The notes below the pieces were generated by a model. The model was not told the DNA's origin, searched no databases, and saw nothing but the letters and a program-made list of their open reading frames with translations. From NCBI GenBank assembly GCA_034439735.1, contig JAWXAX010000125.1:1-60193 (forward strand): a DNA stretch of 60,193 bases. The letters run 5' to 3'. Each line of letters begins with the position of its first letter. Position 1 is the first letter of the stretch. Positions 1 through 60,193 of this stretch are shown here, piece by piece. The DNA is from Rhodothermales bacterium (GTDB lineage: Bacteria; Bacteroidota; Rhodothermia; Rhodothermales; JAHQVL01). The position numbers were made by a program, and so were the translations under genes.

Positions 1-381
1 CAGCGGCCGGCCGCTGCGCGCATCCAGCACCTGCCCCAGTAGTCGTCCGCGAACGGCTTCCCGTTGGATCGGTGGCACAACGACATAAGTCCCGGACGAA
101 AGCCGGATGTAATCCAACTCGGCGGACGACAGGATACAGCCCAGCACGGCCTCGGCGCCGGCGTTTTCGATGGCGCAAAAGGCTTCACGATGATCAACCA
201 GTTGCGGGTCGAATGACACGGCGCGGCCGGTGAGTCGGGAGAAATACGACAGGGCCTCGACGAGCGGCACGTCCCGCAACGACACGGAAAAGCCGGCCGC
301 CCCGGATTGCCCCAGGGCCGGCGCGGCCAGTGTCATGGCTAATAAAAGGGTCGCTATGCCTGCACGCGCGCCTCGGGCCAT
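1..381 (-). CDS. STN-domain outer-membrane receptor, N-terminal part (truncated by window edge)
   Basis: Reading leftward from the ATG at 381, the frame stays open to the window edge, giving 127 residues. A signal peptide (hydrophobic run LLLAMTLAAPALG, then Q) precedes an STN-type domain: short repeats of the form 'VSLRDVPLVEALSYFSRLTG' and a 'LSSGTYVVV' strand, followed by GRLLGQVLDARSGRPL, which is how a carboxypeptidase-like regulatory domain begins. In known proteins this order (STN, then CarboxypepD-like) leads into a TonB-dependent receptor or another outer-membrane barrel. The start lies 4 bases after the serpin stop, so it is probably the last gene of the sigma-FecR-serpin operon. 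That fits a receptor whose STN domain contacts FecR. The barrel itself is outside the window, so the substrate is unknown. Confidence 0.75.
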   Translation of the reverse strand, partial: MARGARAGIATLLLAMTLAAPALGQSGAAGFSVSLRDVPLVEALSYFSRLTGRAVSFDPQLVDHREAFCAIENAGAEAVLGCILSSAELDYIRLSSGTYVVVPPIQREAVRGRLLGQVLDARSGRPL

Positions 382-385
382 CAGC

Positions 386-1645
386 TTACAGTGTGTTGAG
401 TGTACCGATAAACAGGATTGCGCCGGAGTGCGCCTCGCGGATGGCGTAGATAAACGGCCGGTCGGCGCGGAAGAAGATTTCCCGCGGCTCGTTCGGGTTG
501 TAGCTGGTCGTGGAGACCTCGGCGGCGGTGACGGCCGCGGCTTCGGTGCCTTCTTCGTTGACCTCGACAAACGTCTTGTGGAGCACTCGGCTGATGACCA
601 GTTCGATGGCCGGGTCCTGCGGGATGCCCGAGAAATCGGCCAGCCCCTCGACGAACGCATCCTCGATCCCGAGCGCCGTCAGGGCGTCGTTCAGCGTCTG
701 CTTGTATTCCAGGGTAAAACGGGGCAGGAAGATGTTGACGGCCTGATCGTCGAAGTCATCGACGAGGCGGGCCCATTTTGTGTCGTCAAGGGAGGCGATC
801 AGCGCCGGCAGATCCTCCGTCGTTTCGGGCAGGATGACCGTCATCCGGTACTGGCCGTTGCCGTACGGGAGATCGATCGAGGCGAAGTCGTCGCCGGCCT
901 GGTAGGGCACCGTCGCCTTCATCCGCATGAGCGGCGCCTGGGTGATGGCGCCGTCGGAGCCCGTGAACGGCTCGGGCTGCGTGGCCGCGGCGTCGAACTG
1001 GTATTTCCAGCTGCCTTTGAAGTAGATGGCATTGATGAGATACATCACCGCGTCGTCCGGAATCGCGTCGATGATGGTCTCGATCTTATCGTTGGTCTTG
1101 TCCGCCACCCAGTCGTTGATGACGTCGACGGACGCCGGCGCCCGGAAGTCCAGCGACTCGACCACAGCGTCGTAATACGTGGTGTTGGTCTCTATAAACG
1201 CCGGCGCCGGGGTAAAGGTCGCCTCGTGCCAGATCGAGTTGGCGATGTCGGTCTGGACAAGCGGATCGAGCCCCTGGAGGTACTCCATGAGCGATTTCGA
1301 GGCCGTGTTCAGGTCCTCGACGGACAGGCTGGCGTGACCGAGCGTTTCCACCATCTGGTCGCGCGTGTCGCCGGCGGCGCCGTTGACGGCCATGCCGAGG
1401 GCGAAGGTCACGCTGGTCGGGGAGATAAACAGGTTCTCGTCGGGTGCGTCATCGGCGAGCGCGGCGTAGAGACGCAATCCAAAGGCATTGCTAGCACCGA
1501 CGACCGATTGTTCGCTCGCGGAGAGCGCGCGGAGGTCAGGGTTGGCTTCGTCGACGGAATCACACGCCGGCGCGAGAAGGGCAAGCGCCAGCAGGGCCGT
1601 CAGGGAAGCATGTTTTATGGGTATGGGTATCAGGGATATGTTCAT
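386..1645 (-). CDS. Serpin-family protease inhibitor lipoprotein
   Basis: This 419-residue protein has a lipoprotein signal peptide (lipobox LAPAC, Cys28) and then a full-length serpin fold, about the usual 370-390 residues. Visible serpin landmarks are NAIYFKGSWKYQF, the VISRVLHKTFVEVNEEGTEAAAVTA hinge region (read in pieces around residues 350-375) and the C-terminal DRPFIYAIREAHSGAILFIG strand. The reactive loop keeps the small-residue hinge typical of inhibitory serpins. By spacing from the hinge glycine (G366 as P15), the scissile bond would be Thr380-Ser381. The ATG at 1645 was chosen because it starts the signal peptide; longer frames upstream are low-complexity Arg/Pro shadow. It probably sits on the periplasmic or outer face and protects against host, predator or own proteases; the target is unknown. 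It lies between fecR and the STN receptor. Confidence 0.9.
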   Translation of the reverse strand: MNISLIPIPIKHASLTALLALALLAPACDSVDEANPDLRALSASEQSVVGASNAFGLRLYAALADDAPDENLFISPTSVTFALGMAVNGAAGDTRDQMVETLGHASLSVEDLNTASKSLMEYLQGLDPLVQTDIANSIWHEATFTPAPAFIETNTTYYDAVVESLDFRAPASVDVINDWVADKTNDKIETIIDAIPDDAVMYLINAIYFKGSWKYQFDAAATQPEPFTGSDGAITQAPLMRMKATVPYQAGDDFASIDLPYGNGQYRMTVILPETTEDLPALIASLDDTKWARLVDDFDDQAVNIFLPRFTLEYKQTLNDALTALGIEDAFVEGLADFSGIPQDPAIELVISRVLHKTFVEVNEEGTEAAAVTAAEVSTTSYNPNEPREIFFRADRPFIYAIREAHSGAILFIGTLNTL

Positions 1646-1692
1646 GATCGTGTACGTCGATGGGTGGATGGGGCGTGCGCGCGGCGTCGCGT

Positions 1693-2667
1693 TCATGGAC
1701 GGTAGATTTCGTATCCATTGGCGGTGCGGCGATAGGCCAGGTTGACCGACGCGCAGATGTCGGTGAGGACGGATTCGAGGGATTGTGGCGAGGGTTGGAT
1801 GTAGCCAACGGAGACCTCGCCAAGGGTTCGTTCGACCGCGATGGTGCGGCCGTATCGCCGGCCGAGCTCGTCGGTCGCCAGCCGGAGGGGAAGGCCCTGG
1901 AAGGCCAGGCCGCCGCTGCGCCACGCGAGGGTTAGGTCCAGCGCGACCGTTGTGGGTCGTTTCGGGCGTGTGGTGTCGGCGTGGACGACGGTTTCCTGGG
2001 CGGCATCGAGGGTGACGCCGGCATCGTCCGGCACGAGCGCCTGGACGAAGACGCGGCCTTCCTCGACGGCGACGCGGGTTTCGCGGGCGTCGAGCGCCGG
2101 GCGCGTCGATACGTTGAAGCGGGTGCCGAGGACCTGGACGCGGGCATTGTGTGTCTCGACGACAAACGGGGAGCCATCGGATGCAACGCTGAAGAACCCT
2201 TCACCATCGAGGCGGACGGTGCGAGAGAGCCGGCCCAGGAACGGACGATAAGTGAGCGAGGAGGCGCTGTTGAGCTCGACGGTCGAGCCGTCCGGTAGAT
2301 GGGCCACGAGCCGTTCGCCGGGCAGCGCCTCGATGGTCCGTAATGTCGTCCACCACAGGAGGCCGCTGATAACGAGCAGGACGACCGAGGCCGCAAGGGC
2401 GAGCATCTGATAGGAATGGAGTGGAAATACCAGCCGCAGGGTCGGTGCCTTCGCCTCCGCGACGCGTCGCAACACGTCGTCGGTGAAGGTATTCGAAAAC
2501 GTCGCGGCGCCGCCGGCGTGGATGGCCTCGCGGAGCCATTGATGCTGCCGGTGCAACAACGCCGCGTCCGGGGAGGTGCGCAGCAGGTCGTCGAGCCGGG
2601 CGGCCTGGTCGGGCGACAGCTCGGTGTCCAGCGAACGCAGGATCAGCGCTTCGTCATGCTCGTTCAT
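1693..2667 (-). CDS. FecR-family anti-sigma factor / transmembrane signal transducer
   Basis: The protein has 324 residues. An acidic N-terminal cytoplasmic segment (residues 1-85) would hold the sigma factor. One membrane helix follows around residues 87-106 (LALAASVVLLVISGLLWW). The periplasmic FecR domain then shows the family pattern LPDGSTVELNSASSL, GEGFFSV, PFVVET and VQVLGTRFNV. The C-terminal part (residues about 250-320) resembles the DUF4974/STN-like tail that meets the receptor. The start overlaps the end of the ECF sigma gene by 14 bases, the usual coupled arrangement. The likely role is to relay occupancy of the outer-membrane receptor encoded at the left edge to the sigma factor. 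Confidence 0.9.
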   Translation of the reverse strand: MNEHDEALILRSLDTELSPDQAARLDDLLRTSPDAALLHRQHQWLREAIHAGGAATFSNTFTDDVLRRVAEAKAPTLRLVFPLHSYQMLALAASVVLLVISGLLWWTTLRTIEALPGERLVAHLPDGSTVELNSASSLTYRPFLGRLSRTVRLDGEGFFSVASDGSPFVVETHNARVQVLGTRFNVSTRPALDARETRVAVEEGRVFVQALVPDDAGVTLDAAQETVVHADTTRPKRPTTVALDLTLAWRSGGLAFQGLPLRLATDELGRRYGRTIAVERTLGEVSVGYIQPSPQSLESVLTDICASVNLAYRRTANGYEIYRP

Positions 2668-3346
2668 CGTCGTGCAGGTAAGGGAGCAGCAGCTCGCGTA
2701 ATTTGGATTGGGCGCGCGACAGGCGCGATAACACAGTTCCTAACGGGAGGTCGAGGGCGTCGGCCGTCTCGCGGGTTGAAAACCCCTCGATGAGCCGAAG
2801 CACGATGACGGACCGGAAGGCCGGCGGCAGCTGGTCGATCGCCCGGCGCACCAGATGGCGCTTTTCGGCAGCCAACACCGGTCGGTCGGTCTGCTCCTTC
2901 GACGCCATATTGGCCAGGGCTTCCGGTTCGGCCGGCGCGAGGCGTTGCCGCGTCCGTTGCCGGCGTTTGAGTGCGTTGAGCGAGAGGTTGACGGCGATCC
3001 GGTGCAGGTACGTCGCGACGGACGAGTCGCCCCGGAAGGTGTCGATCGTCCGGTAGAACCGGATAAACGTCTCCTGGCCAATGTCTTCCGCTTCGTCGCC
3101 GGGGCCCATCATCCCGATCACCACTGCCGCGACGCGATCCTTGTACGCATCGACGAGGACGCGAAAGGCATCCCGGTCGCCGGATCGGATCCGCTCGATC
3201 AGGGCAGCCTCGCCGGCATACACTCTGGCTTCGCCTCGTTTCTGGGTTTCGTGCAACGATATCACCCGATTGCGCCTCTCTTCGGTCTGGTGTCGCTCGT
3301 TAGACACCGGGTAGGCTCGGTCTATTCCCGAAAGGTGACATCGCAT
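2654..3346 (-). CDS. ECF-subfamily RNA polymerase sigma factor
   Basis: Sigma-70 region 2 is visible as ALIERIRSGDRDAFRVLVDAYKDRV and EDIGQETFIRFYR. Region 4 is IDQLPPAFRSVIVLRLIEGFSTRETA followed by LPLGTVLSRLSRAQSKLRELL. The ATG at 3346 overlaps the mtaB stop (TGATG), giving 230 residues with an unusually long 45-50 residue N-terminal leader. A GTG at 3265 would give a more typical 203 residues, so the start is uncertain. The fecR gene overlaps the 3' end. It probably directs transcription of its own operon or of the receptor genes when FecR releases it. Confidence 0.9.
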   Translation of the reverse strand: MRCHLSGIDRAYPVSNERHQTEERRNRVISLHETQKRGEARVYAGEAALIERIRSGDRDAFRVLVDAYKDRVAAVVIGMMGPGDEAEDIGQETFIRFYRTIDTFRGDSSVATYLHRIAVNLSLNALKRRQRTRQRLAPAEPEALANMASKEQTDRPVLAAEKRHLVRRAIDQLPPAFRSVIVLRLIEGFSTRETADALDLPLGTVLSRLSRAQSKLRELLLPYLHDDERA

Positions 3347-4671
3347 CACCCATGAATTCCGATATACCCCGCCTCGCCGGCGACGACATCCCCGGCGGCG
3401 CTGATTTCAGCCAGAAAAACCAGTTCGGTCCGCCCGCCTTTCGCTGCCTCGTACGGCGCCTCGACCCGGATGTAGTTGTCGGTATACCCGTGCATCAGGC
3501 CGCTGTCGTGGGCATGCTCCCAGTGGACGGGCCGGGTCTGCCCGAGGTGCGTGCGGTAGAATGCGAGGCGTTTTTGCTCAGACAACACGCGTAGCCGGCG
3601 ATTCCGGCGCGAGCGCACTTCGGGAGGCACAGGCGTTTTGCCGTCTGGCAGGAGGCGGCCGACAGCCGCGGTATTCGGGCGCTCGGAATACGTAAAGGCG
3701 TGGAGATAGGCGAGGGGCAAGTCGGCCAGGTACGCGTGTGTCGTTTCGAACGAGCGGTCATCTTCGGCGGGGAAGCCGACGATCACATCCGCGCCGATGG
3801 CGGCGTGGGGGAGGACGGAGAGAATGCGTTCGACGCGGGCGGTGTAGACGGCGCTTCGATACCGCCGTCGCATCGCGCCGAGGACCGCGTCGTCCCCGCT
3901 CTGTAGCGGGAGGTGAAAGTGGGGCTGGAAGGCGCGCGAGCCGGCGACGAAGTCGATGAGCGCATCAGTGAGCAGATTGGGCTCGATCGAGGATATCCGA
4001 TACCGCTCGACGCCGTCCACCGCGTCGAGCGCGGCGACTAGATCGAGCAGCGACTCCCCGCTATCTTCCCCGAACAGCCCGATGTTTACGCCGCTCAGGA
4101 CGATTTCGCGAAAGCCACGGCCGGCGATGTCCTGGGCCTGACGAACGGTTTCGTGGATGGACTGGGAGCGACTGCGGCCACGGGCGAGGGGGATCGTGCA
4201 GAAGGCGCACGTATAATCGCACCCGTCCTGTACCTTCAGAAAGGCCCGGGCCCGCTCGCCGGCGTGGTAGGCCGGCCCGAAGGTGTCCGCTTCGTCGATG
4301 CAGGATACATGGACCTGGCTGGCTTCTCCCTTTTCGAAGGAGCGGATAAGGCCAAACAGGTTGAACTTTTCCCTGGCTCCGAGGACGGCATCGACCCCGG
4401 GGATGGCGGCGATCTCTTCCGGCTGGAGCTGTGCGTAACAGCCGGTGACGATCACGAAGGTATGTGGATTGGCCCGCAACGCGCGCCGGATGACCTGCCG
4501 GCACTTGCGGTCCGCCTCGTCCGTCACCGTGCAGGTGTTGACAACCGTAACGTCCGCCGGCTCGCCGAAAGCCACGGCTTCGAAGTTACGGGCGACAAAC
4601 GATTCCTGGAGGGCGCCCGTCTCCGCGTAATTGAGCTTGCAGCCGAGGGTATAAAAGGAAACACGCGCCAT
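3346..4671 (-). CDS. mtaB: tRNA threonylcarbamoyladenosine methylthiotransferase MtaB
   Basis: This is a 441-residue radical-SAM methylthiotransferase. The N-terminal UPF0004 domain carries Cys11, Cys47 and Cys78 (TLGCKLNYAE, NTCTVTDEAD, TGCYAQ). The radical-SAM cluster motif CxxxCxxC is Cys151/155/158 (GCDYTCAFCTIP), and a TRAM-like domain ends the protein. The LGCKLNYAE form separates MtaB from MiaB and RimO. It should convert t6A37 to ms2t6A37 in ANN-decoding tRNAs, with two 4Fe-4S clusters in the cytoplasm. The ATG at 4671 gives MARVSFYTLGCK; an upstream TTG at 4680 is less likely. The ECF sigma gene starts on its stop codon, although the two are functionally unrelated. Confidence 0.93.
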   Translation of the reverse strand: MARVSFYTLGCKLNYAETGALQESFVARNFEAVAFGEPADVTVVNTCTVTDEADRKCRQVIRRALRANPHTFVIVTGCYAQLQPEEIAAIPGVDAVLGAREKFNLFGLIRSFEKGEASQVHVSCIDEADTFGPAYHAGERARAFLKVQDGCDYTCAFCTIPLARGRSRSQSIHETVRQAQDIAGRGFREIVLSGVNIGLFGEDSGESLLDLVAALDAVDGVERYRISSIEPNLLTDALIDFVAGSRAFQPHFHLPLQSGDDAVLGAMRRRYRSAVYTARVERILSVLPHAAIGADVIVGFPAEDDRSFETTHAYLADLPLAYLHAFTYSERPNTAAVGRLLPDGKTPVPPEVRSRRNRRLRVLSEQKRLAFYRTHLGQTRPVHWEHAHDSGLMHGYTDNYIRVEAPYEAAKGGRTELVFLAEISAAGDVVAGEAGYIGIHG

Positions 4672-4822
4672 ATGCTGCAAGCGGATTGCGGGAAACTGGC
4701 CGCCCGGGTCTTAATCAAGAATCGGTGCGGCGAATGGGATGAATCCGTATCTTACTGGCCGTTCTCGTTGGGACGCGACGTAAGGAGGACACGAGGTATC
4801 GTCTCCCCACGGGGACGGCCGA

Positions 4823-5560
4823 TTGGATTCTATAAACTTAACTAGACGAACATTGATCGCCCGAGAAGGATATTTCATCGTTGCCATGGCCACCCTGTTT
4901 GCCATCGTGTGCGTGATGGTGGGGCTACAAATAGAATCCAAACTGCGTTTGTTCCTAATTGCTCTGGGTGCGATTGCCCTGGCGTTCACCCTCTATTTCT
5001 TCCGGGACCCTCGGCGCACGGTGCCCGTACATCCGGATGCGGATCGGATGATCCTGGCGCCGGCGGACGGGAAGGTGGTGGAGATCGTGGCGGAGACCGA
5101 CTCGTTGTATATCAAGGGGCCTGTTCGTCGGATATCGATCTTCCTGTCCCCGCTCAACGTGCATGTCAATCGGGCGCCGGTAACCGGCGTGGTGGAGTTC
5201 GATCAGTACGTATCGGGCGATTACCTCGTCGCGTGGCACCCGAAGGCGAGCGAAAAAAACGAGCGGTCGCAACTGGGGGTACGCCATCCCAGTGGGGCGC
5301 CGGTATTGTTCAAGCAGATCGCCGGCGCCGTGGCGCGGCGTATCGTCTATCATATCACGGTGGGCGATTCCGTGCAGGCAGGGGAGCGTTTCGGCATCGT
5401 CAAGTTCGGGTCTCGGATGGACGTACTGGTTACGCCGGACGTACACTTTGATGTCGTCGTTGGGCAGAAGGTCACGGCTGGCGAAACCATTCTGGGATTT
5501 TTCCCGCCCGCCGATCCAGCCCGTGTCGTCGGCGCGGCGCGGCAGGGGGGCCTCGAGTGA
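4823..5560 (+). CDS. psd: Phosphatidylserine decarboxylase, short (PSD-A) type
   Basis: The protein has 245 residues from a TTG at 4823; another TTG at 4853 would give a start of the form (M)IAREGYF, equally compatible with the family. Two N-terminal membrane helices (about residues 18-60) are followed by the FRDPRR motif and the soluble decarboxylase domain. The self-cleavage site is Gly-Ser in KFGSRMDV, with Ser197 expected to become the pyruvoyl group. It removes CO2 from phosphatidylserine to make phosphatidylethanolamine at the inner membrane. pssA starts inside its stop codon (GTGA), so the two steps are translationally coupled. A small hairpin (about 4799-4816) lies just before the start, and an AAGGAGG at 4781-4787 is too far upstream to serve this start. 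Confidence 0.92.
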   Translation: MDSINLTRRTLIAREGYFIVAMATLFAIVCVMVGLQIESKLRLFLIALGAIALAFTLYFFRDPRRTVPVHPDADRMILAPADGKVVEIVAETDSLYIKGPVRRISIFLSPLNVHVNRAPVTGVVEFDQYVSGDYLVAWHPKASEKNERSQLGVRHPSGAPVLFKQIAGAVARRIVYHITVGDSVQAGERFGIVKFGSRMDVLVTPDVHFDVVVGQKVTAGETILGFFPPADPARVVGAARQGGLE

Positions 5561-6441
5561 GCGATATGGCGACCCCTCCCAGCGACAACCAACCGCCGAG
5601 CCATCGAATGGCGAAACAGCGTAGATTTCGCGAACGTCTGATGGCGTATCGCGCGAACCGGGGCGCCCGCCCACGGCGGCAGATCCCGCTCGTGGCCGTG
5701 CCCTCATTTTTTACGCTCATGAACCTGTTGTGTGGGTTCGGGGCGATCATCCAGATCCATGAAGGGCGCTTCGATCAGGCCGGGTGGCTCATCGTCTTCG
5801 CCGGCTTTTTTGACGCGCTGGATGGGATGATGGCGCGCCTGACGAACGCGTCGAGTATGTTCGGCGTCGAGTTGGACTCCTTGAGCGACATCGTCTCCTT
5901 TGGTGTCGCGCCGGCGTTCCTCGTGTATATCTTCGGGCTCCAGCAGTTTGGTCTTCTGGGGCTGATCGTGTCCGCGTTGCCGGCGTTGTGCGGCGCCGTG
6001 CGTCTGGCCAGGTTCAACCTGAGCGTCGATACTCAGGGGGACAAGCCGGAATATTTCAGCGGCTTGCCCATACCGATCCAGGCGGCCGCCATCGTGGCGC
6101 TGATCCTGAATATCAAAGATGTGACCTGGCTAAATCAGTTCAGCTTCAGCTCGATCTCGCTCCTGATCCCGATCGTGGCGGTGCTGGCCGGCCTGATGGT
6201 CTCTACCATCCCCTTCGACGCACTGCCGAAGCCGACGCTGCGCTACATCCGGTTGCACCCGTACAAGTTCGGCGCCTGCGCGATCGGCCTGCTCCTTACA
6301 ATCTTCCTCCAACAGGTCGGTCTCCTGATCTCGATCCTGGTGTATATTCTGGCCGGGCTGACGAATGCCGCGGTTCGTGTGGGTAGAGCCATCATGAACA
6401 CACCGACGGAATCTCCGATCCAGAACAACGAATATCCCTGA
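5557..6441 (+). CDS. pssA: CDP-diacylglycerol--serine O-phosphatidyltransferase
   Basis: This 294-residue integral membrane enzyme has the complete CDP-alcohol phosphotransferase motif DGMMAR-x8-G-x3-D-x3-D (starting at ALDGMMARL and ending at ELDSLSD). It uses CDP-diacylglycerol and serine to make phosphatidylserine, the substrate of the gene just upstream. About 50 residues of basic, hydrophilic N terminus precede the first helix (VPSFFTLMNLLCGFGAII). Several further helices follow, and the C-terminal tail is hydrophilic. The start is a GTG at 5557 that overlaps the psd stop; an ATG four codons later is an alternative. Confidence 0.93.
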   Translation: MSDMATPPSDNQPPSHRMAKQRRFRERLMAYRANRGARPRRQIPLVAVPSFFTLMNLLCGFGAIIQIHEGRFDQAGWLIVFAGFFDALDGMMARLTNASSMFGVELDSLSDIVSFGVAPAFLVYIFGLQQFGLLGLIVSALPALCGAVRLARFNLSVDTQGDKPEYFSGLPIPIQAAAIVALILNIKDVTWLNQFSFSSISLLIPIVAVLAGLMVSTIPFDALPKPTLRYIRLHPYKFGACAIGLLLTIFLQQVGLLISILVYILAGLTNAAVRVGRAIMNTPTESPIQNNEYP

Positions 6442-6470
6442 ACCGCGCGCACGAGCGCATTGATGTCGCC

Positions 6471-6734
6471 ATGTATAAAGCCATCGCCACCATCACGTTA
6501 CGCCCTTCGATCCTCGATCCACAGGGGAAGGCCACACAACGTGCCCTGCACGACCTGGGCGCGTCACTGGTCGAGAGCGTTCGCATCGGGAAGTCCGTCG
6601 AACTCATGATCGACGCGGCCACGGAGGCCGAGGCGCGTGAGGTGGCGGCCCGGGCGTGTCAGCAGCTCCTGGCCAACTCGGTCATGGAGGATTACCGGAT
6701 AACCGTGGAGGCGCAGCCGGCTATGCGCGCCTGA
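6471..6734 (+). CDS. purS: Phosphoribosylformylglycinamidine synthase subunit PurS
   Basis: This 87-residue small subunit has the typical PurS pattern: YKAIATITLRPSILDPQG, then ALHDLG, then VRIGKSVEL and a C-terminal helix with MEDYRI. In species with the three-part enzyme, PurS bridges PurQ (glutaminase) and PurL (synthase) in the fourth step of purine synthesis. purQ and purL are not in the window, so the gene stands apart from its partners. It follows pssA by 29 bases and precedes clpS on the same strand. Confidence 0.9.
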   Translation: MYKAIATITLRPSILDPQGKATQRALHDLGASLVESVRIGKSVELMIDAATEAEAREVAARACQQLLANSVMEDYRITVEAQPAMRA

Positions 6735-6766
6735 ACGCCGACGAGCGAAACTCAAGACAACTAAGC

Positions 6767-7090
6767 ATGCGATACGAACCGCAACATCCTGATACACGTC
6801 CGGCCTCGTCGGTCGCGCCGGATGAGGAGGTGCTGGTCGAAGAGGGTACGGAAGAGCGCCTGGACACCCCGTGGCGCGTGATCTTGTATAACGACGACAT
6901 CCACTCATTTGAGGAGGTGATCCTGCAGATCGTCAAGGCCACGGGGTGTACGGATAGTCAGGCCGAAGCACACGCTTGGACCGTCCACACGCAGGGTAAG
7001 GCTGCCGTGTTTGAAGGGACGTTTGAGGAATGTTTTCGCGTGCAGGGCGTGCTGCGCGAAATCCAGCTGGTGACCGAGATCGAAGGGTGA
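6767..7090 (+). CDS. clpS: ATP-dependent Clp protease adaptor ClpS
   Basis: This 107-residue protein starts at the ATG at 6767, after a poorly conserved frame upstream. The core WRVILYNDDIHSFEEVI and the region AEAHAWTVHTQGKAAVFEG match the ClpS fold, including the NDD segment that reads the N-degron residue and the TVH helix. The first 35 residues are acidic and probably disordered, which is the part that feeds into ClpA/ClpC. It would deliver N-end-rule substrates to the Clp protease. It is convergent with the ParA gene, leaving a 24-base gap. Confidence 0.92.
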   Translation: MRYEPQHPDTRPASSVAPDEEVLVEEGTEERLDTPWRVILYNDDIHSFEEVILQIVKATGCTDSQAEAHAWTVHTQGKAAVFEGTFEECFRVQGVLREIQLVTEIEG

Positions 7091-7114
7091 CCGGGGATAC
7101 GCTGTGCGCCCGAT

Positions 7115-7957
7115 TCAGGCGCTGCGGCGGAGGGTGATATTCTCCTGGAGGACGTGTACGTTCGATTCGGTGGCGATACTGGGAGCCGGCGTGGCGGTGT
7201 CCGGCGCTGAGAATAGGGGCAGCAGCGTGTCTGTCAGCTTCGCATAGTCCTGCGCCCCACGGGAGTTGAGGTCGAGGTCAAAAACCGTCGCTCCGCCCTT
7301 ATACGAGTTCGCGAGGGAGGAACAGGTACGAATTTCTACATCGAGCACCTGGGCCGGATACCTCCCTTGAAGGTATTCGCGGTACCGGTCGTGCACGCGC
7401 CGGCGGGCGTCCACCTGGGTGAGTACGAAGTAGGGGAGATGGAGGTCGGGGTTCAGCTTGTCGCGGATGACGCGGATGGTCTCGGCGGTTTGTTCGGCGC
7501 CCATCACGGGCTGGTACTCGGGCGTGACCGGGATGAGCGTATAGTTGGAGGCGACGAGTGCGTTGAGACTGAAAACCGTGATGGCGGCGGCGGTGTCGAA
7601 GATCACCATGTCATATTCGCTGCCACGGGCGAGGGCTTCCTTGATAAAGAACACGTCGGTTGCCTTGTTCAGGTGCCGCATCTTGCTCGTCATCATGGTG
7701 GAGCTGGGGAGGATGTCGAGGGAGCCGACCCGTGTGAGCTGGATCTCGCGAAGGGAGGCGCCGGGCTCGAAGAGCTCGAGGCACGAGCCGGCGCTGGGGC
7801 GCTGCTGGAGGCCGAGCATGCTCGTGAGGAAACCCTGGGGGTCCAGATCCACAAGCAGCGTTCGGTGCCCTGTGAGGGAGAGGGCGGCCGAGAGATTGAC
7901 AGCCGTGGTAGTCTTCCCCGTCCCGCCTTTGTGGCTACAGATCGTAAGAATGCGCAT
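7115..7957 (-). CDS. ParA/Soj-family partition ATPase
   Basis: This 280-residue protein begins MRILTICSHKGGTGKTTTAVNLSAAL, which carries the deviant Walker A (KGGTGKTT) with both lysines. The switch I/Walker A' region follows (LLVDLDPQGFLTSML), then a Walker B-like strand (YDMVIFDTAAA). The ATG at 7957 was chosen because the deviant Walker box is normally within 15 residues of the start. Chromosomal ParA proteins bind DNA nonspecifically and segregate the origin together with ParB and parS. Here no parB follows; dnaA lies 68 bases upstream on the same strand. It could serve origin segregation or position another cargo, as orphan ParA/MinD relatives do. The C-terminal 40 residues are variable. 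Confidence 0.88.
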   Translation of the reverse strand: MRILTICSHKGGTGKTTTAVNLSAALSLTGHRTLLVDLDPQGFLTSMLGLQQRPSAGSCLELFEPGASLREIQLTRVGSLDILPSSTMMTSKMRHLNKATDVFFIKEALARGSEYDMVIFDTAAAITVFSLNALVASNYTLIPVTPEYQPVMGAEQTAETIRVIRDKLNPDLHLPYFVLTQVDARRRVHDRYREYLQGRYPAQVLDVEIRTCSSLANSYKGGATVFDLDLNSRGAQDYAKLTDTLLPLFSAPDTATPAPSIATESNVHVLQENITLRRSA

Positions 7958-8025
7958 GCGAGGTCTATCGCTTGATGAATCGCGGTTCGTTCGCCCGAGG
8001 CTGTCCGGCTCCATGCCTCCGCTTA

Positions 8026-9477
8026 TTAATGTCCCTGCCGTTTGAGAAGCCGCTCGATGCGGTCGACCCGGGCGTTGAACTGCGGGTCGGTGTCCATATA
8101 GCCCTCGATCGTCCGCAGCGCGTGGATGACCGTGCTGTGGTCGCGGCCGGCAAAGTAGGCGCCGATCGACTTCAACGACTGGTGCGTGAGCAGTTTGGCG
8201 AAGTGCATCACCGTTTGCCGGGCGAGCACGACTTCCCGTTTGCGCGACTTCCCGACGATGTGCTCGCGGAGGATGCCGAACTCTTCCGAAACCACGTCCA
8301 TGATTCGCTCCAGCGTGATGCGCGTCATGGGGGTGCCTCGTTCACCCAGGACCTCGCACACGAGTCGTTCGTCGATCTCCGTCTGGTGGAGCAGGCTGTG
8401 CGCCAGCAGCTTGGTCAGAATACCTTCCAGGTCGCGGATGTTCGTGGACACCGACCGGGCGATCGTATCGATCACTTCGGGGGGTAAGTCCAGGTTATAC
8501 CGCCGTGATTTCTGCAATAGGATGGCGGCACGCGTCTCGAAATCTGGCGCACTGATATCCGCCGTCAACCCCCACTGGAAACGGGAGACGAGGCGGGCAT
8601 GAATGCCCTGGATGTCGCGCGGCGGGCGGTCGGCGCATAGGACGATCTGTCCGCCCGATTGGTGGAGGACGTTAAACAGGTGGAAGAACTCTTCCTGGGT
8701 GCGTTCCTTGCCGCTGAGGAACTGGATGTCGTCCACTACCAGCACGTTCAAGCCGCGGTAGAAGTTGGCGAAATCGTGGCTCCGGTTATTCCGGATGGCC
8801 GCGATAAACTGGTTCGTGAAGTTGTCACTCGACACATAGACCACGCGCAGGTCCGGATGGACGCGCATGGCCTGGTGGCAGATGGCCTGGGCGAGGTGCG
8901 TCTTTCCCAGGCCGACGTTCCCATAGATGAACAGGGGATTAAAACTCGTCGACCCCGGTCGGTGGGCGATGGCCAGGGCGGCGTTGCGCGCCAGGCGGTT
9001 GCCGTCGCACTCCACGAACTCATCAAACGTGTAGTGTTCGTTCAGCTGAGGCGGGGCGATGTTGTCGTCCTGCACGGAGCCAGAGGCGGAAGGGCGCGCG
9101 GACGCGGGAGCCGGCGCAGGTTCGGGTTCGCGGATGGACATCGGCATGCCGTCGCCGGCCGGCAACGGCTCGCGGGTATAGTGGCGTTCGGCGGGTGGTT
9201 CCGCCTCCTCGAAGCGAGAACCGCCGATGGTATACGCCGGCCGCGCATTCGGGCCCAGCACCAGGCGGACGCTGTCGTCCATGACCTCCCGGAAATGCTC
9301 CTCAATCCACCGTTGGTGGAAGGCGTTCGGTACCTCCAGATTCAGAATTTGCTTTTCGTGACCGTCGAGAGACAGCGCCCGAATAGGACGGATCCAGGTT
9401 TCGTAGCTATAAGCGGGCACTCTGCTCGAAATCTGCGCAAGACAGTCAGTCCAGACGGTTTGTGCCCGTGCGTTCAT
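8026..9477 (-). CDS. dnaA: Chromosomal replication initiator protein DnaA
   Basis: The protein has 483 residues with all four DnaA domains. Domain I is residues 1-85 (VWTDCLAQISSRVPAYSYETWIRP), and a proline-rich linker runs to about residue 145. The AAA+ domain III has Walker A GNVGLGKTH, Walker B LVVDDIQFL and LVSRFQWGL. Domain IV has a helix-turn-helix ending in the DnaA signature GRDHSTVIHALRTIE. It binds DnaA boxes and opens the origin. The ATG at 9477 matches the family start; the frame is open further upstream but has no DnaA features. The upstream region holds several DnaA-box-like sites, which would allow both origin function and self-repression. Confidence 0.97.
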   Translation of the reverse strand: MNARAQTVWTDCLAQISSRVPAYSYETWIRPIRALSLDGHEKQILNLEVPNAFHQRWIEEHFREVMDDSVRLVLGPNARPAYTIGGSRFEEAEPPAERHYTREPLPAGDGMPMSIREPEPAPAPASARPSASGSVQDDNIAPPQLNEHYTFDEFVECDGNRLARNAALAIAHRPGSTSFNPLFIYGNVGLGKTHLAQAICHQAMRVHPDLRVVYVSSDNFTNQFIAAIRNNRSHDFANFYRGLNVLVVDDIQFLSGKERTQEEFFHLFNVLHQSGGQIVLCADRPPRDIQGIHARLVSRFQWGLTADISAPDFETRAAILLQKSRRYNLDLPPEVIDTIARSVSTNIRDLEGILTKLLAHSLLHQTEIDERLVCEVLGERGTPMTRITLERIMDVVSEEFGILREHIVGKSRKREVVLARQTVMHFAKLLTHQSLKSIGAYFAGRDHSTVIHALRTIEGYMDTDPQFNARVDRIERLLKRQGH

Positions 9478-9785
9478 GCGAGTTGACAGAGATAGCGAGT
9501 TGATTGGTCGCTGATGTGCGGTAAAAAAGGGTCTTAAGAGTACGTCTCGAAACGGTTCACTTGCAACCAGACATCGGCGCAATTTTCCCACACGTTATTG
9601 GACAGGTTACCCACAGCTTTTGACGCCCCCGCACCGGGTTTTCAACAGGTTGTCCACACGGGCGTACATGTTCCGGGTTCAATGTTTGGGGTTCCGTGTT
9701 TTATAAAGAAAAAACCCGGAACTCCGCACCCGGAACCCTTCTCTCTTCATTCGTTGCAGCCGCATGGATCGGAAGATTATCCACA
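9478..9785. other. Candidate replication origin (oriC) / dnaA-dinB divergent promoter region
   Basis: The non-coding stretch between divergent dnaA and dinB holds several DnaA-box-like 9-mers, all on the plus strand (consensus TTATCCACA). TTTCCCACA at 9584-9592 has two mismatches; TTACCCACA at 9607-9615 and TTGTCCACA at 9650-9658 have one each. A perfect TTATCCACA lies at 9777-9785 inside the dinB start, where it also encodes the conserved IIHI. An A/T-rich patch (TTTTATAAAGAAAAAA, about 9699-9714) could be an unwinding element. It is enclosed by inverted copies of GTTCCGGGTT (9670-9679 and 9713-9722). Location next to dnaA and a parA homologue supports an origin; only cumulative GC skew of the whole chromosome would settle it. 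Confidence 0.55.
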
Positions 9786-10825
9786 TCGATATGGACGCTT
9801 TTTTTGCGTCTGTCGAGCAGCGGGACGACCCTTCGCTGCGAGGCCGGCCCGTGGTCGTGGGTGGCAGCCCGACAGGTCGTGGGGTGGTGGCGGCCGCCAG
9901 CTATGAGGCGCGCGTCTACGGCATCCACTCCGCCATGCCGGCTCGAACGGCGCTGAGGCTCTGCCCGGACCTCGTCTTCGTCCGAGGCGATTTTGCGCGG
10001 TATCGCGAGGTGTCCAGCCAGATGCGAGGCATCGTGTCGGACTATACGGCGCTTATCGAGCCCATGAGCCTCGATGAATGTTACCTCGATGTTTCCGATC
10101 TGCCCCACGGATTTAAGACCGCCACCGCCGTGGCCAGGGAGATCCGGGCGCGCATCCGGGACGAACTTCGCCTCACGGCCTCCGCAGGGGTGGCGCCGCT
10201 CAAGTTTGTAGCTAAAATGGCATCCGACTTCAAGAAGCCGGATGGCCTGACCGTCGTTCCGCCCGCGCGCCTGCTGGACTTCCTCCACCCGCTAAAAGTC
10301 GCCCGCCTACCGGGCGTCGGTCCGGCGACGGAGGCGTTTCTGCACGAACACGGTATCCACACGATCGGTGATCTGGCCGTCGTATCCAGGGAACACGCCG
10401 ATGGGTTATTCGGGAAGTTCGGCTGGCGGTTATGGGAACGCGCCAACGGAATCGATGCGGGAGAAGTGCGCATCCATCACATCCGTAAGTCCCGCAGCGC
10501 CGAGCGCACCTTCGCCGAAGATATCGCCGTGCGCCCCGAGATGCATCGCGCGCTGGAGTCCCTCGCCGCTCGCGTGTGCCACGAGATGGCGCGCGATATG
10601 CTGTTGGCGCGCACGGTTCGGATCAAAGTCCGCTACCGCGACTTTACTACATTCACCCGCGCCACTACCCTGTTCGACGCCACCGCCGACGAAGCCCTCG
10701 TCGCCCGGGTCGCCATCACCCTGCTTGAACATGTGGCGCCTGTACAGCCCGTCCGTCTCCTCGGCGTAGGCCTCGCCAACCTGGTTTATCCTGATACCCC
10801 GAGGCAGCTGCGTCTGGATCTGTAA
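9764..10825 (+). CDS. dinB: DNA polymerase IV (Y-family translesion polymerase)
   Basis: This 353-residue protein opens with RKIIHIDMDAFFASVEQRD, the first catalytic aspartate motif. It then shows VVAAASYEARVYGIHSAMP, the second catalytic motif MSLDECYLDVS, the helix-hairpin-helix segment LPGVGPATEAFL and the little-finger domain. The length matches E. coli DinB (351). It copies past damaged bases with low fidelity. Divergent transcription from dnaA across the putative origin is notable. No LexA-type box was recognised in front of it. Confidence 0.95.
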   Translation: MDRKIIHIDMDAFFASVEQRDDPSLRGRPVVVGGSPTGRGVVAAASYEARVYGIHSAMPARTALRLCPDLVFVRGDFARYREVSSQMRGIVSDYTALIEPMSLDECYLDVSDLPHGFKTATAVAREIRARIRDELRLTASAGVAPLKFVAKMASDFKKPDGLTVVPPARLLDFLHPLKVARLPGVGPATEAFLHEHGIHTIGDLAVVSREHADGLFGKFGWRLWERANGIDAGEVRIHHIRKSRSAERTFAEDIAVRPEMHRALESLAARVCHEMARDMLLARTVRIKVRYRDFTTFTRATTLFDATADEALVARVAITLLEHVAPVQPVRLLGVGLANLVYPDTPRQLRLDL

Positions 10826-10903
10826 ACGCGTTGAACGTTAACTCGTCGTCCCGAGCCCAGCGAGCGGCCCCCACTTTTCACTTTTCACTTTTCATTTTCT
10901 GCT
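10826..10903 (+). repeat. AACGTT-type repeat and CTTTTCA heptamer leader before mscS
   Basis: Two repeat types occur here in 78 bases. At 10827-10840 is a GCGTTGAACGTTAAC-like segment, a member of an intergenic family seen elsewhere in the window. At about 10873-10898 the heptamer-like unit CTTTTCA is repeated in tandem about three times, ending roughly 5 bases before the mscS start codon. The same pyrimidine-rich layout stands immediately before the start codons at 26929 and 29892. Confidence 0.65.
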
Positions 10904-11983
10904 ATGCTCGAGCGCCTTCAGCAAGCCCTTTCCGACTATCATTTCGCCGGCGTACCCCTGTACGATATCGTGATCATCGCCGGAGTGTGGATCCTACTTG
11001 CCGGCATCCTGCTCTTCATTCAACAACAGGCCGGCGCGCGTCTGGAACGGATGGCCGCTCGGACCTCCAACCTGATCGACGACCTGCTGTCGACCGTCGT
11101 GAATAACACGCGGGGCTATTTTCTGCTGGCGATTGCGTTTCTGTTTGCACTGGGGTTCGGGGAAATTCCCGACGGGGCGGCCCTGGTGATTCGCCGCATC
11201 GTGTTATTGATCTGCCTGATCCAGATGATCGTGTGGGGGTCAAGCTTGATCACCCTGTGGATCGACAATTACCGGAAACGGCGGTTTGAGGAAGACCCGG
11301 CGGCGGTAACCACCATGATAGCGGTGGCCTTTCTCGGCCGCTTGGTGCTCGGCCTCATCGCTATTCTAATCGCGCTCGACAATTTTGGGGTTGACGTGAC
11401 GGCTCTTGTCGCCGGCCTGGGGATCGGCGGCATCGCGGTCGCCCTGGCCTTACAAAACATTCTCGGGGACCTGTTTGCTTCGTTATCGATCATCCTCGAC
11501 AAGCCGTTTGTCGTGGGAGATTTTCTGATCGTGGGCGACACGCTGGGTTCGGTGGAGAAGGTGGGGTTAAAAACCACCCGGCTGCGCAGCATCTCTGGCG
11601 AACAGATCATCGTGTCCAATAGCGACCTGTTATCCAGCCGCATCCGGAACTTCAAGCGGATGTACGAGCGCCGGGTCGTGTTTGAGATCGGGGTGATCTA
11701 TGAGACCAAGCGCGAAGTACTCGCCGAGATCCCCGAGATGCTCAAGGCGATCGTCCTATCGCACGAGAAAGTTCGGTTCGACCGCGCCCACTTCAAAGGG
11801 TTTGGCGACTTCGCGCTGACCTTCGAGGTGGTGTATTTTGTGCTCAGTTCGGACCACGTGTTGTACATGGACATCCAGCAGTCCATCAACCTGGAACTCT
11901 TCCGACAGTTCGAGGAGCGCGGCATCGGCTTCGCCTATCCGACGCAGCTGGTGTATACCAAAAGCGTGGAGGCAGCGGCGTGA
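10904..11983 (+). CDS. MscS-family mechanosensitive ion channel
   Basis: This 359-residue protein has four or five N-terminal membrane helices. The pore helix and following segment read VTALVAGLGIGGIAVALALQN, the conserved MscS TM3 pattern of small residues, then ILGDLFASLSIILDKPFVVGDFL. The C-terminal cytoplasmic beta and mixed domains include LKTTRLRSISGEQIIVSNSDL. It would open under membrane tension to release solutes on hypo-osmotic shock. The gene has a repeat-rich leader and overlaps yigZ by four bases (GTGA), although the two roles are unrelated. Confidence 0.93.
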   Translation: MLERLQQALSDYHFAGVPLYDIVIIAGVWILLAGILLFIQQQAGARLERMAARTSNLIDDLLSTVVNNTRGYFLLAIAFLFALGFGEIPDGAALVIRRIVLLICLIQMIVWGSSLITLWIDNYRKRRFEEDPAAVTTMIAVAFLGRLVLGLIAILIALDNFGVDVTALVAGLGIGGIAVALALQNILGDLFASLSIILDKPFVVGDFLIVGDTLGSVEKVGLKTTRLRSISGEQIIVSNSDLLSSRIRNFKRMYERRVVFEIGVIYETKREVLAEIPEMLKAIVLSHEKVRFDRAHFKGFGDFALTFEVVYFVLSSDHVLYMDIQQSINLELFRQFEERGIGFAYPTQLVYTKSVEAAA

Positions 11984-12570
11984 TCGACACGTACCGCACC
12001 CTCGCCGGCCCCGTCCGCGCCGAACTTAAGGTCAAGGGCTCGCGGTTCATCGCCGAGGCCTTCCCGATTACGGCCCCCGAGGAGGTGACGGCACACGTCG
12101 CGGCCATCCGCAAGCGGGCCTATGACGCCACCCACCACTGCTTCGCCTATCGCCTCGGTGATGATTTTCGCTACAGCGACGGAGGAGAGCCCTTCGGCAC
12201 GGCCGGCCAACCCATCCTCCGGCAGATCGATGCGAAGGAGGTGACGAATACACTGGTGGTGGTGACCCGGTATTTCGGCGGGGCGAAGCTGGGCACCGGC
12301 GGACTCATCCGCGCGTATGGTGACGCGGCCGCCGCTGCGATGGCGGAAATCGTTGTCCGGGAAGAGGTTGTGCTCGTCATGCTGAAGTTGCGATTTCCGT
12401 ACGATGAGACCTCGCCGGCGATGCGGCTGATCGAGGAGATGGAGGGGAAGCTGGTCGGATCGACCTACGGCGACGACACGGAACTGGAGGTGGCCGTCCG
12501 CGCATCGCGTGTGCAGGCGTTTCGGGAGGCGTTTGTGGAGCGGTTGCGGGGGCGAGGGGCGATCGATTAA
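11980..12570 (+). CDS. YigZ/IMPACT-family protein
   Basis: This 196-residue protein starts with a GTG overlapping the mscS stop codon. The IMPACT N-terminal core is clear: KVKGSRFIAEAFP, then ATHHCFAYRL, DDGEPFGTAG-like SDGGEPFGTAGQPIL, VVVTRYFGGAKLGTGGL and RAYGDAA. A DUF1949-like C-terminal domain (residues 130-196) follows. The eukaryotic IMPACT relative controls Gcn2; the bacterial role is not firmly known, though the fold suggests RNA or ribosome binding. Confidence 0.9.
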   Translation: MIDTYRTLAGPVRAELKVKGSRFIAEAFPITAPEEVTAHVAAIRKRAYDATHHCFAYRLGDDFRYSDGGEPFGTAGQPILRQIDAKEVTNTLVVVTRYFGGAKLGTGGLIRAYGDAAAAAMAEIVVREEVVLVMLKLRFPYDETSPAMRLIEEMEGKLVGSTYGDDTELEVAVRASRVQAFREAFVERLRGRGAID

Positions 12571-12593
12571 TGCGGCCGCGATATCTCGGGGCC

Positions 12594-13034
12594 CTACGAT
12601 TGTTGAGTGCGGCGAGCGGCCACCGCCAGTTCGTCACACCGGTTGTTGAGCCTGTCGTCCGCGTGGCCTTTAACCTTGGCCCAGACGATCTTGTGGCGCT
12701 TCTCAAGCTCCAGCAGGCGCTTCCAGAGATCCTGGTTCTCCACCGGCTTCTTGCTTGCCGTCAGCCAACCGTTTTTCTGCCACTTCTTGAGCCAGCCGTC
12801 CGTGAAGGCGCGTAACATGTAGGCGCTGTCGGTGTGGAGGGTGACTTCGCAGGGTTCCTTGAGGGCGTCCAGCCCCTCGATCGCCCCCGTGAGCTCCATG
12901 CGGTTGTTGGTAGTGAGCTTCTCGAAGCCCGTGAGTTCGCGCTGGGTGGCGCCGTGGATCAGGATGGCGGCCCAACCGCCCGGCCCCGGGTTGCCGCTGC
13001 AGGATCCGTCGGTGTAGAGGACGATGTGCTTCAA
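12594..13034 (-). CDS. rnhA: Ribonuclease HI
   Basis: From a TTG at 13034 this is 146 residues, close to the 155 of E. coli RNase HI. All active-site carboxylates are present: Asp in LYTDGSCSGNPGPGGWA, Glu in NNRMELTGAIEGL, Asp in LHTDSAYML and the final Asp in NRCDELA, plus the His of VKGHADD. It cuts the RNA strand of RNA-DNA hybrids, removing primers and R-loops. The frame is open to an ATG at 13118, but the extra 28 residues are unlike the family and pass through an AACGTT-type repeat. The TTG is therefore preferred. It is divergent from obgE. Confidence 0.88.
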   Translation of the reverse strand: MKHIVLYTDGSCSGNPGPGGWAAILIHGATQRELTGFEKLTTNNRMELTGAIEGLDALKEPCEVTLHTDSAYMLRAFTDGWLKKWQKNGWLTASKKPVENQDLWKRLLELEKRHKIVWAKVKGHADDRLNNRCDELAVAARRTQQS

Positions 13035-13140
13035 ACGAGCGTTGAACGTTTTTGGGTTTGGACGTTTAACGAGGTCCGGTCGAGAGAATGAGCCGGCCCA
13101 CCAGGATACGCATTCCACGGTATCCGACTGTACACGAACG

Positions 13141-14145
13141 ATGAAATTTGTCGATTACGTCACCATCTCGGTCCGCAGCGGGAAAGGCGGCGCCGGCGCT
13201 ATATCCTTCCGGCGCGCCAAGTATGAACCCAACGGTGGGCCCGATGGGGGCGACGGCGGAGCCGGCGGCTCAGTGATCCTCGAAGGCGATACGCACCTCT
13301 ACACGCTACTCGACCTACGCTACAACCGCCACCACTTTGCCGACAACGGCAAGCCGGGCTCTGGGGCCAATAAACAGGGCCGGAGCGGCGACGATATCGT
13401 CCTCCGCGTCCCGATGGGTACGGTGGTGCGGAACCTGGAGACCGACGAGATCATCGGAGAGATCGTCGCGCAGGGCCAACAGCTCATGCTGGCCCAGGGC
13501 GGCCGCGGTGGCAAGGGCAATACGTTTTTTAAGACATCCACCCACCAGACTCCCCGATACTCGCAGCCGGGTGAACCGAGCATCGAACTGGAAGTCGTCC
13601 TCGAACTCAAGCTCCTGGCCGATGTCGGTCTCGTCGGCTTTCCGAACGCCGGCAAAAGCACGCTTGTGGCGTCCCTCTCCGCGGCTCGCCCGAAGATTGC
13701 GGACTACCCGTTCACTACCCTTGAGCCGGCCCTCGGGGTCGTGCGTGTCGAGGAGTATAAGTCGTTCGTCATCGCGGATATCCCCGGCATTATTGAGGGG
13801 GCGAGTGAGGGCCGCGGCCTCGGGCTCCAGTTCCTGAAACACATCGAGCGGAACGCGATCCTCCTGTTCGTTATCCCGGTCACCGACGACGACCCGGGCG
13901 CCTCGTATCGTATCCTGCTCAACGAGTTGGAGGCGTTTAATGCGGACCTGCTTCGGAAGCCACGGATGGTCGCGCTCAGCAAGATCGACCTCTTGCCCGT
14001 AGAAGACGCCGACGAGTGGATTACGATGGTTCGCGCCGGTTTCCCGGCCAATCTGCACATCGTCCCGATCAGCGCCGTCGCACAAAAAGGGCTGGAGAGG
14101 TTACGTATGGACCTCTGGAATCGTCTAGAGAAGAGTAAGGGATGA
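13141..14145 (+). CDS. obgE: GTPase ObgE/CgtA
   Basis: This 334-residue protein starts at MKFVDYVTISVRSGKGGAG. The glycine-rich Obg domain (residues 1-157) includes PNGGPDGGDGGAGG and GRGGKGN. The G domain follows, with G1 GFPNAGKST, G2 DYPFTTLEP, G3 DIPGIIEGASEGRGLG and G4 ALSKIDLL. The C-terminal extension seen in some Obg proteins is absent. It acts in late 50S ribosome assembly and in stress signalling. A longer open frame to 13024 lacks family features. Confidence 0.96.
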   Translation: MKFVDYVTISVRSGKGGAGAISFRRAKYEPNGGPDGGDGGAGGSVILEGDTHLYTLLDLRYNRHHFADNGKPGSGANKQGRSGDDIVLRVPMGTVVRNLETDEIIGEIVAQGQQLMLAQGGRGGKGNTFFKTSTHQTPRYSQPGEPSIELEVVLELKLLADVGLVGFPNAGKSTLVASLSAARPKIADYPFTTLEPALGVVRVEEYKSFVIADIPGIIEGASEGRGLGLQFLKHIERNAILLFVIPVTDDDPGASYRILLNELEAFNADLLRKPRMVALSKIDLLPVEDADEWITMVRAGFPANLHIVPISAVAQKGLERLRMDLWNRLEKSKG

Positions 14146-14193
14146 CACGCAGGCCGGCGGCATCCCGCCTTGTGCCTTCCGAATCGATTCCCC

Positions 14194-15315
14194 ATGCCCC
14201 ACGTACCCGACGACTCCCCGGATGAACAACGCGCGCTGATCGCGCTGTCGCTGGTGCCCGGCGTGGGACCCGGCAGGATCAGACTGCTGGTGAACGCCTT
14301 TGGATCTGCCGCCGAGGCGCTTGAGGCGCCGCGCGCCGCGCTGGCGCGGCTGGAGGGATTCGGCGGCATCACCGCGGACGCGATCGTCAAGTTCGATGGG
14401 TATGACCTGGTCGAGGAACAATGGCGCCGCGCATGCCAGGTCGAGGCTCGCATGGTCACCGAATGGGACCCCCTCTACCCCGAAGCGCTGCGTACGATCT
14501 ATGATCCCCCGGTTTTTTTGTGGATGCGCGGTGAGGCCGTGGCGGCAGACCAGCGGGCGATCGCCATCGTCGGGACGCGCAAGCCGTCGGAATACGGGAA
14601 GCGGATGAGTGAGCGGTTCGCTGGCGAACTCGCCGAGCGCGGCTATACCATCGTGAGCGGACTGGCCTACGGAGTGGACGCGATCGCCCACGCGGCGGCC
14701 CTGCAGGCCGGTGGCCGCACGCTGGCCGTGCTGGGGTCCGGGGCCGATTGGATTTATCCCGCCCGAAATCTCCCGCTGGCCATGCGCATCCAGGCGGCTG
14801 GCGCCATCTTCTCCGAGTACCCCCTCGGCGCCCGCCCGGATGCCGTGCATTTTCCCCGGCGCAACCGGATCGTGAGCGGCTTGTCGCTCGGTACACTGGT
14901 GGTCGAGGCCTATGAAAAAGGCGGCGCGCTGATCACGGCCGGCCTGGCGCTGGAGCAGAACCGCGAGGTGTTCGCCATCCCGAGCGCATTGACCAACGCG
15001 GCCGGAGCGGGAGCCAACCGGCTCATCCAGCGCGGCCACGCCAAACTTGTGCAATCGGTGGACGACGTGCTTATCGAGATCGAGCCGGCGTTTGAAGCGA
15101 AATCAACCCCGACAGCGCCGCCGCTCGATCTGAATCCCACCGAGCGGCAGCTTTACGAGGCGCTTGCTTCAGAACCGATACACATCGATACCCTGTGCGC
15201 GCGTACCGGCTTCGATACCTCGACAGCGCTCGTGTATTTGCTCAGCCTCGAATTCAAGGGATTGGTGTTTCAGATGGCCGGCAAACAGTTTTATATCAGC
15301 GACCGTGCGCGATAA
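14194..15315 (+). CDS. dprA: DNA-processing protein DprA (Smf)
   Basis: The protein has 373 residues. An N-terminal helix-hairpin-helix-like region (SLVPGVGPGRIRLL) is followed by the Rossmann-like DprA core. The core shows IAIVGTRKPSEYG, YTIVSGLAYGVDAIAHAAAL, TLAVLGSGADWIYPARN and FPRRNRIVSGLS. A C-terminal winged-helix DML1-like domain (residues 310-373) closes it. DprA loads RecA on incoming single-stranded DNA in natural transformation. The gene follows obgE by 48 bases and is the last gene before a 0.8-kb repeat-rich gap. Confidence 0.95.
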   Translation: MPHVPDDSPDEQRALIALSLVPGVGPGRIRLLVNAFGSAAEALEAPRAALARLEGFGGITADAIVKFDGYDLVEEQWRRACQVEARMVTEWDPLYPEALRTIYDPPVFLWMRGEAVAADQRAIAIVGTRKPSEYGKRMSERFAGELAERGYTIVSGLAYGVDAIAHAAALQAGGRTLAVLGSGADWIYPARNLPLAMRIQAAGAIFSEYPLGARPDAVHFPRRNRIVSGLSLGTLVVEAYEKGGALITAGLALEQNREVFAIPSALTNAAGAGANRLIQRGHAKLVQSVDDVLIEIEPAFEAKSTPTAPPLDLNPTERQLYEALASEPIHIDTLCARTGFDTSTALVYLLSLEFKGLVFQMAGKQFYISDRAR

Positions 15316-15613
15316 CCCGACGATAGCGCGTGTTGCCGTTCGAACCCGTAGGGACACGATACTTGTCAGGCGCTATAGAGTATATCTAGGTATTGCGCTG
15401 TAGCGTTGCGACTCTGAATGATTTGTTGCGCTGATCCGCAAGCTAATTGGGCTACTTCCTCCTCGTTATTTACTGACTTTACCTTTACGCGTTTACTCGT
15501 TGCGCGTTATTCGATCGGTATGAAAATCACGCTCCACAGCGCAACGGTGCGTACCAGGATACCAAACGTTCAACGGAAAAACGTGAAACGCGTAACGTCA
15601 GTTATTTAGTACT

Positions 15614-15733
15614 GTCATCCCCGACCCCGATCGGGGACCCATACAAGGTTTAATTTTGCACAAAACCGTGCCTGGCACCGCAAGTAAGCCATTATGAAGT
15701 CTCCTGTGGATCCCCGCGTTCGCGAGGAGGACG
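15614..15733. repeat. Dispersed inverted-repeat element, GTCATCC...GGGGACCCATAC type
   Basis: The left arm starts GTCATCCCCGACCCCGATCG and continues GGGGACCCATAC. The right arm, read on the other strand, starts CGTCCTCCTCGCGAACGCGG and continues GGATCCACAGG. The same family is present at 45946-46023, where the arm sequences are swapped between variants (CTCGCGAATGCGGGG on the left, CCCCAACTCGATTGGGG on the right). No open reading frame is present, so it resembles a REP or MITE-type non-coding element. Confidence 0.6.
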
Positions 15734-15764
15734 AATTACTGACGTTACGCGCACACAGCGCGAA

Positions 15765-15867
15765 TGTCATCCTGAACGCAGTGAAGGACCTTTCTAAGAC
15801 GCGTCGATGGCGTTTTTTAACGCAAAATCGCGTTCTAGAAAGACGCTTCACGAGGCTCAGCGTGACA
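15765..15867. repeat. Dispersed inverted-repeat element, GTCATCCTGAACGCAGTGAAGG type
   Basis: The two ends are imperfect inverted copies about 31 bases long. The left arm reads GTCATCCTGAACGCAGTGAA and ends in CTTTCTA; the right arm read on the other strand begins GTCACGCTGAGCCTCGTGAA and also ends in CTTTCTA. A half copy of the left arm occurs at about 27012-27037. Elements with this sequence style are common between genes in many uncultured bacteria. It could fold as an RNA hairpin or be a mobile non-coding repeat. Confidence 0.6.
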
Positions 15868-16109
15868 TGCATGCCGGGTTGCGTAACGTCAGTTAGAAGG
15901 CTTTGCATGATCTTCTGTCCAGGTAGAACGGTGTGGCGCCAAGTGTACTGGCTCAGCGTGATCGCAACCCTACAGCGTCTGACTTATGTTGTGTCCCTCT
16001 TGACCGCCATCGTGTCCTGATGAATCGCGCGCCGTTGAACGTTTAGCCGCTCGGGCGTTAAAGAGGGCCACTCGAACGGTAAACGTCGGTGCAAGAACCA
16101 GGGATCAGT

Positions 16110-17201
16110 ATGGAAATGGAGCGCGAGGAGACACAGATCATCCTTGAGGTGCCGGCCGGTTATACCGAGTCCGAGCGCCTGGATGTGTACATCACGGGTT
16201 TCGTCGCGAACGCGACGCGGACAAAGGTGCAGCAGGCGCTTCAGGACGAGCGAGTTCGGGTTAACGACCGGGTCGTCACCCGCTCGTCGTACAGAGTCCA
16301 GGGCGGCGATCACATCGTCTGCACCGTCCTCCGGCAGCCACCCGTCGAGGCGCGGCCTGAAGCGATACCTCTGGAGATTGTGTATGAGGATGCATGGCTG
16401 CTGGTGGTCAACAAACGCGCCGGCATGGTCGTGCATCCCGCCTACGGCAACCGGACGGGTACGCTGGTGAACGCGTTGCTGCACCATCTCGGCGCCGGAC
16501 CGATATCGTTCGAAACGGAAGAGGAGGAGGAAGAGGAGGTCGTGGTCGGCCTTTCGATGGCCACGGCGCGCCCGAGAGGTATGGAGGGAATCGATATCCG
16601 GCCCGGAATCGTGCATCGGTTGGACAAGGACACCTCGGGCCTGCTCGTGGTCGCCAAGGACGACGCCACCCACGCCCACCTCGCAAGGCAGTTCTACGAC
16701 CGCACGAGCCGTCGCACGTACGAGGCGCTCGTCTGGGGAGAGCCAACGCCGCGCGAGGGCGTGATCGAGACGTCGCTGTTTCGGGACAGTCGGGATCGGC
16801 GGAAGATGGCGGTGGTGCCGGCGGAAAAAGGCAAACGCGCCGTCACGCACTACGCACTGATCGAATCGTTCGGTTATACCTCGCACCTCCAGTTCAGGCT
16901 GGAAACCGGGCGCACGCACCAGATACGCGTCCACGCCGAATATCTCCGGCATCCAATCCTCGGGGACGCCACCTATGGCGGGCAAGAGGTTCGGTTCGGA
17001 CCGCAAAGCTCCAAACGAGCGTCGTTTTTTCGTAACTTGTTCGAGCGCATGCCGCGGCAGGCGCTGCATGCCCGCACCCTTGGGTTTACCCACCCCAAAA
17101 CTGGCGTGGCCATGGATTTTGACTCACCGGTGCCCGAGGACATGGCGTGGGTGATGGAACGCCTCCGCGATGTCGACGCCCTGTTGTACCGCGGCGAGTA
17201 G
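16110..17201 (+). CDS. rluD: RluA/RluD-family 23S rRNA pseudouridine synthase
   Basis: This 363-residue protein has an N-terminal S4 RNA-binding domain (residues 15-80, SERLDVYITGF, TRTKVQQALQDERVRVNDR). The catalytic domain carries the motif IVHRLDKDTSGLLVVAK, whose Asp is the nucleophile. GRTHQIRVHAEYLRHPILGD and the RQALHAR segment follow. Between strands of the catalytic core there is an acidic insertion (a run of seven Glu after FET, about residues 135-150). The family normally makes pseudouridines in helix 69 of 23S rRNA. A GTG at 16089 gives a longer form; the ATG at 16110 is preferred. Which of RluC, RluD or a relative it is cannot be settled by eye. Confidence 0.88.
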   Translation: MEMEREETQIILEVPAGYTESERLDVYITGFVANATRTKVQQALQDERVRVNDRVVTRSSYRVQGGDHIVCTVLRQPPVEARPEAIPLEIVYEDAWLLVVNKRAGMVVHPAYGNRTGTLVNALLHHLGAGPISFETEEEEEEEVVVGLSMATARPRGMEGIDIRPGIVHRLDKDTSGLLVVAKDDATHAHLARQFYDRTSRRTYEALVWGEPTPREGVIETSLFRDSRDRRKMAVVPAEKGKRAVTHYALIESFGYTSHLQFRLETGRTHQIRVHAEYLRHPILGDATYGGQEVRFGPQSSKRASFFRNLFERMPRQALHARTLGFTHPKTGVAMDFDSPVPEDMAWVMERLRDVDALLYRGE

Positions 17202-17352
17202 GTACACGATCCGTCGTGTACTGCCTGCCAGGAAGCACGGCTCCGGGGATTTGGCGAGGATCGGAACGAGTCCCCCCCTGGGTCGTTCTTGCTTGCCATA
17301 ATTGGCCGGCCGGCCATCGCATGCGCTGCCTCGAAGATTACCCGGAGTTGAC

Positions 17353-17820
17353 GTGTTCGAAATCGCCCAGTTGTTAACATCGAAGACGGTGCGCGTCCAG
17401 CTTCCGGGGAGCACGAAGGCCGAGGTGTTGAAACACCTCCTCGAGCTTCTGGAAGACGATCCCCGGATTGGCGATTTTGAGCGGGTCCGGGAGGCCGTCC
17501 TGGTTCGCGAGGCGTTGATGTCCACCGGCGTTGGTAAAGGACTCGCTCTGCCCCATGCACGGACGTCGGCTGTTGACGAAATTGTCGCCGCATTTGCCAC
17601 CTCGGCCCACCCCGTGCCATTCGATGCGATCGATGGGGAGCCTGTGCAGCTTTATTTTTTGCTCGTCGGGCCCGAAAACGCCCGATCCGAGCATATAAAG
17701 ACCATGAGCCGCGTATCCCGACTGATGAACGAAGCCGCCTTTCGTGAGCAGTTGCTGGCGGCGAAATCGGCCGCGGCCATCATCGCCCTGTTTGAAGAAA
17801 GCGAACGAAACCTGGGATGA
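17353..17820 (+). CDS. PtsN-like PTS EIIA (fructose/nitrogen type) domain protein
   Basis: From a GTG at 17353 the protein has 155 residues, the length of PtsN. The PTS EIIA type-2 core is visible: REALMSTGVGKGLALPHART with the phospho-acceptor His68, then PVQLYFLLVGPE and HIKTMSRVSRLM. No sugar-specific EIIB or EIIC lies nearby, which favours a regulatory role of the PTS-Ntr kind over transport. The gene overlaps hisS by four bases (ATGA). A TTG at 17302 would add 17 residues. The 150 bases between rluD and this gene hold nothing recognisable. Confidence 0.85.
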   Translation: MFEIAQLLTSKTVRVQLPGSTKAEVLKHLLELLEDDPRIGDFERVREAVLVREALMSTGVGKGLALPHARTSAVDEIVAAFATSAHPVPFDAIDGEPVQLYFLLVGPENARSEHIKTMSRVSRLMNEAAFREQLLAAKSAAAIIALFEESERNLG

Positions 17821-19124
17821 GCAGCCGTCTGAAGAATATTACCGGTACCTTCGACATCCTGCCGGCCGGCGCAAGCCGCGAGGGGGTCCATGCCCAGGGC
17901 GCGGCCGAATGGCGGTACATCGAACACCGTATCCGGTCGATCTTCGAGCGCTTCCAGTTCGAAGAGATTCGCACGCCAATCCTCGAACCCACCGAGTTGA
18001 TCGCCCGGGGTATCGGCCAGCTGACGGATATCGTCTCAAAGGAAATGTTCGCCTTCGAGCGGGAGGACACCCAGTATGTGCTTCGGCCGGAACTGACGGC
18101 GCCGGTCATGCGCGCCTATCTACAGCATCGCATGGACCAGCTCGGCGGTGCGCAGAAACTATTTTACATCGGCCCCTGCTTTCGGGCCGAGCGGCCTCAG
18201 AAGGGCCGCTACCGCCAGTTTCATCAGTTTGGCGCCGAGGTGATCGGGGTCGAAGCTCCCATGGCGGATGCGGAGACGATTGCGGTCATGATGGCCATCT
18301 ACCACGATTTCGGTGTAACGAATCAGCGCCTACGGATTAACTCCCTCGGCGACGCCGCCAGCCGGCCGCGATACCGCGATGCGCTCCGGGCCTACTTCGA
18401 GCCATTCAAGGCCGATCTTACCGAGACCAGCCTGGCCCGGCTCGACAAAAACCCGATGCGTATCCTCGACACCAAAAACGAGAAGGAACGTCGGCTTCTC
18501 GACGGCGCTCCGCGCCTGGTGGATTTTATCGACTCCGAAAGCCAGGAGCATTACGAGGCCGTCAAAGCGTACCTTGCCGATGCGGGCGTCGCTTATATCG
18601 AGGATCCCTTTTTGGTTCGTGGGCTCGATTATTACACCCGAACGGCGTTCGAACTCGAGAGTGACGAACTGGGCGCCCAGAGCGCGCTGGCCGGCGGTGG
18701 GCGGTACGACCTCCTGGCCCGAGAGATCGGCGAAGAGGTCGGTGTGCCGGCGGTCGGCTTCGCTGCCGGCATCGAGCGCCTCTTCCTCGCGATTGAAGCC
18801 CTCGGCCACGCCTTCCCGGAACGCTCTCATCCCGACGTCGCCCTGGTGGCGCTCGGAGAAGCGGCCGGACGGTGGGCGTTTATCCAGGCGCTGGCGCTCC
18901 GCGCCTCCGGTCTGGCTGTCAGTGTCGATCTCCAGGGTCGCTCCATGAAAGCCCAGATGCGCGACGCCAATCGCTCCGGCGCGCGGTACGTGGTGATCGT
19001 GGGCGACACCGAACTCGCGCAGCGCGCCGCGCCCGTCAAGCACATGGCCACCGGCAACCAGGAGTCCGTCGCGATCGACGCCCTGGCGCCGTATCTGACG
19101 TCTCACGCGCCGCAGGGGGCTTAA
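17817..19124 (+). CDS. hisS: Histidine--tRNA ligase
   Basis: This 435-residue class II synthetase shows motif 1 around EEIRTPILEPTELIARGIG, motif 2 FYIGPCFRAERPQKGRYRQFHQFG, the histidine-specific segments LVRGLDYYTRTAFE and SALAGGGRYDLL, and motif 3 VGFAAGIERLFLAI. The C-terminal anticodon-binding domain (residues about 335-425) follows. It charges tRNA-His. Translation is probably coupled to the upstream EIIA gene through the ATGA overlap. Confidence 0.97.
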   Translation: MSSRLKNITGTFDILPAGASREGVHAQGAAEWRYIEHRIRSIFERFQFEEIRTPILEPTELIARGIGQLTDIVSKEMFAFEREDTQYVLRPELTAPVMRAYLQHRMDQLGGAQKLFYIGPCFRAERPQKGRYRQFHQFGAEVIGVEAPMADAETIAVMMAIYHDFGVTNQRLRINSLGDAASRPRYRDALRAYFEPFKADLTETSLARLDKNPMRILDTKNEKERRLLDGAPRLVDFIDSESQEHYEAVKAYLADAGVAYIEDPFLVRGLDYYTRTAFELESDELGAQSALAGGGRYDLLAREIGEEVGVPAVGFAAGIERLFLAIEALGHAFPERSHPDVALVALGEAAGRWAFIQALALRASGLAVSVDLQGRSMKAQMRDANRSGARYVVIVGDTELAQRAAPVKHMATGNQESVAIDALAPYLTSHAPQGA

Positions 19125-19136
19125 TCTAGGAACAGC

Positions 19137-20120
19137 ATGTATCCACGACTCAGCGACATCTTCCGGGACCTGTTCGGGTTTGAACTCCCGTTTCCGATCT
19201 TTTCGTTTGGCGCCATGGTGGCGATCGGCGCGATGACCGCCGGCTGGCTGCTCGGGAAAGAGCTGGACCGCTACTACGGGATGGGGCGGATCGGCGGGGT
19301 ATTGATGAAGGTGGACGGGAAGGGCAAAAAAGGCCGTACCGGCATGCAGAAGGTGGCGCCCTCCAATGTGGTATGGGTCGTGACGATGATCGCCCTCGGT
19401 GCGGGGTTCGCCGGCGCAAAACTCTTTCACATTCTCGAAAATCTCGACCAGTTTGCCCGCGGCCCACTTGCGATGATCTTCTCTTCGGGCGGGTTTACCT
19501 TTTATGGCGGCCTGGTCGTGGCCACCATCGTGATCGTGTGGTATCTGCGCAAGAAGGGGTTAAGTGTACCCATTTTCGCGGATAGCCTGGCGCCGGGGCT
19601 CATGATCGCCTACGGGATCGGGCGACTGGGGTGCCACCTGGCCGGCGATGGGGACTGGGGCATCGCGAGCGACATCGCCAGCAAGCCGTTCTGGCTGCCG
19701 ATGTGGATGTGGGCCGAGACGTATCCGAACAACATTCTGGGCGCTAACCTGTCTCAAGCGCCCGTATACCCGACGCCCATCTATGAATTCCTGGCCTGCA
19801 CGCTGCTGGCCGGGTTGCTCTGGAGCGTTCGAAAACACCCCTTTCAAGCCGGCTGGCTGTTTTCGCTCTATCTGTCCCTCAATGGCATCGAACGGTATTT
19901 GATTGAACAGATCCGGGTGAATAACACCTTTGATCTCTTCGGCATCGTGTTCACTCAGGCTGAGATGATCGCTGTCGTCCTCTTCGGACTCGGCGTGTTC
20001 GGGCTCATCCGCTTTTCGCGTAGACCACCAACCCACGGCGATGAACGAGACAACGAGAACGGTCCTGATCGGGCGAAAGCCGGTAAAAGAAGCCCTGATC
20101 AATCAGCCGCGGTCCATTGA
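19137..20120 (+). CDS. lgt: Prolipoprotein diacylglyceryl transferase (Lgt) family protein
   Basis: This 327-residue protein has about seven membrane helices. The Lgt landmarks are FTFYGGLVVA, the signature region YGIGRLGCHLAGDGDWG (a variant of the usual GRxGNFxNGE), TPIYEF and SLNGIERYLIEQIR near the C terminus. It attaches diacylglycerol to the lipobox cysteine of prelipoproteins, of which this window encodes many. Compared with E. coli Lgt there is an extra cytoplasmic loop rich in Lys/Gly (residues 55-78). The last 80 bases overlap rlmB in another frame, and the hydrophilic tail they encode is probably dispensable. Confidence 0.85.
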   Translation: MYPRLSDIFRDLFGFELPFPIFSFGAMVAIGAMTAGWLLGKELDRYYGMGRIGGVLMKVDGKGKKGRTGMQKVAPSNVVWVVTMIALGAGFAGAKLFHILENLDQFARGPLAMIFSSGGFTFYGGLVVATIVIVWYLRKKGLSVPIFADSLAPGLMIAYGIGRLGCHLAGDGDWGIASDIASKPFWLPMWMWAETYPNNILGANLSQAPVYPTPIYEFLACTLLAGLLWSVRKHPFQAGWLFSLYLSLNGIERYLIEQIRVNNTFDLFGIVFTQAEMIAVVLFGLGVFGLIRFSRRPPTHGDERDNENGPDRAKAGKRSPDQSAAVH

Positions 20121-20808
20121 CAAGATTCTGCTGACCAAAACGAGCGGCTGGCCCGAAATCGATGCCATTCGGGCGGAAGCGTCGCGAAACGGCGTGCCCG
20201 TGCAGTATGCGCCGGACGTCCGGCTGGATAAAGAATGTGGCCGCGCCAACCACCAGGGGGTGGTCGCTTTTGTCAGCGGCGTCGACTACCGGGACCTCGA
20301 CGACATGCTGCGGGAGGTGGCCCCGACGCGTGACGATGTGACCGAGAAACAGCCGATCCTTCTCGCGCTCGATCGGGTGGAGGATCCGCACAACCTGGGG
20401 GCGATTCTGCGAAGCGCGTTGGCCGCCGGCGTGGCCGGAGTCGTCGTGCCCGATCAACGGATGGCGCCGCTAAATGCCGCGGCCATGAAGGCCAGCGCCG
20501 GCGCGGCGATGCGCCTCCCGATCGCCCGCGTTACGCGGCTGGCCGATGCCCTTTATCTGATGAAGGAGCGGGGGTATTGGGTTGTCGGGGCGGATGCGAG
20601 CGGCGAGGCTACGATCTGGTCCTACGACTGGCGGCGCCCCGTGGTGATCGTGGTTGGCAGTGAAGGCGCCGGCCTACATCCATCCGTACTCGAACAGTGT
20701 GATGCGCTGGTTTCCATCCCGCTGTACGGACCGATGGAGTCGCTCAACGTGTCGGTAGCGAGCGCGCTCACGGTGTATGCGGCGGCGAAGCAGCGGCATG
20801 AGGCGTGA
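20041..20808 (+). CDS. rlmB: 23S rRNA (guanosine-2'-O-)-methyltransferase RlmB / TrmH family
   Basis: This 255-residue SpoU methyltransferase has an N-terminal substrate-binding domain (residues 1-95, LIGRKPVKEAL). The knotted catalytic domain shows the three SpoU motifs: RVEDPHNLGAILRSA, VIVVGSEGAGL and IPLYGPMESLNVSVASAL. RlmB makes Gm2251 in the peptidyl-transferase P loop of 23S rRNA. The ATG at 20041 lies inside the lgt coding region; the N terminus fits the family, so the 80-base overlap appears real. Confidence 0.93.
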   Translation: MNETTRTVLIGRKPVKEALINQPRSIDKILLTKTSGWPEIDAIRAEASRNGVPVQYAPDVRLDKECGRANHQGVVAFVSGVDYRDLDDMLREVAPTRDDVTEKQPILLALDRVEDPHNLGAILRSALAAGVAGVVVPDQRMAPLNAAAMKASAGAAMRLPIARVTRLADALYLMKERGYWVVGADASGEATIWSYDWRRPVVIVVGSEGAGLHPSVLEQCDALVSIPLYGPMESLNVSVASALTVYAAAKQRHEA

Positions 20809-20873
20809 ACGTCCGGAGAAAAGGGTAGAGGACGATAGGGGGAATACAGGGCGCGCGGACGACCAGCCACGCG

Positions 20874-21137
20874 TTATTTTCGGGGGTTGAGTCGGTAAAC
20901 GATCTTCCGGACGGTGTCGAATTGCAGGTACGGATATTCGCGCCGCAGCGTTTCGATCGCGTCACACGCCGGCACTTCTTTTTCGCGCAGTATCCAGAAT
21001 TTGATGCGGATCTGGTAGTCCCGTATCCCTTTATCACTTAGCAGCGAATGGCTCGCCAGCATATCGTACATTTCGTCGCTGAGGAATTCAGCGAGTGGAT
21101 TCTGCGTGTCCTCGCGGGTTTCGGTCAGGAGATACAT
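20874..21137 (-). CDS. Small conserved-looking protein of unknown function
   Basis: The 87 residues are not recognised as a named family. The sequence is compact, with no signal peptide, and likely all helical: ADEFLSDEMYDMLASHSLL-like, RDYQIRIKFWILREKE, then CDAIETLRREYPYLQFDTVRKIVYRL. The last part has the spacing of a helix-turn-helix recognition region. Its composition is unlike the Arg/Pro-rich shadows of the neighbours, which argues for a real gene. It is convergent with rlmB and stands alone. A regulatory or DNA-binding role is only a guess. Confidence 0.6.
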   Translation of the reverse strand: MYLLTETREDTQNPLAEFLSDEMYDMLASHSLLSDKGIRDYQIRIKFWILREKEVPACDAIETLRREYPYLQFDTVRKIVYRLNPRK

Positions 21138-21343
21138 CGCTTTCGGAGTCTTCGGTTAACAGGCATCACGTAGGTGGATACCCTGTACGCACGCGGCATA
21201 AGGAGTAATCACCTGTATAATCCTAACCGATTATGCTCCTACATTCGCCGCAATTTCCTCCGAACCGTATTGGCTTCCCGGCGAATCGTTTTATTGCCGA
21301 GGCGAACGGCCTACTCTGCCAAGAAATGGTGAACGGACGTGGG
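21138..21343. other. Intergenic region with one weak hairpin
   Basis: These 206 bases hold no gene. A loose inverted repeat, AGGAGTAATC at about 21200-21209 against GATTATGCTCCT at about 21229-21240 (two-base bulge), lies upstream of the small gene at 20874-21137 and downstream of the M1-like gene. It may be a terminator for the latter, but there is no clear T run. Confidence 0.35.
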
Positions 21344-23836
21344 TCAGGGGCTGTGTCGTGCTTCGCGCCGGAGATGGGGTAGGGAAAATAAGGAGTCAAC
21401 GTCGGCGCTGGCGTCGGCACTCAAGGCCCTCTCGGCGACGCGCGCGGCGGTACGGACGAGCGGAGAGGGGTCGTCGATCAGCGATGCGATGGCCGTTGCG
21501 GCCGTCTTGTTCTCCAGCCGCGCGTAATACGCCAGGAGGCGGATGGCACCGATTCGAAGTTCGGTCGGTTGGTTGGCGGACGTATAGGACGACGCCAGCT
21601 GTACCCCTTCCCGCGTCGATATCCCCACCTGGGGGATGGCGACCATGCCGGCGAGACGCACACGTTCTTCGTGGGACGGCGTGATCAGGGCCGAACGAAC
21701 GATATCCTCGGCGGAGGGCGCTTTTACAGCGGCCAGAACGCTTACGGCCGTCGCCTGAAGGGCATAACTCATCGCTGTTTCGGCCGTTTCGAGCGCCATG
21801 ATCGTGGCGTTGGCGGTATCGGAACGGCGCGCGAGGCCCTCCAATACGGTCTGACGGATGCGCGGGCTCTCCTCTTCAAAAGCGTTCATCAACATCCGAT
21901 CCCCGTTCTCGGAAGGGGGCAGTGCGGCGAGAAGGGTAACGATGGCGGTGTAGACCGCTTCGGGCGGTCGGCTCTGCACGGCCGGCTGGAGTCCGATCGC
22001 CAGCGCGGGATCGTTGCGGGAGGCGCCAAGCGCTTCAACAGCCGCGAGCCGATCCATGATGTTCGGGGCGTAACGCAGCTGGGCGACCCACGCCGTGAGC
22101 GTCTGCTCCACAGCAACCGTCATCAGGTAGCGATGATCGGGGTCGACCAACACAAATCGCGGCGCAAAGGTAAGCGGAAAGGAAGCGGTCTGTTCGGCCT
22201 CGTTCATGGCGAGGGTGAAGCGCTGGCTGCTCCCGAGGGTGTGGACCTCGAGGTCCAGGGAGAGGTCGAAATCCGCCGGCACCAGGTACCCATCCTGTCG
22301 CTGGCTGAGGTTGACATAGAGCGACTCGGCCACCGGGTCGTACCGGTAACGCACATCCAACTCGGGGTGGCCGGCGCTGTACACCCACTGGTCGAAAAAG
22401 CTCTCAAACGACGTTTTGGACCAGGTGGCGAGGGACTGTTTCAGCATGTCCGCATTCACGGGCGAAAACGCCCTGGCGCGGCGGAAGGCTTGGAGAAAGC
22501 CCCAGAACGACTCATCGCCGAGTTGCTGATGGATCGCATGGAAGATCCAGGCCCCCTTGGCTCGGGCATGGGCATCCGAAAGCTGCGCCGGCTGCTCCCA
22601 TTGATTCCAGACGAGGGGACGGCGGTACTCCGCTCCCTCGTCGAAGTACAGCTCGGCCAGATGATGGAGGCCGGCGTAAAAGGCATCATCCCCCTCGCGC
22701 TCGCGGAGGTACAGGAGTCCGATGTAGGAGGAAAGTCCGGTGGCGATCCATGCGTCCGCCCAGAAATCGGGCGGAAGCATCGCGCCCACCCACTGGTGGG
22801 CGAGGGCCGTGGCGAGGGGCAGGGTCGGCGACTCATCCAGGATCGCGCGTTCGTCGAGCAGGAAGCGGTCGTTGAACAGCGTGTACCCGGTGAAATCCAG
22901 CGTGTCGATCAGGAGGTCGTTGGCCAGTACCTGTGTATATCGGGGCCATGGGTAAACGGCGTCGAACCGGGCGGAGAGGAAGTTTAGGATCGATCCCGTC
23001 TCCTGGAAGGTTCGCGCCACGTCGTCTGTCCGTTCTTCTGCCACCCACTGGGCGAAGGGGACGGTGTAGCCGTTGCTGAGGCGTACGGACTGTTCATATT
23101 TATAGAATCGGCCCACAACAAGCCCTATGGCGTAGGTCGCGTGTTGTTGATCCTGCACGTAATGAAACTGTACGAGGCCGTCTTCGGTCGGCATCGTTTC
23201 TGACAGGAGTCCGTTCGCGAGGACCTCCATATCCGGCGGGACGGCGACGAGGACTTCGGAGGTCGCCAGGTCGGCCGGGCTGAAGGGCAGCGGCAGCCAG
23301 AAACGGTGGCTCTCCGGCGCGGCGTCGGTCCAGAGTAGGGTCGGCGCGCGTGAACCGGCCGGCCGGTGCAGGTAGAGACCTCGGGCCGGCGTGGCAGCGT
23401 AGGTGATCTGAACCTCGATAGGGCCGTCGGTGTGCGCGAGAGAATCGAGCCCGACATGCAGGGTATCCGTGCCGGAGAAGGCGAATGTCGCCCCTGTTTT
23501 TTCCCCGTCGAGGATGCCCATGCGCACACTGAAGACCTCGATGGACTCGGCGCGGAAGGGCAGGGTCGAAAGGGAATCCTCAACGAGACGAACGCGGTAA
23601 GTGGCGACGCCAAAGATGCGGCCGGCGTCCATCTCGACGCGCAGGGACACGCGTAGATGTTCAAGATCAAACGGCTGGGCCGGCATCTCATGCGCCGGCG
23701 CGGTGAACAGCGCGTGGGTGGTGGATGACTCGGACAGGGTACCTTGCTCGACAATCGGTTGCGCGGACGCGACGCACGTGGCGCCGAGCACCAGCAAGGA
23801 CAGCATGAGGCTGCGGAGCGCTACGGTCGAGTTCAT
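21344..23836 (-). CDS. M1-aminopeptidase-like protein with HEAT repeats, catalytic residues lost
   Basis: This 830-residue exported protein has a signal peptide cut after about residue 25. Residues 55-500 align by pattern with the M1 metallopeptidase fold: an N-terminal beta saddle, then the thermolysin-like domain with AHQWVG and a FFDQWVYSAGHPEL segment near residue 465. Every catalytic motif is broken. HExxH is T343-A-L-A-H347, the downstream zinc glutamate (19 residues on) is T366, and the GAMEN position reads DTLDF (311-315). A beta-sandwich follows, then HEAT-like helical repeats from about residue 600 to 820. It is probably a non-enzymatic binding or scaffold protein in the periplasm or outside the cell. 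It heads a minus-strand stretch with the UPF0104 and lolA genes upstream. Confidence 0.85.
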   Translation of the reverse strand: MNSTVALRSLMLSLLVLGATCVASAQPIVEQGTLSESSTTHALFTAPAHEMPAQPFDLEHLRVSLRVEMDAGRIFGVATYRVRLVEDSLSTLPFRAESIEVFSVRMGILDGEKTGATFAFSGTDTLHVGLDSLAHTDGPIEVQITYAATPARGLYLHRPAGSRAPTLLWTDAAPESHRFWLPLPFSPADLATSEVLVAVPPDMEVLANGLLSETMPTEDGLVQFHYVQDQQHATYAIGLVVGRFYKYEQSVRLSNGYTVPFAQWVAEERTDDVARTFQETGSILNFLSARFDAVYPWPRYTQVLANDLLIDTLDFTGYTLFNDRFLLDERAILDESPTLPLATALAHQWVGAMLPPDFWADAWIATGLSSYIGLLYLREREGDDAFYAGLHHLAELYFDEGAEYRRPLVWNQWEQPAQLSDAHARAKGAWIFHAIHQQLGDESFWGFLQAFRRARAFSPVNADMLKQSLATWSKTSFESFFDQWVYSAGHPELDVRYRYDPVAESLYVNLSQRQDGYLVPADFDLSLDLEVHTLGSSQRFTLAMNEAEQTASFPLTFAPRFVLVDPDHRYLMTVAVEQTLTAWVAQLRYAPNIMDRLAAVEALGASRNDPALAIGLQPAVQSRPPEAVYTAIVTLLAALPPSENGDRMLMNAFEEESPRIRQTVLEGLARRSDTANATIMALETAETAMSYALQATAVSVLAAVKAPSAEDIVRSALITPSHEERVRLAGMVAIPQVGISTREGVQLASSYTSANQPTELRIGAIRLLAYYARLENKTAATAIASLIDDPSPLVRTAARVAERALSADASADVDSLFSLPHLRREARHSP

Positions 23837-23876
23837 GTCGGATCAAGGAAGCCGAGGTTCGCGAGGAGATGGGAGC

Positions 23877-24920
23877 TTACAGCGCTTTCCTCGGAGATTC
23901 AACCGTATCCGTGCGAAGTACCTGCCAAGATACGCCCTGGAGCACCAGGGCGGCGGCTCCGAGTAGGGTGTACAAGACGAGCTGAATGCCGTGGGAGAGT
24001 ACGGCGTAGACGACCGCGTCGGCGGCGTCGATTCCGAAAACGTGCATCAGGGCGAGCTTGATGATGTAGTGATACGAGCCTGTACCCCCTGGCGCCGGCA
24101 CGGCGATGCCCAGCGAGCCGAAGACCATGATGGCGAACGCATCGACCAGGCCGAGATCGTAGCGGGCCGTCATATCCAGCATTAATAACGGGAGGTAAGC
24201 CATCATCACGTAGGCGCCCCACATCGCCACGGTGGTGGTTAGCATGATCATCCGTCGCGGCGAGCGGTGCAACGTGTACATCCCATCTCGAAACGAAAGA
24301 GCGGCCTTGCGGAGTCGGCGCATGAGGCGGTGGTCGCTCCGCCGCGCGGCGCGGATGGCGAGGATGATGGCGCCGAGGCCGAAGGTGGTTGCCAGTGCAT
24401 AGCTGACGGCGGAGATTCGCCCAAGCGCACCCAGGAACGGACGCCACAAGCTTTCATCGAGGAAAGCCAGGTGGTCCAGATACAGTGCGAACGTGGCTAC
24501 GAGCGCAAGCAAGAGCACCAGGCTATCCAGTAGCCGCTCGATCACGACCGTGCCGAGCACGCCACTGATCCGCAGGTTTTCCTGCCTGGCCAGGTTGGCC
24601 GAGCGCACCACCTCGCCGAGTCGCGGCGTGGCCAGGTTTACCAGATAGCCGATCAGCACGGACAGGAACGCGGTGCGGAAAGAGACCGTTGCCGTTGGCG
24701 CGGACGCGCCCTGTGGGGGAAGCGCTTCAATCAACATCTTCCACCGGTACGCCCGCAGGGCGTGGGCGAACACGATGACGGCTAAGAGCGGCAGAAGCCA
24801 TACATACCGGGCCCGTGCGAGAGCGTCCCCCAAGTCGCCGAGAGCCACGCCGCGCAAGGCCAGATACAACAACACACCGCCAAGGAGCAGGCTGATACTG
24901 TACGACAGAAAGCGCTTCAT
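23877..24920 (-). CDS. UPF0104 / lysylphosphatidylglycerol synthase-like transmembrane protein
   Basis: This 347-residue protein has about eight membrane helices and the LPG_synthase_TM pattern: LARARYVWLLPLLAVI, the early segment RAYRWKMLIEAL, FLSVLIGYLVNLATPRLGEVVRSANLARQENL and, late, GIAVPAPGGTGSYHYIIKLAL. In MprF this membrane domain flips lysyl-phosphatidylglycerol; standalone versions are thought to be lipid or glycolipid flippases. The MprF synthase domain is absent. ATG 24920 was chosen because it begins the first helix. lolA is 30 bases upstream. Confidence 0.88.
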   Translation of the reverse strand: MKRFLSYSISLLLGGVLLYLALRGVALGDLGDALARARYVWLLPLLAVIVFAHALRAYRWKMLIEALPPQGASAPTATVSFRTAFLSVLIGYLVNLATPRLGEVVRSANLARQENLRISGVLGTVVIERLLDSLVLLLALVATFALYLDHLAFLDESLWRPFLGALGRISAVSYALATTFGLGAIILAIRAARRSDHRLMRRLRKAALSFRDGMYTLHRSPRRMIMLTTTVAMWGAYVMMAYLPLLMLDMTARYDLGLVDAFAIMVFGSLGIAVPAPGGTGSYHYIIKLALMHVFGIDAADAVVYAVLSHGIQLVLYTLLGAAALVLQGVSWQVLRTDTVESPRKAL

Positions 24921-24950
24921 GGGCGGAGTACACAACAAAGGCCAGGGAGC

Positions 24951-25622
24951 CTATTCGGCGCGAAGGTCGATGACCTCGACGCCATCGGGCGGCTCGAAGG
25001 TGAAGGGATCGCCGGCGAGGGGTGGATCGAACTCGAGGTGCTCGAGGCCAAAGTCCAACTCGGCCTCGTTCATGTCCAGCACGCGGAGCCGCGTGATCAC
25101 GCTGTCTGTATCTCGCATCCAGAGCGTGACCTCCCGGAAAAACGATTCCTCCGCGAGCGGCCGAAGCGTGAGCACCTGGTGTCGAACGCCGTCCAGGTAC
25201 TTCAGATTCGTCTCGAGGATTTCGTAATGCGTGTCGAAGGCGAACAGGAAGTCGCTCAGCGAAAAGGTCGAGGGATCGTCCACATAATAATGGACCAGTA
25301 CCTGGTTCTCGTATCGGTTGTAGATCCAGGTCGTCTCGCCGTTCGTGACGAGGGTCTGCCCGTCGGTATCGACCCGGTACCGGTCGCCCAGGAGTACGAT
25401 CGTTCCTTCCACACCCGGCAGGCGCTCGCCATCGGGGGACGTGAGTTGCTGGCTGAAGTCCGCCCGGATCGCCACGTCATCCCGGTATGTTGCTTTGAGC
25501 CGGCCGAGCATCTCTTCGGGCGATTGGGCGTGGAGCAGTGGCAGACTCAGTAGGGAGTGCACTAAATATAGTACAGCGTAGGCAGCGAGATGGACGTTGG
25601 TGCGGCGGTGGAGACGCTTCAT
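24951..25622 (-). CDS. lolA: Outer-membrane lipoprotein carrier protein LolA
   Basis: The protein has 223 residues with a signal peptide ending near LPLLHAQ. The LolA fold is supported by ADFSQQL, the strand sequence GTIVLLGDRYRVDTDGQTLVTNGETTWIYNRYENQVLVHYY, FLFAF, and the late SVITRLRVLDMNEAELDF. It carries lipoproteins from the inner-membrane Lol complex across the periplasm. The many lipobox proteins here are potential clients. The ATG at 25622 gives a basic n-region; an upstream in-frame start at 25649 is less likely. Confidence 0.88.
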   Translation of the reverse strand: MKRLHRRTNVHLAAYAVLYLVHSLLSLPLLHAQSPEEMLGRLKATYRDDVAIRADFSQQLTSPDGERLPGVEGTIVLLGDRYRVDTDGQTLVTNGETTWIYNRYENQVLVHYYVDDPSTFSLSDFLFAFDTHYEILETNLKYLDGVRHQVLTLRPLAEESFFREVTLWMRDTDSVITRLRVLDMNEAELDFGLEHLEFDPPLAGDPFTFEPPDGVEVIDLRAE

Positions 25623-25762
25623 AGAGGGTCTGCCCGGATGGCCGGACATCGTTTCTGGTGTAAAAAACGGCCCTGGTAGAGGTGCCGGACGCCAGATGGC
25701 GGCTCCAGCGCCCGATGGGCCGCGTGTGTTGAACAGGATCGTCCAAGGACCGTGCCCCGCGT

Positions 25763-26929
25763 TTACGGCTGCCCGGCGAAGAATGCCTCCAGGGCGTCGG
25801 TGAACGCGGCGACGTCGCGCTCGTCGTTATACACATGAGGCGAGATCCGGATCGCGGTGCCTCGTTCGGATACACTGATGGCATGCTCGCGTAGGAGCGT
25901 GGCGAGGCCGTTGATGGGTCGATCCGATGGGATCCGAAGCCCGAACAGGTGATGCGCGCGGCAGTCCGCATCGTCCACGAATCCCCCCAATTCCCGAGCC
26001 CGCTCGATGAACGGCGCCATTAAGTCCGCGGTATACAGCTGGATGGCCGGCGGCCCCCAGTCCAGGACGCGATCGAGCGCGGCCAGCAGCATGGGCAGGA
26101 GGATGAAATTCGATCGTTCACCGACATCGAACCGCAACGCGCCGGGCTGGTAGGTGTCGCTATACCGCACCAGTCCGCCAAACTGCTCGCTCCCGGCGCG
26201 GCCGATCCAGTTTTCTTCAAGCGGAACGCCGTCGTCGAACCGCGGCCCGAAATAAGCGAGGCCGGTGCTATAAGGTCCCATTAGCCACTTATAACCGGCG
26301 CAGATGACGGCATCTGGCTGGATGCGAGCGACATCGATCGGGAGGGCGCCAATCGACTGCGTCCCGTCGATGACCAGGGCTGCCCCGATGTCGCGGCAAC
26401 GCCGGCCGATCGCATCTAGATCGAACAGCGTTCCATCAGCCCAGTGTACGTGCGGCATTGCCACGATCGCCGTTCCTGGGACGATAGCCTCGAGCACGCG
26501 CTCGTTCCACCGCCGGCCCCGCCCCGGCGCCACGGGTGGCGCCTCGACGGTGTGGATGACCGCGCGACGCTCGTTCGCCAACCGACGCCAACTGTAGATG
26601 TTACTGGGAAACTGCTCCTCCAGTACAACGATACGCTCGCCGGCGCTAACGGGAAGATTACGCGCCGCCGTCGCGATGCCATAGGAGGCCGAACCCACGA
26701 TGGCGATCCGATGCGGATCCGACGCTCCGATCAAACCGGCGAACCGCTCGCGCACGGCGCGTGCAGGCTCAAAAAAATCCGCCGGCGCGATGTGATACGG
26801 CGCTCGTTTCTGCCGCATCCCAACGATACCGGCCTCCTCTACCTCGCGCAACAGGGGCGACATATAGGCGCAGTTGAAATAGTGGCTGTCTTCGGGGAGG
26901 GAGAAGAGGGATTTCTGGCAAGAAAGCAT
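25763..26929 (-). CDS. Class V aminotransferase (PLP-dependent, cysteine desulfurase-like fold)
   Basis: The protein has 388 residues. The fold-type-I features are FNCAYMSPLL near the N terminus, IVGSASYGIATAARNL, MPHVHWADGTLFDL, the PLP-phosphate and aspartate region LVIDGTQSIGALPIDV and the PLP lysine in ICAGYKWLMGP. Late segments RISPHVYNDERDV match the isopenicillin-N-epimerase/kynureninase-like branch. The substrate is not evident; the family also includes selenocysteine lyase and serine-pyruvate transaminases. The start at 26929 directly follows a pyrimidine-rich tandem leader that, if translated, would give a repetitive Phe/Ser/Leu peptide. Confidence 0.85.
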   Translation of the reverse strand: MLSCQKSLFSLPEDSHYFNCAYMSPLLREVEEAGIVGMRQKRAPYHIAPADFFEPARAVRERFAGLIGASDPHRIAIVGSASYGIATAARNLPVSAGERIVVLEEQFPSNIYSWRRLANERRAVIHTVEAPPVAPGRGRRWNERVLEAIVPGTAIVAMPHVHWADGTLFDLDAIGRRCRDIGAALVIDGTQSIGALPIDVARIQPDAVICAGYKWLMGPYSTGLAYFGPRFDDGVPLEENWIGRAGSEQFGGLVRYSDTYQPGALRFDVGERSNFILLPMLLAALDRVLDWGPPAIQLYTADLMAPFIERARELGGFVDDADCRAHHLFGLRIPSDRPINGLATLLREHAISVSERGTAIRISPHVYNDERDVAAFTDALEAFFAGQP

Positions 26930-27100
26930 GGGAAAGGCAAAAGGGGAAAGTGAAAAGTGAAAAGTAAAAAGTGAAAAGTAAAAAGTGAATAGAAGACCTG
27001 TCATGCTGCTGTCATCCTGAACGCAGTGAGGGATCTTCGAGCGGCAGGCGGTGAAGGACTGGTAGGATGTATCAGTTCAACGCAAGAACGTTCAACGCGT
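26930..27100 (-). repeat. CTTTTCA heptamer tract, half dispersed repeat and AACGTT-type repeat
   Basis: Three repeat types fill the gap between the SDR and the aminotransferase. At about 26948-26990 a GAAAAGT/AAAAAGT unit is repeated about six times; on the coding strand of the aminotransferase it reads CTTTTCA and ends about 20 bases before its ATG. At about 27012-27037 is a half copy of the GTCATCCTGAACGCAGTGA element. At 27079-27102 are AACGTTCAACGCGTAAACGTT-like segments. Confidence 0.6.
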
Positions 27101-27107
27101 AAACGTT

Positions 27108-27878
27108 CTACAAACGCGGGAGGGTCAACCCCCCGTCTAGGGTGATGGCCTGGCCGCTGGCGTAGGGTAGATCGCCTCGGACGAGCATGGCCGCGGCCTT
27201 GCCGATGTCCCCGGGGGTGCCCCAGCGGGGTTCGAGGAGCAGACCCTGTTCGATGAGAGTGTCGTATTTCGAGGCGACGCTGGCGGTCATGTCGGTCTGG
27301 ATGAGGCCGGGGCGCAGTTCGTACACGGGGATGCCGTGCGGGGCGAGGGCGACGGCCCAGAGCTGTGTGGCCATGGCGAGGCCGGCTTTGGAGACGCAGT
27401 ATTCGCCCCGGTTGATCGAGGCGACGGTAGCGGAGATCGAGTTGATGGTGACGATGCAGCCCCGCCAGGAGGAATCTTCGGCCTTCTGAGAGATCATCCA
27501 GCGCGCCGCGGCCTGTGTCAGGAAATACGGGCCCTGAAGGTTGACCCGCAACACCTCCTCGAAGCTCTCCTCGGTGGCGTCGAGCAGGGCGTTGCGGGCG
27601 CGGGGCGCCATGCCGGCGTTATTGACCAGCACATGCAGGCCGCCGAAGGTGTCCCGGGTGCGGTCCAGCAACGAGGCGCGATCGGCGGGGTTGGCGATGT
27701 CGGCCACCTGGTACGCGGCGCGGACGCCGGTCGCGCCCAGGTCGGTGAGTACGTCGATGACCTCGATGGCGGGTCGGCGGCCACACAGCATGAGGTCGTA
27801 TCCCTCCGCCGCCAGGGCCCGGGCAATGCCGAGTCCGATGCCGCGGGTGCCGCCGGTGATCAGGGCTACACGGTTCAT
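27108..27878 (-). CDS. SDR-family NAD(P)-dependent oxidoreductase
   Basis: This 256-residue classical short-chain dehydrogenase has the cofactor motif TGGTRGIGLGIA, NNAGMAP, the catalytic Ser in NSISATV and the Tyr-Lys pair in EYCVSKAGLA. The end GQAITLDGGLTLPRL is typical. The start overlaps the stop of the Gfo/Idh gene (ATGA), so the two oxidoreductases are co-translated. Within a block that also has a GH88-like hydrolase and a TIM-barrel isomerase, it probably reduces or oxidises a sugar-derived keto acid or keto sugar; the exact substrate cannot be told. Confidence 0.9.
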   Translation of the reverse strand: MNRVALITGGTRGIGLGIARALAAEGYDLMLCGRRPAIEVIDVLTDLGATGVRAAYQVADIANPADRASLLDRTRDTFGGLHVLVNNAGMAPRARNALLDATEESFEEVLRVNLQGPYFLTQAAARWMISQKAEDSSWRGCIVTINSISATVASINRGEYCVSKAGLAMATQLWAVALAPHGIPVYELRPGLIQTDMTASVASKYDTLIEQGLLLEPRWGTPGDIGKAAAMLVRGDLPYASGQAITLDGGLTLPRL

Positions 27879-29038
27879 GCGAGGTCCCTCTCCAGGTCGG
27901 GCACAGTCACCCATGCGCGTTTTTTCCAGGATTCGATGGCCTTTTCGGCCAACTGGACGCCTTTCGCACCCTCGAGTAGGTCCAGCCGGTAGGGCGAGTC
28001 GGTGACGACGTGCCGCAGGAATAGCTCCCACTGCGCGCGGAAGGCGTTCGGGTACGGCTTGTGGTCCGGCACCGGCGTCCAGCCGGTGTAGAAGTTGATC
28101 GGATTCGGGATATCTGGATTCCAGACATGCCGAGGCGTGGCGCCGTAGGGCTGGAGCCAGCATTGCTGCAGGCCGGCGACGGCCGAGCCCTTCGTGCCAT
28201 CCACCTGGATCGTCAGCAGGTCGTCGCGCCGGGGGCGGGTGCACCAGGACGAGTTGAAGTGGGCGATGATGTTGCCGGCAAGCTCGAACGTCGCGTACGC
28301 GGCGTCGTCCGATGTGGCCGCGTAGGGTTGGCCGTCTTCGTCCCACCGCCGGTCGATGTGGGTGGCACCGAGGCAGGAAACGGATTGAACGGCGCCGAAC
28401 AGGTTATCGAGCACATACCGCCAGTGGCAGAGCATATCCACCAGAATCCCGCCGCCATCCTCCGCGCGGTAGTTCCACGAAGGCCGTTGGGGCGGGACGA
28501 TATCCCCCTCGAACACCCAGTAGCCGAACTCGCCGCGCACGCTCAATATCCTCCCGAAAAACCCGCTGTCGATGAGTGTCTTGAGCTTCACCAGGCCCGG
28601 GAGGTACAGTTTGTCCTGGACGACGCCGTGTTTCACGCCGGCCTGTTTCGCGTAGAGGTACAGGTCGTACGCCTCGCGCGCGGTCATCGCCGTGGGCTTT
28701 TCGCAGTAAATGTGTTTCCCGGCGGCAATGGCCAGCCGCACGGCCTCGACGCGGCGCGTGGTGGTCTGGGCGTCGAAGTAGACACTGTACGCCGGGTCGG
28801 CCAGGGCGCTAACGAGGTCGGTGCTCCAGCGGTCGATGCCGGCCTGATGGGCGAGGCGTTCCAGCTTGACGCTATTGCGGCCGATGAGGAGCGGTTCGGG
28901 GAAGATGACTTCCGTTTCGCTGATCGGAATGCCGCCCTCCTTACGGATGGCCACAAGAGAGCGCATCAGGTGCTGGTTGGTCCCCATGCGCCCCGTGACG
29001 CCGTTCATGATGATGCCGACTTTATGGATCGATACCAT
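27875..29038 (-). CDS. Gfo/Idh/MocA-family oxidoreductase
   Basis: This 387-residue protein starts MVSIHKVGIIMNGVTGRMG, a Rossmann nucleotide-binding start. It carries the family lysine motif YCEKPTAM and a C-terminal alpha/beta substrate domain with GGGILVDMLCHWRYVLDNLFG. Members oxidise or reduce sugars, inositols and 3-keto sugars. The open frame extends far upstream to 29359, but that part is Arg/Pro-rich shadow; the ATG at 29038 is clearly the start. It lies 47 bases downstream of the isomerase gene and overlaps the SDR. Confidence 0.9.
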   Translation of the reverse strand: MVSIHKVGIIMNGVTGRMGTNQHLMRSLVAIRKEGGIPISETEVIFPEPLLIGRNSVKLERLAHQAGIDRWSTDLVSALADPAYSVYFDAQTTTRRVEAVRLAIAAGKHIYCEKPTAMTAREAYDLYLYAKQAGVKHGVVQDKLYLPGLVKLKTLIDSGFFGRILSVRGEFGYWVFEGDIVPPQRPSWNYRAEDGGGILVDMLCHWRYVLDNLFGAVQSVSCLGATHIDRRWDEDGQPYAATSDDAAYATFELAGNIIAHFNSSWCTRPRRDDLLTIQVDGTKGSAVAGLQQCWLQPYGATPRHVWNPDIPNPINFYTGWTPVPDHKPYPNAFRAQWELFLRHVVTDSPYRLDLLEGAKGVQLAEKAIESWKKRAWVTVPDLERDLA

Positions 29039-29085
29039 ATTTTGACCAGTAAAAATTACAGGTTGGAAATTAAAGTGAACGGTCG

Positions 29086-29892
29086 TCACACGTGGTGTTT
29101 GTAGGCATCCACGATGCGGTCTAGAAACACATGCTGGTCCATCGCCCAGTATTCGGTGGAGAAGATCTCGACTTCGATGAACCCGGCGAAGCCGGCCTTT
29201 TCCACCAATCGACGGATCTGTCGGATGGGAATGCAGCCCTCGCCCATGAGGCCCCGGTCGTTGAGCAGGTCTCGGGTGGGCGAGCGCCAGTCGCATACGT
29301 GGAAGGCGAGGATACGGTCCCCGCAGCGGGCGATTTCGGCGGCGAGGGCGGGGTCCCACCAGACGTGGTAAACATCGACCGCCACACCCAGGTGATCGTC
29401 CGCGACGGCCTCCACCAGGCCGTTCGCCTGGCCCAGTGTGACGATGGCCGAGCGGGTATCGGCGTACATCGGATGGAGCGGTTCAATAGCCAGTTTCACC
29501 CCGCGCTCCCTGGCGTGCGGCAGTACCGCCTCGATGCCGGCCCGGATCTGCCGGCGCGACTCCTCCAGTGACTGGCCGACGGCGGCGCCGCATACGAGAA
29601 CAACAAGCGGCGCGCCGAGCGCCGCGGCTTCGTCGATCACGCGCTTGTTTTCGTCGATGGCCGCCGCGCGGCCTTCGGCTTCAAGCGCCGCGAAAAAGCC
29701 CCCGCGGACATACGATACGATCGTCAGGCCGGCCTCGCGGATCCGCCGGCCGGTGTCGGGAATCGACCGACCATCCAGGGCGTCGCGCCAGACGGAAATG
29801 CCTCCAATGCCGGCCGCCGCATAGGCGTCGATGGCCGTCTCGATGGGCCAGGGCTTTGTGGTGATGGTGTGGAGGCAGAGACGGGAGGACAT
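29086..29892 (-). CDS. Sugar phosphate isomerase/epimerase-like TIM-barrel protein
   Basis: This 268-residue AP-endonuclease-2-type TIM barrel (xylose-isomerase-like) has metal-ligand segments GVKLAIEPLHPMYAD, HLGVAVDVYHVWWDP, ILAFHVCDW and FIEVEIFS. Family members are Mn- or Zn-dependent isomerases, epimerases or 3-keto-sugar dehydratases/lyases. Together with the Gfo/Idh and SDR genes downstream, it looks like one step of a sugar or uronate pathway. ATG 29892 was chosen because it directly follows the pyrimidine-rich repeat leader. Confidence 0.85.
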   Translation of the reverse strand: MSSRLCLHTITTKPWPIETAIDAYAAAGIGGISVWRDALDGRSIPDTGRRIREAGLTIVSYVRGGFFAALEAEGRAAAIDENKRVIDEAAALGAPLVVLVCGAAVGQSLEESRRQIRAGIEAVLPHARERGVKLAIEPLHPMYADTRSAIVTLGQANGLVEAVADDHLGVAVDVYHVWWDPALAAEIARCGDRILAFHVCDWRSPTRDLLNDRGLMGEGCIPIRQIRRLVEKAGFAGFIEVEIFSTEYWAMDQHVFLDRIVDAYKHHV

Positions 29893-29930
29893 TGCAAAAG
29901 GCAAAACGCAAAATGCAAAAGGTAAAAAGG
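29893..29930 (-). repeat. TTTTGCA-type tandem leader before the isomerase
   Basis: On the coding strand the last 38 bases before the ATG at 29892 are built from CTTTTTACC, CTTTTGCA, TTTTGCG, TTTTGCC and TTTTGCA units. The array ends directly at the start codon, with no purine-rich ribosome site. The design matches the CTTTTCA arrays before the genes starting at 10904 and 26929. Confidence 0.6.
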
Positions 29931-29979
29931 CAAGAGCAGTTCTTCTGTAGGTGTTGCCGATGCCTCGTTATTGAGAGGC

Positions 29980-30002
29980 CCCTCCCCGCGTCGAGGAGGG
30001 GC
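29980..30002 (-). terminator. Hairpin downstream of the GH88-like gene
   Basis: CCCCTCC and GGAGGGG arms surround a 9-base loop. In addition, TCCCCGCGTCGA just inside the hairpin recurs inverted at about 30021-30032 over the stop codon of the GH88-like gene, so two competing structures are possible. There is no strong T run. Confidence 0.5.
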
Positions 30003-30018
30003 GAATCTCGGCGGCGAT

Positions 30019-31422
30019 TTATCGACGCGGGGATGGGGAGGAGTCGAAGATTGAATAAAACGTCAGGTACGGCTTATTCTCGGCGAGGCGCTGGATGTAG
30101 AGGGCGAGTTCGCGGAGGTGGTAATCGCCCCACATACACGATTCGCCGCGCGGGACGCGGTCCGCGTCCGGGGCGTGGTCCCATCCGTTCGGGCGGTGGT
30201 ATACGGCGTGGAGGAGCAGGCCTTCGTGGTTTGGGTCTTCGCTGAGATAGGGGGCGCCGAGGAGGGTTTTTGCGGTGGTGAGGCCGGCATTCAGGTACGT
30301 ATCGCCGCTGCCGGCGGCCCTCCCGTTCAGGTAGGCGCCGAGGCGCAGTAGACCCTGCGCCGTGATGGCGGCGGCGGAGCTGTCGACGGGTTCGTGGGGA
30401 TTAAACGGGTCGGCCCGACGGTCGAGGTAGTCGCCCATCCGGGCCAGTCCAGGGGCGCCGGTATCCCAGTACGGCACCCCGCAGGTGGGGGTCTGCGCGA
30501 GGTAGAAATCGGCCGTGGTTTTTGCCGTGCGGAGCAGGAGGGCTTCCACCTCGGCGCGCCCGCCGAACGACGTGAATGCCGCGTCGGGCAGGGTCGCGAA
30601 ATACTCAAGCTGCTCTGCGTAGCCACAGACGATCCACGCGAGGCCGCGCGTCCAAGTGGAGAACGGCGTGTAACCCTGTTGGGTGCTCGGGCAGCGGTAC
30701 CGGCGGTCGTTGAGGTTGAAGATGCTCTCGTGGACGACGCGGCCGGCGATGTCATACGCGTCCCGCCCTTCGCCGAAGTAAACGTTGTAGCGCGACGTGC
30801 TCCGCAGGTGGTCGATTGTCCTGCCCAGGAGCGAGATGCGAGCGTCATTTTCGCCCATGAGCGCGTGGCCGAGGCGGTCGGCGAGGACGAGCGCGCGCAG
30901 GGAGCGGACGGTGTCCGAGAACAGCGAGTGGGGGCCGTTGAACGAATAGATATAGCCGCCCGTCTCAGGGAGGGCCGTCCACCGCGCGGCCTGGACAGCG
31001 CCGGAGCACTTCAGCGCCAGCTCATAAAAACGCCGCTCCCAGGCATCTTCCGGGAGCCGGCCTTCGGCCATGAGGCGGAGGAGGTTGCCGTAGGTGCTGA
31101 CGTTGTTGAATCCGTGGTCGTGGACGCCTACGTGGGATACGTGGGAGGCCATGAAATCGACCGTTTGTTGCCGGCCCAGCTCAAGGTAGCGATCTTCGCC
31201 CGTGGCGTCGAACTGAAGGATGGCGGCGCCGAACTGGAAGCCCTGCGTCCATTCCGTCCACCCCCTTGCGGTGTACTTTCCCTCGATGGTAAATACCGGG
31301 GCGCCGCGGGTGATGTCGAACGAGGCGGCGAGGCGGTCGATTTTGTGGGCGCTGAGATCCCACAGGTGGTGGATGGCGGGCAGGAGGGCAGCCGGCGTGA
31401 GGGTGGCGTCGGAATGAATCAC
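30019..31422 (-). CDS. GH88-like unsaturated glucuronyl hydrolase
   Basis: The protein has 467 residues with a GTG start and no signal peptide. The (alpha/alpha)6-barrel family marks are ARGWTEWTQGFQFGAAI, VGVHDHGFNNVSTYGN (site of the first catalytic Asp), the Asp in HSLFSDTVRSL, and STWTRGLAWIVCGYAE, with CMWGDYHLRELAL near the end. GH88 enzymes hydrate the double bond left by polysaccharide lyases on uronic acid oligosaccharides such as ulvan, glycosaminoglycan or rhamnogalacturonan fragments. Cytoplasmic location fits a role after uptake. It is the first gene of the minus-strand carbohydrate block and is divergent from the large cytochrome c lipoprotein. Confidence 0.82.
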   Translation of the reverse strand: MIHSDATLTPAALLPAIHHLWDLSAHKIDRLAASFDITRGAPVFTIEGKYTARGWTEWTQGFQFGAAILQFDATGEDRYLELGRQQTVDFMASHVSHVGVHDHGFNNVSTYGNLLRLMAEGRLPEDAWERRFYELALKCSGAVQAARWTALPETGGYIYSFNGPHSLFSDTVRSLRALVLADRLGHALMGENDARISLLGRTIDHLRSTSRYNVYFGEGRDAYDIAGRVVHESIFNLNDRRYRCPSTQQGYTPFSTWTRGLAWIVCGYAEQLEYFATLPDAAFTSFGGRAEVEALLLRTAKTTADFYLAQTPTCGVPYWDTGAPGLARMGDYLDRRADPFNPHEPVDSSAAAITAQGLLRLGAYLNGRAAGSGDTYLNAGLTTAKTLLGAPYLSEDPNHEGLLLHAVYHRPNGWDHAPDADRVPRGESCMWGDYHLRELALYIQRLAENKPYLTFYSIFDSSPSPRR

Positions 31423-31544
31423 GGTGCGCGGGAGAGTGGATAGAAAGCGGCTAATCTACAAGAATCGGCGCGAATATACGCAGGATTGCCAGATCTTCCG
31501 TACGTTCCGCTCTCGCCTTGCCCGAAACCTCATCGAAGAACCGC

Positions 31545-34500
31545 ATGCGCTCCGCCGTAATAGTATCCGTTATTGCAAGTGGATATATCCTGATCGGCTG
31601 CCAGAAGCCTCCTGTCGTCAACGAATACGGCCTTGTGCCGGGCGTGGTGGGGGAGGCCTTGAGCCCGGGTCAGCTGCGGGAGATCGAACATGCGCTGGAT
31701 GGCCTGGAGGTAGCTCCGGGGCTAGAGGCGACGCTGTTTGCGGCGGAGCCGATGCTGGCGAACCCGACGAACATCGACATCGATGCCCGGGGCAGGGTGT
31801 GGGTTACCGAAGGCATCAACTACCGACCCCAGCTCAACCCGCAGAATCCCGTTCGCGGGGAAAGCGAACGCATTCTCATCCTCGAGGACACGGACGGCGA
31901 CGGCGCGGCCGATCTGCGCAAGGTGTTTTACGAGGGTACCGACATCAACGCAGCGCTTGGGATCGCCGTTTTTGGAAACCGGGTGTTCGTTTCCGTCAGT
32001 CCAAACATATTCGTGTTCGTGGATGAGGATGGGGACGATGTGGCAGATCGGAAGGAGGTGTTGTTCACGGGCATCAAGGGCGTTCAGCACGACCATGGCG
32101 CGCATGCCTTTACGTTTGGGCCGGACGGCCGGCTGTATTTCAACTTCGGCAACGAAGGCAAGCAACTGCTCGACGCCGACAGCGTCCAGGTGGTCGATGC
32201 CTCGGGCGAGGAGGTGAAAGAAGACGGCCAGCCGTATCGGCAAGGCATGGTGTTTCGGATGAATCCAGACGGGACCGACTTCGAGGTGCTGGGGCACAAC
32301 TTCCGCAACAACTACGAGGTCGCGGTGGATGCGTTTGGCACGCTGTGGCAATCGGACAACGACGACGACGGCAACCGCGCCACCCGCATCAACTTCGTGA
32401 TGGAGTATGGCAATTATGGGTTTCGGGACGAGATGACCGGGGCCGACTGGCGCCAGCGGCGCACGGGATGGGAAGAGGAGATTCCGCAGCGGCACTGGCA
32501 CCTGAACGACCCCGGCGTGGTGCCCAACCTGCTTCAGACGGGGGCCGGCTCGCCAACGGGGATCGCCATCTACGAGGGCCGACTCCTTCCGGAAGTGTAC
32601 TGGGATCAGATGATCCACACAGATGCCGGCCCAAACGTCGTCCGCTCGTATCCGGTCAGCAAAACGGGTGCGGGGTACAAGGCCGAAATCGTCAACATCC
32701 TGAAGGGGACGCACGACCAGTGGTTTCGGCCGTCGGACGTGGCGGTGGCGCCGGACGGATCGCTGATCGTGTCCGACTGGTACGACCCCGGCGTTGGCGG
32801 GCACCACGTGGGCGACCTGGCGCAGGGCCGGCTCTACCGGATCGCCCCGCCCCGCACGCCCTACACGGTCCCGACCCACGATCTATCCTTACCAGAAACA
32901 GCCGTTATTGCATTAAGAAGCCCTAACGTGGCCACTCGGTATCTGGCGTGGACAGCCCTCAATGTAATGGGAGCCACGGCGGAGACGGCGCTGGATGAGC
33001 TGCTCGACGATCCGAATCCGCGCATGCAGGCGAGGGCATTGTGGTTATTGGGACAGATCGAGGGGCGCGGAGCGTCGACGGTGGAGATGGCGCTTGCGGA
33101 CGAAAACGAGGATATCCGCATCGCCGGCCTCCGTCTGGCCCGGCAACTCGACCTCGACCTTATTCCGTATATCCAGCAGGGTGCAGACGATCCCTCACCC
33201 CAGGTGCGGCGGGAGGCGGCCATCGCGCTGCGCCACAACGACTCGCCGGAAGCACCGGCGCTCTGGGCGCGGTTGGCCGCGCAGCACGACGGCGTGGATC
33301 GATGGTATCTCGAGGCGCTCGGTATTGCAGCCGACCGCCAGTGGGACGCGTTTTTTGCGGCGTGGCAGGAGCAAAATCGGGAAGATTGGGACACGCCCGC
33401 CGGCCGCGACATCGTCTGGCGCGCCCGCGCCGAAGCGGCGCTGCCGTTGTTGACTGAGTTAATCCTGTCCCCGACCACCACCGACACGGAGCGGCTGCGC
33501 TACTTCCGCGCGCTCGATTTCCACCCCGCGAGTCCGGCGAAAGCGGCCTTGCTGGGCGGTTTACTCGCCGCCGACCACCCGAGAGAGCTCGACATCCGGG
33601 TGTTGAGCCTGCAGCATCTGGCCGGCAGCGACGCCATGGAAACCCCCGCCACCCGCGACGCGATCTATTCGACCCTGGACGACGTCCGCGGCACCCGCGC
33701 CTTCCTCGACCTGGTGGACCGATTCGAGCTTGCCGATCAGGGAGAAGCCCTTTTTACGATGGCCCTTGCCGACCCCGCAGGCGACCTCGGCAAGGATGCC
33801 GGCCGCATTCTGCTTGATCTGGACGGTCGTGAACGAATCGCCGCCGCGGTAGCCGCGGCCTCCACGGAGGAAAGCACCGCGATCATTTCGCTGCTCGACG
33901 GAGTCGAGTCCAACGGCTCTCGCGGCACGCTCGAGTCCCTTTTCCGAGACCCCTCCTTGCCGCTCGAAGTGCGCCGGCGGGCCCTTGAGGCGTTTGGCCC
34001 CGGCTGGCAGGGTGAAAACCGGGTACTGACGCTGCTCAAGGAAGGCGTCATGCCGGAGGAGCTCTCCGCCACGGCTTCGAGTATCCTGTTCGCCTCGACG
34101 GATAGCCGGCGCCGCGGGCAGGCCGAGCAGTATTTTGAGCCCCCCTCCGGCATGACGGGTGAAGCGCTGCCGGCCATCGAAGCGCTCGTGACGATGCAAG
34201 GCAACCCGAAGGAGGGGGCGGTCGTGTTCGCACAATTCTGCAGCACGTGCCATGTCGTCCAGGGCCACGGGGTCGACTTTGGGCCCGCGCTTACCGAAAT
34301 CGGCAACAAACTGACCCCGGAAGCGCTCTATACCGCCATCCTCTACCCCGACGCCGGCATCGGCTTTGGCTACGAAGGCTACGTTTTGAAACTGAAGGAC
34401 GGCAGCGAGGCCGTCGGCTACATCCTCAACCAGTCCGGCGACGAAATCCGCCTCCGCGAAGCCGGCGGGCGGACCAACAGCTACTCGGTGTCCGATGTGG

Positions 34501-34598
34501 CAAGTAAAGAGATGCTGGGCCAGTCGCTCATGCCGGCGCTCGGCCGCTCGCTACGTCAGGAAGAACTGGTGGATCTGGTGGCATACCTGAAGGATTAG
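31545..34598 (+). CDS. PVC-type haem-binding lipoprotein: dehydrogenase-like propeller + HEAT + cytochrome c
   Basis: This 1017-residue protein is exported as a lipoprotein (lipobox ILIGC, Cys19). Residues about 40-450 form a sugar-dehydrogenase-like beta-propeller (DTDGDGAADLRKVF, DHGAHAFTFGPDGRLYF, NNYEVAVDAFGTLWQSDND). HEAT-type repeats fill 450-860 (SPQVRREAAIALRHND). A C-terminal cytochrome c domain has the haem motif Cys899-x2-Cys902-His903. The architecture is known from Planctomycetes and Verrucomicrobia as PVC-type haem proteins and suggests oxidation of a carbohydrate or alcohol with direct electron release. The stop codon lies in the first unit of a 15-bp tandem array. Start chosen at 31545; 31518 would place nine residues before the signal peptide. 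Confidence 0.87.
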   Translation: MRSAVIVSVIASGYILIGCQKPPVVNEYGLVPGVVGEALSPGQLREIEHALDGLEVAPGLEATLFAAEPMLANPTNIDIDARGRVWVTEGINYRPQLNPQNPVRGESERILILEDTDGDGAADLRKVFYEGTDINAALGIAVFGNRVFVSVSPNIFVFVDEDGDDVADRKEVLFTGIKGVQHDHGAHAFTFGPDGRLYFNFGNEGKQLLDADSVQVVDASGEEVKEDGQPYRQGMVFRMNPDGTDFEVLGHNFRNNYEVAVDAFGTLWQSDNDDDGNRATRINFVMEYGNYGFRDEMTGADWRQRRTGWEEEIPQRHWHLNDPGVVPNLLQTGAGSPTGIAIYEGRLLPEVYWDQMIHTDAGPNVVRSYPVSKTGAGYKAEIVNILKGTHDQWFRPSDVAVAPDGSLIVSDWYDPGVGGHHVGDLAQGRLYRIAPPRTPYTVPTHDLSLPETAVIALRSPNVATRYLAWTALNVMGATAETALDELLDDPNPRMQARALWLLGQIEGRGASTVEMALADENEDIRIAGLRLARQLDLDLIPYIQQGADDPSPQVRREAAIALRHNDSPEAPALWARLAAQHDGVDRWYLEALGIAADRQWDAFFAAWQEQNREDWDTPAGRDIVWRARAEAALPLLTELILSPTTTDTERLRYFRALDFHPASPAKAALLGGLLAADHPRELDIRVLSLQHLAGSDAMETPATRDAIYSTLDDVRGTRAFLDLVDRFELADQGEALFTMALADPAGDLGKDAGRILLDLDGRERIAAAVAAASTEESTAIISLLDGVESNGSRGTLESLFRDPSLPLEVRRRALEAFGPGWQGENRVLTLLKEGVMPEELSATASSILFASTDSRRRGQAEQYFEPPSGMTGEALPAIEALVTMQGNPKEGAVVFAQFCSTCHVVQGHGVDFGPALTEIGNKLTPEALYTAILYPDAGIGFGYEGYVLKLKDGSEAVGYILNQSGDEIRLREAGGRTNSYSVSDVASKEMLGQSLMPALGRSLRQEELVDLVAYLKD

Positions 34599-34697
34599 CG
34601 ATTAAACGATTAGCGATTAAACGAATAGCGATTAAACGATTAGCGATTAAACGAATAGCGATTAAACGATTAGCGATTAAACGATTAGCGATTAAAC
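34593..34697. repeat. 15-bp tandem array (GATTAGCGATTAAAC), seven copies
   Basis: Seven perfect-length units begin at 34593 and alternate GATTAGCGATTAAAC with the variant GAATAGCGATTAAAC in positions 3 and 5. The array runs into a partial unit. The first unit supplies the TAG stop of the upstream gene, and in all units the TAG and TAA triplets give stops in several frames. Such short arrays often vary in copy number between strains. Confidence 0.9.
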
Positions 34698-34700
34698 GAA

Positions 34701-34753
34701 TAGCGAATAGCGATGGGGGGGTGCACTACATCCCTCTACATCGCTATTCGCTA
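34701..34753. terminator. Perfect 15-bp inverted repeat between convergent genes
   Basis: TAGCGAATAGCGATG (34701-34715) and its exact complement CATCGCTATTCGCTA (34739-34753) enclose 23 bases with a run of seven G (34715-34721). It lies between the cytochrome c lipoprotein and the sugar transferase, which converge here. Its arms are made from the same words as the tandem array, so it probably arose from inverted array units. A bidirectional terminator role is likely. Confidence 0.6.
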
Positions 34754-34775
34754 ATCACGAATCACGAATCGCCAA

Positions 34776-35429
34776 TCAGTACGCTCCTTGCCGGGTGAGG
34801 ACGACTGTTGCGGTGCGGACGAGGATCTGGAGGTCCAGCATCATCGACCAGTTGCGGACGTAGTACGGATCCCACTGCTTCATCCCGTCCAATCCGCTGT
34901 CGCTGCGGCCGGAAACCTGCCAGAGGCCCGTGATGCCTGGCTTCACAACGTTGCGCAGTTCGCGGACTTCCGTCGGCAGCGCGTTGTGGTGGTACGCCGG
35001 CAGCGGGCGCGGGCCGACCATCACCATGTCTCCGATGAGCACGTTCACCAGCTGCGGCAGCTCGTCGAGGCTCGTACGGCGCAGGATATTGCCGATCTTC
35101 GTGATGCGGGGGTCCTTGCGGAGCTTGAAGAACATTTCCCACTCCTGACGCAGCACTTCGTCTTTGGCGAGGGCCTGCTTGAGGGCTTCCTCGGCGTTGA
35201 CGACCATCGTCCGGAACTTGAAGGTGCGGAAGATGCGGCCGTCCTTGCCGAGGCGCTCCTGCAGAAACAGCGGGTTTTTGCCGTCTTCCAGGAGGATGGC
35301 GAGGTAGATCACGGCGCAGACCGGAAGCCAGAACGGCATCGTGACGAGCACGATGAGAATGTCGATGAGCTGCTTGGCGGCCTGCTTGGCTTTCGAAGGG
35401 CGGACGGTGACGAGTTCGGCGGTAGACAT
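34776..35429 (-). CDS. Bacterial sugar transferase (undecaprenyl-phosphate glycosyl-1-phosphate transferase), short form
   Basis: The protein has 217 residues. One hydrophobic reentrant or membrane segment (QLIDILIVLVTMPFWLPVCAVIYLAIL) is followed by the catalytic domain with PLFLQERLGKDGRIFRTFKFRTM, RRTSLDELPQLVNVLIGDMVMVGPRP and KPGITGLWQVSGRSD. This is the minimal PglC/WcaJ-C-terminal type. It transfers a sugar-1-phosphate to undecaprenyl phosphate to start a surface glycan. No other polysaccharide genes are nearby. The start is the ATG at 35429; the frame continues upstream but as low-complexity sequence. Confidence 0.92.
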   Translation of the reverse strand: MSTAELVTVRPSKAKQAAKQLIDILIVLVTMPFWLPVCAVIYLAILLEDGKNPLFLQERLGKDGRIFRTFKFRTMVVNAEEALKQALAKDEVLRQEWEMFFKLRKDPRITKIGNILRRTSLDELPQLVNVLIGDMVMVGPRPLPAYHHNALPTEVRELRNVVKPGITGLWQVSGRSDSGLDGMKQWDPYYVRNWSMMLDLQILVRTATVVLTRQGAY

Positions 35430-35980
35430 GATCGGGGGGGAGCTTCGGGGGGGTGTGCCTGAGTGACGTAAGAAAAATACCCCAATCCCCGGCCGCGCCG
35501 GTGCGCCTGCCGCATCGCCCGTCATACGCAATTATGCATCATCACACATGATCTCAGGCTATCGCGTGTGGTCCATTGGAGTAGCGTGAAGCGCCATGTG
35601 GCGCATTGGGTGTGAGTATGCTTACCGATCCCGGGATAGGGCCAGTACGATCAGGGAAGCAACGGCTTGAAGAACATTCAAACGTGGGCGTTTTTTAGCT
35701 TGACTTCAAAAATGACGCAAATACGTTATTGCAGTTACCATAACATGTTATGTAGGTTGCGCATAACATGTATGTCAAGCAGGCCAAAGTGTGGCTTTGA
35801 ATGGGAAGGTATTCCCCAAATGTCGCCATTTTGTCATTTCCATGTGCGCAAGTGTCATGATTCCATGATCCATCTCCTCCGGGTGGTGAACGAGAAGAGA
35901 ATGCCTGTCGGCGTATGTGCTCTGTCCCTGTGGCGGCCGGCTTTTGCTGACCGCCAGTACATTTCAACCTGAGGAATACG
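35430..35980. other. A/T-richer gene-free region upstream of the duplicated lipoprotein gene
   Basis: About 550 bases with lower GC than the surroundings. Open frames exist on both strands (for example 35667-35972 plus and 35695-35967 minus), but they are Cys/His/Met-rich, lack any family feature and overlap each other, so neither is accepted. The notable content is the palindromic pair at 35739-35774. The region probably carries the promoters of both divergent genes. Confidence 0.5.
35739..35774. promoter_or_regulatory. Candidate operator: palindrome CATAACATGTTATG with a near-copy 23 bp downstream
   Basis: CATAACATGTTATG at 35739-35752 is a perfect 14-bp palindrome. A second site, CATAACATGTATG at 35762-35774, repeats its left half and most of its right half. 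The centres are about two helical turns apart, so both would face the same side of the DNA, as expected for cooperative dimers. The pair lies about 210 bases before the lipoprotein gene at 35981. No regulator gene is adjacent. Confidence 0.5.
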
Positions 35981-37057
35981 ATGAAACCACGTGTCTGGCT
36001 GTCGGCACTGACAGCCCTCCTAGTGCTAGGGATGGCGGCATGCGATGCCTCGTCCCCTGATGATTCACTTCAAATTAGAGGACCAGAAAACGTTTCAGCC
36101 GATGTGCAACCCGATCCGCCGGCAGGTGATGTGCTGCCTGTCATCACCGTGGATGGGGTGATGTTCTGCGGCACGACGCATACCGTGGATCTCTGGGCCG
36201 GCCAGTTTGAGGATGTCGGCAGCGTAACGATCTATAATGACGGGAGCAACCTCTACGTCACGGTCTATTCCGAGGCCGGCTATCAGGCGGGCGAGGAGCA
36301 ACTCAAGATGTGGGTGGGCGGTGATCTCGCGAACATGCCAAGGAACGGGCCCGGCAACCCGCAATTTGGGCAGTTTCCCTACAAGATCACGACGGACGGC
36401 GGAACCACGTACACCTTCACTATTCCGCTTGACGACCTGAGCCTGGTCAACGCCTGTGGAGACCTGATCTATGTCGTGGTCCACGCGGATGTGACGACAC
36501 CGGGGGGTGGAAGTGAAACGGCTTTCGGTGGCGATACGGGCGGTGATACGGGTGAACGCTGGTGGTACTACACCACCTATACCATTCAGTGCTGCGATAC
36601 GCCGCCGCCGTTTGACCAGAGCGAAACGGCCTTTGCGAAAGGAGGCTATGTCTGGACCACCGCCAAGAAATCGAATCCAGAAAACCTACCTTCGCTTAAC
36701 CTCATCAAGAACCGATGGGGATGGGCCATCAATCTGAATGGCGACGGTACGACGACCTACGAAATCTGGGCAGGCGCCGGCCTGAATCTTACCTCGAATG
36801 GTACGCTCGTAGGATCGCTCAGCGTTGAGGTGATTGGCTCGTCGGTCACCGTTTCGTATACCATGACGCCGGGGTATGCGATGCAGGAAGCACACATTTA
36901 CGTTGGTGACCTGAGCCCGACAACCACTGCTCCGGGCCAGTATGGCCACACGGTCTATTTCGACCCGCTGGCCTCGTCCTACAGCTACACCTTCGACGCG
37001 ACCGATACGAACGGGGATGGCATCTGGGTGATCGCTCATGCGGTTGTGAACTGGTAA
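35981..37057 (+). CDS. Lipoprotein with internally duplicated beta domain, function unknown
   Basis: This 358-residue protein has lipobox GMAAC (Cys21). Two halves show the same layout. The first has VTVYSEAGYQAGEEQLKMWVG, then NPQFGQFPY, then a TYTFTIPLDDL strand. The second has VTVSYTMTPGYAMQEAHIYVG, then APGQYGHTVYF, then SYSYTFDATD. Each half thus carries 'xGY-x5-hxhxhG ... GQf/yP/Gy ... YTFxhpl', and the cysteines (VMFCG, NACGD, IQCCD) lie only in the first half and middle. It is not a family I can name. The segment type resembles secreted proteins annotated only as hypothetical in Bacteroidota. A strong terminator follows and an operator-like palindrome pair precedes it, so it is probably regulated on its own. 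Confidence 0.8.
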   Translation: MKPRVWLSALTALLVLGMAACDASSPDDSLQIRGPENVSADVQPDPPAGDVLPVITVDGVMFCGTTHTVDLWAGQFEDVGSVTIYNDGSNLYVTVYSEAGYQAGEEQLKMWVGGDLANMPRNGPGNPQFGQFPYKITTDGGTTYTFTIPLDDLSLVNACGDLIYVVVHADVTTPGGGSETAFGGDTGGDTGERWWYYTTYTIQCCDTPPPFDQSETAFAKGGYVWTTAKKSNPENLPSLNLIKNRWGWAINLNGDGTTTYEIWAGAGLNLTSNGTLVGSLSVEVIGSSVTVSYTMTPGYAMQEAHIYVGDLSPTTTAPGQYGHTVYFDPLASSYSYTFDATDTNGDGIWVIAHAVVNW

Positions 37058-37089
37058 GAACTCCCGTTCTGGACTGCAAACGAACTACG

Positions 37090-37121
37090 GAAAGCTCCCT
37101 TCGGCAACGGAGGGAGCTTTC
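37090..37121 (+). terminator. Rho-independent-type terminator hairpin
   Basis: An 11-bp perfect stem, GAAAGCTCCCT (37090-37100) with AGGGAGCTTTC (37111-37121), encloses a 10-base loop with TTCGGCAACG. It lies 33 bases after the stop of the duplicated lipoprotein gene. The T run afterwards is weak, but the A-rich start of the stem would pair with a T-rich end. Confidence 0.8.
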
Positions 37122-37298
37122 TCACATTGTACCACGGGGGAAGTGATGAATGGGTCTGGATCGAAATCCAAACCATCACCGCGTAATTCCAGTTCTCAGC
37201 CGGGGAATGCATGAGTGGCAGTGGAAATAGTGGCCGGCGACGCGTTATGTTGAGGTCAGTTTCTCATCAGGCAGTTGAAAACGTATCGGACGCGTCCC

Positions 37299-38219
37299 AT
37301 GAATCGTCGCACCTTTCTCGCCCAAACCACCGCTCTAGCCGCCCTCGCTCCGCTCATGCCCGTATCCACACATTCCATCAAGCCGTCTTTTTCGATCTCG
37401 CTGGCCGAATGGTCGCTCCATCGCACCCTCTTTTCGGGTGCGCTGCAGCCGTTGGACTTCCCCGTGGTGGCCAGGCGCACCTATGGCATCGACGCCGTTG
37501 AATACGTCAACCAGTTTTTCCTGGTGTCGGAGCTGTTTGTGGCCGAATTAAAACGGCGGGCCGACGGTGAGGGGGTAAAAAATCTGCTAATCATGGTGGA
37601 CGACGCCGGCCGGCTTGGCGATGCCAATCCAGCCCTCCGCCAGGACGCCATCAACCGACATCGGCCCTGGCTGGACATCGCCGCCGCGCTCGGCTGTCAC
37701 TCTATCCGCATCAACGCCCGCAGCGAGGGCTCGGCGGAGGAGCAGACGAAGTTGATGGCCGACGGCCTACAGCGTCTGGGCGATGAGGCCGCCACGCGAG
37801 GGCTCAACGTCATCGTCGAAAACCACGGCGGTTTCTCAAGCCAGGGCGCCTGGGTGGCCAATCTCATGCGAACGCTCAACCACGCCAACGTGGGCACCCT
37901 GCCCGATTTTGGCAACTGGTATCCGGCGGACGAATACGGCGGCCCGACGCCGGCGGGCAAGGCTGGCCCGTATTACGACCGGTACCAGGGGGTCGATGAG
38001 ACGATGCCTTTCGCCCGCGGACTCAGCGCCAAGTCGTACGCCTTCGACGCGCAGGGCAATGAAACCAGCACGGACTTTGGGCGCATGATGGCAATCGCCG
38101 TGAAACACGGATTTTCAGGCCACGTCGGGATCGAATACGAGGGATCGGCCCACAGCGAACACGACGGCATCCTGGCTACGAAACAGCTGCTGGAGGGCGT
38201 CAGGGCCTCGATGGGGTAA
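37299..38219 (+). CDS. Tat-exported sugar phosphate isomerase/epimerase-like protein
   Basis: The protein has 306 residues from the ATG at 37299, which begins a twin-arginine signal peptide ([18 protein letters not shown]). A TIM-barrel of the AP-endonuclease-2 family follows, with [32 protein letters not shown] and [16 protein letters not shown] holding likely metal ligands (Glu, Asp, His, Glu). Tat export means folding, probably with its metal, in the cytoplasm before release to the periplasm. It may process keto sugars there. The last 20 bases overlap the oppositely oriented DUF2256 gene. A perfect hairpin terminates transcription upstream; 177 bases between them hold nothing else clear. 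Confidence 0.85.
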
Positions 38220-38364
38220 TCCAGGAGCGCTTGTTGCGACAGGCATCAGAGCAGTAGCGCACCTCCTCCCACACCCGCTCCCACTTTTTTCGCCAGGTAA
38301 ACGAGCGGTTGCAGACGGCGCATGCCTTTTTCTGGAGGTCCCATTTGTTCGGTTTTCGGGGCAT
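38200..38364 (-). CDS. DUF2256-family small zinc-finger protein
   Basis: This short gene encodes 54 residues (ATG 38364, TGA 38202-38200). It starts [20 protein letters not shown], followed by [18 protein letters not shown] and [10 protein letters not shown]. Cys15, Cys18, Cys38 and Cys42 form a Cx2C...Cx3C zinc site, and the WxxxWExVxYCSxxCR pattern is characteristic of DUF2256. The function of the family is unknown; I recall members beside cryptochrome/photolyase or SDR genes, which fits the SDR five bases upstream on the same strand. It overlaps the 3' end of the isomerase gene by 20 bases. Confidence 0.88.
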
Positions 38365-38369
38365 AGGAC

Positions 38370-39098
38370 TCAGTTTTTTGTCCTCAACGTAGACCGTCCT
38401 CCATCGACCCCCATGATCTGCCCCGTTATCCAGCCGGCTTCTGGGGATACGAGAAAGGCGGCAAGGTTGGCGACATCCTCGGCGTCGCCCAGGCGCTGGA
38501 GAGGGTGTAATTCCGCGATAGCCGCGGCCATCTTTTCGTTGCCCAGCATGCCGGCAGCCAGCGGGGTGCGGGTAAGCGACGGGGCGATCGCGTTGACGCG
38601 GATCTTCGGGGCGAGCTCGGCGGCGAGGGAAAGGGTGAGTCCGTTCACGGCGCCTTTCGCCATGCCCATCGAGGTGTGAAATGAAAATCCCTGCGAGGCC
38701 GCTACGGTGGAAAAGAGGACGACCGAGGCCGGCGACTCCGATTGTTTGAGTGCCGGCACGGCCGCCTGGACGGCCAGCGCCGCTCCGAGGGCATTGACCT
38801 GGAAATCCTTCATGAAATCTGACTCCGTCATCCGCCCGAAGCTGCGCAGATTAATCGTGCCCACGGCGTAAACCAGGCCCGCCCACGGCCCCGGGGCGTC
38901 GCTGGAAACACGGCCGAACACGGTATGGTCCGTCACATCCCCGGCCGTATAGGTGGCGCCGAGTTCTTCGGCTACAGCCACCAGCCGGTTTTCGTCACGC
39001 CCGACAAGATGGAGCGGGTACCCCCGTGCGTGGAGGAGCCGGGCCGTAGCCGAGCCGATGCCGCCAGAGCCGCCGTAGATGATATAGGGTGCGGACAT
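38370..39098 (-). CDS. SDR-fold protein with catalytic tyrosine replaced by methionine
   Basis: This 242-residue protein has the glycine-rich cofactor motif [12 protein letters not shown] and a Rossmann fold. At the active site Ser130 and Lys148 are in place, but the tyrosine position is Met144 ([12 protein letters not shown]). The later part ([29 protein letters not shown]) is standard. I recall SDRs near DUF2256 genes that also lack the tyrosine, so this may be a subfamily trait. It may bind a nucleotide without the usual redox chemistry, or use another acid. It ends 5 bases before the DUF2256 start, forming a two-gene unit. Confidence 0.85.
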
Positions 39099-39170
39099 GA
39101 TGTTGGGCCAATCTGTGTGGGAGGTTGCCGAGAGTAACTGCCAACGATAACCTCCATTACCCGAGAGTGC

Positions 39171-40670
39171 CTATTCGCTCCGCCCCAACGCATCGTTCAC
39201 TCCTTTCAGGGCCGGGTAGAGGGCTTTGTAGAGTTCGTAGAACCGCGCGTACGTCGCCACGGCGTCGGGCCGGCACGGGGTGCTTCCTGTAACCCGGATA
39301 CACGCTTTGGCTGCCGCGTCTACATCCGGCCAGGCGCCCACGCCCACGCCGGCCAGCAGCGCCGCGCCGTAGGCGGCGCCCTCGGTCGTGTTCACCGTCG
39401 CCAGCTCCGCCCCGAGAATGTCGGCCAGGATCTGGCGCCAGACGGGGCTTTTCGCGCCTCCGCCCGAGATCCGCACCTGGCGCGCCGCGGGGAGTCCGGA
39501 CGACCGCAGTAACTCGAAACTGTCCTTCAACCCGAAGCCCACGCCTTCCAGCACGGCGCGGGTGAGGTGGTCGCGGGTGTGCCGGACCGTCAACCCTACG
39601 AAGGCGCCACGTGCGTAGGGATCCGGATGGGGCGTGCGTTCCCCGGTGAGGTAGGGGAGGAAGAGCAGCCCGTCGCTGCCGGCGGGAATGTCCGCCGTAG
39701 CATGTACCAGGTCCTCGAACTCGACCCCGGGTGCGATCGTGTCCCGATGCCAGCGGAGGCTGCCGGCAGCGGATAACATCACCCCCATCATATGCCAGCG
39801 CCCCGGCACGGCGTGGCAAAAACCATGGAGCCGCCCCTCGGGCTCGATGGCCGGCTGGTTAGCACTGGCGAACACGACACCCGAAGTGCCGAGCGTCAGG
39901 GCGACGATCCCTTCTTCCACGGCGCCGACCCCGACGCCCTGCGCCGCCTGATCCCCCCCGCCGCCCACAACGGGGATGCCGGCCGGGATGCCGAGCAAGG
40001 CCGCGGCCTCGACCGAAACCCGGCCCGTGATTTCAGGCCCCTCGTGGGTATCCGGTAACCACGCACGGGGGATGTCGAGCGCGGCGAGGACCTCATCCGA
40101 CCAGTCGCGCTTTCGGATATCCAGCAGCAGGGTGCCGGCCGCGCCGGCGCGGTCGGTGGCGTAGTCGCCCGTGAGGCGGAAGCGAACGTAATCCTTCGGC
40201 AGGAGCACGTGCCTGATCCGGGCGTAGTTCTCGGGTTCGTGGTTGCGGACCCAGAGGATTTTGGGGGCCGTGAACCCGGTGAGGGCATCGTTGCCGGTGA
40301 GCTGGATGAGCCGGCTCCGCCCGACACGGGTTCGGATTTCGTCGCACTCGGCCCCGGTACGCTGGTCGTTCCAGAGCAACGCCGGCCGGATGACCTCGCC
40401 TTTTGCATCCAGCAGCACCAGACCGTGCATCTGGCCGGTGAGACCGATGCCGGCGATGTCTGCTGGATGCACTCCTGTCTTCGAGATCACGGCCCGCACA
40501 CTCTCTACGGTGCCTTTCCACCAGAAATGGGGATCTTGTTCGCTCCACAGAGGCCGGGGAGTGTCGTACGGGTATTCGGAAGAGGCCACGCCGGCGACGA
40601 CGCCGACGTCGTCCATGATCAGCGCTTTTGTGGCGGTGGTGGAACTGTCGATTCCGATGAAGTAGGACAT
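39171..40670 (-). CDS. xylB: Xylulokinase (FGGY family)
   Basis: This 499-residue protein begins FIGIDSSTTATKALIMDD, an ATPase phosphate-1 motif. It has GIGLTGQMHGLVLLD (the xylulokinase-specific GQMHG), RPALLWNDQRT, ALTLGTSGVVFA and the late RISGGGAKSPVWRQILADIL and TTEGAAYGAALLAG. It phosphorylates D-xylulose to xylulose 5-phosphate for the pentose phosphate pathway. No xylose isomerase is present in the window. It may receive ketopentoses produced by the isomerase and oxidoreductase genes to its left. The next gene is divergent, leaving 234 bases of shared promoter region. Confidence 0.92.
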   Translation of the reverse strand: MSYFIGIDSSTTATKALIMDDVGVVAGVASSEYPYDTPRPLWSEQDPHFWWKGTVESVRAVISKTGVHPADIAGIGLTGQMHGLVLLDAKGEVIRPALLWNDQRTGAECDEIRTRVGRSRLIQLTGNDALTGFTAPKILWVRNHEPENYARIRHVLLPKDYVRFRLTGDYATDRAGAAGTLLLDIRKRDWSDEVLAALDIPRAWLPDTHEGPEITGRVSVEAAALLGIPAGIPVVGGGGDQAAQGVGVGAVEEGIVALTLGTSGVVFASANQPAIEPEGRLHGFCHAVPGRWHMMGVMLSAAGSLRWHRDTIAPGVEFEDLVHATADIPAGSDGLLFLPYLTGERTPHPDPYARGAFVGLTVRHTRDHLTRAVLEGVGFGLKDSFELLRSSGLPAARQVRISGGGAKSPVWRQILADILGAELATVNTTEGAAYGAALLAGVGVGAWPDVDAAAKACIRVTGSTPCRPDAVATYARFYELYKALYPALKGVNDALGRSE

Positions 40671-40904
40671 GGGGGAGTGGAACGTGAATGTACAGGCGGT
40701 CCAATATATTGTGCCTGTTTATCTAATGCGATTCAATACGTCGATCAATCTCGACTGACCCTACGGAAACCATGCCCTTGCCGCGCAAAAATTCTGAAAT
40801 CCCCCTCGAAACTAAAGCAGACACGCTCCGTTTTTAGCCGCGCGCTCACCCAGTACGTTCCAACCCAAAAGCGGGGGAACGCCCCGCACGTCCTTGTCTG
40901 CCCG
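40671..40904. other. Divergent promoter region between xylB and the polyamine operon
   Basis: These 234 bases contain no gene and no strong hairpin. An A/T-rich patch (CAATATATTGTGCCTGTTTATC, about 40702-40723, given here in two parts of one stretch) is the best candidate for promoter elements. No repeat or operator palindrome was recognised. Confidence 0.4.
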
Positions 40905-41918
40905 ATGCACATTTCCATAGCCGATTTTCTGGAGCATCATTATCGCCACTTTAACGCCGCGGCGCTCGTCGATGCGGCGAAGGGGTATGTCGATCATATC
41001 GATAAAGGCGGAGCGATGATGGTTACCCTTGCCGGCGCGATGAGCACCGCCGAGATGGGCCTCTCGCTCGCCGAGATGATCCGGAAGGACCTCGTCCACC
41101 TCATCACCTGCACGGGCGCCAACCTCGAGGAGGACCTGTTCAACCTGGTCGCGCACGACTTCTACGTCCGTATCCCGAACTACCGCGACCTCACGCCGGC
41201 GGACGAGGAGAAGCTCCTCAGCCGGCACCTCAACCGCGTCACGGATACCTGCATCCCGGAAGAAGAGGCCATTCGCCGGCTTGAAAAAGCCGTGCTCAAG
41301 GAATGGCAGGACGCCGACCGCAGCGGCCAGCGCTACTTCCCGCACGAGTTCATGTACCGGGTCATCCGGAACGGCTCGCTCAAGCCGTATTACCAGATCG
41401 ACCCAGCCGACAGCTGGCTCGTGGCGGCGGCCGAGAAAAATCTTCCGATCATCGTGCCCGGTTGGGAGGATTCGACCCTCGGCAACATCTACGCGGCCCA
41501 CTGCATCCAGGGGGATGTCCGGAACGTGCACACGGTGCGGTCGGGAATCGAATACATGATGATGCTCGCCGGCATCTACGAGCAGGAGACCAGCAAACGC
41601 TCGATCGGCTTTTTCCAGATCGGCGGCGGCATTGCCGGCGACTTCCCGATCTGCGTCGTCCCGATGCTGCATCAGGACTTGCTCCGCACCGAGGTCCCGC
41701 TCTGGGGGTATTTCTGCCAGATCAGCGACTCCACCACCAGCTACGGTTCCTACTCGGGCGCCGTCCCGAACGAAAAGATCACCTGGGGGAAACTCAGCGC
41801 GGACACTCCGAAGTATGTGATCGAATCCGACGCGACGATCGTTGCGCCATTGATTTTTGCGTACGTCTTGGAGCGCTCGAAGGTGGCGGCGGCAGCCGGC
41901 GCGGCCGTATCGGCCTGA
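40905..41918 (+). CDS. Deoxyhypusine synthase-like protein (probable homospermidine or aminobutyl-transfer enzyme)
   Basis: This 337-residue protein matches the deoxyhypusine synthase fold: GAMMVTLAGAMSTAEMGLSLAEMIRKDLVHLI, TGANLEEDLFNLVA, GFFQIGGGIAGDFPI, DSTTSYGSYSGAVPNEKITWGKL and YVIESDATIVAPLIFAYV. The lysine that forms the enzyme-imine intermediate in eukaryotic DHS corresponds to Lys296 in TWGKL, and the NAD-binding segments look intact, so it is probably active. Bacteria lack eIF5A, the eukaryotic target; characterised bacterial relatives make sym-homospermidine from putrescine. It starts the operon whose next genes convert arginine to putrescine (speA, aguB, aguA), giving a direct substrate supply. 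The ATG at 40905 is the only start near the family N terminus. Confidence 0.88.
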   Translation: MHISIADFLEHHYRHFNAAALVDAAKGYVDHIDKGGAMMVTLAGAMSTAEMGLSLAEMIRKDLVHLITCTGANLEEDLFNLVAHDFYVRIPNYRDLTPADEEKLLSRHLNRVTDTCIPEEEAIRRLEKAVLKEWQDADRSGQRYFPHEFMYRVIRNGSLKPYYQIDPADSWLVAAAEKNLPIIVPGWEDSTLGNIYAAHCIQGDVRNVHTVRSGIEYMMMLAGIYEQETSKRSIGFFQIGGGIAGDFPICVVPMLHQDLLRTEVPLWGYFCQISDSTTSYGSYSGAVPNEKITWGKLSADTPKYVIESDATIVAPLIFAYVLERSKVAAAAGAAVSA

Positions 41919-41979
41919 ACGGTTGCGATCCCCACTGAACACCACACGATTCTCATCAGCCTTAGATTCAAAAACGATA

Positions 41980-43959
41980 TTGGGAAACAAAGCATCTGTT
42001 GATACCCTCGGCCAGGACGTCGTGGAGGAAGCCACCTGGACGCCGAAAGACGCCGAGGAGATGTATCACCTGAACTTCTGGTCGGACGACTTCTTTCACG
42101 TCAACGACAATGGAAGCGTCGGCGTGCGGCCCGTACAGGGCAGCAAGCAGTCGGTAGATCTCAAGAAGGTGGTCAAGGAACTGGAACGCCGGGGCACCCG
42201 CTTCCCGGTGGTCGTCCGGTTTCAGGACATCCTGCATGCGCGGGTGGTCCGGATCAACGAGGCGTTTATCGACGCCTGCAAGGAACTGGGCTACAAAAAC
42301 CGCTACAACTGCATCTATCCCATCAAGGTGAACCAGCTCCACGAGGTGGTGGAGGAGATCCTGGACGCCGGCAAACCCTACGGCCTCGGCCTCGAGTGCG
42401 GCTCTAAAGCCGAACTGGTCGCCGCGCTGGCGCACCTGGAGGACGACAAGACGCTGCTCATCTGCAATGGCTATAAGGATGATGTGATGCTACGCATGAT
42501 CCTCTCCGCGCAAAAGCTCGGCAAGCAGGTCATCCCCGTCATTGAGAAATACACCGAGTTCACGCGCCTCCTCAAGCTCGCCGAGGAAATGGGCCTGCGG
42601 CCGCGTATGGGCGTCCGCGTGCGGCTCTCCACGCCCGGCGTAGGCAAATGGGCGGAGTCCGGCGGCGAACGATCCAAGTTCGGCATCACCATCCCCGAGC
42701 TCGTCCGCGCCGTGGAAGAACTGAAGGGCCGCGGGCTCGCGGATTCTCTCCAGTTGCTCCATTTCCACCTCGGAAGCCAGCTCACGGACATCCAGACCCT
42801 CAAAAAGGCGATCAAGGAATTTACCCAGATCTACGTCCAGCTCTGGCAACGCGAAATCGAGGTGAAGTACCTGGACATCGGCGGCGGCCTGGGTGTCAAC
42901 TACGGCCTGGGGTACGGCACAACCACCGACAGCATCAACTATACCCTGATCGAATACGCGCGCAGCGCCGTGTATGCCGTTCAGGAAGTGTGCGATTCCA
43001 CCAATACCCCGCACCCGATCATTCTCTCCGAGAGCGGTCGCGCGCTGTCCGCGCACCATTCCGTCCTGGTTGTGGATATCCTCGGCTGTCATCGTAAGGA
43101 GGGCATGGACCCCGACTTCAAGCCGGGCAAAGGCGATCACGCCATCATCCGCGAGATGGACGAGATCTGGCGCATCGCATTGGCCGACAAGAAACAGCGC
43201 CTGCCGGTCCTGCTCGAAGCCTACCACGACGCCGTCGAGAAACGGCTCCAGTCCGAGTCCCTCTTCTCGTTTGGCTACCTGCCCATCGAGCAGAAGGCCA
43301 TCGCCGAAAAGCTGTACTGGAGCATCTGCTACACGATCAACGAAAAGGTGAAGCAGAGCAACGCGGAATGGCTGCCGGATGAACTGACGCATCTGGACGA
43401 TGTGTTGATCGACCAGTACCAGTGCGACTTTTCCGTTTTCCAGTCGATGCTCGACTACTGGGCCATCGGCCAGTGTTTCCCCGTGATGCCCATCCACCGG
43501 CTCGACGAGCGCCCGGACCGGCGCGCGATCCTCGTGGACCTCACGTGCGACTCCGACGGCAAAGTCTGCACCTTCATCTCCCCCTACGAAGACAAGGACT
43601 ATCTGGAGGTGCACGACCTCAAGAACGAGGAGGCCTACTACCTCGGCTTCTTTATGATGGGCGCCTACCAGGACATCATGGGAGACATGCACAACCTGTT
43701 CGGACGCGTCTCCGAGGTGCACGTCTACGCCAGCGAGGAAGAGCCCGAAGGATTTTATATCGAGAAAGTGATCCCGGGCGCAAGCGTCGAAGAGATGCTC
43801 GCCCAGGTGCAGTATTTCCCCAACGATCTGCTCCGGCGCATGAACAAGCTCGTGCGGGAGAAGGTGCAGTCCGGCGTCATCCAGCCCAGCGCCGGCTACG
43901 CGATGCTCGAGGAGTACGAGCAGATTATGAAGGAGACCACCTATTTCAGAAACACGTGA
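41980..43959 (+). CDS. speA: Biosynthetic arginine decarboxylase
   Basis: From a TTG at 41980 this is 659 residues, the length of E. coli SpeA (658). An ATG at 42061 would remove 27 poorly conserved residues. The PLP lysine is in NCIYPIKVNQ (Lys116 from the TTG). Other marks are GLECGSKAELVAAL, LHFHLGSQLTDI, LDIGGGLGVNYG, ILSESGRALSAHHSVLV and LDYWAIGQCFPVMPIHRLDE, followed by the C-terminal domain with GAYQDIMGDMHNLFG. It converts arginine to agmatine, the first step of the pathway completed by the next two genes. It lies 61 bases after the DHS-like gene. Confidence 0.95.
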   Translation: MGNKASVDTLGQDVVEEATWTPKDAEEMYHLNFWSDDFFHVNDNGSVGVRPVQGSKQSVDLKKVVKELERRGTRFPVVVRFQDILHARVVRINEAFIDACKELGYKNRYNCIYPIKVNQLHEVVEEILDAGKPYGLGLECGSKAELVAALAHLEDDKTLLICNGYKDDVMLRMILSAQKLGKQVIPVIEKYTEFTRLLKLAEEMGLRPRMGVRVRLSTPGVGKWAESGGERSKFGITIPELVRAVEELKGRGLADSLQLLHFHLGSQLTDIQTLKKAIKEFTQIYVQLWQREIEVKYLDIGGGLGVNYGLGYGTTTDSINYTLIEYARSAVYAVQEVCDSTNTPHPIILSESGRALSAHHSVLVVDILGCHRKEGMDPDFKPGKGDHAIIREMDEIWRIALADKKQRLPVLLEAYHDAVEKRLQSESLFSFGYLPIEQKAIAEKLYWSICYTINEKVKQSNAEWLPDELTHLDDVLIDQYQCDFSVFQSMLDYWAIGQCFPVMPIHRLDERPDRRAILVDLTCDSDGKVCTFISPYEDKDYLEVHDLKNEEAYYLGFFMMGAYQDIMGDMHNLFGRVSEVHVYASEEEPEGFYIEKVIPGASVEEMLAQVQYFPNDLLRRMNKLVREKVQSGVIQPSAGYAMLEEYEQIMKETTYFRNT

Positions 43960-43970
43960 TTGGAGGAGCG

Positions 43971-44864
43971 ATGGCCAACGAACAGGTCACCCTCGGCGTC
44001 GTCCAGATGCGATGCTCGGCGGACCCGGATGACAACCTGCGCCGCGCCCTTCAGATGAGCGGCGAGGCGGCGGATCGTGGCGCACAGATCGTCTGCCTGC
44101 CCGAGTTGTTTCGCAGCCGGTATTTCTGCCAGAACGAGGACTCGGCGCATTTTGCGCTCGCCGAACCCATCCCGGGCCCGTCGTCCGACGCCTTTGCGGC
44201 TCTGGCGAAGGAGAAGGGTGCGGTGATCGTCGCCAGCCTGTTCGAAAAACGGGCGGTGGGCCTGTACCACAACACCGCTGTCGTCGTCGATGACGACCGG
44301 GGCATGCTCGGCCGTTACCGAAAGATGCACATCCCGGATGATCCGCGGTACTACGAAAAATACTACTTCACGCCCGGCGACCTCGGGTTTCGGAGCTTCG
44401 AAACCTCGCGCGGCCCTATCGGCGTGCTCGTCTGCTGGGATCAATGGTACCCCGAAGCGGCCCGCCTCACGGCATTACACGGCGCCGAGATCCTGTTTTA
44501 CCCCACGGCCATTGGCTGGCACCCCGAGGAGAAATACTCTCACGGCGAAAAACAGCATGATGCCTGGGAGATCACCCAACGGGCCCACGCGATTGCCAAC
44601 GGGTGTTTCGTGGTGGCGGTCAACCGGACCGGCTTCGAGCCGGAGCCTGGCGCCGCGGCCGGCCAGGGCATCCAGTTCTGGGGGCAGAGCTTCGTCGCGG
44701 CGCCGGACGGCTCCATCCTCGCACGTGCTTCGCAAGACGATGAGGAGATCTTGATCGTGAACATCGACAAGCAAGCCATTTTTGATCAGCGTTCCGGCTG
44801 GCCGTTCCTACGCGACCGCCGGATCGACGCGTACGAAGCAATTACCCGGCGGTATATCGACTAG
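43971..44864 (+). CDS. aguB: N-carbamoylputrescine amidase
   Basis: This 297-residue nitrilase-family protein starts at ATG 43971 after a good ribosome site (TTGGAGGAGCG). The Glu-Lys-Cys triad is in CLPELFRSRYF, RYRKMHIPDDPRYYEKYYFTPG and GVLVCWDQWYPEAARL (Cys155). The HIPDDP-YYEKYYFTPGD segment is diagnostic for AguB. It hydrolyses N-carbamoylputrescine to putrescine, CO2 and ammonia. It sits 11 bases after speA and 7 bases before aguA. Confidence 0.95.
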   Translation: MANEQVTLGVVQMRCSADPDDNLRRALQMSGEAADRGAQIVCLPELFRSRYFCQNEDSAHFALAEPIPGPSSDAFAALAKEKGAVIVASLFEKRAVGLYHNTAVVVDDDRGMLGRYRKMHIPDDPRYYEKYYFTPGDLGFRSFETSRGPIGVLVCWDQWYPEAARLTALHGAEILFYPTAIGWHPEEKYSHGEKQHDAWEITQRAHAIANGCFVVAVNRTGFEPEPGAAAGQGIQFWGQSFVAAPDGSILARASQDDEEILIVNIDKQAIFDQRSGWPFLRDRRIDAYEAITRRYID

Positions 44865-44871
44865 CTTCGCC

Positions 44872-45903
44872 ATGGACATACTACCTTCGACGCTCACGCC
44901 CACACCCGACTCGCCCGCCGCGCTCGGTTACCACATGCCGGCCGAGTGGGCGCATCAACAAGGCGTCTGGATCTCGTGGCCTCACAACCCGGACACCTGG
45001 CCCGGCTTTTTGCCGCAGGTCGTGACGTTTTATGACGAACTCACCCGCGCCATCAGCGAGGTGGAAGAGGCCCATATCAACGTCACCGGGGACTCCATGC
45101 GGCACGACCTCGAACGCCGTTTCAAGGACGCCATTGCCCGTGGACGGGTCGTTTTACACGATTTTCCGACCGACGATGCCTGGTGCCGCGACCACGGCGC
45201 GACGATCGTCGCCGGCCCCCGCGGCCGCGCGGCCATTGACTGGCGCTATACGGCCTGGGGCGGCAAATACCCGCCGTACGACCAGGATGACCGTATCGCC
45301 GATCAGATGGCCACCTACCTCGGCCTCCCCATTTTTCGGCAGGAGGTGACCCTCGAAGGGGGCGCGCTCGAAATCAACAGCGAGGGGCTACTGCTCACCA
45401 CCGCCTCCTGCGTGCTGAATCCGAACCGCAACCCCGGCCTCACGATTCCCGCCGCCAATCAGCTGCTGGTGGATACCCTCGGCGCGCGGGACATCCTGTG
45501 GCTTGAAGGCGAGATCGCCGGCGACGACACGGATGGCCACATCGACAACCTGGCTCGCTTCGTGAACGACGACACAGTGTTTATCGAACCCCGCCTCGGT
45601 GAAGCCTCGCGCGCCATCCTGCGCGACTACCGCACCCCGATGGGCGGGGCACTCACGATCGTGGAACTCCCACTGCCCGAGCCGATCGAACGGGACGGGC
45701 AGTCCCTGCCGGCCAGCTACGCCAACTTCCTGATCATCAACGAATTGGTGCTGGTGCCCGGCTACGGCGAGCCCGAGGACGGAGTCGCCTGTGCCATGCT
45801 TCAGGAGCATTTCCCGACGCGCGACGTCGTAGCCATCGACGCCCGCGCCGCCATCGTCGGTCTCGGCGCCATCCACTGCCTCACGCAACAAGTGCCTGAA
45901 TAG
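44872..45903 (+). CDS. aguA: Agmatine deiminase
   Basis: The protein has 343 residues from the ATG at 44872. The guanidino-group-modifying fold shows MPAEWAHQQGVWISWPHN, DDAWCRDHGATIV, TLEGGALEINSEGLLLTT, GDDTDGHIDNLARFV and the catalytic Cys336 in GLGAIHCLTQQ. It converts agmatine to N-carbamoylputrescine, the substrate of AguB. Completing SpeA-AguA-AguB in one operon with a DHS-like gene gives an arginine-to-putrescine-to-higher-polyamine route. The length is slightly short at the C terminus compared with many relatives (about 350-370). Confidence 0.95.
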   Translation: MDILPSTLTPTPDSPAALGYHMPAEWAHQQGVWISWPHNPDTWPGFLPQVVTFYDELTRAISEVEEAHINVTGDSMRHDLERRFKDAIARGRVVLHDFPTDDAWCRDHGATIVAGPRGRAAIDWRYTAWGGKYPPYDQDDRIADQMATYLGLPIFRQEVTLEGGALEINSEGLLLTTASCVLNPNRNPGLTIPAANQLLVDTLGARDILWLEGEIAGDDTDGHIDNLARFVNDDTVFIEPRLGEASRAILRDYRTPMGGALTIVELPLPEPIERDGQSLPASYANFLIINELVLVPGYGEPEDGVACAMLQEHFPTRDVVAIDARAAIVGLGAIHCLTQQVPE

Positions 45904-45945
45904 GGTACACGTTTGGAAGTGGCGGGGCATAGCGGTACCATTCCT

Positions 45946-46023
45946 CTCGTCATCCTCGCGAATGCGGGGACCCATACGACCAACAGGTCTTGCATGGATC
46001 CCCAATCGAGTTGGGGATGACGA
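45946..46023. repeat. Dispersed inverted-repeat element, GTCATCC...GGGGACCCATAC type
   Basis: The left arm reads TCGTCATCCTCGCGAATGCG then GGGACCCATAC. The right arm, on the other strand, reads CGTCATCCCCAACTCGATTG then GGGATCCATGC. It belongs to the same family as 15614-15733. The whole gap between aguA and the next gene is occupied by this element, so it may act as a terminator or processing hairpin there. Confidence 0.6.
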
Positions 46024-46053
46024 GACCCTACGAACCTCACACCAGTCATCCCA

Positions 46054-47190
46054 ATGTCTCAATTTGCCCGCTTTATCTGGCTCTTTATCGTCGTTTCCAT
46101 CGCCGGCCTGACTTCGAGCGCCCAGCCAGCACCCGCCGGCGCCGCCGGCTACACGATCCAGCCCTTCGCCTCCGGCCTCGATAGCCCGTGGGGCATGGCG
46201 TTCCTGCCGGATGGCCGGCTGCTCGTGACCGAGCGTATCGGCACCTTACGCATCGTCGCCACCGACGGCACCGTCTCAGCGCCCGTCGAAGGCGTGCCGG
46301 AAGTCTGCGCCTGCGGCCAGGGCGGGTTGCTGGACGTTCAACTGCATCCGCACTATCAGCAGAATGGCTGGATCTACATCAGCTACTCCGACAAAAAGAT
46401 GAACGCGGCCGGCGAGGCCACGGGCTTCACGGCCCTCATGCGCGCCCGCCTCTCCGGGAACGCGCTGATTGACCAGCAGATGGTCTACACGGCGCCTGAA
46501 GACGTGTACAGCACGCGCGAGCACCATTTCGGCTCGCGGATCACGTTCGACGACGCTGGCTACCTCTTTTTCTCGATCGGCGACCGTGGCGTCATGGAAG
46601 ATGCCCAGCGGCTGGATGTCCCGAATGGCAAGATCCACCGCCTGCACGACGACGGGCGCGTGCCGGCCGACAATCCCTTTGTCGGCCAGGCCGGCGCCGT
46701 GGCGACGATCTGGTCGTACGGCCACCGTAACCCGCAGGGCTTGCAATGGAACGACGGCGCCCTCTGGAATACCGAACACGGTCCGCAGGGCGGCGACGAG
46801 CTGAACCTGGTGCGCAAAGGCCTCAACTTCGGCTGGCCGGCGATCACGTACGGCATCAACTACAACAACGAGATCATCAGCGAATTTACCGAAAAAGAGG
46901 GCATGGAGCAGCCGGCGACCCACTGGACGCCGTCGATCGCCACCTGCGGCATCGACTTCTACGACGGGGCCGCGTTTCCAGGTTGGAGCGGCGACCTGTT
47001 CGTGACGTCGCTCAAGTTCGGCGAACTCCACCGCGTTGAGATCGACGGCACAACCGTCGTCAATCGGGAAGTGGTGCTCAAAACCGACGGCCGGCTGCGC
47101 GACGTTGAAACGGGTCCCGATGGCTACCTTTACATTGCTATCGAGGGCATGCCGACGAGCATCGTCCGTCTCGTGCCGGCCGGGAGTTGA
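46054..47190 (+). CDS. PQQ-dependent sugar (aldose/glucose) dehydrogenase, soluble type
   Basis: This 378-residue secreted protein has a signal peptide (to about residue 23, SAQ). A six-bladed propeller of the YliI/Asd and GdhB family shows LDSPWGMAFLPDGRLLVTER, GQGGLLDVQLHPHY, HFGSRITFDDAGYLFFSIGD, SYGHRNPQGLQW, EHGPQGGDELN and FGWPAITYGINY. The His, Arg and Asp residues used for PQQ and substrate are recognisable in these segments. It oxidises aldose sugars in the periplasm and passes electrons to a carrier. It begins the run of exported oxidation proteins ending at 55026. Confidence 0.92.
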   Translation: MSQFARFIWLFIVVSIAGLTSSAQPAPAGAAGYTIQPFASGLDSPWGMAFLPDGRLLVTERIGTLRIVATDGTVSAPVEGVPEVCACGQGGLLDVQLHPHYQQNGWIYISYSDKKMNAAGEATGFTALMRARLSGNALIDQQMVYTAPEDVYSTREHHFGSRITFDDAGYLFFSIGDRGVMEDAQRLDVPNGKIHRLHDDGRVPADNPFVGQAGAVATIWSYGHRNPQGLQWNDGALWNTEHGPQGGDELNLVRKGLNFGWPAITYGINYNNEIISEFTEKEGMEQPATHWTPSIATCGIDFYDGAAFPGWSGDLFVTSLKFGELHRVEIDGTTVVNREVVLKTDGRLRDVETGPDGYLYIAIEGMPTSIVRLVPAGS

Positions 47191-47192
47191 TC

Positions 47193-47429
47193 ATGGGCGG
47201 ATGGCTGGATCGGATTCCCCTTACGCTGCTGATCGTGGGCGCCACGCTGATGGCGCTGGCGCCGTTTTATCCCGAGCCGCACCTGTGGCAGAAAGCCAGG
47301 ATGCTATTCGCGGGTGAACTGACGCGTCCGGAGGATATCTTCGATGTCCTCTTTCACAGCGCGCTCCTGATACTGGTGGGGATCAAGGTGAAACGCGACT
47401 ACTTCTCTTCCGAAGACGGGGTGGAGTGA
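47193..47429 (+). CDS. Small two-helix membrane protein
   Basis: The ATG at 47193 gives 78 residues; a TTG at 47187 overlaps the stop of the dehydrogenase gene. Two hydrophobic segments (IPLTLLIVGATLMALAPF and LFHSALLILVGIKV) flank the conserved-looking PEPHLWQKARMLFAGELTRPEDIFDV. Short proteins with this WLDRIPL...PEPHLWEK..MLF.G.L..P.DIFDL pattern are often annotated 'RND transporter' without support. No RND features are present. It could anchor or donate electrons to the upstream dehydrogenase, but this is only context. Confidence 0.75.
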   Translation: MGGWLDRIPLTLLIVGATLMALAPFYPEPHLWQKARMLFAGELTRPEDIFDVLFHSALLILVGIKVKRDYFSSEDGVE

Positions 47430-47466
47430 GCGGTTGAATCCGATGTCTCTTCATCGGCACCGAAGC

Positions 47467-47502
47467 GTCGGGGCCTACGTTTAAGCCAACGTAGGCCCCG
47501 AC
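47467..47502 (+). terminator. Perfect 15-bp hairpin after the small membrane protein
   Basis: GTCGGGGCCTACGTT (47467-47481) and AACGTAGGCCCCGAC (47488-47502) form a perfect stem with a six-base loop. There is no T run. It separates the dehydrogenase/membrane-protein pair from the DUF1080 gene. The rest of the 222-base gap holds nothing else recognisable. Confidence 0.65.
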
Positions 47503-47651
47503 CTCCACGCTCTCGGGTAGGCCTTCGGCGCGCGAGGTGCCGTGGTTGGTATCAGCCATTTCAACTGTGGGGAAGACGGCGTATCTTCCCATGCTACAAA
47601 ACCCCTTTTTGCGACGGGCACCCGTTAGGATTTGGCATCGCGCTTTATTTT

Positions 47652-49547
47652 ATGTTGATACCCACCGTAATCGCGCACGCGCGCCGCGCCGCGCTGATTG
47701 TACTTCTTGTTGTGCCACTGGCCCTGATGCTTGCCGGCTCAACGGCCGCAGCCCAGCAAGCCGCCACGCCGGCCACCCCCTTGTCGCTCGACGACCTGCG
47801 GAGCTTCAAGCCCACCGCCGGCAACTGGCAGATTGTCGGCGGGTTTACGGCGGATCGTAACGCCGATCAGGCCTTTACGACGACGCCTGGAACGGGTATC
47901 CTCGCCAATATCCAGACGGAGAGCGCCCGAGACAACCTGTTTACCACGTGGGAACACGCCGATATCGAACTGGATTTCGAGGTCATGATGCCCCGGGGCT
48001 CTAATTCGGGTGTTTATTTCCAGGGCCGCTACGAGATTCAGCTCTTCGATAGCTGGGGCGTCCCGGCGCCGAGTCCGGCTGATATCGGTGGCATCTATGA
48101 ACGGTGGGACGAAGCGCGTCCCGAGGGCCAGAAAGGCTACGAAGGCCATGCCCCCCCCGTCAACGTCGCCCGCGCGCCGGGGCTCTGGCAGCACCTGAAC
48201 ATCGTATTCCGGGCGCCGCGTTTTGATGCGGCCGGCCTGAAGACCCGTGACGCCGCCTTCGTGCGCGTCGCTCTGAACGGCGTCGTGCTCCACGAAAACG
48301 TCGAATTGGGCGGCCCCACCCGCGCCTCCGCCTGGGACGATGAGGCCCCGCGCGGTCCGCTCATGATCCAGGGAGACCATGGTCCTGTGGCGTTCCGCAA
48401 CATCGGCTACCGCCTGTACGGACCCGAGCAGGTGACCCTCTCGAACCTGCGGTATGGCTACTACCAGGGGGCGTTCGACTGGCAGATGCCCGATTTGGGC
48501 GATCTCACCCTGACGCATGAAGGGCCCACGCCGGCGATCGATGCCGGTCTCGCCGATACCGAAAAGCGCTTCGCCCTCCAGTTCACCGGCTCCCTGGACA
48601 TCCCGACGACGGGCGATTACGTCCTGGAGGTGGCGCACAGCGCCCGCGTCCGGCTGGATGTCGATGGGAAAACCGTCCTCACTGACCGCGACGACAATGT
48701 GGCTGCGCCGGGTGATTTCGCGCTTCGCACCACCCGCCTCCGGCTATCGAAAGGGGCCCACCCGTTTGCACTCACCTACGCCAGAGGCAACTGGCACGGC
48801 GACCCGACGGCCCTCGGCTTCTATATCGCAGGCCCGGGATTATTGCGAACGGAGCTCTCGGCGCCCGGCTCCTTACCGCTCGATGCCTTCGCGGCCTATG
48901 AGATCGCTCCGGCCGGCGAGGCCTCGATCCAGCGCAACTTCGTCATGCACCGAGGCGCCCCACGCACCCACGCGATGTCGGTCGGTGAACCCTCGGGCAT
49001 CCACTATGCCTTCGATACCGGAACGGGCGCCTTGTTGAGCCTGTGGAAAGGCCGATTCGTCAATGCCGCGACGATGTGGTATCAGCGCGGTGATCTGCAG
49101 AGCGCCATCCCACTCGGCAGCGTCCTCGAACTCAGCGGCTGGCCGACGGTGGCCGTCCTTTCCGACGACGCGGCGCCGTGGCCCGAAACGCCGGAGGGGT
49201 TTCGGTTCAAAGGGTACAGTCTGAATGAATTTGAGCGGCCTATCTTTGCCTACCAGGTGGGGGATACGGAGGTGCTGGATCAGCTGACGCCCGAAGGCGC
49301 CTACTTTTCGCGGCGCATCGCGTTGTCCGGATCGGCCCCGGCCGGCAAGGTGTGGCTGTTCATCGCCGAGGGTGACCGGATCGAGCTGATGCCCGACGGC
49401 GCCTACGCCGTGGACGACCACACCTATTTCATCGAAAACCTCCAGGGAGGGCTTGCCTTCGTGCGTAACGTCGGCGGGAAAAGCGAGCTGCTCATCAGCG
49501 TCGATGTCGCCGGCGGCGCTCTGGTCTCCTATGATATTGTCTGGTAG
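47652..49547 (+). CDS. Secreted DUF1080 (3-keto-disaccharide hydrolase-type) protein with PA14-like domain
   Basis: This 631-residue protein has a signal peptide cut near residue 33 (AAAQQ). Residues about 42-255 are a DUF1080 concanavalin-like domain: GNWQIVGGFTADRN, LFTTWEHADIELDFEVMMPRGSNSGVYFQGRYEIQLFDSWG, PGLWQHLNIVFRAPRF and RGPLMIQGDHGPVAFRNIGYR. A PA14/GLEYA-like carbohydrate-binding beta domain covers 280-400 (ALQFTGSLDIPTTGDYVLEV, VDGKTVLTDRD). The last 220 residues are beta-rich and unassigned. DUF1080 proteins are recently linked to cleavage of 3-keto-glycosides in Bacteroidota. Position 6 bases before the propeller-azurin gene indicates joint expression. Confidence 0.82.
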   Translation: MLIPTVIAHARRAALIVLLVVPLALMLAGSTAAAQQAATPATPLSLDDLRSFKPTAGNWQIVGGFTADRNADQAFTTTPGTGILANIQTESARDNLFTTWEHADIELDFEVMMPRGSNSGVYFQGRYEIQLFDSWGVPAPSPADIGGIYERWDEARPEGQKGYEGHAPPVNVARAPGLWQHLNIVFRAPRFDAAGLKTRDAAFVRVALNGVVLHENVELGGPTRASAWDDEAPRGPLMIQGDHGPVAFRNIGYRLYGPEQVTLSNLRYGYYQGAFDWQMPDLGDLTLTHEGPTPAIDAGLADTEKRFALQFTGSLDIPTTGDYVLEVAHSARVRLDVDGKTVLTDRDDNVAAPGDFALRTTRLRLSKGAHPFALTYARGNWHGDPTALGFYIAGPGLLRTELSAPGSLPLDAFAAYEIAPAGEASIQRNFVMHRGAPRTHAMSVGEPSGIHYAFDTGTGALLSLWKGRFVNAATMWYQRGDLQSAIPLGSVLELSGWPTVAVLSDDAAPWPETPEGFRFKGYSLNEFERPIFAYQVGDTEVLDQLTPEGAYFSRRIALSGSAPAGKVWLFIAEGDRIELMPDGAYAVDDHTYFIENLQGGLAFVRNVGGKSELLISVDVAGGALVSYDIVW

Positions 49548-49553
49548 ATCCGC

Positions 49554-51584
49554 ATGATAAAGCCTGTTACGCTACACGGCATCGCCGCACGACAGCCCAA
49601 GCCGCTCGCTCGAGTGGTTGGGATTACCGTCGCCGCCGCCCTGCTGGCTTCCTGCGCGGAGCCTCGCCCGATGGGGGACCCTCTGGACCACACCCCGGAG
49701 GAAGTGGGGTATTATTACCAGGTGGTCGATATCCCCATCCCCGAGGACATCATCCTTGAAGTGGGGGGCCTGGCGGTTCTGCCAGACGGACGGCCCGCCG
49801 TGGCGACACGTCACGGGGAGGTCTGGCTGGTTGACAACGCCTACGGTGAACGCCCCGAAGCGCCGGCCTTCACGCTCTTCGCGCGCGGCCTGCACGAACC
49901 CCTCGGGCTGCTGCGCCATGAAGGGTCGCTGTATACCGCCCAGCGCGGCGAATTGACGAAGATGACCGATACGGACGGCGACGGACGCGCGGAAAACTTC
50001 GAGACGGTCTACGCCTGGCCGCTGACCGGCAATTACCACGAGTATTCGTATGGTCCGTTATTGATGAACAACGGTAATTTCTTCGTCTCACTCAACCTCG
50101 GCTGGTTCGATCGAGGGGAGAGCCGGGCGAAGTGGCGGGGCTGGGCGCTCGAGATCACCCCGAAAGGGGAGATGACGCCGATGGCCGTCGGCTTCCGCTC
50201 GCCGGCCGGCATCGGGATCCTGGAAAACGGCGACATCTTTTATGGCGAAAACCAGGGAGATTGGATCGGCTCCGGGTGGATGACCCACATCGAAACGGGC
50301 GATTTCCTGGGGCATCCCGGTGGATTGAACTGGACGAGTGAGCCGGAGTGGACCCATTTCCAGCTGGCGTACGACGATATCCCCAACACCGGCGCTCCGA
50401 TGGCGGAGGCCGCGAAAACGATCGAGCCACTCAAACTGCCGGCCGTCTGGTTTCCGCACACCATCATGGGGATATCGACCTCCGCCATCATCCAGGACAT
50501 CACCGACGGCGGCTTCGGGCCGTACGCCGGCCAGGTATTCGTCGGGGACCAGGGCCACAGCAAGCTGATGCGGGTTTTTCTGGAACAGGTCAATGGCGAA
50601 TACCAGGGCGCCAACTTCCCGTTTTACGAAGGCTTCGCCTCGGGTATTTTGCGGACGGCGTGGGGGCTGGATCACTCCCTGTTTGTGGGCCAGACAAGCC
50701 GCGGATGGGATGCGACCGGCAAGGCGCCGTACGCGCTCCAGCGGCTCGTATGGACCGGCAATGTGCCTTTCGAGATGAAGGAAGTACGCGCCATGCCCGA
50801 TGGCTTCGAGATCGTCTTCACCCAGCCGGCCGACCCCGCCGCCGCGGGGGATCCCGCGATGTACACTGTACAGGGCTTTACGTACAAGTACCACAACACG
50901 TACGGCAGCCCGGCAGTCGATATTCAGACGCTGCCGGTTCGCCATGTCGAGGTCTCCGATAACGGCCTGAGGGCACGCCTCGTGGTGGATGGCTTGCGTG
51001 AAGGCTACATCCACGAGATCCGCCTCGGTGCGCTGCCGTCCCAGTCGGGCGCGCCGCTGCTGCACGACTTCGCCTATTACACCCTCAACGCGATCCCGGA
51101 TGGAGAGCGACTTACCGTGGCCGGCGCGCATGCCGCGGCGTCCGAGCCGGCGTCAGACGTCAGCGCTGGCCTGAAGCATAGGACACAGCCGCCGGCCAGC
51201 TGGAATTCTGGCCCCGAATTGACCCTCACCCTGGGCACGCTCCCGGGCCTGCGGTTCGACGAGGCGCAGTTCGAGGTGAAGGCCGGCGCCCGCGTGGCGC
51301 TCACGTTTAATAACAACGACGATATGCTCCACAATCTCGTCATCACCGCCCCCGACGAGGCGGACCACGTGGCCACGGAGGCGCTCAACCTCGGGCTGCG
51401 CGGGCAGGAGATGGGCTATGTGCCCGATGCCGGCGCCGTCCTGTTCTTTACAAGCCTTTTACAACCCGCCACCACCGAAACCATTTACTTCGAGGCGCCG
51501 TCGATCCCGGGCGACTACCCCTTTGTCTGCACCTTTCCCGGTCATGCCGCAACCATGCGGGGTATACTCCGCGTACGAGCCTGA
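49554..51584 (+). CDS. Lipoprotein: sugar-dehydrogenase-like propeller fused to azurin-like cupredoxin
   Basis: The protein has 676 residues with lipobox LLASC (Cys34). Residues about 60-440 form a PVC-type membrane-bound dehydrogenase propeller (VGGLAVLPDGRPAVATRHGEVWLVDN, RSPAGIGILENGDIFYGENQGDWIGSGW, GQVFVGDQGHSKLMRV). A short beta domain with a DPAAAGDPAMYTVQGF segment follows. The C-terminal 130 residues are a type-1 copper domain: His593 in NNDDMLHNLVI, Cys659 in FVCTFPGH, His664 and Met668. The C-x4-H-x3-M spacing is exactly that of azurin. A built-in blue-copper carrier suggests direct relay of electrons from the propeller active site. Confidence 0.85.
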   Translation: MIKPVTLHGIAARQPKPLARVVGITVAAALLASCAEPRPMGDPLDHTPEEVGYYYQVVDIPIPEDIILEVGGLAVLPDGRPAVATRHGEVWLVDNAYGERPEAPAFTLFARGLHEPLGLLRHEGSLYTAQRGELTKMTDTDGDGRAENFETVYAWPLTGNYHEYSYGPLLMNNGNFFVSLNLGWFDRGESRAKWRGWALEITPKGEMTPMAVGFRSPAGIGILENGDIFYGENQGDWIGSGWMTHIETGDFLGHPGGLNWTSEPEWTHFQLAYDDIPNTGAPMAEAAKTIEPLKLPAVWFPHTIMGISTSAIIQDITDGGFGPYAGQVFVGDQGHSKLMRVFLEQVNGEYQGANFPFYEGFASGILRTAWGLDHSLFVGQTSRGWDATGKAPYALQRLVWTGNVPFEMKEVRAMPDGFEIVFTQPADPAAAGDPAMYTVQGFTYKYHNTYGSPAVDIQTLPVRHVEVSDNGLRARLVVDGLREGYIHEIRLGALPSQSGAPLLHDFAYYTLNAIPDGERLTVAGAHAAASEPASDVSAGLKHRTQPPASWNSGPELTLTLGTLPGLRFDEAQFEVKAGARVALTFNNNDDMLHNLVITAPDEADHVATEALNLGLRGQEMGYVPDAGAVLFFTSLLQPATTETIYFEAPSIPGDYPFVCTFPGHAATMRGILRVRA

Positions 51585-51652
51585 CAGGAGCCCGTCATCC
51601 ACACGCTCCGCAGGACGACTCGCACTCCATTCCTCCACCGACTCCTTTCCCC

Positions 51653-52552
51653 ATGATGAAAAAGCACCTTCGCCGGCTACTGGCTCTCCTGACGCGCACG
51701 CCGAATCTTCGCCCCGCCGCCGTCCCGGCGCCCGTTGTCCGGAATCGCTTCTGGACGGGAATCGCCCTGACACTCCTTGCGACGAGCCTCCTGAGCGCAC
51801 CCGCCCTCGCCCAGCCTTCCAAAACTGAGATGGCGACGCACCTGAAAGCGATCGATCAGCTCACCACCGACGCCCTCGCCGCCAGCAAAAAGGCCGAGAC
51901 GGCCGCCTCCGTGGCCGAAGTGAAACGCGAGGCAGACATTGTATTCGCTTCGATCTGGGGCATCACCTCCGGCCTCGCCGACGGCGCACTGGGTGCTGAA
52001 AAGGTGCACGACTGGAAAAGCCGCTGGCAGTCCGATACGGATGACTTCGAACTCGAGACCCCCGAAAAATTCGGGGTGCTGCCGGCCGCCGTCACCGATC
52101 CGGCCCTGATGGGCATCGTCGGACGTGGACGCTACGTGCGAGACCTGATCAAGGTGGAAGCTGAAGCCGGCAAAGCCCACTTCCAGCACACGTTCGCCGC
52201 CCTCAATAATGTGATCGGGTGGCAACGGATGGATTATGCGCCGGCCCGCGGCGGCATGCCGCGTGTCGACCTCACCGCCCAGTGGGACGCGCCCTCCGAG
52301 TTCTGGCTCTCCTCAGCCGATACGGGCTGGATCTTCGACGCCTACTCCCAGGCGGTGAACATCCTCAAAACGTCGTATGGCGACGATATCGGCGCCGCCC
52401 GGAAGCACGCCGCCGGCATGACGCAGTTGCTCGAAAAAGTGCGCGCCGGCGTCGACGCCAATGGCAACAACACGGTCGAGCCCGCCATGATGGAAGGCGG
52501 CCTCGACACCGCGCTCCAGCATGCGCGTCTGGCCGGCATCAACCTGCCCTGA
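51653..52552 (+). CDS. Exported protein of unknown function
   Basis: The 299 residues have a long n-region and hydrophobic stretch (WTGIALTLLATSLLSAPALA) with a predicted cut before residue 54. The mature part is mostly helical, with SVAEVKREADIVFASIWGITSGLADG, GIVGRGRYVRDLIKVEAEAGKAHFQHTFAALNNVIGW and a C-terminal RAGVDANGNNTVEPAMMEGGLDTAL that resembles a degenerate calcium-binding loop. I cannot name the family. It sits between the propeller-azurin and ThuA-propeller genes, about 50-70 bases from each, so it is likely a partner protein in the same process. Confidence 0.75.
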   Translation: MMKKHLRRLLALLTRTPNLRPAAVPAPVVRNRFWTGIALTLLATSLLSAPALAQPSKTEMATHLKAIDQLTTDALAASKKAETAASVAEVKREADIVFASIWGITSGLADGALGAEKVHDWKSRWQSDTDDFELETPEKFGVLPAAVTDPALMGIVGRGRYVRDLIKVEAEAGKAHFQHTFAALNNVIGWQRMDYAPARGGMPRVDLTAQWDAPSEFWLSSADTGWIFDAYSQAVNILKTSYGDDIGAARKHAAGMTQLLEKVRAGVDANGNNTVEPAMMEGGLDTALQHARLAGINLP

Positions 52553-52605
52553 TCGCGCTACGTGAACTTCGCCTTCCTCTTTCCAGGCCCAGCTTTCCTA
52601 TTGCC

Positions 52606-55026
52606 ATGAACTCATTCCAGCGAATTTTTTTCATCCTCCTGATGCCGGCTATCCTCTTTGGCTGCTCCGGCGCCCGATCTACCGCCGTGGAGACGATGAA
52701 CGCCGCCGATCCTAACGCCATACGGGTGCTTATGATCACGGCGACCAACGGCTTCCGGCACGAGTCGATTGAAGCCTCGAAAACCGTCATGCAAGCGGCA
52801 AGCGATTCCACCGAGTTCGTCATCGACATGACGGAGAACGTGGAGGACCTCAACGACGCCAATCTCGCGAAATACGACGTCCTCTTTTTCGCCAACTCCA
52901 CCCTCCGCGTGGCCAATGACCTGACGGACTCGGAGCGTGTGACGGCGCGGGACCCGATGGTGGGCGACTGGGGCAACTACGACCTTTCCTACGAAACGAC
53001 GCAAGGCAAAGCCACCGGCAAACTCGCCATCTCCGGCGCACCCGGCTCGCTTACCGGATACATCAAAGTGGGTGATGCCCCGGCGCCGCTGACGGTTGTG
53101 ACGTTGGCCGGCCGTGCGCTCACGTTTTCGTGGATCGAAAACGACCTCGGCTCGGGCGCCGCGACCATCACGGCCACTACCCAGATCGATGGCGATGCGA
53201 TGAACGGCTCCGTCACCGTCGACGGCACCGACATCGTGCTCACGGGCACCCGCACGGGCCCTCCCCGCGATAGCTACGAAGGGACGCCGGTGAACCACGC
53301 GCAGCGGGCCGCCATCATGCGGTTCGTGCGTTCGGGCAAAGGCGTCGCCGTGGCACACGCCGGCCTCGATGCGTTTTATGGATGGAGCGAATACGAAGCA
53401 ATGGTCGGCGGCGGCCTCTTTAAGTCAAACCCGTGGACGCAAGAAGTCCGTGTAACCATCGAAGAGCCTACCAACCCGGCCGTGGCCCACTTCGGAGAAT
53501 CGTTCACCATCAATGACGAAATCTACGTCCTCAACAACAATCCCCGCTGGAACTCCCGCGTGTTGGCCTCACTGGACATGGCAAGTGTCGGGGTGACGGA
53601 AGAACCATCGGATCAGGAGCGCAACGACTACCCGATTTCCTGGATTCGGAAGTACGACGGCGGACGCGTGTTCGTCACCAAGCTGGGCCACTTTGCGGAG
53701 GTCTGGCAGAACCCGGCGTTTGTTACCCACGTCCTCCAGGGGATGCGCATGGCCGCCGGCCGCGTCGAAGCCGACTTCGGCGGACGGCGCGTAAAGGAAG
53801 TGATCGCCGCGGACGTCTGGCCGGATGACATCGCGGTCGATGATCGCGGTAACGTCTGGATTGCTGAATTACGCGGCAAGATCCACCGCTATGACGCCAC
53901 GACGAAGCAGACGCGCCTCCTCGCCGAAATCAAGACGACCGACCCGACGGGCATCGAACACGGGATCTATGGCATCGAGGTCGACCCAAACTTTTACGCC
54001 GGCGAGCCTTACGTCTACATCTTCTACGCGGAGCCCGAGACGTTTGTCAACACGCTGCTGCGGTACGAGTACCGGAACGACGCGATCGATTTTTCCACCG
54101 AGAAGATCATCCTCCGCGTCCCCACCGAGCCGCAGTGCTGCCACCAGGCTGGCGACCTCGAGTGGGGCGCCGACGGCACCCTCTTCATCTCCACCGGCGA
54201 TACCGGGTACTCCGGCACCCGGCCCGAATGGGAGATCAGCGAGGAGCGCGTAAAAGCGTTCGCCGAGAAGTACGACCTGAACGATACGCACTGGTCGCGC
54301 ATCGTGGACTCCGAGCATACCTCGCAGAACCTGACTGATCTCCGTGGCAAGGTGCTCCGCATCAACAAAGACGGTTCGATCCCGAAGGACAACCCGCTCT
54401 ACGGCCAGCCCGGCGTCCGCTGGGAGATCTTCGCCTACGGCCTGCGCAACCCGTACCGCATCAAGTGGGATCAGGAGACGGAATCCCTGTTTATCGGCGT
54501 GGTCGGCCCGGATGCGGTGTACGACTACGACGAGTACAACGTCGCACAGGGCGGAGAGAACTTCGGGTGGCCGCGCTCGATCGGCCGGCTGTTTTACAAT
54601 GAGTGGACTCCGGACATGATTCCGAACTTCAAGCCGCCGATCTGGGAGTACCGCTATGACCAGGGCGGCGCCCGCTCGGCTACGTTTGGACCGGTGTATC
54701 GCTTCAAAGGCGCCGGCGCATTCCCGGAGGCGTTTCAGAACAAGGGCTTCGTCTACGACTGGTCCCGCCGTTGGATCAAGTGGGGCGACATCGAGGAGGG
54801 CACCTATACCTCCGACGACGAGCGGATGGTAAAGAACACGCCGCTCCAGTACTCCACCCGCACCACGCGCCTGACGAACATCAAAACGTTCGATCAGCTC
54901 ACCATGAGCACGCCGATATCGATGGAAGTCGGTCCCGACGGATGCATCTACGTGGCGGAATACGACGGATTCTGGGATCCAGGCCCTAACGCACAGGTCA
55001 CCCGCTACTGCTGGGTGAACGACTGA
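52606..55026 (+). CDS. Lipoprotein: ThuA-like domain (interrupted) fused to PQQ-type sugar dehydrogenase propeller
   Basis: The protein has 806 residues with lipobox LFGC (Cys20). Residues about 40-400 are a ThuA/trehalose-utilisation-like domain: VLMITATNGFRHESI, YDVLFFANSTL, RSGKGVAVAHAGLDAFYGW, VTHVLQGMRMAAG. It is split by a beta-rich insertion at residues about 116-218 (VGDWGNYDLSYETTQGKATG, DGDAMNGSVTVDGTDIVLTG), which looks like a lipocalin-like module. Residues 400-806 form a glucose/sorbosone-dehydrogenase propeller (WPDDIAVDDRGNVWIAELRG, CCHQAGDLEWGADGTLFISTGD, AYGLRNPYRIKWD, GGARSATFGPVYRF). ThuA relatives act on 3-keto sugars or galactose-type sugars. Fusion to a propeller ties both steps to one lipoprotein. 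The frame upstream of 52606 is shadow. Confidence 0.87.
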   Translation: MNSFQRIFFILLMPAILFGCSGARSTAVETMNAADPNAIRVLMITATNGFRHESIEASKTVMQAASDSTEFVIDMTENVEDLNDANLAKYDVLFFANSTLRVANDLTDSERVTARDPMVGDWGNYDLSYETTQGKATGKLAISGAPGSLTGYIKVGDAPAPLTVVTLAGRALTFSWIENDLGSGAATITATTQIDGDAMNGSVTVDGTDIVLTGTRTGPPRDSYEGTPVNHAQRAAIMRFVRSGKGVAVAHAGLDAFYGWSEYEAMVGGGLFKSNPWTQEVRVTIEEPTNPAVAHFGESFTINDEIYVLNNNPRWNSRVLASLDMASVGVTEEPSDQERNDYPISWIRKYDGGRVFVTKLGHFAEVWQNPAFVTHVLQGMRMAAGRVEADFGGRRVKEVIAADVWPDDIAVDDRGNVWIAELRGKIHRYDATTKQTRLLAEIKTTDPTGIEHGIYGIEVDPNFYAGEPYVYIFYAEPETFVNTLLRYEYRNDAIDFSTEKIILRVPTEPQCCHQAGDLEWGADGTLFISTGDTGYSGTRPEWEISEERVKAFAEKYDLNDTHWSRIVDSEHTSQNLTDLRGKVLRINKDGSIPKDNPLYGQPGVRWEIFAYGLRNPYRIKWDQETESLFIGVVGPDAVYDYDEYNVAQGGENFGWPRSIGRLFYNEWTPDMIPNFKPPIWEYRYDQGGARSATFGPVYRFKGAGAFPEAFQNKGFVYDWSRRWIKWGDIEEGTYTSDDERMVKNTPLQYSTRTTRLTNIKTFDQLTMSTPISMEVGPDGCIYVAEYDGFWDPGPNAQVTRYCWVND

Positions 55027-55035
55027 GGATCGAAC

Positions 55036-55070
55036 GATCCCCCCGGACCCGAGTCGGGGTCTGGGGGGAT
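55036..55070. terminator. GC-rich hairpin between convergent genes
   Basis: ATCCCCCCGGACCCGA (55036-55051) pairs almost fully with TCGGGGTCTGGGGGGAT (55054-55070). It lies 10 bases after the ThuA-propeller stop and 48 bases before the stop of the EamA gene on the other strand. It probably ends transcription from both sides. Confidence 0.65.
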
Positions 55071-55117
55071 GGGTTTCCGAATCGATCGGAATGTGGGGGG
55101 CGTGGTGTGGCGTCGGG

Positions 55118-56113
55118 TTACGCTTCGCTAACCCGACCTACGGGCTGATCCGACGGGGCCGCGGCGGGATTGGGTGGCGGGGGGAAACTCGCCGGCTTCT
55201 TTGCCCGGTTTCTTCCGAAGATATTGATGATCGCCACGGCGCTAACCAGCAGCACCAGCGCCACGCCCATGCGCCAGGTCACTGTCTCGCCTCCCAGCGC
55301 CCAGCCCAGCAGAATAGCCACGCCCGGATTGACGTAGGCGTATGTCGTTGCCACGGTCGGTGTGGTATGGGTGAGGAGCCAGACGTACGCGCTGAACCCG
55401 ATGAACGAGCCAAAAACCAGCAAATAGGCCCAACTCAGCACGGAGCGCATGGTGAAGGAGGCCAGGTGGATCTCCGCCGCCTCGCCGGCGACCAGGCCGG
55501 CCAGCGTCAGCATCAGGCCGCCGCCGAGCATCTGCATGGCGGTGGAGAGGAACGGATCGGCGGGGAGACCGGCGTTGCGGCCATGCAGCGACCCCACCGC
55601 CCAGCAAATCCCGCCCAATAATGTGGCCGCCGCCGCGGCGACATTGAGTCCATCGCCGGCCAGAATCGACCCGGTATCGAACAACAACGCCACGCCCACC
55701 GCACCCACGATGAACCCGATGATCGTCAGCCGGTTAGGTGGTGCGCCTTTTTTCCAGAGCCAGTCCAACAGCGCCATCCACATCGGCACAGTCGTGATGA
55801 GCAGGGCGGCAAGGCCCGACGGGATAAACTTCGTCGCCCAGGCGAGGGTGCCGGTGCCAAAACCGAGCATCAGGGTGCCGACGAGGGTCGCCCGCCGCCA
55901 CTGGACGAAGGTTGGACGCTCGCCGCCGCGCATCCTGAGCCACAGGTACATGACGCCGCCGGCGATGCCGAACCGGCTCCCCAGCAGCAGCAGCGGGGGC
56001 AACGTTTCGACCGCGTACCGTATGGCCAGATACGTCGATCCCCAGATGATGTACACACTGGCAAGCGCCGTGACGAGCGCCCAGCGTGCCGGTGGTGTCG
56101 AGGTAGCCTGCAT
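55118..56113 (-). CDS. EamA/RhaT-family (DMT) transporter
   Basis: This 331-residue protein has ten predicted helices in two EamA repeats: ASVYIIWGSTYLAIRYAVETLPPLLLLGSRFGIAGG and PSGLAALLITTVPMWMALLDWLW in the first, ICWAVGSLHGRN and SFIGFSAYVWLLTHTTPTVATTYAYVNPGVAILLGWALGGE in the second. A hydrophilic tail of about 30 residues rich in Pro and Ala follows. It exports or imports small metabolites; the substrate is not evident. It resembles the YedA branch. The ATG at 56113 starts the first helix; the gene is divergent from the beta-lactamase fusion. Confidence 0.9.
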   Translation of the reverse strand: MQATSTPPARWALVTALASVYIIWGSTYLAIRYAVETLPPLLLLGSRFGIAGGVMYLWLRMRGGERPTFVQWRRATLVGTLMLGFGTGTLAWATKFIPSGLAALLITTVPMWMALLDWLWKKGAPPNRLTIIGFIVGAVGVALLFDTGSILAGDGLNVAAAAATLLGGICWAVGSLHGRNAGLPADPFLSTAMQMLGGGLMLTLAGLVAGEAAEIHLASFTMRSVLSWAYLLVFGSFIGFSAYVWLLTHTTPTVATTYAYVNPGVAILLGWALGGETVTWRMGVALVLLVSAVAIINIFGRNRAKKPASFPPPPNPAAAPSDQPVGRVSEA

Positions 56114-56150
56114 GCGGAGCGTTCCGATCGATGGGGATAACACGGAAAAC

Positions 56151-56186
56151 CGAGGGGGGACCACAGGGGGGACCACAGGGGGATGT
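56151..56186. repeat. Direct repeat GGGGGGACCACA between divergent genes
   Basis: Two and a half copies of GGGGGGACCACA stand in tandem in the 173-base gap between the EamA gene and the beta-lactamase/VanX fusion. They may be regulatory or a simple slippage product. No promoter could be assigned. Confidence 0.5.
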
Positions 56187-56286
56187 AAACCCGCTTCGTC
56201 GCAATCGGGGCCGCGTATCCAGTGATCTTTTTGAGAAGCTTGCGGACGGCCTGTCGTATCTTGCCGGGCTGACAAACCGAACCCGC

Positions 56287-58623
56287 ATGCACTCTCCGCG
56301 CTACCTCCTTCTCCTGATCTTGCCAGTCCTCGCCGCGTGCCGGCCTGTTGCTCCTCCCGAACCGGACCTCTCGTCCGTAATCGACGCCCTCGACGCCTAT
56401 ATCCAGTACGAGATGGCCGATAAAGGGCTACCGTCGGTGTCGATAACCCTCGTCGATGGGCCCGACATCGTCTGGTCAAATGGATATGGGACCGCGCAGC
56501 CTGCTTCCGGGGCGCTTGCGACGGGGCAGACCGTCTACCGCGTAGCCTCGCTTTCGAAGCTCTTTACGGCAATGGCCGTGATGCAACTGGTCGAACAGGG
56601 CCGGCTCGATCTTGACGCCCCCATCGAGACCTATCTGCCGGACTTTAAGCCGGCCAACCCGTTCGGGACCCCGGTGACTCTACGCCAGGTCCACAGCCAC
56701 CGCTCGGGCCTCGTGCGCGAGCCGCCGGTGGGGCATTATTTCGACCCCGACGAGCCCTCGATCGAGGCCACCGTCGCCAGCCTCAACCAGACGGCGCTCA
56801 TTTACGCGCCGACGACCCGGACCAAATATTCAAACGCGGCCGTCACCGTGGCCGGCCGCGTCGTGGAAGCTGTAGTGGGCGAGCCGTTCGCCGACTACGT
56901 GGACCGCGCGCTACTGCATCCGATGGGGATGACGACCAGCAGTTTCGCCCCCCGGCCCACCCTCCGCGCCGGGCTGGCGGAAGGGACCATGTGGACCTAC
57001 GACGGCCGCACGTTCCCCGCGCCGGTGTTCGAGTTGGGCATGGCGCCGGCGGCCAACCTGTACACCACCATGGACGACCTCGGTCGTTTCATGACGGTCC
57101 TCTTCGCCGGCGGCATCGGTCCCGATGGAGCCACCGTGATCTCCCCCGCATCGCTGGATACCATGTGGACCGTACAATTTGCCGGCGGCGGGGATCCGCG
57201 AGCGCCTGGTTTCGGCCTGGGCTTCTTCGTCGATGCCTTCGAGGGCGCGCGACGCGTCCAGCACAGCGGGGTGATGTACGGTTATGCCACCCGCCTAGCC
57301 GCACTGCCGGACGAGCGGCTTGGCGTGGCCGTCGTGGGAACGATGGACGCCGCGAACGATGCCGTGGACCGGATCGGCGCGTACGCCCTTCGGCTGCTGC
57401 GGGCGCACAAAGCCAGTCTACCCCTGCCCGGTTTCGAACGGTTCACGCCCGTCGACTCGCTCCTCGCGCGCCGGCTCGACGGCAGGTACGAATCGAACGG
57501 AGCGGTCCGCGAACTCATCGAACGCAACGGCGAACTCTACCTCTTCAACGGCCTCGAACGCCACCGCCTCCGGATGCGGGGCGACTCCTTGATCACCGAC
57601 GACCGGCTCGCCCACGGCTACACCTTGCTTCCGGAAGGCGACGCCCTGATCGATGCCGCCGGCCAGCGGTTCGTGCAGGTCGCGCCGACCCGGCCGGCCG
57701 CCCCGTATCCGCATCACGCCGGCCTCATCGGCGAATACGGGTGGGACCACAACACCCTCTACGTCTTCGAACGCGACGGGCAGTTGTGGACCCTCATAGA
57801 GTGGTTCTTTTATTATCCTCTCACCGAAGTGAGCCCCGACGTCTACCGCATGCCGGCGTACGGGCTGTATCCCGACGAGACGCTCACCTTCACCCGCGAC
57901 GCGCAGGGGCGTGGGTTGAACGCTTCACTTGTCGGGGTGGACTTTGAACGGAGACGGATCGAACCCGATGGCGGGGCCACCTTCAAGATCAATCCCGTGC
58001 GCCCTGTCGAAACCCTGCGCTCCGAGGCGATGGCGGCCACCCCGCCGGCGCAGCCGGATTCCCTTCGCGCGCCAGACCTCGTCGAGCTGAGCACCCTCGA
58101 TCCGACCTTTAAACTCGACATCCGCTACGCCACCACGAACAACTTCATGGGAGCCGTTTTTTACCAGCAGCCACGGGCGTTCCTGCAGCGGCCAGCGGCG
58201 GAGGCGCTGGTCCGCGCCGGCGCGGAGCTAAAAAAACAGGGCCTCGGGATCGTCGTCTATGACGGCTACCGCCCCTGGGCCGTAACGAAGATGTTCTGGG
58301 AGGCAACGCCCGAACACCAACACGATTTTGTCGCCGACCCCGCAAAGGGGTCTCGCCACAACCGCGGCTGCGCGATAGACATCGGCCTGTACGACCTGGC
58401 CACCGGCAACCTCGTCCCGATGCCCAGCGGCTACGATGAGTTCTCGCCGCGCGCCTTCCCGGATTACCCGGGCGGCAGCGCCCTGGAACGCTGGCACCGC
58501 GAACTGCTGCGCGATATCATGGAAGAGGCCGGCTTCACGGTGTACGAGTGGGAGTGGTGGCACTTCGACTTTAACGAGTGGGGCCAGTACCCCGTACTTA
58601 ATGTGCCGTTTGAGGCGTTATAA
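56287..58623 (+). CDS. Lipoprotein fusion: serine beta-lactamase/penicillin-binding domain + VanX-type D-Ala-D-Ala dipeptidase
   Basis: The protein has 778 residues with lipobox LAAC (Cys18). Residues about 30-390 are a class C beta-lactamase-like domain with SxxK (Ser88-Leu-Ser-Lys91), the Tyr181-Ser-Asn motif and an HSG triad (VQHSGVMYGY). A middle beta domain (about 395-575) is of the kind found behind such domains. Residues about 590-778 are peptidase M15D/VanX: DIRYATTNNFMG, YDGYRPWAVTKMF, SRHNRGCAIDIG (zinc His and Asp) and EWEWWHFDF (catalytic Glu and zinc His). Both halves act on D-Ala-D-Ala peptides in unrelated ways. It could serve cell-wall recycling, scavenging of peptidoglycan from prey, or antibiotic resistance. 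Confidence 0.88.
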   Translation: MHSPRYLLLLILPVLAACRPVAPPEPDLSSVIDALDAYIQYEMADKGLPSVSITLVDGPDIVWSNGYGTAQPASGALATGQTVYRVASLSKLFTAMAVMQLVEQGRLDLDAPIETYLPDFKPANPFGTPVTLRQVHSHRSGLVREPPVGHYFDPDEPSIEATVASLNQTALIYAPTTRTKYSNAAVTVAGRVVEAVVGEPFADYVDRALLHPMGMTTSSFAPRPTLRAGLAEGTMWTYDGRTFPAPVFELGMAPAANLYTTMDDLGRFMTVLFAGGIGPDGATVISPASLDTMWTVQFAGGGDPRAPGFGLGFFVDAFEGARRVQHSGVMYGYATRLAALPDERLGVAVVGTMDAANDAVDRIGAYALRLLRAHKASLPLPGFERFTPVDSLLARRLDGRYESNGAVRELIERNGELYLFNGLERHRLRMRGDSLITDDRLAHGYTLLPEGDALIDAAGQRFVQVAPTRPAAPYPHHAGLIGEYGWDHNTLYVFERDGQLWTLIEWFFYYPLTEVSPDVYRMPAYGLYPDETLTFTRDAQGRGLNASLVGVDFERRRIEPDGGATFKINPVRPVETLRSEAMAATPPAQPDSLRAPDLVELSTLDPTFKLDIRYATTNNFMGAVFYQQPRAFLQRPAAEALVRAGAELKKQGLGIVVYDGYRPWAVTKMFWEATPEHQHDFVADPAKGSRHNRGCAIDIGLYDLATGNLVPMPSGYDEFSPRAFPDYPGGSALERWHRELLRDIMEEAGFTVYEWEWWHFDFNEWGQYPVLNVPFEAL

Positions 58624-58778
58624 GCCGTTTTCGCGTTGAATGTGGAACGTTTGTTCATAGCGTGTGCATCGTCCCAACTTCTTTGCCCAGACCGTTACGT
58701 CCTGGCTCTTGTCCGCCCTTGCTTCGGGCGATTATCATACGGGCAGCCGTCCCCTTCACCACGAACCGGAGGTCGCCA

Positions 58779-59012
58779 ATGAACTGGATCAAGTACAGCG
58801 CCATTCAGCCTACCCGTGAAGGGTGGTACCTCATCCACTACAGCCGCGAAGCCGACCGTCCCGGGACGTACTGGCAATTCTGGGGCTACAAAGCGTTGTA
58901 CTGGAACCCCTTGATGGGCAAATGGACCGAGGACGCCCGCCCGCCGGAGCAGGGCGGCCGCGTGATCGACGTCGCGATCGAACTGTGGACGGAGATTTTT
59001 TGCATGAATTGA
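58779..59012 (+). CDS. Small protein of unknown function
   Basis: The 77 residues start at ATG 58779 behind one of the few good ribosome sites in the window (CCGGAGG, 6 bases before the start). The sequence is tryptophan- and tyrosine-rich: MNWIKYSAIQPTREGWYLIHY, WQFWGYKALYWNPLMGKW. The beginning faintly resembles DUF551-type proteins (W-I-x-x-P-x-x-G-x-h-L-h), but this is weak. No signal peptide. A hairpin follows. It is flanked by unrelated genes. Confidence 0.65.
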   Translation: MNWIKYSAIQPTREGWYLIHYSREADRPGTYWQFWGYKALYWNPLMGKWTEDARPPEQGGRVIDVAIELWTEIFCMN

Positions 59013-59021
59013 AGGGCTGAA

Positions 59022-59076
59022 GGGTTTAAGGTTCAAGATATTTTCCTTAAACCTTAAACTTGTTAACCTTAAACCC
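59022..59076 (+). terminator. Inverted repeat GGGTTTAAGGTT ... AACCTTAAACCC
   Basis: GGGTTTAAGGTT (59022-59033) pairs exactly with AACCTTAAACCC (59065-59076); the 31-base loop contains further ACCTTAAAC copies, so alternative pairings exist. It lies 9 bases after the small gene. The A/T-rich repeated words are of the same style as the arrays at 10.9, 26.9 and 34.6 kb. The remaining bases to 59210 hold nothing recognisable. Confidence 0.6.
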
Positions 59077-59210
59077 CTTCTCTTAACACTATTTAACATC
59101 GTTTTCCGGAAGCCATGGAATGCGATGCGGCGTTGCACCGTCAGTAGCTCAGCGTTCGCCGGCCGGCGGACAGCCTGTGCTACATCATCCTCCTGGAGCG
59201 TGCGCCTCGC

Positions 59211-60193
59211 ATGAACTACCGCTTCTTTTTTCTCGCCGTCTTTCTCGCTACAGCCTTTTTCCTTCCCGTCCTCGCCTTCGGGCAGGGCGCCAATCCGGAA
59301 GTCGCCGGCTTCACTCGCGACGCCAAAACGAATGAACGGCTGCCCGCTGTCAACGTCGTGCTCACCAGCATGGCGGATTCGTTAAAGACCTACGGCACAT
59401 CAACCAACGCCCGGGGCTTCTTTTCGTTGACGGTGCCCGCCACCGGTCTTTACCGCCTCCAGTTGTCTTTCGTGGGCTACAAGAGCGCCGCGATGCAGAT
59501 CGATGTACCGGCCGAGGGGTATAACCTCGGCTTTGTCCTGCTCGACGAAGACACGGTAGCGCTCGACGAAGTGGTGGTGGAAGAAGTGCAGGAGCGCGTC
59601 ACCATCAAGGGGGATACGACGGAGTACAATGCCGGCGCCTTCAAAACAAACCCGGATGCCAGCGCGGAAGATCTGGTCGGCAAGATGCCCGGCGTGGTCG
59701 TGCAGGACGGCCAGGTGCAGGTGCAGGGCGAAAACGTGCGCCGTGTGCTGGTCGATGGGCGCGAGTACTTCGGCGACGACCCCACGGCCGCGCTTCGTAA
59801 CCTGCCGGCCGATGTGATCGCGCGCGTCCAGGTCTTCGATAGGCTCAGCGATCAGGCCCAGTTCTCGGGCTTCGACGATGGGAATTCAGAACGGACCATC
59901 AATATTATCACGACCACCGGCACCGAAAACGGGCAGTTTGGGAAGATTTATGGGGGTTACGGCTCCGAAACCCGCTACATCGCCGGCGGAAGCATGAATA
60001 TCTTTGACGGCAACCGACGGATTTCGCTCATCGGCCTGAGCAACAACGTCAACCAGCAGAACTTCGCCAACGAGGACCTTCTTGGCGTGTTGGGCAACAC
60101 CAACCGCGGTGGGTTTGGAGGTGGGGGTGGATTTGGAGGTCCGGGCGGTGGCGGGCCTCCACCGCCGACTGCTGCGGAGGTAATCGCTGATAC
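59211..60193 (+). CDS. TonB-dependent receptor / outer-membrane beta-barrel protein, N-terminal part (truncated by window edge)
   Basis: The frame runs from the ATG at 59211 to the window edge without a stop (327 codons). A signal peptide (FFFLAVFLATAFFLPVLAFG) precedes a carboxypeptidase-like regulatory domain: VAGFTRDAKTNERLPAVNVVL, STNARGFFSLTVPATGLYRLQLSFVGY. A plug-like domain begins at about residue 120 with TVALDEVVVEE, AFKTNPDASAEDLVGKMPGVVVQDGQVQVQGENVRRVLVDGREYF and FDRLSDQAQFSGFDDG. A glycine-rich loop (GGFGGGGGFGGPGGGG) starts near residue 300. The barrel is beyond the window. This plug type belongs to the OMP_b-brl family found across Bacteroidota; the transported substrate is unknown. 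No partner SusD lies in the window. Confidence 0.85.
   Translation, partial: MNYRFFFLAVFLATAFFLPVLAFGQGANPEVAGFTRDAKTNERLPAVNVVLTSMADSLKTYGTSTNARGFFSLTVPATGLYRLQLSFVGYKSAAMQIDVPAEGYNLGFVLLDEDTVALDEVVVEEVQERVTIKGDTTEYNAGAFKTNPDASAEDLVGKMPGVVVQDGQVQVQGENVRRVLVDGREYFGDDPTAALRNLPADVIARVQVFDRLSDQAQFSGFDDGNSERTINIITTTGTENGQFGKIYGGYGSETRYIAGGSMNIFDGNRRISLIGLSNNVNQQNFANEDLLGVLGNTNRGGFGGGGGFGGPGGGGPPPPTAAEVIAD

Follow-up and report, generated by a model that had tools for sequence, protein, structure and literature searches.

A candidate extracytoplasmic oxidised-sugar island in a Rhodothermales bacterium, composed of two separately inherited modules and an independent sugar dehydrogenase

Six plus-strand genes at positions 46054-55026 of the window (the whole stretch of DNA that was analysed, 60,193 nucleotides) encode exported or membrane-bound products and are interpreted here as an extracytoplasmic oxidised-sugar island, in which two modules, inherited separately, stand beside an independent sugar dehydrogenase, a reading to which we give an even chance. 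Export signals, domains, copper ligands, gene pairing, exchange of the electron carrier and a DUF1080-ThuA-propeller fusion can be read from the sequence; sugar oxidation by the propellers, its C3 position and 3-keto-glycosides as the products are our inference. All six genes listed by the initial annotation were confirmed, with the start of the sixth corrected to the ATG at 52606, and the features are as follows.

g1, 46054..47190, plus strand: Sec-exported PQQ-dependent aldose sugar dehydrogenase of the Asd/YliI type, a six-bladed propeller.
g2, 47193..47429, plus strand: small membrane protein of 78 aa without a family, probably an unrelated passenger.
Inverted repeat, 47467..47502, no strand: perfect 15-bp repeat with a 6-nt loop, between g2 and g3.
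g3, 47652..49547, plus strand: exported protein with DUF1080 (47826-48404), PA14 (48549-48806) and DUF6797 (49008-49280).
g4, 49554..51584, plus strand: lipoprotein with a DUF7133-like propeller (~49731-51113) and an azurin-type cupredoxin (51249-51575).
g5, 51653..52552, plus strand: exported and largely helical, belonging to an undescribed family; close to its C-terminus lies an EF-hand-like DxNxN motif.
g6, 52606..55026, plus strand: lipoprotein with ThuA (insert at ~52963-53259), an sGDH-type propeller (53779-55023) and a CCH motif (54136-54144).

The first module, pair A, comprises the DUF1080-PA14-DUF6797 gene and the propeller-azurin gene (g3 and g4). Of 296 genomes sampled from the phylum, 25 had both genes, two had one alone and 269 had neither (Fisher 5e-34, uncorrected for shared ancestry), and g3 adjoined g4 in 22 of the 25 genomes having both. 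The second module, pair B, comprises the exported g5 family and the ThuA-propeller lipoprotein, which were adjacent at every locus checked. The loci of relatives were annotated from reading-frame lists and profile scans. The co-occurrence that the initial annotation had expected of all six genes thus held for g3-g4 and for g5-g6 and failed for the joint order g1-g6, which was seen in this stretch alone. Pairs A and B were separate in all relatives examined: they lie far from each other or belong to different contigs, and in genome G045 they share one chromosome contig, yet stand apart. A conserved six-gene operon was rejected on this ground, and the view of the six genes as one system was abandoned.

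The spacing between g2 and g3 is 222 bp and includes the perfect hairpin, which may mark a transcript boundary. The hairpin is not followed by a T run and is therefore not a canonical intrinsic terminator; the gap and the hairpin together make at least two transcription units likely. An Rfam search of the stretch gave no match. For g2, Pfam and NCBIfam searches returned no family, and homologues were found in 11 of 40 genomes, our own counted. At two of these loci with short flanks (G008 and G031), no GSDH gene was found within ~1.5 kb upstream, the genes nearby being alpha/beta hydrolase-like, an FAD-type oxidase and others, so that membership of g2 in the system is doubtful.

The separation of the pairs, G045 included, the lack of linkage between g2 and g1 at these two loci and the hairpin also speak for a chance juxtaposition, in which the order g1-g6 would bring together three unrelated units and the pairs would serve different pathways. 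This explanation has an appreciable minority chance. Against it, both pairs carry or accompany DUF1080, 11 of the 19 genomes compared have the two of them, and g3 to g6 are closely packed, with intergenic gaps of only 6, 68 and 53 bp.

The g3 product matched DUF1080 (PF06439) with an E-value of 3.5e-24 and 86.3 bits against a cut-off of 26.8, contained a PA14 domain and matched DUF6797 slightly under the cut-off. The core motifs NSGxYxQxxYExQLxDS and QGDHG were kept among orthologues, in which E128, Q130, D133 and H243 were invariant. By this match and these motifs, g3 is a predicted member of the DUF1080 3-keto-disaccharide hydrolase family.

The propeller of g4 had a sole and weak family match, to DUF7133 (19 bits versus a curated cut-off of 27); TIGR02604 was likewise below its cut-off (20.2 versus 122.2 bits), and HEAT matches were absent from the profile scans. 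Residues H162 and R215 were invariant across 21 sequences and may correspond to the active-site His and Arg of sGDH, as matched by motif reading without a significant alignment. Equivalents of R406 and R408 of PQQ enzymes were not found in g4, and its likeness to GSDH and DUF7133 is remote. When the g4 profile was compared with those of g1, g6 and the window's DUF7133 gene, the alignments were weak or partial, and a residue-level PQQ comparison of g4 is therefore not claimed.

The azurin-like domain of g4 has all four type-1 copper ligands (H593, C659, H664 and M668, invariant in A2), and CTFPGHxxxM or a close variant was present in 16 of 21 orthologues. Analysis of the C-termini of these 21 proteins showed that 16 end in azurin, five in a CxxCH cytochrome c and none in neither, the two carriers occupying the identical place. 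On the tree of the g4 propeller, at least two swaps between azurin and cytochrome c are needed. This exchange suggests that the propeller gives off electrons and stands beside a keto-glycoside hydrolase, and it makes the sugar oxidation idea plausible, with PQQ supported for g1 only. In one relative, a DUF6797-like stretch, cytochrome c, PA14, propeller and DUF1080 are found within a single polypeptide. The interpretation of the initial annotation is partly borne out: an extracytoplasmic redox step tied to DUF1080 is supported, by the conserved pair, the one-polypeptide relative, the exchangeable carrier and the joining of DUF1080, ThuA and propeller in relatives of g6. Exported propellers fused to cytochrome c or azurin were met repeatedly among the relatives searched, and no function for them was found in the literature searched, which left out most subscription journals.

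The g1 product matched PF07995 (GSDH) with an E-value of 1.4e-123 and 412.8 bits against a curated cut-off of 25, and its best PDB matches were 7cdy and 2g8s. Alignments to 5min, 7cdy and 2g8s showed that it keeps all six checked residues, equivalent to sGDH H144, R228, N229, K377, R406 and R408. By prediction, g1 is an ordinary PQQ aldose dehydrogenase. No PqqE match above the cut-off was obtained in its own genome and 39 relatives (40 genomes), and the PQQ used by g1 would probably be imported from outside; in the PqqC search, the controls gave no signal, so that its result carries no information on PqqC. The label 'PQQ-type' is supported for g1 only; use of PQQ in the known way is not supported for the g4 and g6 propellers, where equivalents of R406 and R408 were not found.

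The g6 product, a lipoprotein with a lipobox, matched ThuA (PF06283; 1.2e-44, 153.5 bits versus a cut-off of 33.4) and, in its propeller, the GSDH-like PF07995 (8.2e-35, 121 bits versus 25). Foldseek analysis of its model retrieved 2ism (TMt 0.76) and the ThuA-like 4jqs (TMt 0.74), and the ThuA domain is split by a single beta-barrel-like insert. Residues H513, R614 and N615, equivalent to the catalytic His and the Arg-Asn of sGDH, were invariant in 17 sequences. The CCH motif, located at the active-site His, is invariant too. Equivalents of R406 and R408 were not found, nor was a conserved Arg in the aligned stretch ahead of GPDG. The AA12 PQQ sugar oxidoreductase CcSDH is cytochrome-fused despite several missing PQQ contacts (PMC4133262), and by this precedent the missing arginines of g6 do not exclude PQQ. 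In 14 of the 19 genomes with g5, an N-terminal DUF1080 lies in the same reading frame as the ThuA-propeller; the g6 of this stretch, unlike most orthologues, is without this N-terminal DUF1080. For g5, Pfam, NCBIfam and a PDB fold search gave no usable match, and the AF2 model had a pLDDT of 69. The EF-hand reading comes from the DxNxN motif and one insignificant match and is put forward with caution; g5 appears to be a new exported family, as judged from a literature search without most subscription journals.

In the proposed mechanism, a sugar or glycoside would lose electrons to the g4 propeller, which would hand them singly to its own azurin domain, from where they would go on to the respiratory chain. 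The DUF1080 domain of g3 would split the keto-glycoside made by g4, with PA14 probably binding glycan. The ThuA-propeller protein, which in relatives mostly has its own DUF1080, would process a similar class of keto-sugar, and in this genome the DUF1080 function may come from g3. The g5 product would be an obligate partner of g6, possibly in electron transfer or assembly. A more far-reaching proposal, possible and on balance doubtful, is that the g4 propeller founds a class of its own among periplasmic glycoside dehydrogenases. Such an enzyme would be far removed from GSDH, have a redox centre that is atypical or does not use PQQ, pass electrons to a plug-in azurin or cytochrome c and act together with a DUF1080 hydrolase; g5 would then be a new helical partner of ThuA-propellers.

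As candidates for the downstream route, the genes between 27.1 and 29.9 kb that encode Gfo/Idh, SDR and TIM-barrel proteins found no support: they lie on the opposite strand, ~18 kb off, with polyamine genes between, and the claim that the Gfo/Idh genes finish the route found no linkage behind it. Elsewhere, the genes beside the pairs are sugar genes, which favours the oxidised-sugar reading: those for an SMP-30 lactonase, an MFS sugar transporter, SSS, an exported TIM-barrel isomerase and an AGE epimerase.

LacABC is a GMC-type enzyme built of separate subunits. In Caulobacter crescentus, DUF1080 proteins occur with this lactose 3-dehydrogenase (PMC9007349), a genetically supported association. 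By analogy, the island may cleave keto-glycosides without making them, GMC-type LacABC-like enzymes elsewhere oxidising C3 and the propellers binding glycan or substrate. Four LacC-type (Gluconate_2-dh3) genes above the cut-off were found in the own genome, all on other contigs, and at least one in 35 of 40 relatives, so that the propellers need not be the source of C3 oxidation. We consider this alternative unlikely, since the window contains no LacC-type gene, and a carrier on 21 of 21 g4 orthologues is not easily accounted for if the propeller merely binds. Pfam scans revealed no GMC gene within or near the island, and LacA GMC and LacC genes near DUF1080 were not found there.

A quite unlikely alternative makes the propellers of g4 and g6 SMP-30/DFPase-like hydrolases or lactonases, with a carrier domain that serves another redox partner. 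The missing PQQ-carboxylate-binding arginines, a weak SGL match in g6 and the case of Deinococcus DrSOD, where a six-bladed propeller next to a sugar dehydrogenase can be a Ca-dependent lactonase (PMC12362111), might suggest it. Against it, PQQ sugar dehydrogenases are the nearest structures to the g6 model, g4 exchanges azurin for cytochrome c, and a separate SMP-30 lactonase gene adjoins pair B in several relatives.

With the pairing of g3 and g4 and a carrier swapped at least twice, the role of an uncharacterised propeller family becomes testable by one enzyme assay. If the oxidised-sugar reading is true, a further kind of enzyme, beside the GMC and Gfo/Idh oxidases, would serve the oxidise-then-cleave breakage of glycosidic bonds; if g4 founds a new dehydrogenase class, one branch of the large uncharacterised group of DUF7133-like propellers would gain a function.

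Among known systems, the soluble aldose sugar dehydrogenase Asd (2g8s, 7cdy, 2ism) resembles g1, with all checked PQQ and active-site residues, and shares with g6 the modelled propeller fold and the His and Arg-Asn, whereas g6 lacks R406 and R408 and has ThuA and the invariant CCH. The PVC-type heme-binding propellers (TIGR02604, DUF7133) are likewise exported multidomain propellers with cytochrome c or azurin and match the g4 profile weakly, but g4 falls under both cut-offs, is without HEAT and is coupled to DUF1080. CcSDH, an AA12 with AA8 cytochrome b (PMC4133262), has in common with g4 the six-bladed propeller, a conserved catalytic His, missing PQQ contacts and a fused carrier; it is fungal, its cytochrome is of b-type and its PQQ dependence was measured, whereas the sequence of g4 is much more remote. 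The BT2157-type 3-ketotrehalose hydrolase (PMC9007349) has the PF06439 domain of g3, to which g3 adds PA14 and DUF6797 and a carrier-bearing propeller as partner. The Caulobacter LacABC and DUF1080 system (PMC9007349) is alike in periplasmic glycoside oxidation with a proposed DUF1080-family hydrolase encoded nearby, and differs in that here the oxidation would fall to a propeller whose own chain includes the carrier, azurin or cytochrome c, as an exchangeable domain.

The initial annotation listed a run of six + strand genes (46054-55026), and profile scans supported this list (domain matches below). The three-gene row at 27108-29904 is given last.

46054-47190, + strand: g1, GSDH
47193-47429, + strand: g2 (78 aa), no family match
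47652-49547, + strand: g3, DUF1080, PA14 and a DUF6797 match slightly below the cut-off
49554-51584, + strand: g4, weak DUF7133 match, then a copper-binding domain
51653-52552, + strand: g5, no family match
52606-55026, + strand: g6, ThuA and GSDH
27108-29904, - strand: three consecutive genes, SDR, Gfo/Idh oxidoreductase and a TIM barrel of xylose-isomerase-like type

The start of g6 was placed at the ATG at 52606; the reading frame listed first opened further upstream, within g5. The claim that the products are exported also stands, with Sec-type signal sequences in g1 and g3 and lipobox cysteines in g4 (LLASC) and g6 (LFGC), all read from the sequence.

The proposed link between redox chemistry and DUF1080 was retained, as a carrier-bearing propeller (g4) is paired with a DUF1080 gene (g3), and the proposal of a single six-gene system was not upheld. 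Among 40 relatives, a full-length g4 orthologue was found in five other genomes, with g3 directly upstream in all five. Across the phylum, sampled evenly with 296 genomes (thresholds E 1e-80 for g4 and 1e-60 for g3), g4 was detected in 26, g3 in 26, both in 25 and neither in 269 (Fisher's test, 5e-34, a figure inflated by shared ancestry). The pairs were spread over several families (f1, f15, f18, f22, f25, f30, f33, f38 and f48), and g3 adjoined g4 in 22 of the 25 genomes having both, adjacency being taken mostly from match coordinates rather than annotated records. Of 19 genomes reached through g5, 11 carried g4, and match coordinates from a DUF1080 search placed a g3-like frame close to it. 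Genome G005 encodes a single chain with a weak DUF6797 match, cytochrome c, PA14, a propeller part and DUF1080, which we read as the g3-g4 parts in reshuffled order.

The C-terminal carrier of g4 was scored beyond residue 530 in 21 aligned orthologues. In 16 the tail had an azurin motif (CTFPGHxxxM or close to it) and in 5 CxxCH, and Pfam scans of 12 orthologues agreed (copper-binding, 9; cytochrome c profile, 3). The copper ligands of the window's azurin domain were invariant among close orthologues. In a propeller-only tree the cytochrome forms fell at two places, and the well-supported branches require at least two changes, indicating an exchangeable carrier, azurin or cytochrome c. Since one-electron transfer is common to type-1 copper and class I cytochrome c, the propeller most likely supplies electrons to its own tail.

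When aligned with quinoprotein glucose dehydrogenase, g1 retained the catalytic His together with the residues that bind PQQ (Arg, Asn, Lys and the Arg pair). The solved structures closest to g1 are those of aldose sugar dehydrogenases, and it is predicted to be an ordinary PQQ-type aldose sugar dehydrogenase. No PqqE match over the curated cut-off was found in the window's genome (98% complete) or 39 relatives, so g1 would depend on imported PQQ, a situation known for E. coli Asd. The PqqC search carries no weight because no control genome gave a match. Homologues of g2 were found in 10 other genomes of 40 searched; at the two of these loci inspected, the short flanking stretches contained no GSDH gene.

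The idea that all propellers use PQQ was not supported for g6, which lacks the carboxylate-holding arginine pair in both ungapped and profile alignments, or for g4, for which even family relation was weak in profile comparisons. The equivalent of the PQQ-binding Lys in g6 was ambiguous in the same alignments. The alignment of g6 with g1 spanned the whole g6 propeller (hhalign 98.7%), and the structures closest to the g6 model (pLDDT 73) were PQQ sugar dehydrogenases, followed by ThuA-like structures (the other domain) and AA12. The catalytic His and Arg-Asn of g6 were invariant in 17 sequences, and two adjacent invariant cysteines directly precede the putative catalytic His (CCH in TEPQCCHQ; residues 511-513, window 54136-54144), where a vicinal disulfide is possible. 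In g4, H162 and R215 were invariant in 21 sequences, in a motif context judged by eye to be sGDH-like. CcSDH is without several PQQ contacts, yet PQQ-dependent (PMC4133262), and missing contacts in these propellers are therefore compatible with PQQ.

Homologues of g5, for which the structure model was of moderate quality only, occurred at 7 loci in 6 other relative genomes, each adjoined by a g6 orthologue. Across 84,980 species genomes, 23 loci were detected, most of them in Rhodothermales, with a few gammaproteobacterial records and one from Gemmatimonadetes; by converted coordinates, a g6 orthologue adjoined g5 in 19 of 19 genomes followed up. In 14 of these the same open frame holds a DUF1080 domain (G040 at contig C191, G041-G048, G052 and G055-G058). 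Where g6 is unfused, a separate DUF1080 gene lies within about 10 kb in some cases (G040 at C24, G050), as it does on the G051 contig carrying a g6 fragment. The window is of the unfused type, with its DUF1080 in g3, two genes upstream of g5. Neighbours of g5-g6 in one family were a creatininase-like gene, an SMP-30 lactonase, an MFS sugar transporter and an SSS symporter. The ThuA domain of g6 contains one copy of a beta-barrel-like insert (window 52963-53259); by eye, loci L045 and L046 have two and L047 none. A second GSDH-type gene is divergent from the pair in L045 (3177-4358) and L046 (4888-6042), beside a gene that by eye is glucosamine-6-phosphate deaminase-like.

Distant Gfo/Idh genes had been assigned the last steps of the route. 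This role was not sustained: the SDR, Gfo/Idh and TIM-barrel genes at 27.1-29.9 kb lie on the - strand, in a row resembling an operon for the catabolism of a sugar or inositol. Elsewhere in the window are a distinct DUF7133 propeller that also carries HEAT repeats and cytochrome c, about 15 kb upstream (31518-34598; TIGR02604, 329 bits, and TIGR02603), a TIM-barrel protein with a Tat-like signal (37275-38219), and a polyamine row (40900-45903) of arginine decarboxylase, N-carbamoylputrescine amidase-like and agmatine deiminase genes and, by eye, a frame resembling deoxyhypusine synthase. Similar exported TIM-barrel genes lie near g3-g4 pairs in G016, G026 and G035. Locus L021 (G015, contig C35) clusters ThuA, cytochrome c-DUF6797-propeller and DUF7133-HEAT-azurin genes, and by eye SGNH and TIM-barrel genes, the same parts arranged differently.

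In the proposed mechanism, the g4 propeller would oxidise its substrate outside the cytoplasm and hand electrons to the carrier, and the DUF1080 partner would cleave the product. The chief rival explanation assigns the making of keto-sugars to LacABC-like enzymes encoded elsewhere and leaves the propellers a binding role only; four LacC-type genes in the window's genome suggest such enzymes, the sugar-oxidase membership of the four being putative. We hold g1-g6 to be a putative extracytoplasmic oxidise-then-cleave island; what we infer is the oxidation step, its position at C3 and its cofactor. This reading draws on a comparison with Caulobacter, where DUF1080 proteins beside LacABC are genetically linked to periplasmic 3-keto-glycoside hydrolysis (PMC9007349). 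The g3-g4 pair follows the same logic as LacABC with DUF1080, and g5-g6 brings that hydrolase family together with a propeller and ThuA. The oxidase differs, that of g3-g4 being the proposed one, a carrier-bearing propeller beside the DUF1080 hydrolase.
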